This document shows positions 1-64,000 of a DNA stretch of 64,000 nt, piece by piece. This stretch comes from Turritopsis dohrnii (Eukaryota > Cnidaria > Hydrozoa > Anthoathecata > Oceaniidae). Position 1 is the stretch's first letter. Every line of letters starts with the position of its first letter. The stretch is taken from positions 1 to 64,000 of the forward strand of contig BQMF02000470.1 in NCBI GenBank assembly GCA_027922465.2. Direction: 5' to 3'. Under the pieces are notes generated by a model that did not search any database, was not told the origin of the DNA, and worked only from the letters and a program-made list of their open reading frames with translations. A program made the translations under genes and the position numbers.

Positions 1-3000
1 ACCCTAACCCTAACCCTAACCCTAACCCTAACCCTAACCCTAACCCTAACCCTAACCCTAACCCTAACCCTAACCCTAACCCTAACCCTAACCCTAACCC
101 TAACCCTAACCCTAACCCTAACCCTAACCCTAACCCTAACCCTAACCCTAACCCTAACCCTAACCCTAACCCTAACCCTAACCCTAACCCTAACCCTAAC
201 CCTAACCCTAACCCTAACCCTAACCCTAACCCTAACCCTAACCCTAACCCTAACCCTAACCCTAACCCTAACCCTAACCCTAACCCTAACCCTAACCCTA
301 ACCCTAACCCTAACCCTAACCCTAACCCTAACCCTAACCCTAACCCTAACCCTAACCCTAACCCTAACCCTAACCCTAACCCTAACCCTAACCCTAACCC
401 TAACCCTAACCCTAACCCTAACCCTAACCCTAACCCTAACCCTAACCCTAACCCTAACCCTAACCCTAACCCTAACCCTAACCCTAACCCTAACCCTAAC
501 CCTAACCCTAACCCTAACCCTAACCCTAACCCTAACCCTAACCCTAACCCTAACCCTAACCCTAACCCTAACCCTAACCCTAACCCTAACCCTAACCCTA
601 ACCCTAACCCTAACCCTAACCCTAACCCTAACCCTAACCCTAACCCTAACCCTAACCCTAACCCTAACCCTAACCCTAACCCTAACCCTAACCCTAACCC
701 TAACCCTAACCCTAACCCTAACCCTAACCCTAACCCTAACCCTAACCCTAACCCTAACCCTAACCCTAACCCTAACCCTAACCCTAACCCTAACCCTAAC
801 CCTAACCCTAACCCTAACCCTAACCCTAACCCTAACCCTAACCCTAACCCTAACCCTAACCCTAACCCTAACCCTAACCCTAACCCTAACCCTAACCCTA
901 ACCCTAACCCTAACCCTAACCCTAACCCTAACCCTAACCCTAACCCTAACCCTAACCCTAACCCTAACCCTAACCCTAACCCTAACCCTAACCCTAACCC
1001 TAACCCTAACCCTAACCCTAACCCTAACCCTAACCCTAACCCTAACCCTAACCCTAACCCTAACCCTAACCCTAACCCTAACCCTTACCCTAACCCTAAC
1101 CCTAACCCTAACCCTAACCCTAACCCTAACCCTAACCCTAACCCTAACCCTAACCCTAACCCTAACCCTAACCCTAACCCTAACCCTAACCCTAACCCTA
1201 ACCCTAACCCTAACCCTAACCCTAACCCTAACCCTAACCCTAACCCTAACCCTAACCCTAACCCTAACCCTAACCCTAACCCTAACCCTAACCCTAACCC
1301 TAACCCTAACCCTAACCCTAACCCTAACCCTAACCCTAACCCTAACCCTAACCCTAACCCTAACCCTAACCCTAACCCTAACCCTAACCCTAACCCTAAC
1401 CCTAACCCTAACCCTAACCCTAACCCTAACCCTAACCCTAACCCTAACCCTAACCCTAACCCTAACCCTAACCCTAACCCTAACCCTAACCCTAACCCTA
1501 ACCCTAACCCTAACCCTAACCCTAACCCTAACCCTAACCCTAACCCTAACCCTAACCCTAACCCTAACCCTAACCCTAACCCTAACCCTAACCCTAACCC
1601 TAACCCTAACCCTAACCCTAACCCTAACCCTAACCCTAACCCTAACCCTAACCCTAACCCTAACCCTAACCCTAACCCTAACCCTAACCCTAACCCTAAC
1701 CCTAACCCTAACCCTAACCCTAACCCTAACCCTAACCCTAACCCTAACCCTAACCCTAACCCTAACCCTAACCCTAACCCTAACCCTAACCCTAACCCTA
1801 ACCCTAACCCTAACCCTAACCCTAACCCTAACCCTAACCCTAACCCTAACCCTAACCCTAACCCTAACCCTAACCCTAACCCTAACCCTAACCCTAACCC
1901 TAACCCTAACCCTAACCCTAACCCTAACCCTAACCCTAACCCTAACCCTAACCCTAACCCTAACCCTAACCCTAACCCTAACCCTAACCCTAACCCTAAC
2001 CCTAACCCTAACCCTAACCCTAACCCTAACCCTAACCCTAACCCTAACCCTAACCCTAACCCTAACCCTAACCCTAACCCTAACCCTAACCCTAACCCTA
2101 ACCCTAACCCTAACCCTAACCCTAACCCTAACCCTAACCCTAACCCTAACCCTAACCCTAACCCTAACCCTAACCCTAACCCTAACCCTAACCCTAACCC
2201 TAACCCTAACCCTAACCCTAACCCTAACCCTAACCCTAACCCTAACCCTAACCCTAACCCTAACCCTAACCCTAACCCTAACCCTAACCCTAACCCTAAC
2301 CCTAACCCTAACCCTAACCCTAACCCTAACCCTAACCCTAACCCTAACCCTAACCCTAACCCTAACCCTAACCCTAACCCTAACCCTAACCCTAACCCTA
2401 ACCCTAACCCTAACCCTAACCCTAACCCTAACCCTAACCCTAACCCTAACCCTAACCCTAACCCTAACCCTAACCCTAACCCTAACCCTAACCCTAACCC
2501 TAACCCTAACCCTAACCCTAACCCTAACCCTAACCCTAACCCTAACCCTAACCCTAACCCTAACCCTAACCCTAACCCTAACCCTAACCCTAACCCTAAC
2601 CCTAACCCTAACCCTAACCCTAACCCTAACCCTAACCCTAACCCTAACCCTAACCCTAACCCTAACCCTAACCCTAACCCTAACCCTAACCCTAACCCTA
2701 ACCCTAACCCTAACCCTAACCCTAACCCTAACCCTAACCCTAACCCTAACCCTAACCCTAACCCTAACCCTAACCCTAACCCTAACCCTAACCCTAACCC
2801 TAACCCTAACCCTAACCCTAACCCTAACCCTAACCCTAACCCTAACCCTAACCCTAACCCTAACCCTAACCCAACCCTAACCCTAACCCTAACCCTAACC
2901 CTAACCCTAACCCTAACCCTAACCCTAACCCTAACCCTAACCCTAACCCTAACCCTAACCCTAACCCTAACCCTAACCCTAACCCTAACCCTAACCCTAA

Positions 3001-3357
3001 CCCTAACCCTAACCCTAACCCTAACCCTAACCCTAACCCTAACCCTAACCCTAACCCTAACCCTAACCCTAACCCTAACCCTAACCCTAACCCTAACCCT
3101 AACCCTAACCCTAACCCTAACCCTAACCCTAACCCTAACCTAACCCTAACCCTAACCCTAACCCTAACCCTAACCCTAACCCTAACCCAACCCTAACCCT
3201 AACCCTAACCCTAACCCTAACCCTAACCCTAACCCTAACCCTAACCCTAACCCTAACCCTAACCCTAACCCTAACCCTAACCCTAACCCTAACCCTAACC
3301 CTAACCCTAACCCTAACCCTAACCCTAACCCTAACCCTAACCCTAACCCTAACCCTT
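1..3357. repeat. Telomere, (CCCTAA)n
   Basis: An almost perfect CCCTAA array starts at base 1 and runs for about 3.36 kb. Read on the minus strand it is TTAGGG, the common metazoan telomere repeat, and the C-rich strand reads 5' to 3' from the left end as expected for a left chromosome end. The first 2.8 kb has only one variant unit (CCCTTA near 1084). Variants become commoner toward the inside, near 2872, 3141 and 3189, which is the usual pattern for older proximal repeats. Confidence 0.97.
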
Positions 3358-3445
3358 ACAAATTTTTCTTTCTTAAATAACTTCAAGTATATGTTCTGTA
3401 TTTGCCTCTAACCCTAACCCCTAACCCTAACCCTAACATTTGCTG
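3358..3445. repeat. Telomere-subtelomere junction with short interstitial telomeric tract
   Basis: The array ends at about 3357 in roughly 50 bases of unique AT-rich sequence. A second short tract of about five TTAGGG-type units, one carrying an extra C, lies at 3408-3437. The RAG1-like exon begins immediately inside it. Telomeric sequence on both sides of a short unique spacer fits new telomere addition at a broken end, or a rearranged proximal telomere. Confidence 0.8.
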
Positions 3446-4396
3446 TTAATTAAAATATAAGAAATGTCTAAATCTTCTTACCCTAGGACCCCCTGACTTG
3501 AATGAAACAACAGTCGATTGTTCTTTTACCATTTTATGTTTAATGACGTGTAGTGCTGCGTCTTCAATAGGTCGGGGAATGTCTGTATTTTCATCAATTT
3601 TAAAGACATCACTTATCGTGTAGTTAGGAGTAACAGCAGCAGTAGTAGGAGGAGGACCTTGACAACACGACTCGTATTGTGATAATTTGTCCTGCTTAAA
3701 CGATAAGCCACAACCACGAGAACAATTGATGTTGACACATTTTATTAATTCAAGGACTGTCTCGTCTGGGGTGATCTTATCAATATTTTTGTCGCATGTA
3801 GGGCATCCGACGTCATCTTTTCTTCGCCCCTCAATTTTTGGACAAATACATTTCAAGCAGAATGTATGTTCGCAACTGTTAATTTTGAAGAGATTGGAAA
3901 ATATATCGTGACAAAGTTTGCAAATGCATAAATGTAAATGTGGGTTTTTGTCAGTGTCTATGTTCGAGATATTTAATTTGATTGTGTTCGGAGTATTAAG
4001 CTTTTGCAACTCAATAATCGAATGTCTTGTCCAGCATGGAACATTCCGAACGATATGCTGGCTTCCCTTTTTATTGCGCCTTCCCCCACTACGTTTGGTC
4101 AGAATGTGTTCACATACTTTGCAGGATTGTGAGATATGCTGCGTCCATACAAAAGGTAAGGAAGGGTTAAAAGAGGTGCCAAGTTTCTCGATATTTACTA
4201 TCTTCGAATAACAGTTGTGACAAATTTTGTCAGGGTGGATATCTGAAACGTCTTCCACACAACTAATGTAAAAAGCTTTTTCAATTCGTGGCTTCAATTT
4301 CTCCACTACGAAAGTTTTTTTGCTTAAGTAGCCACCACAAATACGGCAAAGCTTTGTCAAGTATGTCATGTGCATTTCAAGGGATGCTTGTGCCAT
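3446..4396 (-). CDS. RAG1 N-terminal-region-like zinc-finger/RING protein, 5' exon only
   Basis: The frame encodes 316 residues starting at the ATG at 4396. The N-terminal zinc-binding part has C17-x2-C20, then the run DIHPDKICHNC (residues 52-62) and C92-x2-C95; this is the order and spacing of the vertebrate RAG1 N-terminal region. A C3HC4 RING follows: C159-x2-C162, C175-x-H177-x2-C180-x2-C183 and C198-x2-C201, with another Cys-rich finger after it. In RAG1 this region binds zinc, dimerises and has ubiquitin-ligase activity. The DDE recombinase core is absent. The frame reads GGT CCT AGG and then GTAAGA at 3481, a strong 5' splice site, so the real exon probably ends at 3482 and the last 11 residues are intron read-through. 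The next exon would lie where the telomere is now. N-terminal RAG1-like genes without a core are known in invertebrate mobile elements and genomes. A free-standing gene cannot be excluded. Confidence 0.8.
   Translation of the reverse strand: MAQASLEMHMTYLTKLCRICGGYLSKKTFVVEKLKPRIEKAFYISCVEDVSDIHPDKICHNCYSKIVNIEKLGTSFNPSLPFVWTQHISQSCKVCEHILTKRSGGRRNKKGSQHIVRNVPCWTRHSIIELQKLNTPNTIKLNISNIDTDKNPHLHLCICKLCHDIFSNLFKINSCEHTFCLKCICPKIEGRRKDDVGCPTCDKNIDKITPDETVLELIKCVNINCSRGCGLSFKQDKLSQYESCCQGPPPTTAAVTPNYTISDVFKIDENTDIPRPIEDAALHVIKHKMVKEQSTVVSFKSGGPRVRRFRHFLYFN
3476..3484 (-). other. Candidate 5' splice site ending the RAG1-like exon
   Basis: On the minus strand the sequence is AGG then GTAAGA, matching the metazoan donor consensus, in phase 0 of the RAG1-like frame. 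Only about 40 bases of non-telomeric sequence lie beyond it, so no acceptor or downstream exon can be present in this assembly. Confidence 0.6.
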
Positions 4397-5110
4397 TTCC
4401 TAAAAATGGGCCAACTTTGACTGTAAATATTTTCTGTTTCAGATGTGTTACCAGCATGAAACTTTGAGAATCAATACTTTAATACATACCCTTTCTGACG
4501 ATATAAACTGTTTAAGCTGGAAAACTTTTTTGATACGTGAATTTTAGTGTTTTTGTTGTGGCACTTCTACGTTTTTACCAGAGAACTTTGTTCATCAAAA
4601 TCTTAGTGAAACAAGCTTTTTGAAATCGAATAAATTGTATTAGAATGTTGCTTTGTTCCATGATGTTCGATTGTCAAAAGCTGATTATGAACTTAGGCCT
4701 AATTTTGTAATTTTGGAGGTTGTTTTGCCAGTATTGTGTACTGGTAGCTAAGTACCAGCACTGTAAAATCATAATATTCGAATTTGAAAATCCAAGCATG
4801 CGCATAATAAAATTCCACGGAATGCATGTTTTGAACGCACGTGCCCCATGATTAAAAATATCTAACGTCAATACAGAACAACTCTTAACTCTTTTAATTA
4901 AAAATCTCTAGGTATTCCGGCTAAAGCATATTTAGTTCAGCACTGGAGTTATGAACAGAAAAACTTTTTAATCAGAAGATCTGAAACACATCAAATTATT
5001 CATAATAAATCTTTCACGATACGATATATGCAGTAGTAAAAATAAATTGTGCGTACAGGTAAACAACAAAAGGATTAAAACCGCTGTAACTGTTCATGAT
5101 ATCCACACCC
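4397..5110. other. Non-coding AT-rich stretch
   Basis: No coding frame, RNA gene or repeat was recognised. It is the upstream side of the RAG1-like gene and could hold its promoter, but no TATA box or initiator stands out above the AT-rich background. Confidence 0.4.
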
Positions 5111-5149
5111 CAACGTAAATAAAAGCCAAACGCGCTTTTATTTACGTTG
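5111..5149. repeat. Perfect inverted repeat, 16-bp arms and 7-base loop
   Basis: The arms are CAACGTAAATAAAAGC (5111-5126) and its exact reverse complement (5134-5149). The hairpin lies directly against the first base of the duplicated copy A. It may mark a breakpoint or be the end of a small fold-back element. Confidence 0.8.
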
Positions 5150-7225
5150 CTAAAGTTACAGCATTGAAAGAGCCATTCTTCAAAATTGAAGACAAAGAAT
5201 GGTTAGCTGTTTATTTATATTTAAATTATGATGTATTTCAGATAAACATTTAAATTTATTCATTCAGTTTAAGTTGTCCACTTTTCTATGAGGGAAAATT
5301 TCCTTTAATTTCAACCAGTTCTGGGGAGTTTCAGTATCCCGAAAGAATAATTCGAAATGACTATGGCTACTGTGGATGCTGTGACACAATGTTTGAAGAC
5401 TTAAATGAGGTATTTGTTATGAAAGGCTTGCCCATTACAGTTTTGAACATGACTGCAAATGTACTAAATTATATTCTACCAAACATTACTCATTTCAGTT
5501 CCTATTCTTCGAAAACTACTTATCGAAAAAAGTTCTTACCACAGTCTCTTGCCTTGAATTAGTTTTTTTGTTTTAGCATTTGACTGGAACTGAGCATAGA
5601 AACTATGCAACCAATCCACTGAATTATTCAAGTCATCGATGACCTCAGGTCAAAATATGGACTTTGAAATATGGAATTATCTGAAGTATTAAACATTTCC
5701 TTTCATGTCGAAATCTATAGTCACTAAAGCTACTGTTACCATGTCCTTTCCCTTTTAGTTTTGCGATGCTATATGCTACCATGGTGAGATTAATGTTATT
5801 TTAGTCCTAATTTAGTCTTAAACTTCTTAAATGTCATACTTTTTGCCTGCCCTGCATATTTTTTACATTAAAAAGGTTATGTTATAGGCTGAAGATAATG
5901 TTGCTTCCCCTAGCTGGAAAAATTACAAGTAAATATTGGATGTGTTCTCGTGCTTGTTTATTAACTATATCTTTTGAGACCCCAATAAAGTAAAAACTTT
6001 ATGCATTTTCTGAAATGTGCAAGATGTTTCCATTGAGACCATCAAAGAAATGATGGGTAATCTAAACAGTCAAATTTTATCTATATTTACTGGGAAGGTA
6101 TAGTCCAGCATTGAGTAACTTCAATTCCAGATTGTTAACCTTAGTTCCTAAAAACTATTTATATCATTTTCTTTATTAGACGTATTGTGAACGACATCAG
6201 CAATACAAGGCAGGTGGTCAACAGAAAGGTAACTCACTTAAATCTTCACTATATAGTAATAATGTGTTTTGTCTAAATTGCAGGTTAATTCGGCGTAGGG
6301 AGGTTAAGAGTTGTTGACGAATGCTCCCCTTTTACAGAAGAACGGGAAAGTACAATCATGGATAAAATCCTGGAAATTTTTGATCCCGCTGAGCACAGGA
6401 AGGTAGAATAGTTTATTTTTACTTACTGAAGTTTCAATAATTTGCTTTGTGTTTTGCGATCGAAACAGCTCTTGTAGTATTGGACTTCTTTTTATCGTTT
6501 GGTGGGACGGACTCTTTTTTTACATTTAGAAGATAAGGTATTCCTCGGAAGCAAATTGATGTTTTGTCTACGTTGAACTGTTTCTCTTTAGTATTTTGAC
6601 TACGTTTTCAAAGTAATATTTCCGGAAAATATGGTGTTATTGTATTGCTTATATGCCAATGTTAGCCATTCCGAGGTACCATTTGGCGTATTTGCAATTC
6701 TTTTGAAACCCATTATTATTAAAAATTATTAATACTTTTTGTTACTTTTTGTTACAGGCCAGCAGATACTTACAGCAGATATGGCAAAAACCTGATAGTG
6801 AAGACGAAGAAGGTAAAGCTTTCACTTTCAGTATTCCCGATTGGTAGATTGCCCAAGCGAATTTCAGTCTTACATTATTAATAGTTGCATCTGAAGAAGC
6901 ATTTGAAGCAGAACTAAAGGAAATATTAAATATTAAAGACGTTGAATGGAAAGATGGAGAGAAAGAACAATTTATGGCAGATAACGCGGAACGGAACGTT
7001 GAGGTTGCTATGGTAGTTGGTGTGGAACAAAGCGATGAACTTCCTATAGTAGATAACGCGGCACGGAACGTTGAGGTTGCTATAGTAAATGACGTGGAAC
7101 GGAACAATGAGGTTGTTAAGGCAGTTGGCGCGGAACAGAATGATGAACTGGTAGGTAACGTGGAACGGAACGTTGAGGTTGGTATGGTAGATGAAGCGGA
7201 AAGGAACAATGAGGTTTTATGGTAG
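5150..7225 (+). pseudogene. Composite SET/DBF4/recombinase gene copy A, 5' half (DBF4-like and acidic-repeat exons)
   Basis: This is a genomic duplicate of 32665 onward in copy B, with introns retained. Identity begins exactly at the 3' splice junction of the motif-M-like exon (LKEPFFKIEDKEW), so the SET exons and everything upstream are missing. The CCHH finger exons are at about 5265-5409 (YGYCGCCDTMFEDLNE) and 5577-5648 (HLTGTEHRNYATNPLNY). Later exons at 5759-5783, 5888-5928, about 6013, 6180, 6338 and 6759, and 6887 onward match copy B one for one. Damage seen: an extra base in the second finger exon (near 5625) shifts its frame; the acceptor of the exon at 6013 reads CTG instead of CAG; the acidic repeat tract is shorter and ends in TAG near 7223. 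The rest of the copy resumes in the next exon (7352) and beyond the LINE at 11084. Confidence 0.78.
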
Positions 7226-7351
7226 TTAATAAGGATCATGACCATTCATAAAGAGCAATACGTTAAGGGAAAGCCGTAAGTTTTCAATGTGGAGATTATT
7301 ATCTGTGTAAACCTATTTTGTGTATTTTCATTTGTTTATCCAACATTTTAG

Positions 7352-7575
7352 ATCTTCCCGTCATAGCAAACAGTGTCTTGTGTCTGTCTGTAAGCAGATT
7401 GTCCAAAATTTGCCAAGGCATTTGATGCTAAAACATAAATGGACGAAGGGAAGCTGTGGTGCTGTTATGGGACATTTCTCCTTCAGAAAACAATCGCAAC
7501 CAAAGGTTAAAACACCAAAAAAGGGAAATCAAAAAGACTATCACTTTGCACGGATTTTGCTTTGTCAAAGGCTAT
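7352..7575 (+). pseudogene. Copy A: first C2H2 finger, cut by the LINE
   Basis: This matches copy B from 35276. It encodes the first finger (C-x4-C-x12-H-x4-H, with NLPRHLMLKH at its end) and the basic linker KTPKKGNQKDYHF. Identity stops at about 7575, where LINE sequence begins. The second finger is on the far side of the insertion, at 11084. The interruption falls between the two fingers. Confidence 0.75.
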
Positions 7576-10500
7576 TAGAATCAATCATAATGGCGGCTGT
7601 GCGTACGGACGTGTTTTTGTTGCTTAAACTTGTTGTTTTACTTTATGGAATATTTTATGTTAAGAAAAGTACTTTTTGTCAAGCTGATTCACTTGCTCTT
7701 ACTTCTGCTGACATACATCTGAACTCAACTCAACCACAACATAGAGATTCGTTTTATTTTGCCTCACTGTGGATTTATTACCAAGATGGCTATACTGTAC
7801 CAAAGAGAAATTTTTCATTGATTTTTATGATACAGCTTGTTTGTGGAGATATAGAAATCAATCCTGGCAAATTGGAAATATAAGCTTTTTTCAACGATTG
7901 TCAAATTTTACTAGGCAAAAAGGATTTTTCATTTTTCATCAAACTGTAAACGGGCTTATTAACAACTTAAACGAACTGGAAATTTTGTTTTCTGATACAA
8001 AGAAAGACATTCATTTTTTCGGAATTTCTGAGACACATCTAAATGATACCGTTCATGACAGTGAGGTTGTGCTTGACGGGTATACGTTTGAACGAAAAGA
8101 TGGGAAAACTGGTCGAGGTGGCGGTGTTGGTTGCTACATTCGAAATGATGTTGAATATATGAGGAGAAAAGATTTAGAACCAGATGGAATCGAGTCAATT
8201 TGAATTGAAATTCCTGTAAAAAGATCAGCAGCATTCTTAATATTTGTCATGTATCGACCCCCGGATTCTTCCGTTCAAAAGTCTGACAACTTTTTAACAA
8301 AATTTGACATAATGTTGAAAGACTCAACTGCAAACGGCTTTGGAATAATTGTCTCATGTAAATATTAAATCATTGATAAAATTGAATGGACTGAAACAAG
8401 TTATAAAATCGGCAACTCGCACAACAAGTACATCAAAAACTTTAATTGATATAATTGCTACAAATAAAGTGAAAAATATCAAGGATCATATTGTTAACGC
8501 TTCATCTATTTCTGATCACGATACCGTAGGAATTGTTCGAAAGCAAAATCATGTTAAATTCAAACCAAAAACAATAAAGACACGTGACTTTAAAAATTAT
8601 AATCCTGAAACGTTTCGTGAGGAATTAGGTACTAGTAATTGGCAGCCAATTTATGAGTCCGAAAATATTCAATCGGCTTGGGATAAATTTAAAAAGATTT
8701 TTACCAATGCAGTTAACAACAACGCACCTATGATTGAAAAAACTGTTCGTGGGAGAGACTGTGCCTGTTTAACGAACCCTATTCGTAAAATCATGAGAGA
8801 CCGAAATCACGCTCTCGCCAAAGCTAGAGAAAATCAAATAAAGACTCTGACTGGTTGTCTTACAGACAACTAAGGAACAAAACAAACATAGCAATACGTA
8901 AAAGCAAATCTAACCACTGGAAAGAACAAGTAAAACAAAATATTGATCGTCCAAAAAAATTTTGGAATAATATTAAGAAACTGTTTCCAGTTAAAGAGGT
9001 TAACTCCCACACTAACATTGTTTTTAAGGAGGGTATCTCAAAAACTACCGAAAGGAAAACAATAGCTAATAATTTTTGCAATTTTTTTACCAATATTGGT
9101 AAAAAGCTACAACAGAGTATCACACGTCATTCAAACACCTTTCATTGGAGATACCATCACCAATCTGGCGTTAGATCACAGTTTTCCTTCAAGCCAGTAA
9201 CTCAATCAAACGTGCTAAAAACACTTAAGAAACTCAAACGTCAACCGCGGCAGGCTATGACAATGTTCCGACTTTTCTCGTCAAAGACAGTGCTGAAGTG
9301 ATAACACCACATTTGACTTATCTCATAAATTTATTTATCAAAAATTCATCTTTCCCAGAACAAGAAAAAATTGCAAAAGTTACACCTTTGCATAAAGGAG
9401 ATAGTAAATCCTCGTATGACAATTATAGACCTATATCAGTTCTTCCAGTTTTCTCAAAAGTCTTTGAGAAGATTGTACACGAGCAACTGTATGAATATCT
9501 GGAAGATAACAAGTTATAAACAAATGTGCAGTTTGGTTTCCGCCGTAACTCATCTACCAACCACGCAGTTACATACTTAACAGACCATATCCGATCTGCT
9601 ATGGACACAGGCCAATATACTGGCGCAGTTTATGTGGACTTAAGAAAAGCATTTGACACTGTAGACCACGGTAAACTTTTAGCAAAAATGAAAATAGTTG
9701 GGATAACTGGTAAAGAGTCTGACTGGATTGCTAGCTATTTATTTAATAGGAAACAGTTTGTCATTTACGATGGTGTTTCTTCTGATCTCAACACTATTTT
9801 ATGTGGGGTCACACAAGGCTCCATTTTGGGGCCACTTCTCTTCATAATGTTAATGAATGATATAACCTCTGCTGTCTAAAAGTGCAAAGTCATCCTCTAC
9901 GCTGACGATACTGTTATCTTCACCAGTGCAAAATCTGTTACAAATATTAAGACACATTTAAATGAAGACTTAGGTAGATTAAGCTCGTGGCTAGATAGTA
10001 ACAACCTGATAATCAACCTTAAAAAGGGCAAAACTGAACTTGTATTGTACGGAACTTCCAAAAAACTTGCAAATGTTCCTGAAGTTAAATGCTACATCAG
10101 AAACACTCAAATAAATCAAAGTAATACCTACAAATACCTTGGAATTGATCTTGATGCTAAGTTGAATCTTGTAGATCACCATAATTCAACTTATAAGCGA
10201 TTGTCTGGAAGAACGAAACTGCTAAAACGTATCCGTCACAATATCTCATCGGATACGGCTGCATTAATTTACACGATGATGATCCGTTCAATTATGTTCT
10301 ACTGCAACAACTTGTTCCTGAATATTCCTAAACATCATGCAAGGAAATATCAGTACATACAAGACCGTGCCAATTTGATTGTTGATAATAGCAAAATCAC
10401 CAACACGTGGATGACGATCAAAACACTACGTTTTCAGAGCTGATCAATTGAAGTTTTCAAAAATCTCTATAACCTTGGTTCAGAGTTGAAAACAGAGTTC

Positions 10501-11083
10501 ACCAAAGTTTCTCACCAATATAACATGAGAGGAAACGAAAAGAAGTTAAAGTTGCCTGCGGTGAAAGCTGAGTCAGAGTAAAATGTTCAAATTCAATGGA
10601 GCAAAGATTTATAATGTGCTTCCAAATTACATTTGTGATGAAATATCTTTAATAAAATTTAAAAATAACGTTAGAAATTTTCATTTTGAATAGTGTGTCC
10701 GTAAGGGTCTTTGCTCTTTTTAATTATATGCCCTATTATTCTACTTTACTCGGTTTACAGTTTTTCACATTTTATACTCAGCTGTTCCTTAATTTTGCTG
10801 TAGCATTCTTATTTTATCAAGTTTACTACTTTCATGTGCGGTTATTCGTCTTCTTTACTTCTCGCTCGGTTTTGAGCCTTTTAATTTTGCATCATTAACA
10901 ATATTTTATTAAATTCCTATATATTTTAATTATATTTTATATATTTTCAATTATATTTTACCAATTCGCATTATCATTTTTACATAGTTTTTTATTCACA
11001 GGTCCCCTTGTGATAGCAATGTATATTTTTTACGTTGTTTAGGGTTAACCTGTATAAATATAGTTTTAATAATAATACTAATA
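7576..11083 (+). mobile_element. CR1/L2-like LINE inserted in copy A
   Basis: The insertion is defined by comparison with the uninterrupted site in copy B (around 35505). Left host sequence ends about 7575 and right host sequence restarts about 11084 with GTATTGAAAAG. The element is in the same orientation as the host gene and ends in an AATAATAATACTAATAA-type 3' tail at about 11066-11083, typical of target-primed insertion with a simple-repeat tail. Any target duplication is at most a few bases. Its beginning resembles that of the 45-kb LINE (ATGGCGGC at 7590), so it is probably near full length. Confidence 0.8.
7590..10690 (+). pseudogene. LINE endonuclease-reverse transcriptase ORF, decayed
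   Basis: From the ATG at 7590 the frame gives a hydrophobic signal-like N-terminus and then the 2A-like motif GDIEINPGK (7845-7871), in which the final proline is lysine. The apurinic endonuclease follows (FFGISETHLNDT, then RGGGVGCYIRNDV), broken by frameshifts and stops near 7880, 8203 and 8340. The reverse transcriptase follows in several frames: YRPISVLPVFSKVFEKI, QFGFRRNSSTNHAVTYL, AFDTVDHGKLL, GVTQGSILGPLLF (proline of GVPQG replaced by threonine) and YADDTVIF near 9900. Layout and motifs place it in the CR1/L2 group. Many stops make it inactive. It is a close relative of the intact LINE at 42185-45316. Confidence 0.85.
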
Positions 11084-12734
11084 ACAAGGTATTGAAAAGA
11101 TTGCCAAAGCATCTTCTTGTACATCATAAGCTACCTCGGAATGCGGACTATTACAAACTACTAAAAGAAGCACAAATGCTTAACACCAGCATTTTTCCAG
11201 AGACAATTACAAAATCTCCTCGATCGTTATTCTCGAATGCCAAAAAACATTCTTCAACTACAGTAAAGATACCCACTACACCTAATTCATCAGAGCCAGT
11301 TACGAATTCTCCGCGATTGTTATTCTCAAAAGCCAATAAAGATTCTTCAACTACAAGAAAGATACCCAATATTATGAAAGTGACGATGTGGATCTGTTTT
11401 CGGAAAATGAGGATTTAAAAGACGCAGAATTGCCACGGGATGTGAAAGTTGTTTTGAATGACTTCGTAAGATACCTACAAAGCTCAGATGGTGGCAACAG
11501 AGTATCTTGCGTTCAACTCAGTGATGATGTAAAACGCATATATTTGGTTTTAAGCAAAAACCAACCTTTTTCAATGTTTTTCGATATCAAGCATTTCCGT
11601 GATAACTATTTAATGGAATATTGCAAATTTCGCAATAGTTAACCGGGAACCATAAAAAAGTACCTGTTATCTGTTGATATCTTTTGCGAATATCTCATTA
11701 CCGAAAAAGTTGGGACCAGGGATGTGTCTTCTGCCCAAATACTAGATTTGAAGTTAAAACTTAACGGATGGAAGAAAAGCTATCAAAAAATGGATCGGAA
11801 ACGGAAATGGGAGAGAGATATTGACGATTTTTCCATGTTGGTCACCCCGGAACAAGTCCAAGCATATGAAAAAAGTGATCATGCTGTTAAAGCGAAAGAT
11901 TTATTTTCGATACTTAAAAGGAGTAATGTCAATTTTACGCAAACACAGTATTGTCAGGTGAGAGACCATTTGTTTTCGGCGATCCATTTTGCTAATGGTC
12001 ATCGATCAGGAGTATCGGCAAACGTTTTGGTTTCGGAGTTTCATGCCGCCAGAAAAGTAGATGGTGTTTATGAAATTTTCGTTAAAAACCATAAGACCTC
12101 ACACGCATATGGTCCTGCCGCGATAACTTTAAATGAGGAGGAATATGGCTGGCTCAACATATTCGTCACGAAAGTTCGACCTCACATAAACTCGAACAGT
12201 CCAAACGTGTTTTTGTATTGGACTGGATCTTCTATGGATCCGGGTCAAATCAGTATTCACCAACTTTGGGTCAAGGGTGGAATATTTGAGAAGACTCCTG
12301 TGAAGAACTTCACCTGCAATATTGTAAGAAAATCAACAAGCACAGCCATAAGAGATAAAGGTCTAGGCTTTAATCAGGAAGTTGCAGACTTAATGGGACA
12401 CAGTTTGGAGACAGCAGAGTCGCATTATTTCATTAGAAGAAAGCAACAAACAGCAGCTAAAGGTGCCGAAATCGTTCGGAAATACTTTCGGACTGTTCCC
12501 GAACTTTCAACTGATTTTGTAGTCACCAAAGACTTGACTACCTCATCCCCAAAGCATTTGTGGACCATTAGTGACATCACTCAACTGAAGGGAATATTTT
12601 CCGAAGAAGTAGAAAGGAATCATGTGTCTATGGCAGATGTAAGAGAGAATGAACGCTCCAAGTTTTTCGGAACCAGTGAGAAACAGATATATGATAAAGT
12701 TAGAAGTTTGATGCGTTACTCTCCTAAGTGCAAA
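11084..12734 (+). pseudogene. Copy A: second C2H2 finger, tyrosine recombinase, SANT-like domain
   Basis: This matches copy B 35504-37279. It starts with the second finger (RLPKHLLVHHKL) and then a Ser/Thr/Pro-rich repeat with two units instead of copy B's three. The tyrosine recombinase follows, with core residues visible: Arg in NGHRSGVSAN (12003), Lys in KNHKTSHAYG, Arg in NIVRKSTSTAI, His in LMGHS and Tyr in SHYF (12426). Unlike copy B, the recombinase frame is open from 11724 through the nucleophile. It runs on through a SANT/Myb-like segment (WTISDITQLKGIF) to the donor GTAAGT at 12735. Damage: TAA at 11640-11642 where copy B has a leucine codon, and a deletion with frameshift near 11365. 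Confidence 0.82.
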
Positions 12735-13250
12735 GTAAGTCTTATCCTAGAATAGAGGTTTATAAGTCACATTTTATTTACCTGCTTAAGAGTATTGGTA
12801 TCCCCAAATTCTTCAAATGATCTTATTCTCAATTTCGTTCGTTCAAATGGTTTTTAATTGTCTCACAATTACCAATATCACCAAGACCAGTGTCTAGCTG
12901 CACAGCTACTTTAGTAAGTATGATGAATTGTTCCCCCGATATTGTGATCCGCTTACTTGTTTTGACATTTCCATATTTTCAGTAATGCAGCGCAGTGTTC
13001 TGTGCCATGAACAACATTCTGACTAATGATTCTTTCGTATAGACTTTTTTCCCGTAAAGAGATAGAGATATTGAAGAAAAAGTGCAAGGCAATTATTGAT
13101 GGTGGTCCGTTGAACGAACAAAGGATTCACACTGCATTAGATGGAGACTTGTCCCAGTATAGCTTTTCGCAGTTAAGGACGAGATTAGATTATGAACGAA
13201 AATTGAAAATGAAATAGTAGAAAGCAGGAGAGTAGAACAAGTCAATAAAA
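12735..13250 (+). pseudogene. Copy A: last intron and terminal exon
   Basis: The terminal exon matches copy B 37639-37848 from SRKEIEILKKKCK through QLRTRLDYERKLK to a TAG near 13216. A deletion of roughly 60 bases near 13043 removes the 3' splice site and the start of this exon present in copy B. A polyadenylation signal AATAAA follows at 13244-13249. The exon encodes a helical basic module resembling a second SANT/Myb-like domain. Confidence 0.7.
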
Positions 13251-13280
13251 TTTGGATTATGTTGTTAGACTTTGTTAGTT

Positions 13281-13309
13281 TGTTTTTTCTTTTTTTTTTT
13301 TTTTTTTTT
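13281..13309 (+). repeat. Poly(T) tract
   Basis: A nearly pure T run, much longer than the matching place in copy B (around 37915). A simple-sequence expansion. Confidence 0.85.
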
Positions 13310-13619
13310 GCGAAGTTGTAAATAGTGATTATAGGTTGACCTTGGATAGTTTCGATTCGTCTACATTTGAGTTGAACTGTGATTCATTAAACAACAAAAG
13401 AGTTTATTCAGTCACGTCTGAGTATCAGTAAATGAACTTCTGTTCCATTAAATTTCCTGGATAGATATTCTAACAAAAGCACGTTCTTTAGGAAAGACAC
13501 ACCCAACACGACACTCAACCACGTTTTGAAATACTATGAGAAGATTTTTATATTAGGTTGTATACAGTAGGACTATTGCTTGCTCTTCCAACAAGGTAGA
13601 AGTGTATGATTGTATTTTG

Positions 13620-15345
13620 TGTGTCAATTAAAGATGGTGAAGTTGAAACTGAACCTTCATTGTTAGATCATTATGCTAACAGAGGTAATTTAAAAGGATG
13701 TAACAAAAATATAGTTAAATCCAATTTTGTGCAATTTGTGTCAAAAGGAGGAAGTAAAAAAACGGAAAACTCCAGTAATTGTGAGTGAATTTCCATGCTT
13801 ATATGGTAATCTTAAGAGCCCACAGTATCCTGTATACTGTAAATACCAGCTATTAAAGTATGAGCCATGGAAAATCAATATAAGTGATGCTTGGGATAAC
13901 TTAGATGATGAAACTGATGATATGTTTTGTCAAAAGTGGAGTGACTTTCTCCAAAGTGATATAGGTCAGATTTTAGTTCCGAATTAGGGAGTTCAGCAAT
14001 GCTGAGATTTTTTATTGAAAGGATTGGAGTTGATGATTGTGAGTTTGAAGAACTTGATCAAGGGCCACGTGAAGAATGGATGCATTTTGCTGATTTGTGT
14101 AATAGTGTTATTGGTACTAGTATAACGTTAGAAAATAATGCTGAGTATTGGAACCCACATGCAGAGCAAGTTATACAGAAGAACAAATAGGTAATGTGCC
14201 ATCAAGGTTAGACAGGGAAAAAACTAAATTCTGTTGACATTGAAGACTCTTTTGAGCTAAATGTAAGTTCTTTAAATGAAGCACAGAGGAAAGCTTATGA
14301 CATCATATTTGATCATCATAGATGCTCTGATAAACAGTTGCTTATGATGATTACAGGCTTAGCAGGAAGTGGTAAAAGTTTTCTTATTAATAATATCAGA
14401 GCTTTACTGACAGAAAAATGTATTGTTACAGCTTACTTTGGTATTGCTACCTTTAATGTTAAAGGAAAGACATTACACTCTCTTTTAAGGCTTCCTATTA
14501 GAGGTAGAAACCTGCATGATTTGAAAGAGTGAAACAGTGTTGCTCAAGAAAGATTTTGCTCGGCACTTTATAGATTAAGAAATGGAGATTCATCAGAGAT
14601 TGATAGGCAAATGTTTCTTTCTAGAGCACCTGGTAGGATCACTAAAAATGTTGATGTGAAATCTTATGTTAAATTATCTTTTTCAAATGAGAAAGTAGCT
14701 AAAGATAACCATGAAGCACCTGTGAGTCTTGGTGCCCCTGTAGAACAGATCAATGCAAGACATATTAACCAAGCATCAACAAAATTAACTTCAGACGATA
14801 TGGGTGGACTTGAAAGCAAGGTATTTTTAGCTAAAGGAGCACGAGTAATGTTGACAAGAAATTTATGGACCAGTAGGGTTCTATGTAATGGTTCCATGGG
14901 TATAGTAAAAGATATTGTGTTTGAAGAGGAGGATATGCCTCCTAATTTGCCTATTGCAGTGATAGTGGAATTTGATTGTTATTCTGGACCAAGTATACTT
15001 GACAATGAGCCTTGTTGTGTTCCTATTGTTCCACTTACAAATATGTCTGATTTTCATGGTTCAGCTTATGAGGGACAACAGTTTCCACTTAGGTTATCTT
15101 GGGCTATTACAATCCATAAGTCTCAAGGACTCACATTAGATATAGCTTGGGTTGATTTGGGAAATTCAGAAACATTTATCGGTTTAGCATATGTTGCAAT
15201 CTCAAGAGCAAGAAAACTGGAAAATCTAATAATTGAACCAATAACATTAGAACGCTTACAGGATGTAAGGAACAAAAAGAATTATCAATTTCGTGTTGCT
15301 GAAGAGGAAAGGCTAGAACAATTAGCACTGGAAGCAATGACATGA
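13620..15345 (+). pseudogene. PIF1-family helicase relic, Helitron-like
   Basis: Fragments in several frames line up as one decayed polyprotein. The part before the helicase includes VSEFPCLYGNL and YCKYQLLKYEPWK, similar to the region preceding the helicase in Helitron-type proteins. Helicase motif I is GLAGSGKSF (14350). Motif Ia-like sequence is AYFGIATFNVKGKTLHSLL. After 14532 the segment that should carry the Walker B (DE) motif is gone, leaving only about 80 bases. The rest of the helicase is one open frame (14611-15345): PVEQINARHI, GARVMLTRNLW, LSWAITIHKSQGLTLD and LAYVAISRARKLENL. No Rep HUH domain is seen here. It starts right at the end of the copy A duplication. A Helitron origin is favoured; another PIF1-carrying element is possible. 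Confidence 0.72.
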
Positions 15346-15931
15346 TAAGTATAAATTTTGGTTAAGGGCTTGGTTAGTCAGCTAGCAATGGTAAATAAGT
15401 TTTGGTAATAAAATCAAACAATACTCCTATGTAAATAAATTTTTTATTCAAAGTAATTGTTAACCTATTGTAATTTATAAATTTTATTTCAAGATGTCAG
15501 CAGTGGACAATGGAACTTTTTTGAACAAATCACATCAATTCTGCTCAACTACAATTTCAATGTGATCACTAGACCTGTAACATGCGAGTTTTGCTTTTGT
15601 TTCATTATATTACACGCTTAAAAAATAATTGGTATTCTTATTAACTGTGCGACAATTTTGACCTTATTCAGTCATAACTTCTGCCATGTAAGGTTTTCCG
15701 AAGTGTTAAATAGATGTTATTTTTTCTAAAAAAAATTGGTCTGTTCTACAATTTGTATTTTCCTTTTTGTTATTTTCATTGCTATTGTTGTAACAATTTC
15801 TACTGGATTTAATGGGTTTTTCTCGGTCAAAAAAGTTATCGGAAATACCCTTGCCAAGGAATTTACACATTTTCGGATTCATTTCACGAACTCGAGAAAT
15901 CTAAACTTGTTTAATAGATATTTTATCTATT
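15346..15931. other. Unannotated AT-rich stretch
   Basis: 3' flank of the helicase relic. No gene, TIR or Helitron-type terminal hairpin was recognised. Confidence 0.4.
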
Positions 15932-16558
15932 CCCAGCGGGCACAAGGACATCGTAAAGACGTCGCAAAATGGTCGCGAAGTGGGAATCTCAAAAGACGTC
16001 CCAATCACATCTTCACTGAGACGTCTCGATAACATCCCAACGACATCGTTACGACGTCGCAGGATTATGAAATTTACTCTTTCAAAAACTGTAATAGGCC
16101 TCAGGCGGACCCGAACCGGAACCTCTGGTGTGCCAGCCGAACTCGCAACCGTTATGCCACCGCTGCTTGTTGTTAAGACGTTTAAAAACATTTACAATAA
16201 ATCATTCTACACAGACTGATTGCTTTTGAAAGTTTATAATTGCTTCGAAGATCGTTATTGAATCTGCACAGAGACGTCCCAGAAACGTCGTAAAATCATC
16301 CCTCACACGACCAATAAACAGAATTCGATACGAATGTAAATTCTGTATTAGTATGTTAGTGTTACTCGATTTATACCGTTTAATGTCTGCAGAATGAACT
16401 TTGAAAATTTTTGTCAGGTTGCTATTTGATCGTAAAAGGATCCCAATTGCAATGTCCCATTTTCAGACGTCCCTACGACGTCGCAAAATGATCTGAAAAG
16501 CAAACGACCATTTTACGATTAAGATGAGACGTCTCAAAGACGTCTTGTGCCCGCTGGG
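15932..16558. mobile_element. Non-autonomous DNA element with CCCAGCGGGCACAAG termini
   Basis: The left end CCCAGCGGGCACAAG is repeated inverted at the right end (CTTGTGCCCGCTGGG, 16544-16558). Inside are many copies of GACGTC or ACGTCG near both ends, as expected for transposase-binding subterminal repeats. No transposase is encoded. A tRNA-like segment lies inside at 16092-16166. The target duplication is not clear (only TT could match), so the superfamily is left open. Confidence 0.72.
16092..16166 (-). other. tRNA-like module inside the TIR element
   Basis: On the minus strand it has an A-box-like TGGCATAACGG and a B-box-like GGTTCGGGTCC with tRNA-like spacing, and CTGG/CCAG arms in between. 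It closely resembles 46799-46870. It is not a functional tRNA by eye because no proper acceptor stem is seen. Confidence 0.5.
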
Positions 16559-17524
16559 TTGTTATCCACGAAAGTGTGCAAGCAATCGACTTAATATCTC
16601 ATTTAACATTAATACTTGTAATTCAATGTAGCCAAGAAGAAGAGTACTGATACGCCTAAACATTCGCAACCAATAGTTAGTTCAATGAAAGTTCTTCGTT
16701 AGAACTGGTTAGATATTATTCTATTGATGTTCATAATGATTGCAGATTTGAAAAGTGGGTGTGATACTGAGAACTTTTACGGAGTTTATTATACATCGAA
16801 TAATAACAAAAATAAAACACTTTATATGTTTGGAATACAATGGAACAGCCCGTAAAGTAAGATGAAGGGATGATGAGAATAAATCTTTATAAATAGCATT
16901 TATGATTCAATGCAATTATTTATTGTGAGCAGATTATAACAGTATGAACCGAACAAGACTTTCCGTTGTTTTTCTAATGTTTGAATGTTGTGAATTTCAC
17001 TGATCCTTGTCATTTTCCACGATATTAGAGTTTCAAAAACATTAATTTTCAGTGAATTATGAAAAGGTCTATCCCACTGCACATTAAGACATTTCAATCT
17101 TTATGCTTTCATATATAAGACTGGCTTTGTCGAAATATTTAAAGTATACCACTTATCAGGCCCTAAATCAACCAAAAACATTTTTACAGAAATCCTAAAA
17201 TAATAAAATGTTTGGGCGGAAAACTTTCTTTTTTAATGTAAAGCTTGCTGTTTGTACAAATTGGAAAGCTTGAGCGCGGGTGCACTTTTAGCTAAAGCTA
17301 CATGCTAGTTATAAAAGTTTCACCTATTGAAAATTATTTGGTACTTGCTGTGATGTTGTCGAAGCTAATTGTGAAACACTTCCTGAAGTCTTCGAGCCAC
17401 ATGGCTTCTTTCTTCTCTTCTGAAATTCACATGAGTGTGACGTGTAACAGAGGTTTTTCATTTTTTTTAAACGTAGACTAAATTACTCTATATACACATC
17501 TTCTTGTAAAAACTTTCCATTTAG
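16559..17524. other. Unannotated stretch
   Basis: AT-rich; no convincing exon, RNA gene or repeat end recognised. Confidence 0.35.
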
Positions 17525-17617
17525 CAAAATGCAGCAAACCATGTGTTCATGGAATCTGTGCAGGACCAAATCGATGTGGATGTCTGTCTGGTTACCTAGG
17601 TGAAACGTGTTCTCAAG
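17525..17617 (+). CDS. Orphan EGF-like domain exon
   Basis: The segment between a TTAG acceptor and the donor GTAAAC reads as one EGF-like domain in phase 1 at both ends: AKCSKPCVHGICAGPNRCGC followed by LSGYLGETCSQ. Six cysteines in the C-x3-C-x4-C-x5-C-x-C-x8-C pattern and the GYxGxxC ending are classic. Symmetrical 1-1 phase is normal for EGF exons, which are shuffled easily. No neighbouring exon of an extracellular protein was found within several kb, so it is a lone exon of a gene with very long introns, or a relic. Confidence 0.6.
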
Positions 17618-20179
17618 GTAAACAATATATCGTATACAGTGAACATACGTTAGTACTTTAAAGCAATCTTAAGCTCCTCCCCCCTAGAGAAACCTAAAAA
17701 GTGGTACAATTACATCATTGTTTTTAACCTTGTATATATGAAACATGTAACATAGTAACATTTTATATGCACTGATGATGGTTTTATACCGAAAAACTTT
17801 TGCTTAATTTTAAACTTGTTGTTTGTTATTTTTCTTTATCTACTGGTGGAATTACATTCATGAGTTCGTTTGGATGAGGTAAGGGAAGAAACATGAAGAG
17901 ATACGATGAAACAATGTCCAAAGTGTTTGCAAATTTTTGCCTGCTTGTCATATTGCTGCATTTATTGCATTTATAGTTCCATTTTACTATTCGATTCTCT
18001 TGTTTTTAGCCTGGTAAGACTTGACCTTTATTATTAGACCTCGTATTTGTGGTAAGTATATCTAATTGTCTGACCAGTTTTTCAGCAACCTCTCAATCTC
18101 GTAAATTTTGATTTGAATAACAATAGCATTTCATAGATATGAATAAGTTTTTCATCCCAAACATTATTTCACAGGATTATTTTTCTCACTGATATAAAGT
18201 AACTAGTAACCCGGGTAAAAATTTTTACCAAACTTAACTTCGAAAACAATAGGTCAAATCCACCATTCCCGTGTACATACCCCGTGTGACGAAAAAATAA
18301 ATCATAGAATCGCAGCTCAAAAGTGTATCATGTTGTAGAGCTCGAAAAACTGATCAAAAAAGTGTATGGGATCGTTTTGCTACGACCAACCGTTACAGAG
18401 ATATCGTCGGTTAAAGATTTTGATGACGTCATAGCCGCAATACCAAAAATAATTTAGGCCCATATTTTGTGTCACCCCATCACCTGTATCTCGGACCCTA
18501 AAAAACGTCAGTTTTCCCTATTGGTTCTCGAGATATTTCCCCAAAAACGTCGCGTTCGATTAGGGATGCAATGCAATGATTCCCCGTGATAGATAAAAAA
18601 ATTGACGTCACGGCACTTGCTACTATATAATAATCGAAAAAAAACGCATGGCCTAACGAAAAATATGACCACGATTAAGAAGATTTTGACCTTAAAATTC
18701 AACAAAATTTATCACTCTCTAAAATAAAACTGTGACACACACTCGCTATTATATATAAGATTTGTTTTACTGTGTCACTATTGTTACATTATTGCGATAA
18801 CGTCATCAGATGTACCCCAGATGTACCCTAACATCATCGATAGAAACATAAAATCGCAAAACCTTCACATCACGGCTTTTACAATCACAGCTTGAGTAGT
18901 TTCCAGGTGGTCTGCTGTGGTACCTAATCTTGATAAAAGAAATCAACGAAATCTTGATTAAATCAAATGAGAAACACTTCACTTCTTTTCAGAATACTTT
19001 GCAATATGAAAACTATGTGAACAACTTTGCGGAGGTTCTCGATGAATCATACTTATACTCTACATTCGGTGGAACATGGCTACATAAAAAAAATGAATCC
19101 GCGAGACAAAATGTCTTCGAATCACACTCACATCTTGCTTCAATTTTAACTTTATAAGATAATATCATACTAGCCGCCAAGGCGGCGTCGCTCGCCGCCC
19201 ATGTCCACCTGCTCTGTATCACTGTATCAATAAACGCCAAATTTCCTTATAAACGGCTCGTACAACTTGTGTTCAACCAGAAGCAGATTCGAAGTCACAA
19301 CCTCTGGTAAAACCAATCTTTTATCAGTGTTACAATACACTCAAAACGTATAGAGAGAAAGCTTCAACTTTTTATTTACTTTTGTTTTAAAAAAGTTACG
19401 CGCTCTAGCATGGGTGCTATCAAACGTAAGGGGGGAAATGGTTTCTCTTCTTAAAAAGATCACACGGGAGGGGAGAAAAAAAGGCACGTGCTAAATGAAT
19501 AAAGTGAATAAAAAAAAAACGTTCGATCTGATTAAAATAGATTAAAAGAAATCGATTAAAACAAATTAAGACAACTATTATGACAAAAGCAAAAAAAAAT
19601 ATTTTGTATCATGATACTTTTTTTTTACCTATCGGTCTTTAAACATTTTGATTGCTCGAAAAAAAGTTTACCCGTCTCAGACTGTCAGGCAAGGATACGT
19701 TAGGATACACTGGTAAACCGCACATGCTGCCACGTTTTGCCACTGCTGCTTTATGTCCAAAACGTTTAATCAGTAAGTTTCTTTGTATTCAGTTAATGTA
19801 TTGTTTTCAAAGCCAAGTCAACGTGGAATATAAAACTAACAATAATAATAAAAACAAAACGTTATTCCTATTAGTTCATCAGCCAAAAAAAGTCACGTTC
19901 GATTGGGGGTTGGAATGTATTTGCTTCGAACTCACGTCGCACACACAAAAAAATAATAATAATTTCGCTCACAACTCAATCTACCATTTTGCGTGACTTA
20001 CAGACAAACAAACAAACAAATGGAGAATCGGCTATTAATATATAGACTAATAATAATAATAACAGTAATAATAACGGGTTGTATTTCAGTTCCAAGATTT
20101 ACAAATTGGCTATTATACTGAAATAGCGTATATTGTGCATGCGAAAAAGTGTGCTAAATTACATATAAACTCTCAATTG
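17618..20179. other. Unannotated repeat-rich stretch
   Basis: No gene was recognised. From 18180 to 18900 it contains GACGTCA/ACGTC motifs and a perfect 16-bp palindrome GGTAAAAATTTTTACC (18214-18229). A short GC-rich patch with GGCGG and CCGCC repeats lies at 19170-19200. A 75-codon frame at 18930-19157 has no recognisable domain. Confidence 0.35.
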
Positions 20180-22777
20180 TTTTTTTTTTTTTTTTTTTAA
20201 TATTATTTTATATTATTGCAGAGTCTTGGCCAGTGCTCTGTCCAGTAAATGTTTATGGGTAACTTTACAGAAGTTTTTGTAATTAACAGTTGTGCGACAA
20301 GACTGAGAGATCATTGAATGATTTCGAGGCTACATGATCAAACAAAGCAGGGTTTTTGCTATCGCAGTTGATGGTTAGTCTTTTAACATTCCTTGTTGGT
20401 CGTTGTGGCTCATTGATCTGCATTGGAATTAACTTCGGCCAGTCCTGGCAAATAATTGATTTCCATGCCAATTTTACGATGCTATGCTCAACGCGCTCTT
20501 CAATTGACAGCCAGTTCAGGGCAATAACTTCGGAGCGTCTTGCGTAACATCCCCTCACAAAGCTTGCTGTGGCGTTTTGGGCTCTTTGTAATTTGTTGAA
20601 TAGATATTTTGGTGCATTATGACAAGTGACTTAGCTAATTTTTTTCTAAGGTGAAATGGCAAGTATCTTTTGAGCATCGCCAGAGTTTTAAGTGTTGCAA
20701 TTGCTGAGGATGTTACTCTGTTGACATGCGAATTCCATTTTAAGTCTTTGCTAAAGATTATTCCTAAACGTTTGAAGGTTGATACTTGTTTGATGACGTT
20801 ACCATCTGATGATTTGATTTCATACGCGAACTGGTGTTTCTTTGCCATCTGTGTAGTAGAAAACAGCATAGTTTTCGTTTTATGCGGGTTTAATACCAGG
20901 TTTGTCTCTTTTGACCACATTTGAAGTTTGGCAATGTCGTTGTTTAATGCATTTGCGCATTCTTTAATTTGATTTGGTTTAGAGTGGCGGTATATGCTGG
21001 TGTCATCTGCATACTGAATGCATTTAGCAGACGTCTTGTTAGACATGTCGTGAACATAAATATTGAATAGCATAGGACCTAAGATACTACCTTGTGGTAC
21101 TCCATTAGTGACTGGTAGATGTCTTGAAGATAGTTCGTCGATTTGTACATATTGGTAATGATGAGATAGGCAGCTTGCCAGGATAAGCCTGATTTGATGA
21201 TGTCGCCTTTTATTTTAATACAAGTCGTAACAGTGCAGTGGCCTTTACGAAAACCAGATTGATTTGCTGATAGCCGGTCGTCGACATGCTTAATGATTTG
21301 TGTTATAATTAGCTTTTCATACACTTTGGAGAGGGTTGGAAGTATCGATATTGGTCTGTAGTCACTTGGTTCCTTTTGTTGGGATATTTTTGGTATGGGA
21401 CTGATTTTAGAGCTTTCCATTGTTTTGGGAATGTTGAATTGCTTATCAATGAGTTGATTAAGTGACATATTGGGCTTGTTATTTCATCAATGCAAAGCTT
21501 CAGATAGTAAGAAGGGATCTGATCAGGACCAGTTAAGCAATCATTACGAAGCCCTAGAATTGTTTTTCTAACATCATTGTAGCTGACTGTGGAGATTTGG
21601 AATGCGTTATATTGGACTGGAAGGCCGTTAATCAGGTCTTGTAGAAGACGTTCGGGTTTAGGTTGCGAATTTAAGAGTCTTTTAGCAGTGGTGTTGAAAT
21701 TCTCGTTAAGAACGTTTGGATATGAAGTAATACGCTGAGGGTTTGGATTTAGTATGCGGTGGATGGTATTCCAAACCTCTTTTGGGCGTTTGGATGATAA
21801 TGCCCTCTTGTAGAAGTTGGATTTGACAGTTTTTATGAGCATCTTAATTTTATTTCTAATGTTTCTGAACTTTTCCCAGTCAGCTGTATGTTGCGTCATG
21901 TGTGTTTGTTTGCGAAGTTGATCTGGTTGTCTTTGCATTTCTCTGATATTCAGATCTTTTAGCCAGGGTGCTGGTGGTCTTGTAATCTTTTGTTTGATGA
22001 GGGGCGCATGTTGGTTTAGACATGAGAGGAAGAGGTTGTTAAAGACATCCAGTTTTTCTTCAGGTGTTTCCATGGCATAAACTGGATTCAGTTTTTCTAT
22101 GTCGGCTACAAAAGATTGTTGGTCGAATTGTTTTATAGACCGAATATATTTATAACGTGTTTCAAACCTTGGCTTTTTGATGCTGCATATGATGTATGGC
22201 GCGTCGTGATCGCTAATTTCATCACATGGGAGAACATCTTGATGATGGATCTTATCAATGTTCGAGGAGATGTGTTCAATAAGTTTTGATCCTTTCCTTG
22301 TCGGTTTGCTGATGGGTTGCTTTAGGCCAAGATGGTCTAACGTTTCTTGGTATTTTTTCACAGCGGCATTTTCTTTATTTAGCAGATTAATGTTCGTGTC
22401 CCCTGTGATGATGATTGGACCTGTCCAAATCGTGTAGACGTATGATAGTAGTAAATCAAATTTTTGTGTCCAAGTCTGTTTATCAGTGAGTATTGAGCTT
22501 GGCTAGTAGAATACCGCGATCATTAAAGAATTACTCTTGTTTTTCACTTCCAACCACATATGCTCGATAGTATCATCCTTTTTGTTTATGTCAGATCTCA
22601 GCTTGTAGGAAAGTTCTTCTCGTATATACAAACCAACGCCACCTCCACGTTTGTGCAGTCTATTTTTGAATTCGAATTTGTAGCCTGGAATAGTTATGTA
22701 GCGAAGCAGAAGTGGATTGTTTTTCAACCAAGTTTCTGAAAGGGTAATGATGTCAAATTTGTATTTGGATAGCATTG
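20180..22777 (-). mobile_element. CR1/L2-like LINE, 3' part (reverse transcriptase side)
   Basis: Read on the minus strand, this is the 3' portion of a LINE. The poly(A) tail appears as T19 at 20180-20198. From the 5' side: endonuclease residues (MLSKYKFDIITLSETW at 22776 down, then RGGGVGLYIREE), SDH (in DEISDHDAPY) and a basic linker. The reverse transcriptase follows (TGPDQIPSYYLKLC, YRPISILPTLSKVYEKL, NQSGFRKGHC), then MLFNIYVHDM and QYADDTSIYRHS near 21010. The block that should carry the catalytic AFDTV motif is missing between about 21180 and 21240, and a frameshift follows, so it is dead. Its 5' continuation is at 25759-26138, beyond the nested Penelope-like element. Confidence 0.85.
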
Positions 22778-22880
22778 ATAACAAAACGACAATCCTTTGA
22801 CAAATCCATATATTGACTAGCTTTCGGAGGAGTCTTGTTATCTACTAAACTTCCTGACTGGTGTCTGTTGTGATTTATGG
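22778..22880. repeat. Left terminal repeats of the Penelope-like element
   Basis: A 57-bp block (22778-22834) whose inverted copy is at 25654-25710, followed by a 46-bp block (22835-22880) whose direct copy is at 25704-25749. By eye both pairs are identical. Confidence 0.9.
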
Positions 22881-22976
22881 TTCCGTTAACATGGCTTCGT
22901 CAACTAAAAGACGCAGGAAATCATCCGATACCGTAAGACGTCTTTAATAATATTTTTTACTCGTTCCTTCGTCACC

Positions 22977-25538
22977 ATGCTGGTAAGAGTCATTAGCTTA
23001 GTTTTCCTGTTTTTGATCCGTCTTCGTTTTCCTACCCGATTGTCAATACCAGAAGTTATTAGACAAAGATATGGTAAAGAAACTTTAAAAAGAATTAGAC
23101 TTCTTGAAAAGCTCGACTTAAAGTCTCGAAAATGCCAACTTGATATAGAATTCCTGTCTTTATGTGAAGAAAAGAATGTGATTCCTAACTTTCTGAAATT
23201 CCGTCTCGCAAACAAAAATCTAACATCGTCTACAGCATATCGTAAATGTCAACAATCGTTACTTGCAGAGGAGGTTAAATGGAAAAAATCTAGACTTCGA
23301 TCTTTGTCCTCAGAATTACATATTGTCAAGAATTCGTTACAGAACACTTTGAATTTTCTCGATTATACTCATGTGTGTACCTTGTTTTTGGTTTCAAACG
23401 ACAAACAAATTAAGAAGAGTGATGATGTTCAAGCTAAGAAGCTTCACGACTTGCTAACCAGAGACCGCAACCTGCATTGTAAATATAGTCGTTATACCAC
23501 CGGTTCTCCTCAATATCATGACCCAGATAAAGTTATATTTAATTTTTCTTCGTATTTGTTGTCTGAGTCTGATAAATCACTTTTAAGTAAAGGTCTCAAC
23601 TTTGCCATCAAACCTAACAAACTTGAATATGCTAGTTTTCTTTTACCTTTTGAATTGTTATATCGTGAAATTAAATGTGATATTTCCAACGATTTTGATA
23701 GTGAACTCATTAAAGCTAGACTAAAAGATCTTTCCTTCTCCACCTATCAGAATTACAACAACAATGAATCTCCTCCTGAAAATCTTTCCAAAACGGAGTT
23801 TGAGGCTCTTAATAACCTTGTCCGCAAAAAACACTTAGTCATACTTAAAGCAGACAAAGGTAACACTGTTGTAGTTCTAGATAGAGATGCTTATAACAAG
23901 AGTATTCATGCTTTGCTTAATGACACTTCTAAATTTTTGTTATTAAACATTCCAGAAGGAAAAGATCTTAACTACATCATTAATCTAGAGAATAAGCTCA
24001 AAAATTCTTATAAGGATTTACTTAATAAAGGTATTATAACTAATGATGCATACAAGAAACTTTGTCCATCAGGTTCTAGGCCTGGTATTTTATATGGTTT
24101 ACCTAAAATACACAAACCATGTAAAAATGGCGTACCACCTTTTCGGCCCATCCTGTCTGCCATTGGAACGCCTACATACAGTCTAGCAAAGTTTCTTGTC
24201 CCACTATTATCTTCCTTAACTTTTAATGAATACACAGTGAAAGACTCATTTTGCTTTTCTGATGAAATTTTGAACCAGAACGCCGAATATTATATGGCTA
24301 GTTTTGACGTTAACTCTCTGTTCACCAATATTCCTCTGGATGAGACCATAGAGATTTGTACCAATGTATTGTTTCCCAATCCCGATAGTAAATTTAATAA
24401 GTTCAGTAGGGAAGAATTTTGTAACATTTTACGTCTTGCTACGACTGAATCTTTCTTTTTGTTTAATGGTAGTTATTATAAGCAAGTTGATGGTGTAGCC
24501 ATGGGTTCACCATTGGGACCTACATTAGCTAATGCTTTTATGTGTTATTTTGAACAACAGTGGATTAAAAATTGCCCTGAAGATATCAAACCATTATACT
24601 ATAGACGCTATGTAGACGATATTTTTGTCTTATTTTCTTCTGTAGATAAAGTTCAACCTTTCCTGTCATACATAAATTCCAAGCATAAGAATATTAGTTT
24701 TACTGAATCTAACAACGTTCTTTCTTTTTTGGATGTCAATATAACTCGAGATAACGGTCATTTTGTCACTAGTATTTATCGCAAACCCACGTTTAGTGGT
24801 GTGTTCTCCAATTTCCATAGTTTTATACCAGAACATTTTAAACACGGTCTTGTTTACTCACTCTTGTTTCGTAGCTTTCGCATTTGCTCCAGTTGGAGTC
24901 TTTTTCATATAGAGGTTGAAAAACTTAAGTCCATTTTTAGTAAAAATAGCTACCCTAGAAATGTTATCGATTTATGTATTAGAGTTTTTTTGAATAAACG
25001 TTTTCGGCATAACGAACCTGTATGTACCGTTCCAAAAAAGGACGTGTTTATTTCTTTACCATATTTAGGTAAATTATCTTTAGAACTTCGCAGTCGCTTA
25101 TCTAAAATTTTCAAGGAAAACTTATGTCATTGTAATTTACGCATAGTTTTTAAGTCGTCTAACCGCATTAATACTTTTTTTCAATTTAAGGATAAAATTC
25201 CCAAGTTTTTGAGATCAGGTCTCGTTTATTGTTATAAGTGTTCTGGCTGCAATGCCAGATATTACGGCAAGACCAAACGCCACTTCAAAGTTAGAGCCTG
25301 TGAACACCTAGGAATTTCTCATCTCACCGGTAAGAGCATCAAGGCTAGCTTGTACAATACAACAGCCATTAAGGACCACTTCTTAGTTTGCAATCACTCT
25401 CCATCACTAGACGATTTCTCTATTCTTTGTTCCGAAAGTAATGACTTCAGATTAACTTTGATGGAGAGCCTTTTGATAAACCGTGATAAACCTTCTCTCA
25501 ATAGAGCCATCCAATCAATGCCTTTAGAATTATTTTAG
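22977..25538 (+). CDS. Penelope-like reverse transcriptase with C-terminal GIY-YIG endonuclease
   Basis: An uninterrupted frame of 853 residues. The N-terminal basic region resembles the PLE N-terminus (EFLSLCEEKNVIPNFLKF). RT motifs: ILKADKGNTVVVLDRDAY, PFRPILSAIGTPTYSLAKFL, motif A ASFDVNSLFTNIPLDETI, motif B GVAMGSPLGPTLANAF and motif C YYRRYVDDIFVLF with the YVDD catalytic aspartates. The C-terminus has a Cys pair (CYKCSGC) and GIY-YIG residues ARYYGKTKRHFKVRACEH, including the catalytic arginine. PLE proteins reverse-transcribe at a nick made by this domain. ATG at 22977 is the first of the long frame; GTAAGA just after it could be a splice donor, since some PLEs keep an intron. The CxxC upstream suggests the Neptune/Poseidon type. 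An intact frame and identical end repeats suggest a recent insertion. Confidence 0.93.
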   Translation: MLVRVISLVFLFLIRLRFPTRLSIPEVIRQRYGKETLKRIRLLEKLDLKSRKCQLDIEFLSLCEEKNVIPNFLKFRLANKNLTSSTAYRKCQQSLLAEEVKWKKSRLRSLSSELHIVKNSLQNTLNFLDYTHVCTLFLVSNDKQIKKSDDVQAKKLHDLLTRDRNLHCKYSRYTTGSPQYHDPDKVIFNFSSYLLSESDKSLLSKGLNFAIKPNKLEYASFLLPFELLYREIKCDISNDFDSELIKARLKDLSFSTYQNYNNNESPPENLSKTEFEALNNLVRKKHLVILKADKGNTVVVLDRDAYNKSIHALLNDTSKFLLLNIPEGKDLNYIINLENKLKNSYKDLLNKGIITNDAYKKLCPSGSRPGILYGLPKIHKPCKNGVPPFRPILSAIGTPTYSLAKFLVPLLSSLTFNEYTVKDSFCFSDEILNQNAEYYMASFDVNSLFTNIPLDETIEICTNVLFPNPDSKFNKFSREEFCNILRLATTESFFLFNGSYYKQVDGVAMGSPLGPTLANAFMCYFEQQWIKNCPEDIKPLYYRRYVDDIFVLFSSVDKVQPFLSYINSKHKNISFTESNNVLSFLDVNITRDNGHFVTSIYRKPTFSGVFSNFHSFIPEHFKHGLVYSLLFRSFRICSSWSLFHIEVEKLKSIFSKNSYPRNVIDLCIRVFLNKRFRHNEPVCTVPKKDVFISLPYLGKLSLELRSRLSKIFKENLCHCNLRIVFKSSNRINTFFQFKDKIPKFLRSGLVYCYKCSGCNARYYGKTKRHFKVRACEHLGISHLTGKSIKASLYNTTAIKDHFLVCNHSPSLDDFSILCSESNDFRLTLMESLLINRDKPSLNRAIQSMPLELF

Positions 25539-25653
25539 AATATCTAATTTGACACGGTATTGTACTTATTATAATTTGACACGTTATTGTAACTTATTTA
25601 AACTGAAACGTGTAAAAAAAATTTATATAACAGTAGACGTGAGCATGGAGGGA

Positions 25654-25749
25654 GACTCCTCCGAAAGCTAGTCAATATATGGATTTGTCAAAGGATTGTC
25701 GTTTTGTTATCTACTAAACTTCCTGACTGGTGTCTGTTGTGATTTATGG
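25654..25749. repeat. Right terminal repeats of the Penelope-like element
   Basis: Holds the inverted 57-bp copy and the direct 46-bp copy, which overlap by about seven bases (TTGTTAT). The overlap shows how the two repeat types share a junction. Confidence 0.9.
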
Positions 25750-26138
25750 ATAGCATTGCCTCGAACTCCGGAAAGGAAGAACTCAAGGATTGCGTGTTTA
25801 GGTGGCAGATGGTGGTTAGATGGGCTAGATGGTTATCATTTTCTGTAGTTATTGGAGTTGTTGGTAAGTTGGTGAGTTGCGTTGGTTGGTGCATAGTCAA
25901 TATATCAGTGCCACGAAAAGGTAAATGAGATAATTGGTGCACTGAGCCTTCGCTTGGTGTGACGAGTATAGATTAATGTTGATTTGTGTTTACTCGATGC
26001 AGCAGTCATATAAGCAATACTGTCTGCCAAAAGATAGATCATAACAAAGACCAGAAGCTTCTTCATCTTTATCACAACGCGAGGACTACCGTTTTTCTTC
26101 AATACGATAACAAGTTTTTGTTTACGCTCAAAAATCAA
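25748..26138 (-). mobile_element. CR1/L2-like LINE, 5' part
   Basis: This is the minus-strand continuation of the LINE at 20180-22777. A candidate start at 26066 gives a signal-peptide-like sequence (MKKLLVFVMIYLLADSIAYM). After a frame change comes ICHLNTQSLSSSFPEFEAML, the first motif of the apurinic endonuclease. The frame joins that at 22776 when the Penelope-like element and one target copy are removed. The exact 5' end was not determined. Confidence 0.75.
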
Positions 26139-26291
26139 TCACGACCAGGGTCTAATTAACTCCTGCCCCAGTCGCAGTCGAAAGTTGAGGTAAAGTATCG
26201 ACAATTTTATAGTTTCAAACAGTATTTATAATCAAAATTACAAGAGAATAACAGCGACGTCAAAAAAGCGTCCGTTGCCGAGGAAGCCTCT

Positions 26292-26334
26292 CACTATAAC
26301 ACTATAACACTATAACACTATAACACTATAACAT
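26292..26334 (+). repeat. Short tandem repeat, CTATAACA x5
   Basis: Five near-perfect copies of the 8-base unit. No function is implied. Confidence 0.85.
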
Positions 26335-26374
26335 ACAGTTCATGAGAGAGGATCCACGGTGTAAATCTTGTGAA

Positions 26375-27722
26375 CCCAGTAAGCACCCGACGTTTAAATG
26401 ACGGTCAGGATTTCGTCACATTTACGTCGTGACTAAAACTGACCAAAGTTGACGTTTATTCGACGTCTTGTTGTGGTCATAGTTAGTCATTACCATATCT
26501 GGCGATCATATGACGAAGATGTTAAAATCATAATAATGAACGAAAAGCAACTTTTGTTGCTATATCTACATTACGTTATCTTATGATTGCACAAAAATAC
26601 GTTTCCTACTTCAATAATGGTAAATGAATCGATGACGTCATGTTCACGTTCAAACAACGGTCATTAAAACGTCGATATGGCGTCGCTCTTTTCATAGGAG
26701 TTTGATCACAAAAAAAACATAAAATGCGTGAAAAGACAAAGATGCCATAGTGAATAAAAGCGCTGCGTCAGGCAAAATAGAATTTAATTCCTTAAAACTG
26801 AACCCAAACTAAATGAGTGACTTTTGAAAACGTTGGGAAGACGTCATAACAACCGTTTCTTCGACGTCCATACAACGTCATTCATTATAATCAAAAAATA
26901 ATACGCAAAGCTGCGAAGGAAATTAACAATCACATTTTCAGCTATTTTCCCGCTGTTCTTTTTTATGTCTTTGTTAGCCAAGTAAGCACAAAGACGGTGT
27001 TTCAACGCTGTTTCGACGTCGTATTCCATCGTCGCATGACGGTTGTTTAATGGTCGAAATGGAAGCAGCAAAACAGCGACGTTAGAACGACTATTAAACA
27101 ACGTTGTATTGACGTCGTGTGTTAACTGGGAGGTGTTTCCCGCCAACGTGTTTAATTGTCTAAAACGAGAAAAAAAATTAGTTTATAATTAGTTTTTCAC
27201 GTATGACTTGCCCTGCTTATTTTTCTTTTGTTTCTTGCGTCTTTTGTTCTATCTTTCGGGACTCGCAGAGCTTGTCTTTTTATTCGCATCTTTTCAGTGC
27301 ATTCGTGTCTTAACATTCTATCTAATGAGAACAGTCTGAAGAGACATTTTTGTCTGAAGAGACATATTAATATCTGAAGAGATCAAATGATCCTTTGATC
27401 ATTTTGATATTTTAATACATATGTTATAAAGTTAACACTACTGCGGCTATACACGGTTGGTCTTACGTGCTTTCTGGACTTAAAACGAAAACAAAATTTA
27501 AATTCAAAATAGCATTCAAAATTACGTTCCGAACAAGAAATTATATAATAAAATGGTCCTTTTACGTCATACAAACGTCGAAACAACGTCTCATCAACCG
27601 TCGAAAATGACCGTCAGATGACGGTTACTTTTCGACGTCAGAATTATGTTGCATTTCTGACCACCAGACGACCAGAGGTGACTGTCATATGACGTTATCC
27701 TGACGTCATAATGTTTACTGGG
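26375..27722. mobile_element. Non-autonomous DNA element with CCCAGTAA termini, GACGTC-rich
   Basis: Left end CCCAGTAAGCA and right end TGTTTACTGGG form imperfect inverted repeats. The interior is dense in GACGTC, ACGTCA and GACGGT motifs, especially within 300 bases of each end. Layout and motif content resemble the element at 15932-16558, with different ends and about twice the length. No credible coding frame exists. The flanks do not give a clear target duplication. Confidence 0.6.
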
Positions 27723-27890
27723 AAATGTGTCTGGGTTAGTGAGGGTAAGGTTCGCGGCTTAGTCCCATTTGTTCAGAAACTTTTATAAGTGTTTTGACTG
27801 TCTTAATGTAATGTTTGAATTCTGTCACATAATCATACTCTAAAGAAATTCAAATTATCACACAGTTCAACGGCGAAGATAGGTCATATT
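27723..27890. other. Short unannotated spacer
   Basis: Spacer between two DNA elements; nothing recognised. Confidence 0.3.
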
Positions 27891-27891
27891 A

Positions 27892-28049
27892 CAGTTGTCT
27901 CTCCTTATCTCGAACATGCGCTATCTTCTCGCTATCGCTAACAAAAAACTTGGTCCGGTCAGCATTTACAGCCTCCTGTAAGTGTCGTTATCTCAAACTC
28001 GCGCCATCTATCTTTTTATCCGGTCCATTGAGGGTGCGGAACTCGACTG
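27892..28049. mobile_element. Small pogo/Tigger-type MITE relic
   Basis: The ends are CAGTTGTCTCTCC on the left and, inverted, CAGTCGAGTTCCGCACCCTC on the right, each followed inward by TATCTCGAAC-like or TATCTCAAAC-like motifs. TA dinucleotides flank both ends (27890-27891 and 28050-28051). CAGT...TATCTCGAAC ends with TA duplication are typical of Tc1/mariner-superfamily pogo/Tigger elements. About 158 bp, no transposase. Confidence 0.5.
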
Positions 28050-28228
28050 TAATTTATTTTATTGAAATGATAAAAAATAATGCGTGGAAGTTAACTGAAT
28101 TTTGCGCATGTGCATGCCTTAACCAGTGTTGATCTTTTATACAAGGCGTTTTGAAGCGCTATTAAAAAATTATAATAAAAATTTAAAAGATTGCATTTCT
28201 TCGGAAAAAATAATAATAACGAAATTGA

Positions 28229-28393
28229 TGGACTCCTTTTGTACACATTTCAGACTCCATTTTGACACTAAAGGACTCCATTGTTACATTAGGACTCCTT
28301 TTTAACAATATGTTCGGACTCCTTTTGTACTCTAGGACTCCTTTCGTACACGATCGGACTCCATTCGTACACGATCGGACTCCTTTCCACACG
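28229..28393 (+). repeat. Degenerate tandem GGACTCC array upstream of gene B
   Basis: About eight units of 19-25 bases, each starting GGACTCC(T/A)TT and often followed by GTACAC or GTACACGATC. The last unit is about 130 bases upstream of the first candidate ATG of gene B. A GC-richer stretch with CCATAATGGAGG follows at 28425. The placement suggests a promoter-proximal minisatellite, but no regulatory role can be shown from sequence. Confidence 0.65.
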
Positions 28394-28523
28394 TTATCGG
28401 TAGCCGGCAATATCGCGTACGCTTCCATAATGGAGGTCCTTCAAGCGGCAGAGAGGCGAACAGACGTTTTTGGTTGAGAAGTTTAGCTGGTGTTGTTTAT
28501 CTGATTTAGATTATTTTTCAAAA

Positions 28524-29982
28524 ATGGAAAAAAAAGTTCAGCAGACTGTTGTGAGTTGTCAAGCATATAACTCTTTTTGATAAACACTTGCTAGCTATGT
28601 TTATTATATAATTTCTTTTTTTGTTTTTTTATTAAACTCGCATCTTTTAGAATCAAGAAGATACAGTTATTAAATCGTTGATCAACAGTGACTCATCATT
28701 TTTGATAAAAAAATATATTGATAGTCATATAGGTATGTATATATATGTTTGATCAGCCAGTCAAATTTATGTGGTAGTAGTGTAGTAAATATTATGTTTA
28801 TTTTCACCAAAGACAAATTTACAAGAAAAAGAAGCTTTGGATATTAATAACTACAAAATTTATAATTTACAATCATATTTATAAAATAACATAGTATTGT
28901 TATTTTAAAGTAAGGAAGTTGTAAACTTGTCTATGTTAGTAGGGGGGAACGAACACCTACGAGGACTAGTCGAGAGAGGAGGAGGCCACCGTTAAATATT
29001 AGGACTTATCAGCTACTTGTATGTATAAAGTTACATTGATGTTCAAACACAGCCAGAAATCTTTTTTATGCGATCAAGTGAGAGTATAGTGCTGTTTTTT
29101 CACTCAGCTCAGATGTTTGGATGTGACAAGCCAGTAAATGTTTAATTAAAATAGACAGCAATGAATCATTTCCCCACTGAACTTTTTAAGAAATTTAGTT
29201 TTTACATAATGTCAATCTATAAGAAATCATGTATATATATATATATATAAAACTACATTTTGAATGTCAAGCTTTCGAGATTATTCTCTTCTATTCTTTT
29301 ATATTTTCTATAACTACACCTGATGCTGTTTCTGATAAAATATATTACATATGAACAATTAAAAACACATCTCTTCACAAATTTTCGATATCTTACATAA
29401 TCTTTATCAAGTTAAAAATGATACAAATGTTGAACGTTTATTTAGAGAAAAAAATTGAAAATTAAAATTAACAAGAGGTTAGGTTTGAATAAAGATCGTG
29501 ATCAATTAAGTTAAGAATGTGCGTGCAGTTAAAATGATATAAATATATATATAATATAATAGATGAGTTCTGATGTTACCAGTGAAAGTTCTGTTTAAAA
29601 TCTAAACAAACTTCACAAAAATGGATTTTGAGTGCTAATGAGTATTAGTTTTTATTATTTTAGTTGTCTTAAAAATGCCTCCTGATAACCATTTTAACCG
29701 ACAAAATCTTGAAGTGTATAGGGAGCATCTAATTGCCAGTGAAGATGCGTGTCTATACAGCATTATGTTGAAACTCATAGCTAAAAACACCGATGCTTAT
29801 AAACATTATGTCACTTAGAAAATCATCAATATAACCATTAATAGATTTGTGATAGCTATATACCAAAACTCTTTTGTCCACAGCAAGTTAGCCTTAGAAG
29901 AGATATATATGTTACTTGATTTTCAAACTGAAAACTATTTGCTTTACCTTGAGGAGCACTACTCTGATTATTTGATTTAATT
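28524..29982 (+). pseudogene. Gene B: N-terminal candidate exons
   Basis: Exon 28524-28550 encodes MEKKVQQTV and ends at GTGAGT. Exon 28651-28732 encodes NQEDTVIKSLINSDSSFLIK and seven further residues, and ends in phase 1 at GTATGT. The segment from 29664 joins in that phase, reading VVLKMPPDNHFNRQNLEVYR and on to HYVT. A TAG at 29816 then interrupts a frame that otherwise stays open to 29982. No domain is recognised. The join from here to the SET exon at 30625 is unresolved, and intermediate exons may lie between. A candidate upstream promoter is the GC-richer region at 28390-28520. Confidence 0.5.
29163..29385 (+). repeat. Direct repeat R1, partner of 31411-31625
   Basis: About 215 bases from CATTTCCCCACTGAAC to CACATCTCTTCACAAA occur twice with only a few differences, both inside introns of gene B. 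A second pair, R2, is at 30966-31073 and 31629-31736. The copies indicate local tandem rearrangement in this part of the gene. Confidence 0.85.
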
Positions 29983-30624
29983 ATAAAGCATGTAAATCTT
30001 AGTCAATAAGAAAACAGGGTCATAAGCAAACTGTTATCAGAGTTTTCAGAGCTATGAAATCAGTTAGTGTGATATGGGATAGTACGATGATGAAGAAGTG
30101 AGGTACTTTCCTCAAGTAGCCAAGAAAAAGATAGATATATCTCAAGGGGAATACAAAGTTGAATAACAACATTGACAAGATAAATGGATTTGGCTGAGAC
30201 TGTTCAATGTAATAAGAAAAATATAAAGGTGAGCCTTAAAAGTTATCACTATGTATTGATTACAGATAATCTCATTCTACTACAAACTGCAGCAAAGATG
30301 ATGAGCGTTAACAACTTCTGGTTAATCAAAAAGAGGACTAACTTTGCCAAAATTATATACCTGTAAAATAAATAATGTTTATTCAATTGTTGTATTTAAT
30401 TGTTGCTTAAATGACGGTTATATGATGAACATGAAAAAATTAATCTGAATACTGCCTGAAGGATAGTATTTTTCTTCTCTTATTTTTATAGATTGGTTCA
30501 TCGCCAATCTATAAACAAGTGCGATGTAGCTCAGCTTTCTCAATAAGACAAAATATTCAGAAAATTCCTTTGACACTGAAAAGTTATTATTTGATTTAAA
30601 AATGATATAAAAACCCTTTCATAG

Positions 30625-31938
30625 GCTATGGTGTTTTTACTACCACATCCATCAAGAAAGGACAGCCATTGTTGGAGATGAGGGGAATATTACTAAAAAA
30701 CAAGCAAGCGCAGCAGCAGGCTTTAGAGTATCGAAAAAGAAAAATTAGCTGCTCTATGTTTGATGTGATATTTAAAGAAGAAAAGTTAAGGTAGGACATT
30801 GTAATTACAGAATATAAGACTTGCTATTGTGCACAAAGGTAATAATAAACCTTTTTACTCTTACTACTCTCTATTTTAAATTCAAGTGACAGAGAAGTTA
30901 TAATAAACCCATTTAATAAATTTGTATTATGAAATGTGATGTATTATGCATATTTTTCTGTAAGAAAGAATGTTAACCAATGGAACTGATCTGATTTACC
31001 TTTTATATGGGGAGTTGTGTTCTAATAGTTTTTCATTATACTTCATAAATATGTACACCACAGCATATATATATATTTTTTTTTTTTTTTTTTTTTTTGT
31101 TTGAATTTATTTTACCGAGGCTAGAATTTTGCAGTGAAAACACTGATGTGGGCCTCCACCAGGAATGTATACCTCAGATTTTAAGGCAGAGAACTTGCAC
31201 ATACTAGACTGATAGGTGATTGTGGTCTTAAGTAATTTTTTGGCACTCGTTCATTACATTCACAATTTCATACGGCCTTCTGCTGCATACATTAACATTC
31301 TATAAGTGTTCATATCACATTAGCATTCTTTTACAGTGCCGAGATTTGAACCACTACCAACTATCACCCTTGTATTACAAGCCCACCGTCTTACCAAGTG
31401 AGCTATACACCCATTTCCCCACTGAACTTTTTAAGAAATTTAGTTTTTACATAATGTCAATCTATAAGAAATCATGTATATATATATATATAAAACTACA
31501 TTTTGAATGTCAAGCTTTCGAGATTATTCTCTTCTATTCTTTTATATTTTCTATAACTACACCTGATGCTGTTTCTGATAAAATATATTACATATGAACA
31601 ATTAAAAACACATCTCTTCACAAAGAAGAGAAAGAATGTTAACCAATGGAACTGATCTGATTTACCTTTTATATGGGGAGTTGTGTTCTAATAGTTTTTC
31701 ATTATACTTCATAAATATGTACACCACAGTATATTTTATTTTTAGTATAGATACAACTTTGTCAACAAGTCTTGGGAGATTTGTCAATGACTCTCCACCA
31801 AAATTGGCCAACTGTCTTCTGAAGAAATTTGTGGTGGGAAACATTCCCCATTTATTTTTGGTGGCCATTGTGGATATACTTCCTGGCTGTGAATTGCGAT
31901 ACAGCTATATATCCAATGATTTATGGTGGCGGTCAGAT
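30625..31938 (+). CDS. Gene B: SET domain exons (KMT5A-like)
   Basis: Two exons. 30625-30790 follows an ATAG acceptor and encodes GYGVFTTTSIKKGQPLLEMR, the SET-N strand start, then a helix. 31746-31938 joins in phase 2 and encodes IDTTLSTSLGRFVNDS, NIPHLFLVAIVDILPGCELR and YSYISNDLWWRSD. The order G-x-G-V-F, D-(A/T)-T, G-R-x-x-N-x-S, D-I-x-x-G-x-E-L-R-Y matches KMT5A/SET8-type lysine methyltransferases, which methylate histone H4 K20. The normal NHS triplet is NDS here and YDYG is YSYI, so catalysis is doubtful. The intron between the exons holds a SINE and local duplications. Confidence 0.8.
31076..31410 (-). mobile_element. tRNA-derived SINE in an intron of gene B
   Basis: On the minus strand the element begins at about 31410 with GGGTGTATAGCTCACTTGGT (A-box region) and has the B-box-like GGTTCAAATCTC about 55 bases on. 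A tRNA-unrelated body of some 230 bases follows, and a poly(A) tail appears as a T run at 31076-31098. It sits exactly between repeats R2 and the second R1 copy. Confidence 0.75.
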
Positions 31939-32017
31939 GTATGTAATACCATTTTTATATATATAATGTTATAATATCAGATCAATATTATCGTGATATG
32001 TTTTATTGTAATTTTAG

Positions 32018-32578
32018 GTTAGGTATTATGCTTCATGTTTCAAACCAGTGGTATGCAATCCAATCTTTTATTTTTTATCCTAATTTGACAAAAAAAATCA
32101 GATAGATTTATTTGATTAGTTTTATGTTTCTTTGAAGATCTTTTGTTAGCATACTTTTTCATTTAGGAAGTGGAGATAGAGTTTGTTTCGGAGAGTGATG
32201 TACAGGTAAGAAGATTCTTGTTGTTTTATATTAATGGTTAATGGTCAAGTTCTTATGTTTACCTTATCATTTGGACTTTATGGGATCGATTTTGTTTTAT
32301 TTTTTCTTAGCAAATATGTAGGAATTCTTTTTCTTGCCCATCTTCATTAATTTTATTTTCATGTTAGGTTATTGCGATTGAGAAAACAAACTCGGAACCT
32401 AATTGTAGAGTATGTACTTATGTACAGATTGTGTTTGTTTAGTAGGGATTCTTCTCTGCAGGAATATATCCAACAATGAACATTGCATGTTTATGGAAAT
32501 AGTCAATGGTTATGAAAGTGAAATACATGTCAAAAATATCCTTGTAGGTTGCTCTAAAAAGATTAATGCCCAATTCTG
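32018..32578 (+). CDS. Gene B: linker mini-exons after SET
   Basis: Four short exons with clean GT/AG borders: 32018-32050 (VRYYASCFKPV), 32167-32205 (EVEIEFVSESDVQ), 32368-32409 (VIAIEKTNSEPNCR) and 32548-32578 (VALKRLMPNS plus one base). The first three are phase 0 and the last ends in phase 1, matching the next exon. The WWRSDVRYYASCFKP stretch parallels WRKLPSCLKPQ after the SET domain of gene C, which supports homology of the two genes beyond the domain itself. Confidence 0.6.
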
Positions 32579-32665
32579 GTAAGCACAAACTGATAAAAAG
32601 AAGTTTTCTATTCCAACAACAATTCATGGTGATATGTTTAAGGGTGTTGTTTCATTCCTTTGCAG

Positions 32666-33178
32666 CTAAAGTTACAGCACTGAAAGAGCCATTCTTCAAA
32701 ATTGAAGACAAAGAATGGTTAGCTGTTTATTTTATATTTAAATTATGATGTATATCTGATAAACATTTAAGTTTATTCATTCAGTTTAAGTTGTCCACGT
32801 TTCTATGAGGGAAAATTTCCTTCAATTTCAACCAGTTCTGGGGAGTCTCAGTATCCCGAAAGAATAATTCGAAATGACTATGACTATGGCTACTGTGAAT
32901 GCTGTGACACAAAGTTTGAAGACTTAAATGAGGTATTTGTTATGAAAGACTTGCCCATTACAGTTTTGAACATGACTGCAGATGTACTAAATTATATTCT
33001 ACCAAAAATTACTCATTTCAGTTCCCCTTCTTCGAAAACTACTTATCGAAAAACTTCCCAAAAGTTCTTACCACAGTCTCTTGCCTTAAATTAGTTTTTT
33101 TGTTTAGCATTTGACTGGAACTGAGCATAGAAACTATGCAACCAATCCACTGAATTATCAAGTGATCGATGACCTCAG
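32666..33178 (+). CDS. Gene B: DBF4-type motif-M-like segment and CCHH zinc finger
   Basis: Exon 32666-32717 encodes AKVTALKEPFFKIEDKE, resembling motif M of DBF4 (LK-P-F-x-K-x-E-D). It joins in phase 2 to 32785-32932, which encodes CPRFYEGKFPSIS and NDYDYGYCECCDTKFEDLNE. That joins in phase 0 to 33108-33178, encoding HLTGTEHRNYATNPLNYQVI then DDLR. The C-x2-C, then H-x5-H arrangement with GYC at the front and R-x-(F/Y)-A behind is the DBF4-type zinc finger signature. In DBF4 these two elements bind and activate CDC7 kinase. Finding the pair in this order is good evidence of descent from a DBF4 gene, not a chance finger. Motif N (BRCT) is not seen. The donor at 32718 (GTTAGC) is weak, so this junction is the least certain. 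Confidence 0.68.
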
Positions 33179-33348
33179 GTCAAAAACTAATACGAACTCT
33201 TCAATGTAGGTAGTTGGTTCTCTTTCTTATGAATCTTTAGTTTACTTTAGACTTTGAAATATGGAATTATCTGGAGTATTAAACATTTCCTTTCATGTCA
33301 AAATCTATAGTCACTAAAGCTACTGTTACCATGTCCTTTCCCTTTTAG

Positions 33349-34400
33349 TTTTGCGATGCTATATGCTACCATGGTGAGATTAATGTTATTTTATTCCTAA
33401 TTTAGTCTTAAGTCTTCTTAAATGTCTTCCTTTTTGCCTGCCCTGCATATCTTTTACATTAAAAATGTTATCTTACAGGGTGAAGATAATGTTGCTTGCC
33501 CTAGCTGGAAAAAATACAAGTAAATATTGGATGTCTTCTCAGGCTTGTTTATTAACTATATCTTCTGAAACCCCAATAAAATAAAAACTTTATGCATTTT
33601 CAGAAATGTGCAAGATGTTCCCATTGAGACCATCAAAGAAATGATGGATAATCTAAACAGTCAAATTTTATGTATATTTACTGGGAAGGTATAGTCCAGC
33701 ATTGAGTAACTTCAATTCCAGATTGTTAACCTTAGTTCCTAAAAACTATTTATATCATTTTCTTTATTAGACGTATTGTGAACGATATCAGCGATACAAG
33801 GCAGGTGGTAAACAGAAAGGTAACTCACTTAAATCTTCACTATATAGTAAAAAAGTGTTTCGTCTAAATTGCAGCTTAATTCGGCATAGGGAGGTTAAGA
33901 GTTGTTGACGTATGCTCCCCTTATACAGAAGAACAGGAAAGTACAATCATGGTTAAAATCCTGGAAATTTTTGATCCCGCTGAGCGGAGGAAGGTAGAAT
34001 AGTTTATTTTTACTTACTGAAATTTCAATTTGCTTCGTGCTTTACGATCGAAACAGCTCTTGTAGTATCGGACTTCTTTTTCTCGTTTGGTGGGACGGAC
34101 TCTTTTTTTACATTCAGAAGATAAGGTATTCCTCGGAAGCAAATTGATGTTTTGTCTACGTTGAACTGTTTCTTTTTAGTATTTTGACTACGTTTTCAAA
34201 GTATTATTTCCGAAAAGTACGGTGTTATTGTATTGCTTATATGCCAATGTTAGCCATTCCGAGGTACCATTTGGTTTATTTGCAATTCTTTTGAAACCCA
34301 TTATTATTAAAAATTATTAATACTTTTTGTTACTTTTTGTTACAGGCCAGCAGATACTTACAGCAGGTATGGCAAAGACCTGAGAGTGAAGACGAAGAAG
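33349..34400 (+). CDS. Gene B: six small middle exons
   Basis: Exons 33349-33373, 33479-33519, 33604-33688, 33771-33819, 33929-33993 and 34346-34400 join in frame. They include SFAMLYATM, GEDNVACPSWKKYK, NVQDVPIETIKEMMDNLNSQ, TYCERYQRYKAGGKQK, EEQESTIMVKILEIFDPAER and ASRYLQQVWQRPESEDEE. No named domain is recognised. Conservation of borders and phases with copy A shows that these were real exons when the duplication happened. Confidence 0.6.
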
Positions 34401-34471
34401 GTAAAGCTTTCACTTTCAGTATTCCCGATTGGTAGATTGCCCAGCGAATTTCAGTCTTATATTATTTATAG

Positions 34472-34926
34472 TTGCATCTGAAGAAGCATTGGAAGCGGAA
34501 CTTAAGGAAATATTAAATATTAAAGACGTTGAATGGAAAGATGGAGAGAAAGAACAATTTATGGCAGATAACGAGGAACGGAACGTTGAGGTTGCTATAG
34601 TAGATGACGTGGAACGGAACAATGAGGTTGCTATGGTAGTTGGTGTGGAACAGAACGATGAACTTCCTATAGTAGATTACGCGGTACGGAACATTGAGGT
34701 TGCTATAGTAGATGACGTTGAGTGGAACAATGAGGTTGTTAAGGCAGTTGGCGCGGAGCAGAATGATGAACTGGTAGGTAACGTGGAACGGAACGTTGAG
34801 GCTGGTATGGTAGTTAATAAGGATCGGAATGATAAGCTTGCTTTGATAGATAACGCGGAATGGAATGCTGACGTTGCTATGGTATATGACACAGAAAGGA
34901 ACGCCCATGTGGAGTTCAATTCAAAT
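34472..34926 (+). CDS. Gene B: acidic 12-residue repeat exon
   Basis: After VASEEALEAELKEILNIKDV the exon consists of about ten tandem 12-residue units of the type E-R-N-x-E-V-A-x-V-x-D-x (for example VERNNEVAMVVG), ending at the donor GTGAGT. At DNA level this is a 36-base minisatellite. Copy A has fewer units. Such acidic repeats often form flexible or coiled linkers. The exon joins in phase 0 to 35143-35198 (TFPDNNLTIHKEQYVKRKA). Confidence 0.65.
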
Positions 34927-34971
34927 GTGAGTGTCACTTTATTATTGTATCAAACTTTCCGTAAAGGTAAC

Positions 34972-35043
34972 GGATCGAGTGGGGATTGAACCCACGACCT
35001 CTCGTTTGCCGGGCGATTGCTCTACCGACTGCGCTATCGATCC
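34972..35043 (-). tRNA. tRNA-like sequence in an intron of gene B, probably a pseudogene
   Basis: The 72-base sequence has a perfect 7-bp acceptor stem (GGATCGA/TCGATCC), a perfect T stem (GTGGG/CCCAC) with loop TTCAATC, a D arm with GCGCAGTCGGTAGAGC, and a standard AGGTC variable loop. The anticodon arm is poor: two of five pairs mismatch, and position 33 is C instead of T. The anticodon would be GGC (Ala) by position. It is antisense within the intron 34927-35142 and absent from copy A, so it arrived after the duplication or was lost from A. Confidence 0.5.
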
Positions 35044-35275
35044 GATGACATTACATTACATCTTTATTATTATATTTGCAATTCCGTATAACAAAGGGAT
35101 ACATTAGCTACTTGTTATTTTTTCTCGTTAATTTCATTCCAGACCTTTCCAGATAATAACCTGACCATTCATAAAGAGCAATACGTTAAGCGAAAAGCGT
35201 AAGTTTTCAATGTGGAGATTACTTATCTGTGTAAACCTTTTTTGTGTATTTTCATTTGTTCATCCAACATTTTAG

Positions 35276-37279
35276 CCCTTCCCGTCACGGCAGACAGTGT
35301 CCTGTGTCTGTCTGTAAGCAGATTGTCCAAAATTTGCCAAGGCATTTGATGCTAAAACATAAATGGACGAAGGCAAGCTGTGGTGCTGTTATGGGACAGT
35401 TCTCCTTAAGAAAACAATCGCAACCAAAGGTTAAAACGCCAAAAAAGGGAAATCAAAAAGACTATCACTTTGCACGGATTTGCCCTGTCAAAGGCTGTTA
35501 CAAAGTATTGAAAAGATTGCCAAGGCATCTTCTAGTACATCATAAGCTACCTCGGAATGCGGACTATTACAAACTACTAAAAGAAGCACAAATGTTTAAT
35601 ACCAGCATTCTTCCAGAGACAATTACAAAATCTCCTCGATCGTTATTCTCGAATGCCAAAAAACATTCTTCAACTACAGTAAAGATACCCACTACACCTA
35701 ATTCATCAGAGCCAGTTACGAATTCTCCGCGATTGTTATTCTCAGAAGCCAATAAAGATTCTTCAACTACAAAAAACATACCCACTACACCTAATTCATC
35801 AGAGCCAGTTACGAATTCTCTGCGATTGTTGTTCTCGAAAGCCAATAAAGATTCATCAACTACAAGAAAGATACCCACTACACCTACTTCATCACTCAAC
35901 AAATATTATGAAAGTGACGATGAGGATCCGTTTTCGGAAGATGAGGATTCAAAAGACGCAGAATTGCCACGGGATGTGAAAGTTGTTTTGAATGGCTTCG
36001 TAAGATACCTACAAAGCCCAGATGGTGGCAACAGAGTATCTTGCGTTCAACTCAGTGATGATGTAAAACGCATATATTTGGTTTTAAGCAAAAACCAACC
36101 TTTTTCAATGTTTTTCGATATCAAGCAATTCCGTGATAACTATTTAATAGAATATTGCAAATTTCGCAATAGTTTACCGGGAACCTTAAAAAAGTACCTG
36201 TTATCTGTTGATATCTTCTGCGAATATCTCATTACCGAAAAAGTTGGGATCAGGGATGTGTCTTCTGCCCAAATACTAGATTTGAAGTTAAAACTTAACG
36301 GGTGGAAGAAAAGCTATCAAAAAATGGATCGGAAACGGAAATGGGAGAGAGATATTGACGATTTTTCCATGTTGGTCACCCTGGAACAAGTCCAAGCATA
36401 TGAAAAAAGTGATCATGCTGTTAAAGCGAAAGATTTATTTGCGATACTTAAAAGGAGTAATGTCAATGTTACGCAAACACAGTATTGTCAGATGAGAGAC
36501 CATTTGTTTTCGGCGATCCATTTTGCTAATGGTCATCGATCAGGAGTATCGGCAAACGTTTTGGTTTCGGAGTTTCATGCCGCAAGAAAAGTAGGTGGTG
36601 TTTATGAAATTTTCGTTAAAAACCATAAGACCTCACACGCATATGGTCCTGCCGCGATAACTTTAAATGAGGAGGAATATGGCTGGCTCAACATATTCGT
36701 CACGAAAGTTCGACCTCAGATAAACTCGAACAGTCCAAACGTGTTCTTGTCTTGGACTGGATCTTCTATGGATCCGGGTCAAATCAGTCTAAGAATTCAC
36801 CAACTTTGGGTCAAGGGTGGAATATTTGAGAAGACGCCTGTGAAGAACTTGACCTGCAATATTATAAGAAAATAAACAAGCACAGGCATACGAGATAAAG
36901 GTCTAGGCTTTAATCAGGAAGTTGCAGACTTAATGGGACACAGTTTGGAGACAGCAGAGTCGCATTATTTCATTAGAAGAAAGCAACAAACAGCAGCTAA
37001 AGGTGCCGAAATCGTTCGGAAATACTTTCGGACTGTTCCCGAACCTCCAACTGATTTTGTAGTCACCAAAGACTTGACTACCTCATCCCCAAAGCATTTG
37101 TGGACTATTAGTGACATCACTCAACTGAAGGGAATATTTTCCGAAGAAATAGAAAGGAATCATGTGTCTATGGCAGATGTTAGAGAGAAATTTAATGAAT
37201 GCTCAAAGTTTTTCGGAACTAGTGAGAAACAGATATATGATAAATATGAAGTTTGATGCGTTACTCTCCTAAGTGCAAA
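35276..37279 (+). pseudogene. Gene B: C2H2 fingers, tyrosine recombinase, SANT-like domain
   Basis: The exon opens with PSRHGRQC and two C2H2 fingers (CPVSVCKQIVQNLPRHLMLK; CPVKGCYKVLKRLPRHLLVH). Three copies of a 31-residue Ser/Thr/Pro-rich repeat (35626-35890) and an acidic patch follow. The recombinase has an N-terminal SAM-like helical part (KKYLLSVDIFCEYLI), then the catalytic set: Arg in HRSG (36537), Lys in NHKTS (36627), Arg in NIIRK (36867), His in MGHS (36939) and Tyr in SHYF (36966). The usual first His of H-x-x-R is Asn. Such enzymes cut and rejoin DNA through a 3'-phosphotyrosine. TAA at 36873 cuts the protein before the last two residues. Copy A lacks this stop. The SANT-like region is WTISDITQLKGIFSEEIERN, and a lost base near 37246 breaks its end. 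Eukaryotic relatives are Crypton-like transposons and genes descended from them. Confidence 0.85.
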
Positions 37280-37638
37280 GTAAGTCTTATCCTAGAATAG
37301 AGGTTTATAAGTCCCAGTTTATTTACCTGCTTAAGAGTATTGGTATCCCCAAATTCTTCAAATGATCTTTTTCTCAATTTCGTTCGTTCAAATGGTTTTC
37401 AATGGTCTCACCTTTTTTGTAAATGTTAATTTTTAGAGACAATTACCAACATTACCAAGACCAGTGTCTAGCTGCACAGCTACTTTAGTAAGTGTGATGA
37501 ATTCTTCCCCTGATATTGTGATCCGCTTACTTGTTTTGACATTTCCATATTTTCAGTAATGCAGCGCATTGTTCTGTGCCATGAACAACATTCTGACTAA
37601 TGATTCTTTCGTATTACTTTTCGTATTTGACTTTTTAG

Positions 37639-37848
37639 CAGAATTTTTGCCCTTCACCGGAAACAAGAAGAAGACTTTTTTCCCGTAAAGAGATAGAGAT
37701 ATTGAAGAAAAAGTGCAAGGCAATTATTGATGGTGGTCCGTTGAACGAACAAAGGATTCGCACTGCATTAGATGGAGACTTGTCCCAGTATAGCTTTTCG
37801 CAGTTAAGGACGAGATTAGATTATGAACGAAAATTGAAAAGGAAATAG
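37639..37848 (+). CDS. Gene B: terminal exon
   Basis: Follows a CTTTTTAG acceptor and reads QNFCPSPETRRRLFSRKEIE, then a helical basic module with QRIRTALDGDLSQYSFSQLR, ending KLKRK and TAG at 37846. It resembles a second divergent SANT/Myb-like DNA-binding module. Copy A lacks the first part of this exon and its acceptor. Confidence 0.65.
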   Translation, partial: QNFCPSPETRRRLFSRKEIEILKKKCKAIIDGGPLNEQRIRTALDGDLSQYSFSQLRTRLDYERKLKRK

Positions 37849-37874
37849 TAGAAAGCAGTAGAGTAGAACAAGTC

Positions 37875-37880
37875 AATAAA
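37875..37880 (+). terminator. Polyadenylation signal of gene B
   Basis: AATAAA 27 bases after the stop codon, conserved at the matching place in copy A (13244-13249). A GT/T-rich tract follows. Confidence 0.6.
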
Positions 37881-38241
37881 GTTTGGATTATGTTGTTAGA
37901 CTTTGTTAGTTGGTTTTTTCTTGTTTTTCTTTCGAAGTTGCAAATAGTGATTATAGGTTGACCTTGGATAGTTTCGATTCGTCTACATTTGAGTAGAACT
38001 GTGATTCATTAAACAACAAAAGAGTTTATTCAGTCACGTCTGAGTATCAGTAAATGAACTTCTGTTCCATTAAATTTCCTGGATAGATATTCTAACAAAA
38101 GCACGTTCTTTAGGAAAGAAACTCCCAACACGACACTCAACCACGTTTTTAAATACTATGAGAAGATTTTTATATTAGGTTGTATACAATGGGACCTATT
38201 GCTTGCTCTTCCAACAAGGTAGAAGTGTATGATTGTATTTT

Positions 38242-40234
38242 GTTTCAATACCCGGCCATTTACTTTGCTTTTACTACCTAAATTGTTCGCAAACTTAGAT
38301 AAACATGGTTACAACCTCTGGATTGAGCAAAAAGACGGTAGTTGAACTTTCATTATGCTGACATGGAATACTCTGAGTCCCCTTTTATTCGAGCAAATAA
38401 TTTCGGCTTATTGTGTGTCAATACATTAATACCCAATTCTGTCTGTTAGTCGCACGAAATGGGAACTCTTAGTTGGGAAGTGGCTTTACGCATTAAGCTT
38501 GAAAAACAGTAAACTATTGGGAAAAAGACACTATACCCAGATATCATTACTCTAAGATCTAAGGATGGTCATTGCAAATGAGTAATTTAAGGGCCCAAAT
38601 CTCGTAATCTAAAAGGAATTACTGACGTCTCTTGGGGTCAACGGGTAAGACCACGTACTGGACTAAATTGTTGGTGTTAGACTAAATTCATGGAACTGAT
38701 TGAATGCCCAAAATGCCTTTGATCCACTTTAATTTTTGACAAAAACCTCCTTACAACTCTTCACATTTCTCAAAACATATATGGCAAGTACTTTCAAATT
38801 CATTTGAAATGACAATTTCATCTTAACAACTCTTTTTACAGAAACTTTTGAGCAAGTATACACAGTTAGCATGAAATATAATGAAATGAATATAGAATAC
38901 TAAATGACTTATTTTGTGAATTCGAAGGGCATCTCACAAAGGAATACAAATAACCAGTTAAATTGGTTAAATTAACGTTCGAAAACAGTGGTTCGTCAAC
39001 AATAGGTGGGGGTTGTGCTTTGTCTCAATGTATTTAATGTTTCCCGGGGGAATTAAATCAGAAGTTTCACAAAAGTTGAATAACGAAAATCAATAGATTA
39101 TTCCAGACTTTTTTGAACTGGCCTCGTACTAAGTAATCAGCTGTTGTTTTAATACATTAGAGCCAACTAAAAGTGAATTGAAAAGGTAAACTATGGGCTA
39201 TTAAGGAATTTGCAATACGTCATCGAAATGGATCAGAAAGTTAAGCATTGGTTATCCCTTTACGAGGATTATGTTTATAAAATGTTTGGTGCCCCGGATA
39301 AACTGCATTTACAACTTATACGGACTCCTTTGTAAGGTGTAACGTACAGCCAAACCAGCTTTATCCATAGACGAAATATTCAGCGTGAAACAGATATAGA
39401 CCTTTCCCGAATTTCTGTTGAAACACCGTGTTAATGCCTTGTTATGAAGATTTGCCTCTATATTATGTTTTTTATTGTTTTACTAATTACATCTATTGCT
39501 TAGTAATCTTCACTTATTATTTCTATTCCGCAGTGGGATAATTAAAGGCAATTAAAATCTTTAAAACGAGGTCATACTTTAGGCCATCTTTAATGTTTAT
39601 TCTCTCCACGTAATCAATATTTGAACCATTTGATTAGGTTTCGGAAAATTTCGTGTCGGAAAAAATTTACCAACGGACTCCTTAATAAAAGCTACGCGAA
39701 AAGAGAGTGTAAAATGTATCCTTCAACCATTTATTACCGCGGCAGATTTGGACAATTTGCCGTAAGTTCGGCCAAATAGTTTGAGATGTCCCGCGGGAGT
39801 TTTGAGACTAGTTTTGAAATATCCTGTTGGACATTTTCACTCAAAATGTCCAGGTGGGAGTTTGAAAAGTTTCGGCAAAGTGGTACAAAAGCATCCGAAC
39901 ATCCAAACCAGCGGCCGAGAACAAAAATGTTACTCTCTCATGACTTAATTTTTACAGACCATTTAGAATTTTTGAAGAATCAACAAACCTCTTAGTCGTA
40001 AAATTCCTGCAGCAGGTCCTGATGTCATCTGGCCGGGTGTTTCAAAGATCTTGCAGGACAAAGGAGGCTGGAATTTTACATACGCCCAGTCGGACATTTT
40101 GAGGGAAAATGTTCGGAGCCGGGTGGTTCAAGACCAGTTTCAAAACTTTCAGTTCAATTTACCTTTCCAGGAAAATTGCACAATTTCATCGAACGGCAAT
40201 CCTCAAGCATACATAATTGCTTTATGAATTATCT
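38242..40234. other. Unannotated stretch
   Basis: Unique to this locus after the duplicated block. AT-rich, with no convincing exon or element end seen. Short frames at 39786 and 40176 have no recognisable domain; the second runs into the MITE. Confidence 0.35.
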
Positions 40235-40494
40235 CAACTTCGTTCCCAGGTCTTCTTCGAAACGAAAGAAAGCCCTGGCACAGGCCGATAAAAAATCACT
40301 CAGCGGTCTTTTTAGGGCCCCCGTGCTTCAAAAACAAATGGCGAGTTATAATGGAGATGTCAGGCGTTTGTTTTCAAGAATTCAATTTGCATTGGAAAAA
40401 AATGATTTAAATTCATCAGCCAATCAGATTTTATAATGGACCAGCCTGTGCCAGGGCTTTCCTTCGTTTCAAAAAAGCCCTGGGAACGAGGTTG
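40235..40494. mobile_element. Fold-back MITE with 10-bp target duplication
   Basis: 260 bp. The first ~60 bases (CAACTTCGTTCCCAGG to GCCCTGGCACAGGC) are repeated inverted at the right end with few mismatches (CCTGGGAACGAGGTTG at the border). The target duplication TGAATTATCT is exact at 40225-40234 and 40495-40504. A 9-10 bp duplication is typical of Mutator-like elements, so a MULE-type MITE is likely. CCTCGTTCCCAGG-like ends are, from memory, common in cnidarian genomes. Confidence 0.88.
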
Positions 40495-40504
40495 TGAATT
40501 ATCT

Positions 40505-41900
40505 GTTATTTAGGAATGGCGGATGTCACAGGGAAAGTCAACATAGTCCTTTCTAACATTATGGTTTTTCGACTTTTTGAATAGTAAGCACAATGAATAT
40601 CCGTATCAGATTCTTCATCCCTTACATTAGAAAAGGAAATCCAAAATAATTGGAATCAAAACACCGATCAAAGAAAGCGTTTAACAACCTCGAACTCAAA
40701 ATCTTTTCCCTTTTCGATATACGGATCTGCATATTGGAAAGGCAAGAGGACCCTGGGTTGCAGTTTGTTCCAGATCTAGGTCATGTCAATAAACATTTGA
40801 AATTCCCTTAAGTTAAATACTAAGACTTAACAGTGGTTTCAGAACATTCGGAAAACAATATCGATCTTAGGAGTAGATACCATCATATTTCAATCACAAC
40901 CCTGACTAAATTTTCCTAGGCTTTATAAGTAAGATTATTGCAGTTTGTTGTTTTACAGTTTGGTTAAAGAATGCATGCTATGTCTTAACAAGGCTATTAA
41001 TAAAACATTGACGCAATCAATGTAATCGTACATATTTGGATGATAGCATAATATCAAGCGCATATCGTTTTATCCACTCTCTATTATGTTGGTTCAATTT
41101 GGAACTTACACTAGATTTTCAGGATAATGTACGTGACCATTTATATGGATTTCAGGCTCGGATCCAACACTAGTGCAGTTGTTGAGCCGTGACATGGCAA
41201 AGCAAGCTTGTAATGGTATATGGGATATATATAAATATAAAACACTTTTCCAAGCCGGTTGATCGTTCACCCGTTAGATCGTTTTCTACGGGCAGTTTTC
41301 TATTTCACGTTGATTTTGGCTTCATCATATATATAATACGCAGTGTGCATAACACTTTTATCTTAAAGAGTGATATATATTTTTTTTTCGGTCATTTTTT
41401 TATACATTTGACGTAAAGCGACGCAGAGGCGACGTTAGTTTTTTTCGGGAAACCCTTGTATTAACAAGAAAATACTACGGAAAAAAATGCTCTAGATCCA
41501 GTCTCCCAGGTAAAAATTATTTACAAAACGGTTTCTCTTCCACGATTTTTTTTTGTTTTTGTCATGAACGCAGCGATTTGTTGTTTTACGAAATTCAACC
41601 TTAAAAGGTTTTTATGCGGGATAAGTATCCTTGATAATTTACAAAACACATATATTTCATTAAATTTAAAAGCCAGTAAGGTGAAGACCAGTGAAAAAAC
41701 ATCGTGGTTAAACTCCCATGATAATAATCTCCACTAGTAAAATTATCCAAACTTATTTCTTCGGCGTCTTATAATCTGATCGGAAATTACTTTCCAGATT
41801 TTCACCGATCAAATTATTTTCCCTTATTTCCATCATTAAATTCATCACAGAACAGAACATTCATGACTTTCTGACATTGCATGTGCAAGACAGACTAAAC
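40505..41900. other. Unannotated stretch
   Basis: No gene, RNA or repeat recognised. The LINE 3' tail begins at 41901 on the far side. Confidence 0.35.
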
Positions 41901-44900
41901 ATTATTATTATTATTATTATTGAATATTTACCCAGGATAAAAACTTCAGTAATATGTACAATATTTACAATATATACAAATACTGTTATCAATGTTTGTC
42001 CTGCATAGTATTCAAAACAAAAAATAAAAAATAGATGTAATATATATAAAAGGTGGAATATGTTTATTTGTTTAAAGGAATAATAAAGATAAAAAAACAA
42101 CTTAAAGCATTGCATACGAAATAGCGCCAGCAGGAAAGCCAGAGATAGGGTGGGTGCTATTATGGAATGCTTTAAATTTGGTTATTAAAATCGGCCTAAC
42201 GAGTCACTACGATCACATAGTGACTTAAAGTTCTTAATATCGTGCTCTTTTCTGAAATTCAACGGCAGCTCATTATAAATTTTAGCTCCTAGAAAATAAA
42301 AAGATTTCCGAGCAGCCTCAAGTCTTACTTTTGGTAAACGTAATAAAGTACCAGTGTTTCGAGTTGTGCGATTTGATTCAAACAGTTCAAAATAGTTTCT
42401 GAAATTTTCATTTACGTCATCATGAATGCACCGGTGGACAAATACCGCCGTCATTTTCAACTTCAATGTTTCGATGGGAGCGGGAGCAACATGGGTAGTA
42501 CGTGTGGAGATTATTCTGCACGCTCTTTCGTCTATTGAAGCCAATTTACGTTTTTGAGTGTCAGTGAGCGAAAAACAGATCGAAGGACAGTATGTTAATA
42601 TCGGTACCACCAGAGATACATACAGCGTCAACGCTGCCTTGGTGGTAAGGAATGGTCGAAATCTTGACATAAGTCTCAATCTGCTGGATGCCTTTTTGTA
42701 AGATTTTTCAAAGTGACTTGTTAGTAGCAGAGTCTGATCCAGGACAATACCCAGGTATTTGTACTCTTTGGTTTCAGTGACATTTTTGTTGTGAAAGGAT
42801 ACATGATTGAGATTGTTGTTTTTCAGTTTTTGACGTGTCCCAAACAACATACATTCTGTTTTCCCCTTTTTGACATTTGGGATTAATTGGTTTCGATTCA
42901 GCCAACTGGAGATGTAGGAAAGGTCTTCATTCAGGTAATGCTCGATTTGTTCCTTTTGCTTTGATGAGACAAATATCACTGTGTCGTCAGCGTATGTTAG
43001 TATTTTACAGTTCTTAACACATTCGTGGATTCCATTAAAATGAATCAGGAACAAAAGGGGACCCAGCAGGGAACCCTGAGGTACGCCACAGTACACAGGC
43101 TCAGGATGGGAAAGTTCATTGTCAAATTTTACGCACTGCATTCTCCCAAACAGGTAATTGGTAAACCATTCATTTGGGGTGTCTCTGATACCATACTGAT
43201 TGAGTTTGGAGATGAGTGAACCATGGCTAACGGTGTCGAACGCCTTACATAAATCGATGTAAACTACGCCCGTCAATTCACCGTCATCCATAGCTTTTCT
43301 GATGTGGTCGACAAGTAATACTGCAGCGTGTTCGGTGGAACGAGTTGGTCTGAAGCCAAACTGATACAATGAAAGCAGTTTATTTGACTCAAGGTATGTG
43401 ATCAACTGAGAGTGGACACATTTTTCTAATATCTTGGATATAACTGGCAGGATTGATATTGGACGGTAGTTTTCGACTTTGTTCGAGTCTCCAGATTTGA
43501 ATATCGGTGATATGCGAGCAATTTTAAAGTCACTAGGTACGATGCCAGAAGAAAGTGATGAGTTTATAAGATGTGTTAGTGGTCTTTTGATGACATCTCT
43601 GACATCTATCAAATATCTTGCAGGTATGTTATCTAATCCGGTTGCTTTTTTGCGTTTCAGGTTTTTCAGATGCCGATCAACCAGACTTACAGATACTTTC
43701 TTAAAAACAAACTTTGGAAAATTCGAATACTTGTCCTTAGTTGCGTCACTCCATATATAGTTCGTAATTAAAGGAGAAATGGTTTTCCGAAGGGACTGAG
43801 CAATCGTAGAAAAGTACTCACAGAAGTGTTTGGCAATTGTAGGCTTTTCGGTAGTTCTTATGCCATCAATAACGAAAGACTCAGAGGAGCTTGAGACATC
43901 CTTCGTTGGAAAAATTCGTTTGAGTGACTTCCAGAATTTGTCAGAATTTTTTGAGTTTCTTTCGAGAAGTAGTCTATGGAAGTTACGTTTAGCGGACTTT
44001 ATCAGGTTGTTAATAGAGTTTCTCATGGTACGGTATAGAGTCCAGTCCTCAGCTTTCTTAGATTTACGAGCCTTGCGGAGGAGTGTATCTCGCTTATTCA
44101 TTTTTGTTTTTAAGGATCTGTCTAACCATTCGCAGGGTTTTCCTCTGACTTTTTTCTCGATGAAAGGAGCATGGCGATCTAAAATATTTATTAGCGTTGA
44201 TTTCATAAAGTTCCATAAAGTCTCAGGATCATCACATTGATAAAACGGTTGCCAATTAACGTTTTGTAGCTCGTTGATAACAGTGGCAGTATCATAATTT
44301 CTGTAATTTCTACATTTTATGGTTTTTGAAAGAAATTTTAGTTGATTTATTTTCCGTACACAACCAATCATTTCGTGATCACTGAGGTCTGTAGGGATGG
44401 TACCTTCATTGTTGATATTAATTGGTTTATTCGCGTAGATTACATCAATTAGCGTTTGCGAACGATCGGTAATTCGTGTTGCAGATTTAATGAGCTGTTT
44501 ATATCCATGCAACTCAAAGATACGTTTCAGTTCTTTATGATCATTTTTAACGAGATAATTACAGTTTGTATCTCCCAGGATAATTACCTCTTTTTCAAGC
44601 AGAGCTATTTTTGAAAGCATTTCATCAATTAATATATCAAAGTTTCTGTGTAAATGTTTTGATCCATCGGGGGGTCGGTATAAGGACCCTACAAGGAAGC
44701 TTTTAGTTTGTGGTGGAGAAATTTCAATCCATAAACACTCTATTTCGGGATTTTCCAAATCTTTTCTTCTCGTGCAAGAGATTCCTTGTTTGATATAGAT
44801 ACCCACGCCTCCTCCTGCACCTGAACCTCTGTATTTTTGTTCATATGTGTAACCCGGAATTTGTAGAAATGACAATGGAGTGTCTGTTGTTGTGAAAGTT

Positions 44901-45320
44901 TCATTCAAGCAGCATACATCAATATTATATGTGTTCAAAAGTTCAGCAAGGATATCTTTCTTTCCCAACAAACCTCGTATGTTTTGATGTATAATTTTGA
45001 TTCCTCGGCGTAATGCAAGATTTCGAAGCTCTTTTATAAATACACTTTTTGGTCCTGGGCATAACTCTATATCTCCAGACAAAATCAACAGAATTTGTGT
45101 CACCGCTTTTGGTGGAAAGTAAACAAATCCTTTATTATATACCCAAAGCGATGAAATCAAATGATTACTATAAATATTATCAACAGCTTCTCCATGAAAC
45201 GAATAACAAACAGAATCTGCATTAACAAAACTAGCTTTTTTGATACATAAAGCCAAACATATCGAAATAGCAAGTCTTAGGATGATCGTGATCGTGACCG
45301 TACTCGCCGCCATCATGAAT
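41901..45320 (-). mobile_element. CR1/L2-like LINE, near full length
   Basis: On the minus strand it starts just upstream of ATGATGGCGGCG (45316), has one long ORF and a 3' UTR of about 260 bases, and ends in an (AAT)n tail (41901-41921). At the 5' side the flank is the relic gene at 45321-45661, so the element landed in older repetitive sequence. A matching target duplication was not found by eye. Confidence 0.85.
42185..45316 (-). CDS. LINE endonuclease-reverse transcriptase, open frame
   Basis: The open frame extends to 45391, but the first 25 codons read flanking sequence; the start at 45316 (MMAASTVTITIILRL) matches that of the related LINE at 7590. The N-terminus is hydrophobic and signal-like, followed by the 2A-like motif SGDIELCPGP (about 45050-45073), in which Asn of NPGP is Cys. 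Endonuclease: IKIIHQNIRGLL, LNETFTT, ILGDTNCN and SDHEMIGCV (normally GDFN and SDH). Reverse transcriptase: YRPISILPVISKILEKC, FGFRPTRSTEHAA, YIDLCKAFDTVSHGSL, GVPQGSLLGPLLF and TYADDTVIF near 42990, so the catalytic aspartates are present. A C-terminal region follows. About 1,043 residues without a stop is a complete length for a CR1/L2 ORF2, so recent mobility is plausible. No ORF1 was seen upstream. Confidence 0.92.
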   Translation of the reverse strand: MMAASTVTITIILRLAISICLALCIKKASFVNADSVCYSFHGEAVDNIYSNHLISSLWVYNKGFVYFPPKAVTQILLILSGDIELCPGPKSVFIKELRNLALRRGIKIIHQNIRGLLGKKDILAELLNTYNIDVCCLNETFTTTDTPLSFLQIPGYTYEQKYRGSGAGGGVGIYIKQGISCTRRKDLENPEIECLWIEISPPQTKSFLVGSLYRPPDGSKHLHRNFDILIDEMLSKIALLEKEVIILGDTNCNYLVKNDHKELKRIFELHGYKQLIKSATRITDRSQTLIDVIYANKPININNEGTIPTDLSDHEMIGCVRKINQLKFLSKTIKCRNYRNYDTATVINELQNVNWQPFYQCDDPETLWNFMKSTLINILDRHAPFIEKKVRGKPCEWLDRSLKTKMNKRDTLLRKARKSKKAEDWTLYRTMRNSINNLIKSAKRNFHRLLLERNSKNSDKFWKSLKRIFPTKDVSSSSESFVIDGIRTTEKPTIAKHFCEYFSTIAQSLRKTISPLITNYIWSDATKDKYSNFPKFVFKKVSVSLVDRHLKNLKRKKATGLDNIPARYLIDVRDVIKRPLTHLINSSLSSGIVPSDFKIARISPIFKSGDSNKVENYRPISILPVISKILEKCVHSQLITYLESNKLLSLYQFGFRPTRSTEHAAVLLVDHIRKAMDDGELTGVVYIDLCKAFDTVSHGSLISKLNQYGIRDTPNEWFTNYLFGRMQCVKFDNELSHPEPVYCGVPQGSLLGPLLFLIHFNGIHECVKNCKILTYADDTVIFVSSKQKEQIEHYLNEDLSYISSWLNRNQLIPNVKKGKTECMLFGTRQKLKNNNLNHVSFHNKNVTETKEYKYLGIVLDQTLLLTSHFEKSYKKASSRLRLMSRFRPFLTTKAALTLYVSLVVPILTYCPSICFSLTDTQKRKLASIDERACRIISTRTTHVAPAPIETLKLKMTAVFVHRCIHDDVNENFRNYFELFESNRTTRNTGTLLRLPKVRLEAARKSFYFLGAKIYNELPLNFRKEHDIKNFKSLCDRSDSLGRF

Positions 45321-45661
45321 GGTATGGCATTTACGGCACTCTTCCCCCACTCCTCCATTTGTTCCGAGCACAAGGTGATTGAATGATCCACGTTCTACTT
45401 TCAGTAATCTGCTGTAGATATTCACGTTTCTTAGCATCTTCGTGTGTTGATGTTTCGAGGTTTTTTAGAGGACTCGGAGTTAACATACGTGACTCTAATA
45501 TCAAAAAATGCAGTTTCTCTTTTCCTCCAAAAACCTCTTGCTTTCAGACGTGCTTCATTACCAGACTTTAAAGATTTCAGATCGCAAGTGTTTTTGTAAA
45601 TAGGAATTAAGTGTTTTTTCTTTTTTTTTTCGACGCCATTACAAGTTTTGTTCAAGAACAC
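45321..45661 (-). pseudogene. Relic of an unnamed repetitive gene (ARGFW...FFDIRV)
   Basis: The minus frame reads NEARLKARGFWRKRETAFFD and IRVTYVN, then in the same region HEDAKKREYLQQI. After a one-base shift it continues KVERGSFNHLVLGTNGGVGE, where the LINE interrupts. I recall similar sequences as repeated uncharacterised proteins in other invertebrate genomes, but cannot name the family or its function. The motif set is conserved enough to mark a real protein fragment, not a chance frame. Confidence 0.5.
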
Positions 45662-45966
45662 TGTTAAGAAATCACGAAAAGTATCATGTATTTTTTACTA
45701 CAAAGCCACCTTTACAAATCATTGCATGACACACAGTAAATTGCATCTCTGAATTCTTCTTTATTAAGATCTAGGTGTTGCTCTTGGAGTTAGCCGTGCA
45801 CTTTCGCCTTTGTCACAGGTTTGTTGAATAATAGGCTTTAATTCTTCGAGTAAGTTGTTATATATTATATCAAGTTCTTGTTTCTTTTTTTGTAACTGTA
45901 CTGATTTTGCAGCACTTTTCAAATTTGCTAACATTTTACCGTTACGCTCTTTCTGGCATGATGTTT
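45662..45966. other. Unannotated spacer
   Basis: Nothing recognised; flank of the relic gene. Confidence 0.3.
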
Positions 45967-46201
45967 TCTTGCCTATTTTAAGGCAATACCTATTTAGGAG
46001 TCAGATCGGTCAAGGAACCCCAATCTTTGGTCAGTTTTTGCATTTTTGTTTTCCTAATGTATATACCTATCTTTTGTAAAAATTTTCCTATTTTAGGCAG
46101 TATCTATATAGGGGTCAGATCGACCAAGGAACCCGAATGTTTAGTCAGATTTTGCGTCTTCCTGTTCTTGATATTTATACCTAACTTTCAAAAAAATTTC
46201 A
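45967..46201 (+). repeat. Tandem duplication of a ~116-bp unit
   Basis: The stretch from TATTTTAAGGCAATACC to AAAATTTTCC is followed by a diverged copy from TATTTTAGGCAGTATC to AAAAAATTTC, sharing GTCAGATCG, CAAGGAACCC and GTCAG motifs in the same order. Two units, clearly diverged. Confidence 0.7.
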
Positions 46202-46695
46202 AGCCTGAGACTCGTGACATGAAAAAGAGTTTTTTTTTCTGTTCCGTTTTTGGTCTCTGGAAGCTGTAGGAACCCTGACCCCTTACAGACTGGCTGATCA
46301 TTAATACTTACCATCAAACAAAGACACCTAAACTAGTTAAAATTCTGAGGAAAGTGACATGGAAAAATGTGACGAGAGTTCTTACACTAAAATGGAGATG
46401 TAGATACCGTAGATTAATACGTCACACAATTGTTGTTTTTTTCCCGATTTTTAAAGCATTCAATTCATCTTATTAAAAAAGGAAAATAACTTTTCCACAA
46501 GTATCATCACTTTTGAAAGCGTCGTTGTAAATTCGTTATAATGAAGATGAAGACTGCGAAGCTGAATAAATTACATGTAACCTTTTACGTTTTTTGAATT
46601 TATGGATAATATTTTTTTATTCACCGCACACGATTGATGTATGGTTTTTTTGACAATTGTCGTCAGCATGCGGTAAACGAATGTGGAGAAGGATG
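46202..46695. other. Unannotated stretch
   Basis: No gene or repeat recognised. Confidence 0.3.
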
Positions 46696-47206
46696 CACTG
46701 AGAAATGTACCTGAGTCATTTTGACTCAGCTCAGGTAGTGAATTGTCATTGACTACCCACGTTGTCAGAAAGTAGTTATTTTGACTATTTCAACAAGCAG
46801 TCGTGGCAAAACGGTAGCTTGTTCGGCTGGCATACCAGAGGTTCCGAGTTCGCCTCTGGTCGAACGCTAAAAGCCGCCAAAAGGGAAAATTGACGATTAT
46901 AGGGGTCTACGATACAGGTGATGAGACGACAAAAAATTCTAAACTGCATACCGTCGTGATACGAAAACAAATGAAATTGACTCATCTTAGGTGGTCCATA
47001 TGACTCAAGAAAGGCCGCCATTTTATTTGTTCGACTATTTATGGTCGTCAAATTTACAGGGTTTTAAAAGTCATTTCAACTCGCGAAAGGTGGTCATCAA
47101 TAGGACTCGTTAAGGTCGTAGCAATGACTCAGGAAACGATTCGTGAGAGGCACTGTAAATTACTACCTTTAAATCGTCAAATTTGACTCAGTTACATTCC
47201 TCAGTG
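46696..47206. mobile_element. MITE with CACTGAG termini, carrying a tRNA-like module
   Basis: The left end CACTGAGAAATGTACCTGAG pairs with the inverted right end CACTGAGGAATGTAACTGAG, with further matches (TCATTTTGAC against TCAAATTTGAC). About 510 bp, no transposase. CACTG ends occur in CACTA/Chapaev-type elements, but no target duplication is visible, so the superfamily is open. A tRNA-like module lies at 46799-46870. Confidence 0.7.
46799..46870 (+). other. tRNA-like module inside the MITE
   Basis: GTGGCAAAACGGTAGC, TTCGGCTGGCATACCAGAGG and TTCCGAGTTCG correspond in order and spacing to the module at 16092-16166 (minus), around A-box-like and B-box-like motifs. It is degenerate and unlikely to make a tRNA. 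Confidence 0.5.
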
Positions 47207-50200
47207 TAACTATGGCGTCAACATGAATTTTGGTTACATTCATGGAATCATTATATTGTTGAATAGAACTGTTAGATATGACATTCACTGCCACACCTCC
47301 TTCGGATGGATTTAATGAAAGGAGATCACGGAGATTCCGTATTATTTCACAATCATCTCCGGTGGGGAAAAACTTGTCGTTTAGTAAAGTATCGAAGGAA
47401 TTTGAAAACGATTGAAAATCTTCAATCATTCTGAGGAAATATGAAAACTTTGATTTAAATCCTTAAGTATATGCAATGAATGCTGCTTGAGGTTGAGTAT
47501 CACTGATCTGGCATAAATTATTAAGCTGTTTAACCCAATCGTCAAAAATTTTAATACAGTACTCAAACTGAAAATCTTCAGAACCTAACTGAAAGGCAGA
47601 AAACTACGAGGGTATTTAATTTCGCGATTTTTAAGTTTTCACATTTTATCTGAGTATTCAATTTCCCTAAATGGGAAGTAAAACGAGAAATAAGCAAAAT
47701 ATTTGACCTTTTACCCTCGGAAAAAATTGCGAGTGTAAAATTTCGCGGTTAAAGATTTTGTTGGTATTTAATTTTTCGATTTTAAGGCATACAACCACCA
47801 TGATGTCCTTTTCCTCTCGCTGTGATTTTAACTGATTTGCCAAATATTTTACTGGTTTCTTTTACTGATTGTTCTGATTTGACTCTAAGCCAACACTTGG
47901 ATCATATCACATAATAAGCATAACTTCCCCTAAACTTTCAAGTTTTTGATACCAATTGAAGGATGGACGTAGCTTTCTAGCAGCACTAACATTGTTGGCT
48001 TACCACACTTGTTTAACAGTGAGCTAGAGTTCTTTAAATTGATCAATAATCGTTATTTCGCCCAAAGAGTACCATGGTAAGGCAAGAGGGTTGCTGGTTT
48101 CTGATAAGTATTGATTGATTGTTGATATGGAACTCATGATTTCATTATAATAATAATAATAATAATAATAACCAATTTATTTCTAGATCCATTAATAATT
48201 TACATGGTTCTTCTCCTAGAAATGCAAATAAATATTATGTATATGTATAACCGTAATAAGAAAACGTAAACGTTTTTTTATTTTTTTATTTTTTTTATTT
48301 TTTTTATTTATATATTTATTTATTTTTTTTTTTTTTTTAATTTTTTTTTTTATATATCACTGGATGGACCTTATGGTGACATTGTTTACTTTATTTTTTG
48401 AAGTTAGGGCGACATCTTCTGTAAGGCGACAAATTACTGTCACCTTTACGTTTGCGGACTATTTTGCACAGGTTTGGAAAGTTTTTAACTTTTCAAAACT
48501 AATAGCAACAGATCCTCTCCTCCACTACTAATAGAAATTCAAAGTAAATTTTGCTAAAGACAACTTCAAGTCACTAAAAACCATTATCGAAGTTCGTAGG
48601 TGTTTATTTTCTATTTTCGGTGTTGCGTTTTTATCTCACTTTAGGGCGACGGGCTCTTTTATTGCGATTTAAGCAGTGAAGCAAAGTATATATTGAATGT
48701 TTTTTAAATGAACGGAGCAACTTAAGACCCGGACTTCTGAATGGGTATTGTTTCCGTAAATATAAGGCAGAGTTTAAGGCTATATTGGCTATATACATTC
48801 TGCAATCTTTATTTTGACAATTTTGCGAAGCAAATTGTTACGAGCAAGGTTGGCACTTTTATCTGACGAACGAAAGCATGGTTTGTGGGGGGACGTTTGG
48901 TTTCACAGATACATTTAGAAGATTATGAACAAAGAGTCGATTACTTGCTAGGAGAGTCGACTTGGATAGTAAAATATATACAAGTGGCTGTATCACACAT
49001 AAAACTAAAAACTATGGAAGAATGAGTTACAGAGTGGGGATGACGAAATAATGTATATAATCAAATCCTTTTCTGAAGAATTATATCGTCTGTTTTACTA
49101 ACCGAAAATAGGTTGCTTTTCTTTCTGATGAAAAATATGCATGCGAACAACAGAAGAAATCAGGCCAATGATGGTTACATGGAGTCTCTTGTGAGTTTTG
49201 AGCAAAGTATCATTAACATTATTAAGAAACTTCACCGGTTTTGTTTATAGCTTTATTATAATAATAACTAAAGAAAGAAAATGTTTTGACTTTCATTCTC
49301 AGTCAAGAAACAACAGAAATTAAGAAAACAATTAAACACGTTCAACTTTTTGAAACGCTACTTCCTCCTATTGCAACTGAAACAGGTGAAAATCTAATTG
49401 ATAAATGTGAATAAAGTTTTAATTTTAGTTGATAATGTATTCTAAGCTTAAAATTGACTGCTCTTTTTTGATAGCCATGCATATTTTTGTGAGCCCCATG
49501 TACAGTGGAAGCCATGTTTACGGATAAAAAATAATAATCGCCCCCTCCATCATAATACGAACAGGGCTTTGACTGGTTGAAAATTTATGTTCAAATTTTA
49601 TAGTTGAGGAATGAAAATGAATATGCTTTTAGAAAGTTAATAATCATAAAGTCAAAGAAAAAAGTTTTTTGCGTTAATCACAGTGGGGGAGGACACTTCT
49701 GAATGAGTATTGAAATTGATAAAAGGCCATTATGATTCTTCATGGTCCTTTTCGTCACGTGTTGCTGGTAATTGTACATCTGCAAGTTTGCATTATGTTT
49801 TCATCTAGTATAATCCAATTGATAGCATCAATTCCTATTGTTTTGTTTGCATGATAAATAGAAATGATTGTATAGTTTCAACTATAATGTTCATGTAAAA
49901 AGTCAGTTAAAATTAGTGATTGGCAGATGAAGAAAAGGAGAGGCCAAGAATTTTGGCTAGTTTAAGAAATATGTTGAAAGAAAATTCTAGATGTTTTTGG
50001 AAATTATTTTCTGCTACCTATCTATTTTTAATCAGTCATCTATCAACGTGTCTAGAATATGGTAGTCTATTGTTTTATTTTCCTTTTGTGCACAGCAGTT
50101 GACTATTAATTCTACTTCTTGAATGATATTTTATGTGTCAATCACAATAGTTTTCTTGCTCTGTCTCCCCATGTATCCTGACAAAGAAAAGAAAGAAAAT

Positions 50201-50399
50201 TCACTTCACTTTAGTCTATTAATTTGTCCTATGAAAAATTAATAGCATACTTATAAAAATTAAAGTAGAAATTGAAGCGTTAAAATATTGATAATTTTGA
50301 ACCTTAATATAATATAAGAATATTAATATTCTGAATTTTTTGGCACATGAAATGCATTCACCTTAAGGCAACATAATAACATAATACTATGTTTCCTTT
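47207..50399. other. Unannotated stretch with low-complexity tracts
   Basis: No gene recognised. Contains (AAT)n at about 48149-48172 and a T-rich tract at 48276-48355. At 48368-48470 there are scattered diverged matches to the 50.4-kb satellite (TTATGGTGACA, AAGGCGACA). Frames at 47169-47429 and 49920-50102 show no known domain. Confidence 0.35.
48276..48355. repeat. T-rich low-complexity tract
   Basis: About 80 bases of T runs broken by single A and TA steps. Confidence 0.9.
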
Positions 50400-51340
50400 T
50401 TAAAATTGCCTTTGAGATGTCCTCCAATTTAGACTGAGTTGTAATGCATATTGACCTTAAGGGGACATAGAACATTTTGTCCTTAAGGTGACACTGTGTT
50501 TCTTTTAAAACTTATATCTGTTTTTGAGATGGGCTCCAATTTAAACTGACATAATTTTGTACCTTAAGGTGACATTTAATACATATATTAACCTTAAGGC
50601 GACATAGTACATAATTGTCCTTAAGGTGACACCATGCTTCTTTTAAAATTTATAATTGTTTTTGAGATGGGCTCCAATTTAAACTGACATAAAATTTTGA
50701 ACCTTAAGGTGACATGTAATACATATTAACCTTAAGGCGACATAGTACATATTGTCCTTAAGGTGACACTATGTTTCATTTGAAATTTATGATTGTTTTT
50801 GAGATGGGCTCCAATTTAAACTGACATAAAATTTTGAACCTTAAGGTGACATGTAATACATATTAACCTTAAGGCGACATAGTACATATCGTCCTTAAGG
50901 TGACACCATGTTTCATTTGAAATTTATGATTGTTTTTGAGATGGGCTCCAATTTAAACTGACATAAGATTTTGAACCTTAAGGTGACATGTAATACATAT
51001 TAACCTTAAGGCGACATAGTACATATCGTCCTTAAGGTGACACCATGTTTAATTTGAAATTTATGATTGTTTTTGAGATGGGCTCCAATTTAAACTGACA
51101 TAAAATTTTGAACCTTAAGGTGACATGTAATACATATTAACCTTAAGGCGACATAGTACATATCGTCCTTAAGGTGACACCATGTTTCTTTTAAAATTTA
51201 TGATTGTTTTTGAGATGGGCTCCAATTTAAACTGACATAAGATTTTGAACCTTAAGGTGACAAATACATATAACCTTAAGGTGACATAATGCATATTGTC
51301 TTTAAGGTGACACTTTGCTCTGATTTATTGTACATAATTT
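50400..51340 (+). repeat. 137-bp satellite with palindromic CCTTAAGG motifs
   Basis: The landmark GAGATGGGCTCC recurs at about 50526, 50664, 50801, 50938, 51075 and 51212, a constant spacing of 137-138 bases. Each unit carries about three copies of (A/T)CCTTAAGGYGACA spaced 35-45 bases apart and the phrase CCAATTTAAACTGACATAA. The flanking units toward 50400 and 51530 decay. No coding frame crosses it. Confidence 0.95.
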
Positions 51341-51530
51341 TGAACCTTAAAGTATAATAACATAAATTACATATTGACTTTCAGACAACATAACACATAT
51401 TGTCTTGAAGGTGACACAGTTTTCATTTTTAAATTTTATGTTTTTCTCTTAAAATAGGGCTTTAGGATGATTTTGAAACTTAAGACGACATAATTTGTCC
51501 TTAAGTTAAGAACAATCTTAAGTTAACATG

Positions 51531-52505
51531 ACGCATTTTTTAGAATTTTTTATATCCCTGCCTTATGAGTTTGTAATTTAATAAGTGTTACATAATTTTA
51601 AGTCTGATGGCAACATTATACATCTTGCTATAAAGCTGAAATAAAGCATTTATAAAATTCTTCACTCCTCTAACCATTTTTACTGTGTCTGATATTTTAC
51701 TGACCTTGCAGCCTTTTACCAAAAAGGAAAAACTTACTCTGTCATGACTTTGCTTCTGTAAGTTGTGATTGTAATCAATGTGTATCACAGCTATTGTGAG
51801 TTGATTAATAATAATCATTACATCAAATCCCTAATGTGAGATGGATTTTCTGTGTCATGTCAGTTGCACCATATCAGATTGTAATCTGCCCCACTATTTC
51901 TCTATCAAAAATGAACATACTGTTAACTCATACTTGCTTCTATTTTATTTTTAGTGTGAGTAAATAATATTCTTAAATTTCATAGTTAAGGAATATAAGG
52001 AGAAGCTTGTAATGGCAGCAGTAAAGGTAAGATCTACATTGATAGATACATTTACTTCATGAATCAAGTAGTTTACAAGTTGTGGACCTACAAATAATAA
52101 GAAACTATAAATCGTTAAGTGAAATGTCTAGTCATATCTAGAGTTGAATTTGTATTCATTGGTATTCATTGACTATAAATCTACAGAGATTCCTTGTATC
52201 AATATCAAAAGTTTATAAGATACTTAAGTTACACTGCCTCCCCTCAATCAATAGAAAATTGACTATGTATAATATCCTTAAAATTAGTATATTACAGGTT
52301 ATCCTAAAAGATTAGGCATGACATAGCCAGACTACCAGGCATTAGAAAAACTTGGTTCAGCTTTGTATAGATCACATCAGTAGACTAGTGTTGGTTTTGT
52401 AGCATATTCTTGGCCCAAATAAAGAACCTTGTTGGATTCATACTTAAATTGCTGTGTATCTGATTCCATTTAATAATCAAATATACACATTATACTGCAC
52501 TGCAC
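51531..52505. other. Unannotated stretch, upstream of gene C
   Basis: No firm gene. A segment ending ATGGCAGCAGTAAAG before the donor GTAAGA (52012-52026) could be an alternative short first exon, but it has no clear link to later exons. Confidence 0.3.
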
Positions 52506-53267
52506 CAGCGCTTAAAATAACGTTTTTAAGTCCGACGATCACAAGATCGTTACATTGAAGAAACGGGCGATCACAATGAAAATTTAAACAATCATAACTT
52601 AGGCATGAGATCACATTCGTGCACCTCCGCACATGCCCAAACACGAAATGGCAAGTTCTCACGCCCGTGAGACCAATAATCATATGTCTGATTTTAAAAT
52701 TTTTTATTTTTTCCCAAAAGTTAAAAAAAGAGAGTTGGAAACTAAGATGTTTTTTGATTCCATGAATAACATGAAAACGAGTCCTACAGGTACCACTTAC
52801 GTTTTCATATTCATATTCTTTCGTTATGTGAAGAAATGAATTCATATAACAAAGGAAATTTCAAAATGACTTTAGCAACGGTGGTCGTTCCCTTAGCAAC
52901 AGAGAACTTGCTGAATAGTGGCCTAATATACCTCAGTTATTTTGGCAATTAAATAATCTAAGTTGAACATGTTTTGTTTCAAATAAATAAAGTGAGTATG
53001 TTTTTAATTCCCTCCCCTTACCAGCAAAAATAATTTCTTGTTTCCCAGTTTGAATATTATACCCCCAAAAAATCGATATCGCATTTAGTGCGAACATAAG
53101 CTGTGGGCGTAACTATGTTTTTTTGTTACATTATACTTAAATTGATCCGAGAAATGAAATAAGTATATGTTCAGCAATCACATAGATCGTCTCAATTACA
53201 TTCTAGACGATTGTCTTTCGAATCTCGACGATCATTGATCAATGATCGCCTGTTATTTTAAGCGCTG
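52506..53267. mobile_element. MITE with CAGCGCTTAAAATAAC termini
   Basis: CAGCGCTTAAAATAAC at the left (52506-52521) is repeated inverted at the right (53252-53267). Subterminal CGATCA/GATCG motifs are repeated, including a perfect 20-bp palindrome at 53229-53248. CTGCAC flanks both ends (52500-52505 and 53268-53273). CAG termini with TIR suggest hAT; the duplication appears as 6 bases, where hAT usually makes 8. 762 bp without a transposase. Confidence 0.75.
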
Positions 53268-53578
53268 CTGCACTCTCTCTTTCTAATCTGACCTGAAGTC
53301 GCATAATTTGCCTATCCCACAGGCTATGAGTTTCTACTTCAGAATTTTGTGATCAACTCAGTTGATTGCCTTCTTTGAATCAATGAAGAGAACAGTAAAC
53401 CTTATCCATTCCATTGCTCTTTTCCATTTTCTTGGCCATGCAGAGAAGCAAACCTTCAGTGAATTATGATTAGATATCTTCCACAATTGCTTTTAAGCCG
53501 TTGTGAAATAAGTTGAAATAATTTTTGAAAATAAATTTTTTTTCATGTTATTTCACAGAACAGTCTCAACTTTTCTTA

Positions 53579-53620
53579 TTTCTTATTTCATGAAATAACG
53601 TTATTTCATGAAATAAGAAA
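53579..53620. repeat. Perfect 42-bp palindrome 24 bases upstream of gene C ATG
   Basis: The sequence TTTCTTATTTCATGAAATAAC is followed directly by its reverse complement, with no loop. It would form a cruciform in DNA or a stable hairpin in a 5' UTR. Each arm also contains the smaller palindrome TTTCATGAAA. Confidence 0.95.
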
Positions 53621-53643
53621 AAAAGTAGCAAAACAGTGTTAAA

Positions 53644-56600
53644 ATGGCAGGCATTTCTTTTCGTGAAGAAGAAACTTTAGCAGAAAAAGTAAAACAATAC
53701 CCTGTGTTATATGACAAACAATGCAGAGGATATAAAGGTAAGGATGTAGTAATTGCTATATTTTTGTTGAATAATCCAGAATTTACATAGCTGCCTAAAG
53801 CTGACCCCTACTGATCTTCATATTCCCTAAGCCCATTCTTCTCACCCTAAACATTTCTACTTACTTATACAGTCATAATTTTTTATAGACCAAAAGAAAA
53901 AGGAAAGTTTCGTTAGAAGTTCTGCTTCAACGTGATGAAGCAGATTATTTTTATATGTCAAAGTTAAATGATTTGATAGGTATTTTCTGTCATAGTCGAT
54001 ATATGGCAGCCCTCTGAATGATGGCAAAGATATGCTGTCATATTTGAAAATTGCGATGGCAAAAATATTTAATTATTTACGATGGTAAAAAAAGCTGTCT
54101 TATTAGATGTTAACGATGGCAAAACTTATTGATTTATTTTAGTAAAACTGTAAAATAATGGGAAATAAAACAGAGACTAAATACTTTTTACATCCATGTT
54201 ACAAGATTAAAAATTGTAAACTGCAGGGGATTCGGTGTAAACTTCACCTACGTATTATTTGTTTGATTAGTCATTAGTCTGTGAACAACAAATCCACACA
54301 TCCACTTTCCTTTATTGACTTCAGGGAAACCAATAAGGAAAAATCACAAGTCAATTTGTATTGAAAAAAATCCCCAAAAAACAAAACTGACAAACTTGTC
54401 TCTGTGAAATGTCTCAGTTGAAATTTCATCACCAGTTAACCTTTCAGTTTCTATGATGTAAGTAACAGTGGAAGTTTGATTCTGTTTTTTATGTGATCCT
54501 TTGGGATTGCAGATATGAATTTATCAGATTATGCTATGATAACATTTGTTGATGACGAAGATATTGCATTTGGATTTTTGGATAAAATATTGTTCACGAT
54601 AAGCTTTAGAAAATGTCAGATTGACTTCACCAAATTTAATGCATTCATAACCAAGGTTACCGAGACCCCTAATTTTTTACTGTTTGAGGCCAAAATCAGC
54701 GATACCATAGATATAACTCGCTATTCTTTCGCTTATTGTTTCTACTGGGTTTTTCCTCTCAAAAAATGAAACAAAATAATGAAATGAATTATTATATACT
54801 AGATTTCATTACATAATCACACTACATTAACTAACGTGATTGAGAAATAAAGAATAGATAGGACAAAACACTGTTTACAAAATTTAACCATCATAATTTT
54901 GATTTACAGCGGCTTCATGGCAGCAAAACCTAAATGTCATCGTCAATTCAGAGGGCTGATATAGTGTAGTTAATAGTAAAGTAGAAGTATAAATACTGTT
55001 TACCTTATTATCAGACTGTTACAGTTATGCTCTCAGGAAGTTTTTATAATGTGATGTCGAAATTTTATTTGTTCTTTAAAAGAAAAGACAACTGAATTGT
55101 GATGTGTTTATTGATTCAAACTACACCTATTTTCAGGCATTGGTGTTTTTACAACCGTGGATTTTCAAAAAGGAGACTATCTCCTTGAATACAAAGGTAA
55201 GAATTCCTTAGTAATAATACAGCATTTACACTATAGGTAGTGTTTCAAAATTCATACAGCTTCAAGCAATACATTTTCAAGTATTTATGCTAAAAAATAA
55301 GAATATTAAAAATATATTGTATTTTCAACATGATCATTTACACTGGAAACTGTTTATACACCACATAATCAGAATTCTTACACAAAAGTGATGTTTTGGA
55401 GTGAATGTTTTTTATGTCTTGTTCTATGTCAACACCAATGAAATGAAAACATGCCTCCGAAACGCAATTAGAACTGAGTGAAGATGATAAAAATGCGAAG
55501 GCTGTTTTGCACCTCCTCAGTTTTCAGAATCATTAGTTGCTTTTGAATAAAAAAAACCCAAAAAGTGAAGGGCTTGACTGGCAATGAATTATTATATACA
55601 ATTTCTTTGATAACCTTGATAGATATCAGATAAAAGTTAATCTCCAAAAATGTTCTAATTCTAAAACATCTAGATGGGCCAATTAAGCTCCTTTGATCAA
55701 AAAATCTTATGTTGTGCTGTTATCAGCAAATATTTTCAAGAAAATTGAGGACTGTTTGATGATGGTGAAATTTTGTTGCCTATTGAAAGTCTGACAGATT
55801 TTTAACTGAATTAATCTGTTTTCTGTGATAGAAATGTATGCATAATATGCATGTAGTTTGACCACTTCTATAAAAATTGAAGGCTAAGTCTATATGATCA
55901 AATCTGAAAGTGACTGTCACATTCAACATCAGCACCTTGTTCTTTTGCGCAAACCTTCCTAATTTGGAGCAAACTTTGCCAGCAATGTGAATATGGAACA
56001 TGTTTAAGTAAGGCCATAGCTATTTAATACTTCGTTCAGCGTAACCCGCCCACATTATGATTTTTTGGACAAATAATGCGCATTGAAATACATTATTTCT
56101 ACAACTTAAAGCATCTTAAAAAAACTCAAGTAAAACAAAAATAAATAAACATTACAGAGGAACCTCGTTACGTACATATAATGTTAATGTGATAAATAGT
56201 GTTTTAATACATATTTCTATTTAATTATGACTCCTCAGATTTTTATACCCTGGTTTCGTAAATCTCTCCTCTGTCATTGCAAATGGAATTGTAAATAGAT
56301 CTTCAAATCAAATTTGTCAGAACAATGCTGGAGAGATTTATGAAATACAGAAAACATAAACAAATTCGTTTGGAAAATGCTTCATGTGTCATATTTTAAG
56401 TACTTGTTAATAAAAATATTTTGCGTAAAACACCTAAAATAACTTCCAAATAATTTAAAAAATTATAACAACCTAATAATCATAAATGGCTTTTTAGATT
56501 TCTGCGAAAGCAAGAAAGCTATTACAACCGGCTTTGGTTTTTCTTTTTCATACTGTCCAAACCTAGCGGTTTTTTGAAATTTCGTGCGTGCATTTACATG

Positions 56601-59600
56601 AAACCAAAGCACCATGCATTGCATGTCAGCGAAAGATTTACAAAAGTTTCTTTGATCACTATTAAAGAAGATATACATATTTTAAGGTGAAAACAGAAAA
56701 TATATAGAAGAAACTTATAATTATCTTGGACTGTATCATTCTTTTCTAACTAAAAAGAAGTTCTCAACGTTTTGTAAACAGAAGAGTCAAAAGAGCTAGC
56801 TAACTAAGGTAGAAAATACGTTTTCTTTGATATTTTATCACTTAATTGATGAAGGAATAGATATTAATCAAATAGGTCTACATAAAACTGGGACTTTTAG
56901 TTACTTATGGTATTGATTCAATGTACTCTGGCACTTGAAAATAGATATGTTTTTCGTGTCAGTAAAGCACAGATCAGACTTTCTTATTACTTTCTACGTT
57001 TGTTAGCTATCTGTTCTGTCTTTGAACATCAGGTTTTCAAAAATCGAGTTAAAAAAAAGGAAGTTATCTGTTTGAATTCATTTTCGGTTTCAAGAAATTA
57101 TAATTCAAAACATACATGTGTTTTTCTAAGAAACGAGTTTTTTTTTCTACATAAGCTCTTATAAAAAAAACGTACATTATAAACAGCTCATGCATGTATA
57201 ATTCTTTTGTCCTCTAATAAATTAAATTGCTGGTGTGTTACAATTAGACCCTATTTACACGAGTTAGTAATTTTAAACATTATTATCGTTTTCCACCAGT
57301 AAGATATTTCAAGAAATAACGTTTACAGAACTTTTAAGATTTTAAAGTAAAATTTCGAAAGTATTCTTGTGGCAAGTACTTTTGCTGCTACCGTTTTGCG
57401 CCATCTGGCTCTTGTTTATATCTATACAGACGTTCATGACTTCCGTTGCACTGTTGGCTAGTTACTCGGCTATTAACCGAAAGGTCGGTGGTTCGAATCC
57501 ACTTAGATCGTGTAACATTTTTTTGTCGAATTTCATAAATGTCATAACATTTTTCATTTTTCATGCTTCAACAGATTTTGCAGAAATCTTTCTGCCCATG
57601 AGGGCATCTTGTTTGTATTACATTGGCATAGAGTTTTGGGTCTGTCATTAATTGTACTAAATAAACAAACAATATGAAGTCCAAACGGACTTTCCAAAAA
57701 CGACAAAAACTGTTACAGAGACAGATATACAGATAGAATGTGTAAACCAAACAATTTCCTACGCTACACACGCGGAATCGAATTAACATGGAATGCGTTA
57801 ATGTTAGTTCTGCATATTATACAAAGTTTGTGATCATTTTATTAAATTGTGTTATGAATTTCTATATTTAGGAGAGTTTATCAGCTGAACTTGCTGAACA
57901 CCGTGCCACTGTGTATGAAAGAGAGAAGGCTGGATGCTTCATCTATCATAATGTCAAGGACATTTTTGGCAAATCAAAATGGTATCAAATATTTTGTTTT
58001 TAATTCTTCTTTATTTCCTAAGGAGACTTTAAATGCAGAGAAATGTGTTTCCGTTATCAATCTGTATTTTTCGTTCTGCTTTTTATATTTGCATGTATAT
58101 CATAGGCGGATACAGCAAAAAAATTCAGTAAGTTGCGAAGCGACGCAAAGAATTTTGGCTAAACAGCTGGGGTGTTGGGGTGCTATAAACCCAAATTCAG
58201 TTTTCGAAGGCTCTGGGTAGCACTAACACTTCAATTTGAAATAGGATTTATCGAACCTTCTAGTGTTTGTTGTTGTGGATTTTTTAACAAATGGGGAATA
58301 GTCTTGGCGGCATGATTTCAACAAAAATAAAAGCAAAGAATACAATTTTTTTTTATATTTTTCTTAAACTCTTTACTTTTTGTGAACAGCTTTGATTTTG
58401 TGAATGTGAGAGATAGAAAATAAAAGGAAAAACAAAACACTTCATGATCAATGTTTCCCGTTCTTATATGCATAAGTTCTTTTCAGAAGCAGAAAGAAGC
58501 ACAAGGAAGTCAAACCAACAATAAAATGTCAATTCATAAATTGATATTGATCACTCTTGTAATGCCTTATACACCTGAAAAAGAAAAAAACCCAGAGAAA
58601 TTAATAACTGCATAGACTTCCCAATAAGACCCATCTCATGGTGATCATCAATATTATCCCTGCTGTGTTTTATCTCAGACTTTAAAGCATTAATGAGATT
58701 GATAGCTTCAGAAACATTTATGTCTGAACCTTGTAAGAGTCTTGTGACAGGCAAAAACTTGTTTAAAATGTGCTGTGAAATAACAAGATCACAAATGAAA
58801 TGGAATGAAGTGATGAGAGCCAAAAAAGTAATAACCTTAATGGAAGTCCCTGTTAAATTGTTTATTTTCATTTGCACTCATGTCTTCAAGGCAGGATAAA
58901 GTAATACAAAATCATTCAAGCCAGATAAAATTAGAAGCAACAGTCCCACGTTTTGTACATTTCCATGCACACAAAACAGAAGAGGAACATAGTGATTATG
59001 CCTAAATGTTTGGTTTGCTGAAGCACTCTCGCGACAAAACAAAATATGTATGTATACGTCTGAAACTGGAGAACGACACGTAATTTTGTTATGAAAAACC
59101 GGTTTTAGTTTCAGGTCCAGTGGATGGCTAGTAACATCTTACGTTTCGATTTATATACAACACATTGCTTAAGCCCAAAATACAAAGAAAGCCAATCCAA
59201 GTGGTATCACAGCAAATATGTATGGCCTCTTCTTTAACAAGGTCAACTCCTGTGAGTGAGACCAGTGTCAAGAGAAGAGTGTGACACATTCCCAATACAC
59301 ATAAAAAAGGTTAAGAAGACAGCAGTTTCAAAAAAAAGGGTGTTCAGCATAGAATGAGGCATGTACCAATAACTCAACGGTTGTTAAAACTCTTAATTAA
59401 GTAACTAAAGAATTATCACCTACCAATCCAATGGATACAGAACTAAACAATTTCCATTAGCTGCAGACACATACAGAATTGAAAAAGAGAAAGGCAACAT
59501 AACTGGGGCTGCATTCAGTGATTCAATGTCATACAAATACACCATTTTTAATGTTTACTTTCTCAAAATAAAGGCAAGGATGTCATGTAAGTTATCACAG

Positions 59601-62600
59601 AAAACACAAAATAAACATGATCAGATTTCTTAGAAAACATGTTATTAAAACTTATGTAAGCCGCTTAATTCAAATTTCTTTTAAAAAAGTAACCTTTCAT
59701 TTCACTTTCGATACAAAACTATACGAAATATATAATTAAAAATCAATAAAAACTAACCACAATGCAATGCATGCTTGACCTTCGTCTTCCTTCAAATTAC
59801 TGGGAAAATAAGACTCTGCCAAAAGGTTTCTTTTTATTTGACCAGAAACAAATTTCTGATACAAACGTGCCGAAAAGGATGTCTTTCTCACTAATCTTCT
59901 TAGATAAATACCTTTGCAACAGTGTAAGGATTCCAAATCGCTTTTTTGCAAACATTTCCAATACGTCCAAACAACTCCATAACTGAAGAAAGAAAGAATG
60001 TGGAAGCATGCTCGTTCATACACAAGCTCGAATTCGTGGATTCTCATAGGGGGTAAATTTAAGTTATTATTATTATTATTTTGAGTCAATAAGCACTAGT
60101 TTTAAAGTTTTCATCTGGGTTGGCTTTACCCCCTAACATTTCTGACTAAAGTTCAGTAAGGAGGCAAGCTCATTATATTTTGAGATGAGATCGAGATGAG
60201 ATCAAAGAATAAAAGTACTTTTTAAAAACATTTAATCAATATTACAACCAACTGATGCAAGCCAAGTTAACTTCTACTAAAAAGTCATGGATTGAAGTAT
60301 TCATATCGTTAGTGTTTTTTTTTCTGAAAAAGTCAATACCCCCATGTTTTTCAGACATGGTTGGACCTACTTAATAACTGATTTTACCGTTGCCAAAAAA
60401 ACTGCACCCATTCTGGTGGCCCAGAAAATAAAATCTTGACATACGCTCGGTATACGTTAACTTTTGCCGTAGGTGGTTAATAACTGAATTCTTTGTTGGT
60501 TTTAACTGGAATATTTTATTTTCTTACCCCCTTGAGATCTAAATCGAAAGTAGGTCTCAAGAACAATACTGAATGTGCAAACTATTGTTAGGGGGTTTTA
60601 CGGCGCTACAGCGTGGTTTAATGTACCATATCGAATTAAATATTGACTCCTGTATGAAATTAGATATTGAAGTGAGCACAAAACAAGACAACTGAGGAGA
60701 AGAGTCAAATTCTCTGTTCGCTTGCTTGAATAAAAAAAACATACTTTTGACAAAAAATTAAATACGTCGGACGGACAAGGTTGACCTACGCTGTATCCGC
60801 CACTATATATACAGTTAATCTAGGGACGAATGGACTAAGGTTCTGATTGTAGACTGCTAATTTCTATGCTATTTTAAACTTGGTAAAGTGCAAACAATTA
60901 AAAGACAAACAATCATAGATCTGAAATATAATCCCAACCATATGAAAATGGAGACCCTAGAGAAATTTAAGAATGTTATAAAATTGTGGAAACCAACAAA
61001 ATGCCCCTGTAGACTCTGCCTCAGTTTATTTATTCTTTCAGGTTTATATACTTGTGTTATTGCTGTATATTCCTGTATATTCGGTGTAAATAGAGTAATT
61101 AACTATAATCATGTCTTCCCAGTGGGTAAAATTGAAAAAAGTCACTGCGACAGAGAGCACTTTAATTGAAATTGTGTGTATATTTCTATAGATATACACT
61201 CCTTCGCAGATAATTTTAACAATTGTACCAGCTGGGTTATGTCTGAATTGAAATAAAGTGGTGAAAGGAATATCTTAGTTACTAAAAGAAGATTGCACTG
61301 AACTAGTTTCCCATGAGTGAAATATTTGTTTAACAGATTCATTTTCCTTGTCATGTTTATCCCAGTAGAAGCACTCTCTCAGGTGCTCAGGTGCACTTGT
61401 TTGATTACAAAATAAGGCACAGAGAGCGTTTATTTGAATCATGTAAGATCTCAAATGGAAGTATAGAAAGATTTGAAAGAGGTTTCTGTTTCTGCCGATG
61501 ATCTTAACTGATTTTGATGCAGTAGATGTTGCAGACAAAATGGCAAGACAGATGGTTCATATTGACATTTAGTGCTAATTTAGAGTCAATAATGTGAATC
61601 AATATACTTAAGCTTAATTATTGTCTGTTTATTTTTTACTTTATTGACTAGAAAAAGGAAAGATACTAGTTGCTAGTTAAAATGCTAGTTTTTTAAGAAC
61701 CCTTCTTGATTAAGTGTCCATCTTAAAACTCTGAAAAACTGTTAAGCGCCCAGTGTGTTAAGTAATTATTGTGACTTGTCTTAATATATTTTATAGTTTG
61801 GATGCATCCTGCATTGATGGGTTGGGGAAAATGGTGAATGATTCCCCACAAATTTATTGTAACTCTGTAATGAAAAGGGAAGTTGTCAATGGGGAAGTAC
61901 ATCTTTGTCTGTTTGCAAAGCAGGATATTTATAAAGGAACTGAACTCAGGTATTTCTGTTTTTGCTACAGTGAAATTTCATTAAAGCAGACATCGGAGAT
62001 GGTTGTAAAAATTTCTGTAAACAAAATAACTTTTTGTCTTGGCTCAGTTTTTTGGAAATCACATTATTCAAAACGTTTTACCTCAAAACAGTTTGATTAT
62101 TAGTCTGGCAGTTGAATAATATGACAGGTGAATATTGGTTTTCATTCTGTGATCTGTAGTTGTTTATTTGCAGGTATGACTATGGAGAGGAAGAAGACTG
62201 CATGCCATGGAGAAAGCTGGTATGTTAGTTAATGATTTCAAATTTTATTTCTTCTTGCTATTTTCTGATTTTCACCCTCAATCTCAGGTTAGTAGTCCTT
62301 GTAAGTTATGTTCCTAATTTATAGGCCGTGCTTAGACTGGTGATCTTCAAGGTCTAACTGAACATTTTCCAATTACTGTGATAGTGGGAAATGGCAAACT
62401 TGTAGACATTCTGCGCATCTTAAAGAGGAATTGACTGGCGTAATTGTAAATATTATTCCCATGTGATCAAAACAACCAAAATCCAAACAAGTTATGACAT
62501 GAAGTTCGGAATTGTTTTAAACATCCTTTATTGAACTGTGAAGCGAGAAAATGTAATAATAAAATAATAGCAACACATAGCTTTAAATAATAGAAATACA

Positions 62601-64000
62601 CCTGACACATATATCTTGTGACATTATGATTCAATGTGAAGACAGAAATAATATTTTACACAAGCATTACACTTCGATTTTCGACACCTTTTTTAAATCT
62701 GTTTCTTCCTATAAGAATGCAGCGGGAAGGGGAAGAGACAAAATAACAACAGTTCAATTTGCCAAATAATGTTTTTTCTTTGATTGAATTGGTGTTCTTC
62801 TTCCTTCAAGATGCACACATTGAAACCAGCCATGGCCATTTTGGAAATCATGCACGTGAATGAATCGAATGGACAAATGTTTATAAACTAAACTATGCAT
62901 GGAGTGTTCATAAGGATATGATCATTCTTTCATATCCAGTTAATGATGAAAATGACAAAAACGCAAATACAATTTCTTATTTTCTAGGAGACATTTTTCT
63001 GTGATTGTCAGTGGTTTTTCTTTTACAATTTGTTTTGGTTTTCTAATGAGGAAAAGCGAAATAAGCTCACATGAAATAACTCAAAAGCAAAACTAATGGA
63101 CCATGGCCACAAACCATGCCACAAAAATGAATCTTTACCATCTTTTAACAACAAAAATGTTACCCAAGGCAATCCAAGTGACAGCAAAAACAGTAATGCA
63201 AGTTATATACAATAACTTATTTTGTGTAAACTATGTATGGATGTGAATGTAAAGAGTTCACTTGGCAAGCACTAATCTGTCTATATCTTTAAAATAACAA
63301 TACTCTAATTCAATAACTAGTGCAGAAATGTTCCTGAATAAATTCATGATAACTTTGTATCTATATTTAATACCATTATTACAATTTACACCCATAGACA
63401 AGACATTAAAAAAATAATTTTGACTGCAATGAAAATCTTCTGGTTCATCATATCCTTTTCACCAGGATGTTTGCAAGTTGTCTTGCCAATTCCAATTTTT
63501 TAATCGTCAAATAGCATGGAAGATTTGAAAAACCAAGAGTAACTCAAATTCTGTTGTCCTAACCCGACCAATGCCTTGTTAATTTCTCATACCCCAATAT
63601 AAATAAAGTGGAACGTAATAATGTTGATATCCCTTTTTAATTGCCATTCTTTGATTAACTGAAAAATAAACAAATACCATCACAAATGTTATAAAAATTC
63701 CTTTCTCTATTAAACACCTGTACTTATCATCTCTAGAAAGACTATTATAAGTTATAATTATATATGAATGAATTGTTTTTAGCCTTCTTGCTTAAAACCT
63801 CAAACAGAAGAATCACAAATGCCGCACTTTACATGTAGTGACAGTGAGGAGGAAGAGTTCTCATTAACTGCCATATTAAAAGGATTGGATATCATTCCCA
63901 CATCACCTATCAAATTAAGAGCAGTAAGTTCCATGAGCACACCTGTCTCAAAATGTAGAGATCAAGAAGGTGATCTAAAACAAAGTGCAAAGCTTGGTGA
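53644..64000 (+). CDS. Gene C: KMT5A-like SET-domain gene, 3' end beyond the window
   Basis: Exons by GT/AG and phase: 53644-53737 (or to 53745/53748), 53889-53979, 55137-55196 (or to 55210), 57872-57981, 61797-61949, 62174-62219 and 63783-63923 or further. The first encodes MAGISFREEETLAEKVKQYP and VLYDKQCRGYK, like the start of a MADF domain. The SET domain is IGVFTTVDFQKGDYLLEYK, ELAEHRATVYEREKAGCFIY, KSKCLDASCIDGLGKMVNDS, NGEVHLCLFAKQDIYKGTEL and RYDYGEEEDCMPWRK. YDYG is intact, but NHS is NDS as in gene B. SET proteins transfer methyl groups to lysine. The first and third exons have two possible donors each and the joins need phase 0, so the phase-0 choice (53745/53748; 55210) is more likely. 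After SET, an acidic Ser-rich exon (CSDSEEEEFSLTAIL) begins. Whether DBF4 and recombinase exons follow cannot be seen. Confidence 0.75.
54007..54958. mobile_element. hAT-like MITE in an intron of gene C
   Basis: CAGCCCTCTGAAT at the left is repeated inverted at the right (ATTCAGAGGGCTG). The flanking octamers ATATATGG and ATATAGTG agree at six of eight bases. Subterminal GATGGCA motifs repeat. 952 bp, no transposase frame; the 84-codon frame at 54515 has no known domain. Confidence 0.62.
55211..57442. other. Intronic sequence of gene C
   Basis: AT-rich. Holds one imperfect inverted repeat (CGTAAATCTCTCC near 56258 and GGAGAGATTTATG near 56332) that could be a small hairpin. Nothing else recognised. 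Confidence 0.35.
57443..57512 (+). tRNA. tRNA-Asn-like pseudogene
   Basis: CGGCTATTAACCGAAAGGTCGGTGGTTCGAATCC parallels the anticodon arm, variable loop and B box of animal tRNA-Asn in order and spacing (given here in two runs: CGGCTATTAACCG and AAGGTCGGTGGTTCGAATCC). The anticodon would be ATT, not GTT, and the acceptor stem does not pair. It lies in a gene C intron. Confidence 0.5.
58101..60805. mobile_element. Degraded hAT element in an intron of gene C
   Basis: ATAGGCGGATACAGC at the left and its inverted match (GTGGCGGATACAGC on the minus strand, ending at about 60805) resemble hAT ends of the CAGTGGCGGATCCAG type. A hAT transposase fragment lies between them at 58551-58877. The 2.7-kb span is plausible for an autonomous hAT. 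The target duplication is not clear. Confidence 0.5.
58551..58877 (-). pseudogene. hAT transposase fragment
   Basis: The minus frame reads FLALITSFHFICDLVISQHI, PVTRLLQGSDINVSEAINLI and NALKSEIKHSRDN. This resembles the helical region of hAT transposases and related ZMYM/THAP0-like proteins where a segment on leaving a partner and a short-repeat helix (LLQG-x3-(I/V)-x-(E/K)-A-x-x-L) precede the C-terminal dimerisation domain. The catalytic residues are not in this fragment. Confidence 0.5.
60806..61796. other. Intronic sequence of gene C
   Basis: No separate gene or element recognised. Frames at 60888 and 61142-61538 have no known domain. Confidence 0.3.
62220..63782. other. Intronic sequence of gene C
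   Basis: Large intron between the YDYG exon and the acidic exon. AT-rich, no coding frame or element end recognised. Confidence 0.35.

Follow-up and report, generated by a model that had tools for sequence, protein, structure and literature searches.

The nearest known kind of mobile element to the one described here is the Crypton, a DNA element with a tyrosine recombinase (YR) as its recombination enzyme, to which we liken it by published description. YRs are also used by DIRS and Ngaro elements, and HarbingerS and MuDR are DDE transposons. CryptonA has been reported from cnidarians, and in the excerpted text of the same paper the YR is the sole recognisable domain of animal Cryptons, in which terminal repeats were not found (PMC3212892). 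HarbingerS and MuDR of Phytophthora took up a SET lysine methyltransferase gene, according to a passage of PMC12730594 that cites Repbase Reports. Fungal Starships, as characterized in literature excerpts, are large, cargo-rich elements classed by their YR, and they are likened here by that description. In the retrieved portions of the open-licence PubMed Central literature, no description of a DBF4- or SET-bearing YR element was found.

The window, a stretch of 64,000 nucleotides of the jellyfish Turritopsis dohrnii, probably holds a dead copy (copy B) of a 20.7 kb hydrozoan YR DNA transposon with a single intron-bearing gene, which encodes, in this order, a KMT5A-like SET domain, DBF4 motif M, a DBF4 zinc finger, acidic repeats, two C2H2 fingers and a divergent YR. 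In contrast to Cryptons, this element is 20.7 kb long and has introns, a SET domain, a DBF4 module, C2H2 fingers, a terminal box array and AAT repeats at both ends, and the YR is not its only recognisable domain, as both SET and zf-DBF lie above the Pfam cut-off. With HarbingerS and MuDR it shares an acquired SET domain, but those are oomycete elements, whereas the jellyfish SET stands in frame with a YR, in an animal, and together with DBF4 parts. The features of the window are as follows.

5149..13620, + strand: copy A, 91-97% identical in DNA including introns, starting at exon 9; dead
28206..48148, + strand: left part of the element, copy B, with the 5' terminus at 28206
28206..28220, + strand: 5' terminal AAT repeat, the junction with flanking DNA
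28231..28383, + strand: GACTCC array of eight boxes at ~21-bp spacing, adjoining the 5' terminus; putative recombinase-binding array
28524-28550, 28651-28732, + strand: exons 1-2, ATG start and N-terminus
30625-30790, 31746-31938, + strand: exons 3-4, SET domain, KMT5A/SETD8-like, with NDS at the NHS motif
32018-32050, 32167-32205, 32368-32409, 32548-32578, + strand: exons 5-8, linker
32666-32717, 32785-32932, 33108-33205, + strand: exons 9-11, DBF4 motif M and the CCHH finger of DBF4 type, interrupted by an intron
33349..34400, + strand: exons 12-18, middle region common to sister families and the Hydractinia protein P0005
34472..35198, + strand: exons 19-20, acidic repeats with a 36-bp period, and linker
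35276..37279, + strand: exon 21, two C2H2 fingers and YR; carries the stop and frameshift of copy B
37639..37848, + strand: final exon, encoding the C-terminal QLRTRxxYER region and ending in the stop codon TAG at 37846-37848
41903..45328, - strand: LINE with endonuclease and reverse transcriptase (frame 42185-45394), an insertion in copy B that the copies C14 and C29 lack
48148..64000, no strand assigned: start of a 26.76 kb insertion into copy B, which runs to C470:74907

Copy B has 21 exons from 28524 on, and each of the 20 introns between them is of the form GT...AG. The exon phases are all compatible and give a single frame, which when joined contains no stop before 36873, confirming the borders and phases noted in a preliminary description of this DNA. 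The domain order given there is likewise supported by Pfam matches, alignments, motifs and recurrence at 17 loci, and its last exon (37639-37848) proved to be real, as the encoded protein matches the C-terminus of sister families. For the SANT-like modules that it had also proposed, a Myb_DNA-bind_4 match was obtained in protein P0001, at an E value of 0.12 and thus below the cut-off. Copy B is dead: positions 36873-36875 form a stop codon in the reading frame, and a length difference of one base near 37244 shifts the frame. This break had been missed in the preliminary description. In all four other copies read, the splice sites of exons 1-3 were kept, with a 3-nt insertion in exon 2 of C44; exon 4 was only partly inside the stretches read from these copies.

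Profile searches of the joined exons, as suggested earlier for SET and zf-DBF, gave matches above the Pfam cut-off for both, with SET at residues 37-146 (E 8e-11) and zf-DBF at residues 257-297 (E 8e-16) of the copy B protein. Among PDB chains, the SET segment was nearest to KMT5A (SETD8, PR-Set7), which accounted for all of the best 14 matches (top E 7e-11). The element-borne SET differs from KMT5A in reading NDS at the NHS motif, which is replaced by FVNDS in copy B, and ELRYSY is kept where ELxYDY would be expected for the KMT5A type. As the NHS histidine is replaced by Asp, in copy B as well as in Hydractinia P0005, methyltransferase activity is doubtful. Motif M and then the finger of copy B align in the same order to human DBF4, which was also the best PDB match, and in this respect the module resembles the CDC7 activator DBF4/DRF1 with its motif M and motif C (CCHH finger). 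In the alignment of this segment to human DBF4 (E 1.4e-11), the score comes from the finger (40.8 bits), whereas motif M scored alone reached 5.6 bits, which is not significant; the Dfp1_Him1_M match in L010 was also below the cut-off (E 0.022). A profile of the sister proteins found human DBF4 at E 6.5e-9, with one stretch spanning motif M and the finger. Unlike DBF4/DRF1, the jellyfish module is fused to a recombinase, and the copy B protein had no Pfam match to the DBF4 N-motif or BRCT. A weak N-motif/BRCT match was seen in the coral protein P0004.

Together with the two C2H2 fingers, copy B encodes the YR motifs HRSGV, HKT, NIIRK and GHSLETAESHY, the last of them beyond the stop. When the motifs were read by eye from the alignment, the residues R-K-(H/x)xxR-H-Y, which have the catalytic roles in YRs, were present as HRSGV/QRSGV, HKT, NIVRK/NIIRK and HS..TA.EHYY. 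The phage-integrase profile that had been proposed as a check gave no Pfam match in copy B and a match above the cut-off in the relative P0005 (Phage_integrase, E 2e-7); in the six proteins scanned, it was below the cut-off in two (E 1.8e-4 and 3.3e-4) and absent in four. The NCBIfam models XerD and XerC matched at E 5e-4 and 6e-4, far under their cut-offs, and a YR profile searched against PDB found no recombinase, its only match being a chance one to di-ubiquitin (E 0.83). By its motifs the recombinase of the element is a YR, and by these profile matches a divergent one. Comparison of the YR exon between copy B and the sister C341 gave a pS of 0.88 and a pN of 0.15 over 302 codons. The YR is under purifying selection between families, and the catalytic residues are kept in diverged families.

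We searched the Turritopsis dohrnii genome (435.9 Mb, 891 contigs) for further copies. The YR exon has 15 further full-length copies that are ~99% identical, and an unbroken 688-codon frame runs across the YR at 12 loci. For the SET exons there were 21 matches in one search and 152 in another, and for the DBF exons 23, of which 18 were full-length. At 17 loci the SET, DBF and YR exons follow one another in the same order on a single strand, a recurrence that makes the arrangement more than chance, and some of these loci could be leftover alleles, the assembly being that of a heterozygous animal. For the full-length YR copy C649:182783, no SET was among the matches listed upstream. Comparison of copies placed the ends of the unit at AAT repeats 20.7 kb apart, as in C14 (1329381-1350086). 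In all five copies read, the 5' end was common and the left flanks were unrelated, and the 3' end was common at query positions 199-206 in all 14 other family loci, with four more-diverged matches also stopping at positions 202-206. The left flank of C14 is a dispersed repeat, whose matches reach as far as the AAT stretch and end there in 24 of 39 rows; joined across the element, the two C14 flanks matched nowhere in the genome as an empty site spanning the join. The two ends share AAT as direct repeats and, in inverted orientation, one match of 11 bp (ACGATCGGACT). The eight boxes of the GACTCC array were reached by none of 2000 shuffles, and the same array is present in C542, C14, C29 and C44 and makes up 18 of the 42 rows of a genome search. 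A sister family has its own array at its end, consisting of seven GGATAG boxes. A second GACTCC cluster in C14 (L040) was considered as the right end and rejected, as comparison of copies put the end further on.

The locus thus almost certainly belongs to a multi-copy mobile element, in line with the earlier proposal of a YR transposon that has introns and bears two modules resembling host proteins, which is upheld by the multiple copies, their recent spread, the precise ends, the unrelated left flanks in five copies and purifying selection on the YR. The alternative put forward at that time, a domesticated recombinase, is not supported in the form of a single host gene. A host gene family with a domesticated recombinase could also have been spread by segmental duplication, for example at subtelomeres, and the window is indeed telomeric, introns are common to copies A and B, and some copies are close to contig ends. 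However, other copies lie inside long contigs, the common 5' and 3' ends fall at AAT repeats, the left flanks of the five copies read are unrelated, and the catalytic residues of the YR are under selection in diverged families, so that we regard such a duplication as very unlikely.

About 111 loci with related YRs were found in this genome. A SET domain lies upstream on the same strand at 45 of them, compared with 1 on the opposite strand, and the corresponding counts for a DBF finger are 42 and 0. At 35 of the 111 loci there is a DBF finger without SET, at 39 SET without DBF, and at 31 neither; 17 of the 39 belong to the family in the window, with the finger hidden by an intron. As many YR loci have one of the modules or none, neither SET nor DBF is universal, and diverged families repeat the plan in part. 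A family with 43-46% YR identity has SET, DBF and YR in the same order at five loci, with matches to DBF that are incomplete and interrupted by a stop, and the sister C341 (75%) has the first SET exon only and no DBF. Outside this genome, Hydractinia symbiolongicarpus LOC130636789 isoform X2 (P0005) carries a SET-like part (Pfam E 4.9e-4, just under the cut-off), the middle region, C2H2 fingers and a YR in one database protein; it has no DBF finger and is 24% identical overall. Of the domain order that had been proposed earlier for a search of other genomes, SET and YR are thus present in Hydractinia and the DBF finger is absent. A further protein search with alignment A3, whose words were perhaps drawn from repetitive acidic stretches, gave nothing at E <= 0.001.

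These relatives bear on whether, on a real element, the recombinase might be encoded by one gene and SET, alone or together with DBF, by a neighbouring one. As separate genes would predict, the YR of many relatives is accompanied by one of the two modules alone, and in the DBF-YR families, which have one long frame, no SET turned up upstream of it. In copy B, however, all exon phases join across GT/AG borders with no stop before 36873, and the Hydractinia database protein joins SET and YR. We therefore consider separate genes improbable; on the reading of the exons, the SET domain, the DBF4 module, the C2H2 fingers and the YR very likely form one polypeptide.

When its two inserts are disregarded, copy B resumes on the contig beyond the window, at C470:74906, and extends to about C470:80458. 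The 26.76-kb insertion is flanked by a 7-bp direct repeat (TCATTAT) and contains two SET exon halves that belong to a different element, and a script that looked for a GACTCC-like array at its left end found none. Position 48148 had been a candidate for the right end of the element and was rejected, as it is the insertion point. Copy A is without the SET part and has a reverse-transcriptase insert at about 7580-11084 and a stop. Divergence between copies A and B is 4.1, 4.9 and 4.2% at codon positions 1-3 versus 4.3% in introns, and as this comparison lacks a codon-position signal, the window alone shows no selection. Dating or measuring selection from A versus B was rejected, both copies behaving like dead DNA.

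The YR would also fit a retroelement of the DIRS or Ngaro type, as such elements use YRs, and these would be expected to carry reverse transcriptase and RNase H. However, the reverse transcriptase of copy B sits in an insert that is absent from the pieces of C14 and C29 read, and the near-identical copies that were compared have retained their introns, which argues for movement at the DNA level; a retroelement is very unlikely. The large size and the YR would likewise suit an endogenous DNA virus or virophage-like element with a YR integrase, and endogenous nimaviruses with integrases are reported in excerpts of the literature. No capsid- or polymerase-like long frame was seen, however, among the frames of at least 100 aa in the part of the window read, which were inspected directly, and two scans of IMG/VR (120 and 5 pattern matches) revealed no relative, so that a viral origin has only a slight chance.

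For the YR DNA transposon that we favour, the following mechanism is conceivable. The C2H2 fingers, an arm of the YR, or both would bind the boxes that recur every ~21 bp at the left end, and the YR would exchange strands between the AAT-containing ends and AAT target sites, perhaps via a circle. The DBF4-like module may bind host CDC7 and so bring DDK, the replication-firing kinase, to the element, which we propose tentatively and at somewhat less than even chance from the likeness of the module to DBF4. The KMT5A-like SET could act on or read H4K20 chromatin, although its sequence makes catalysis rather unlikely. DDK, H4K20 and ORC have roles in replication, and as the host models DBF4 and KMT5A are both replication-origin factors, the element might come to act as an additional origin or one that fires early, pass from replicated DNA into DNA not yet replicated and thereby gain copies.

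The element adds to the capture of chromatin enzymes by transposons, such as TET and SET in other elements as outlined in the excerpted text of PMC12730594, here in one frame. The near-identical unbroken copies suggest recent activity, in a jellyfish that is studied for its life-cycle reversal and whose genome holds the related recombinases described above. It is possible, albeit still more tentative than the recruitment of CDC7, that these elements represent a new superfamily of giant YR transposons in animals, with a recombinase fused to an origin package of its own that consists of a CDC7 recruiter of DBF4 type and a SET of KMT5A type, for self-timed replication and copy gain in S phase. 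The way in which YR DNA transposons multiply is, to our knowledge, not settled, and a recombinase fused to a module of DBF4 type and a SET of KMT5A type offers a testable answer, namely that the element may recruit the replication-initiation machinery.

In copy B, one of two copies of the element in the window, 22 exons of one gene are readable on the plus strand (28524-37848). The limits of the first 21 were set by GT/AG borders and phase, and all 20 introns among them are GT...AG. The borders and compatible phases claimed in the preliminary description hold for these exons, and the last exon of that description is supported by alignment to three sister proteins. Pfam profiles recognized both the KMT5A-like SET domain and the DBF4-type zinc finger (zf-DBF) in the joined exons.

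Features of copy B
28231-28383: eight GACTCC boxes, 19-24 bases apart, at the left end
37639-37848, plus strand: last exon; encodes 69 residues, which align to the C-terminal ends of three sister proteins
Residues 37-146 of the joined protein: SET domain, Pfam E 8e-11, above cut-off
Residues 257-297 of the joined protein: DBF4-type zinc finger, Pfam E 8e-16, above cut-off
41903-45328: LINE
48148 to C470:74907 (contig numbering): 26.76-kb insertion flanked by a 7-bp direct repeat

The 14 top PDB matches of the SET part were all KMT5A/SETD8 (best E 7e-11), and the best match of the DBF segment was human DBF4 (E 1.4e-11), with most of the score supplied by the finger. Upstream of this finger, which is interrupted by an intron, lies motif M (EPFFKIED), so that both stand in DBF4 order; an alignment of the sister proteins matched human DBF4 in one stretch spanning motif M and finger (E 6.5e-9). 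Two C2H2 fingers and then the catalytic residues of a tyrosine recombinase (YR) follow, and the proposed order of SET, motif M, DBF finger, C2H2 fingers and YR was thus found in copy B. A tRNA-Ala (GGC) was predicted by ARAGORN within an intron (34970-35044, minus strand).

The genome search covered 435,911,712 bases in 891 contigs, matching the 891 primary contigs and 435.9 Mb stated for assembly TUR_r2.0.1 in the available text of PMC9835754. The YR exon had 15 additional full-length copies at ~99% identity, and an unbroken 688-codon frame spans the YR at 12 loci; the SET exon gave 21 matches and the DBF exons 23. When these match lists were combined, SET, DBF and YR occurred in that order on one strand at 17 loci including copy B (contigs C470, C226, C122, C477, C542, C29, C44, C233, C649, C429, C261, C94, C285, C318, C67, C14 and C37), with the YR split or broken at C122, C285, C649 and C37. 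At C649:182783, a full-length YR copy has no listed upstream SET. Part of the 17 loci could be leftover alleles of a single insertion, flanks having been read at five loci. The copies at C67, C429, C261, C318 and C649 lie within ~10 kb of a contig start, which may be due to contigs breaking at repeats or to a subtelomeric location. The window itself starts at a chromosome end, as indicated by a telomeric array, (ACCCTA)n, at 1-3356.

Homology to C542, C14, C29 and C44 begins at window position 28206, and the sequence to the left is unrelated in all five copies. At the right end, L046, a piece of C14, has matches at 14 other family loci, and every one of these matches ends at L046 positions 199-206, in an AATAATAAT; matches to four more diverged loci (73-80% identical) end at 202-206. 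These common ends delimit a C14 unit of 20.7 kb (1329381 to ~1350086), to the right of which, apart from a short repeat, the C14 stretch is not common to other loci. AAT repeats adjoin both ends. The left C14 flank is a dispersed repeat, for which, in 24 of 39 rows, the match reaches the AAT stretch and goes no further; a genome search with the joined C14 flanks gave no match across the join, and thus no empty site was seen. Elsewhere in the same genome, 0.3% of 52,301 bases lie within 6 bases of AATAATAAT or ATTATTATT.

The GACTCC array is also present in C542, C14, C29 and C44, and eight occurrences of any hexamer were reached in 0 of 2000 shuffles. In C176, C266 and C120, which belong to a diverged family, the left end carries seven similarly spaced GGATAG boxes, adjoining AAT repeats in C176 and C266. 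We regard both as putative recombinase-binding arrays. Inside the element, a second, degenerate GACTCC cluster (L040:3478-3558, C14) has the same orientation and 88% identity to the left end over 81 bp.

Copies A and B are both dead. In B the reading frame is interrupted by a stop at 36873-36875 and shifted near 37244; copy A (5149-13620) begins at exon 9, contains an insert with reverse-transcriptase frames and has a stop in the YR. Their divergence of ~4-5% is roughly equal at codon positions 1, 2 and 3 and in introns, and the comparison therefore shows no selection. The 26.76-kb insertion carries two SET exon halves (61795-61953 and 55136-55237) from a different element, and another member of the copy B family on this contig (C470:94050-106807) has SET, DBF and the 3' region, with no YR listed. 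Reverse transcriptase frames lie on both strands beside the element (20555-25535), and a 137-bp tandem repeat (6.4 copies) at 50440-51313.

The zf-DBF had 52 genome matches, 11 of them in unbroken frames of >1200 codons. Among the 20 loci L009-L028, 10 encode DBF finger and YR with all motifs in a single unbroken frame (1101-1394 codons), the remainder being broken, truncated or cut; within-family identity is ~95-99.6% over long aligned blocks. No SET was found upstream of L001-L028 within the stretches read. The zf-DBF loci L020 and L025 (C803, C529) have ~159-bp tandem repeats, one frame being given as 2673 codons. The YR query gave 115 matches, and at 111 YR loci we counted upstream modules, with SET sought up to 13 kb away: SET was on the same strand at 45 and on the opposite strand at 1, zf-DBF at 42 and 0. 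With a DBF limit of 9 kb, 6 rows had both modules, 39 SET only, 35 DBF only and 31 neither. The 6 rows come from 5 loci, all in one family with 43-46% identity, whose DBF matches are partial with an internal stop, as would be the case for a finger divided by an intron; the window family scored as SET only (17 of 39) because its finger is intron-split. At the sister locus on C341, the first exon of SET is present together with duplicated middle exons and the YR, and no DBF was found. Between families, these proteins are under strong purifying selection (YR of B and C341, pS 0.88 and pN 0.15 over 302 codons; L010 and L016, pS 0.83 and pN 0.37).

Protein databases yielded P0001 (709 aa, C2H2 and YR, 43%) and, in a second search, P0002-P0005, of which P0002 and P0003 are distant; a third search gave zero relatives, and IMG/VR scans found none. 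P0005, Hydractinia symbiolongicarpus LOC130636789 isoform X2, combines the second SET half (38% identity to B; Pfam E 4.9e-4, just under cut-off) with the middle region and with a Phage_integrase domain that passes the cut-off. The coral protein P0004, which has a DBF finger and weakly matches BRCT, is probably a host DBF4.

According to the available text of PMC3212892, the YR is the sole recognizable domain of animal Cryptons, in contrast to the SET and DBF4 parts found here; SET genes are reported, in the available text of PMC12730594, for HarbingerS and MuDR elements of Phytophthora. Topic searches of an open-access library, which leaves out Repbase entries and most subscription papers, turned up no YR element that carries a SET or DBF4 module. 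The repeated unit, its ends, the exon order, the unbroken YR frames and the selection on the YR are established. We rate the element as a YR DNA transposon, a known kind with an unusual protein.

The YR would exchange strands at AAT sites, with the box array at the element end bound, the DBF4-like part would recruit CDC7, and the SET would have a chromatin role. As copy B and P0005 have NDS in place of the SET motif NHS, the domain may bind instead of methylate, judging from the sequence; the second SET half in the 26.76-kb insertion also reads NDS. Replication origins are where both DDK and H4K20 methylation act. This points to a shared theme, namely that the element would be made to replicate or move in S phase.
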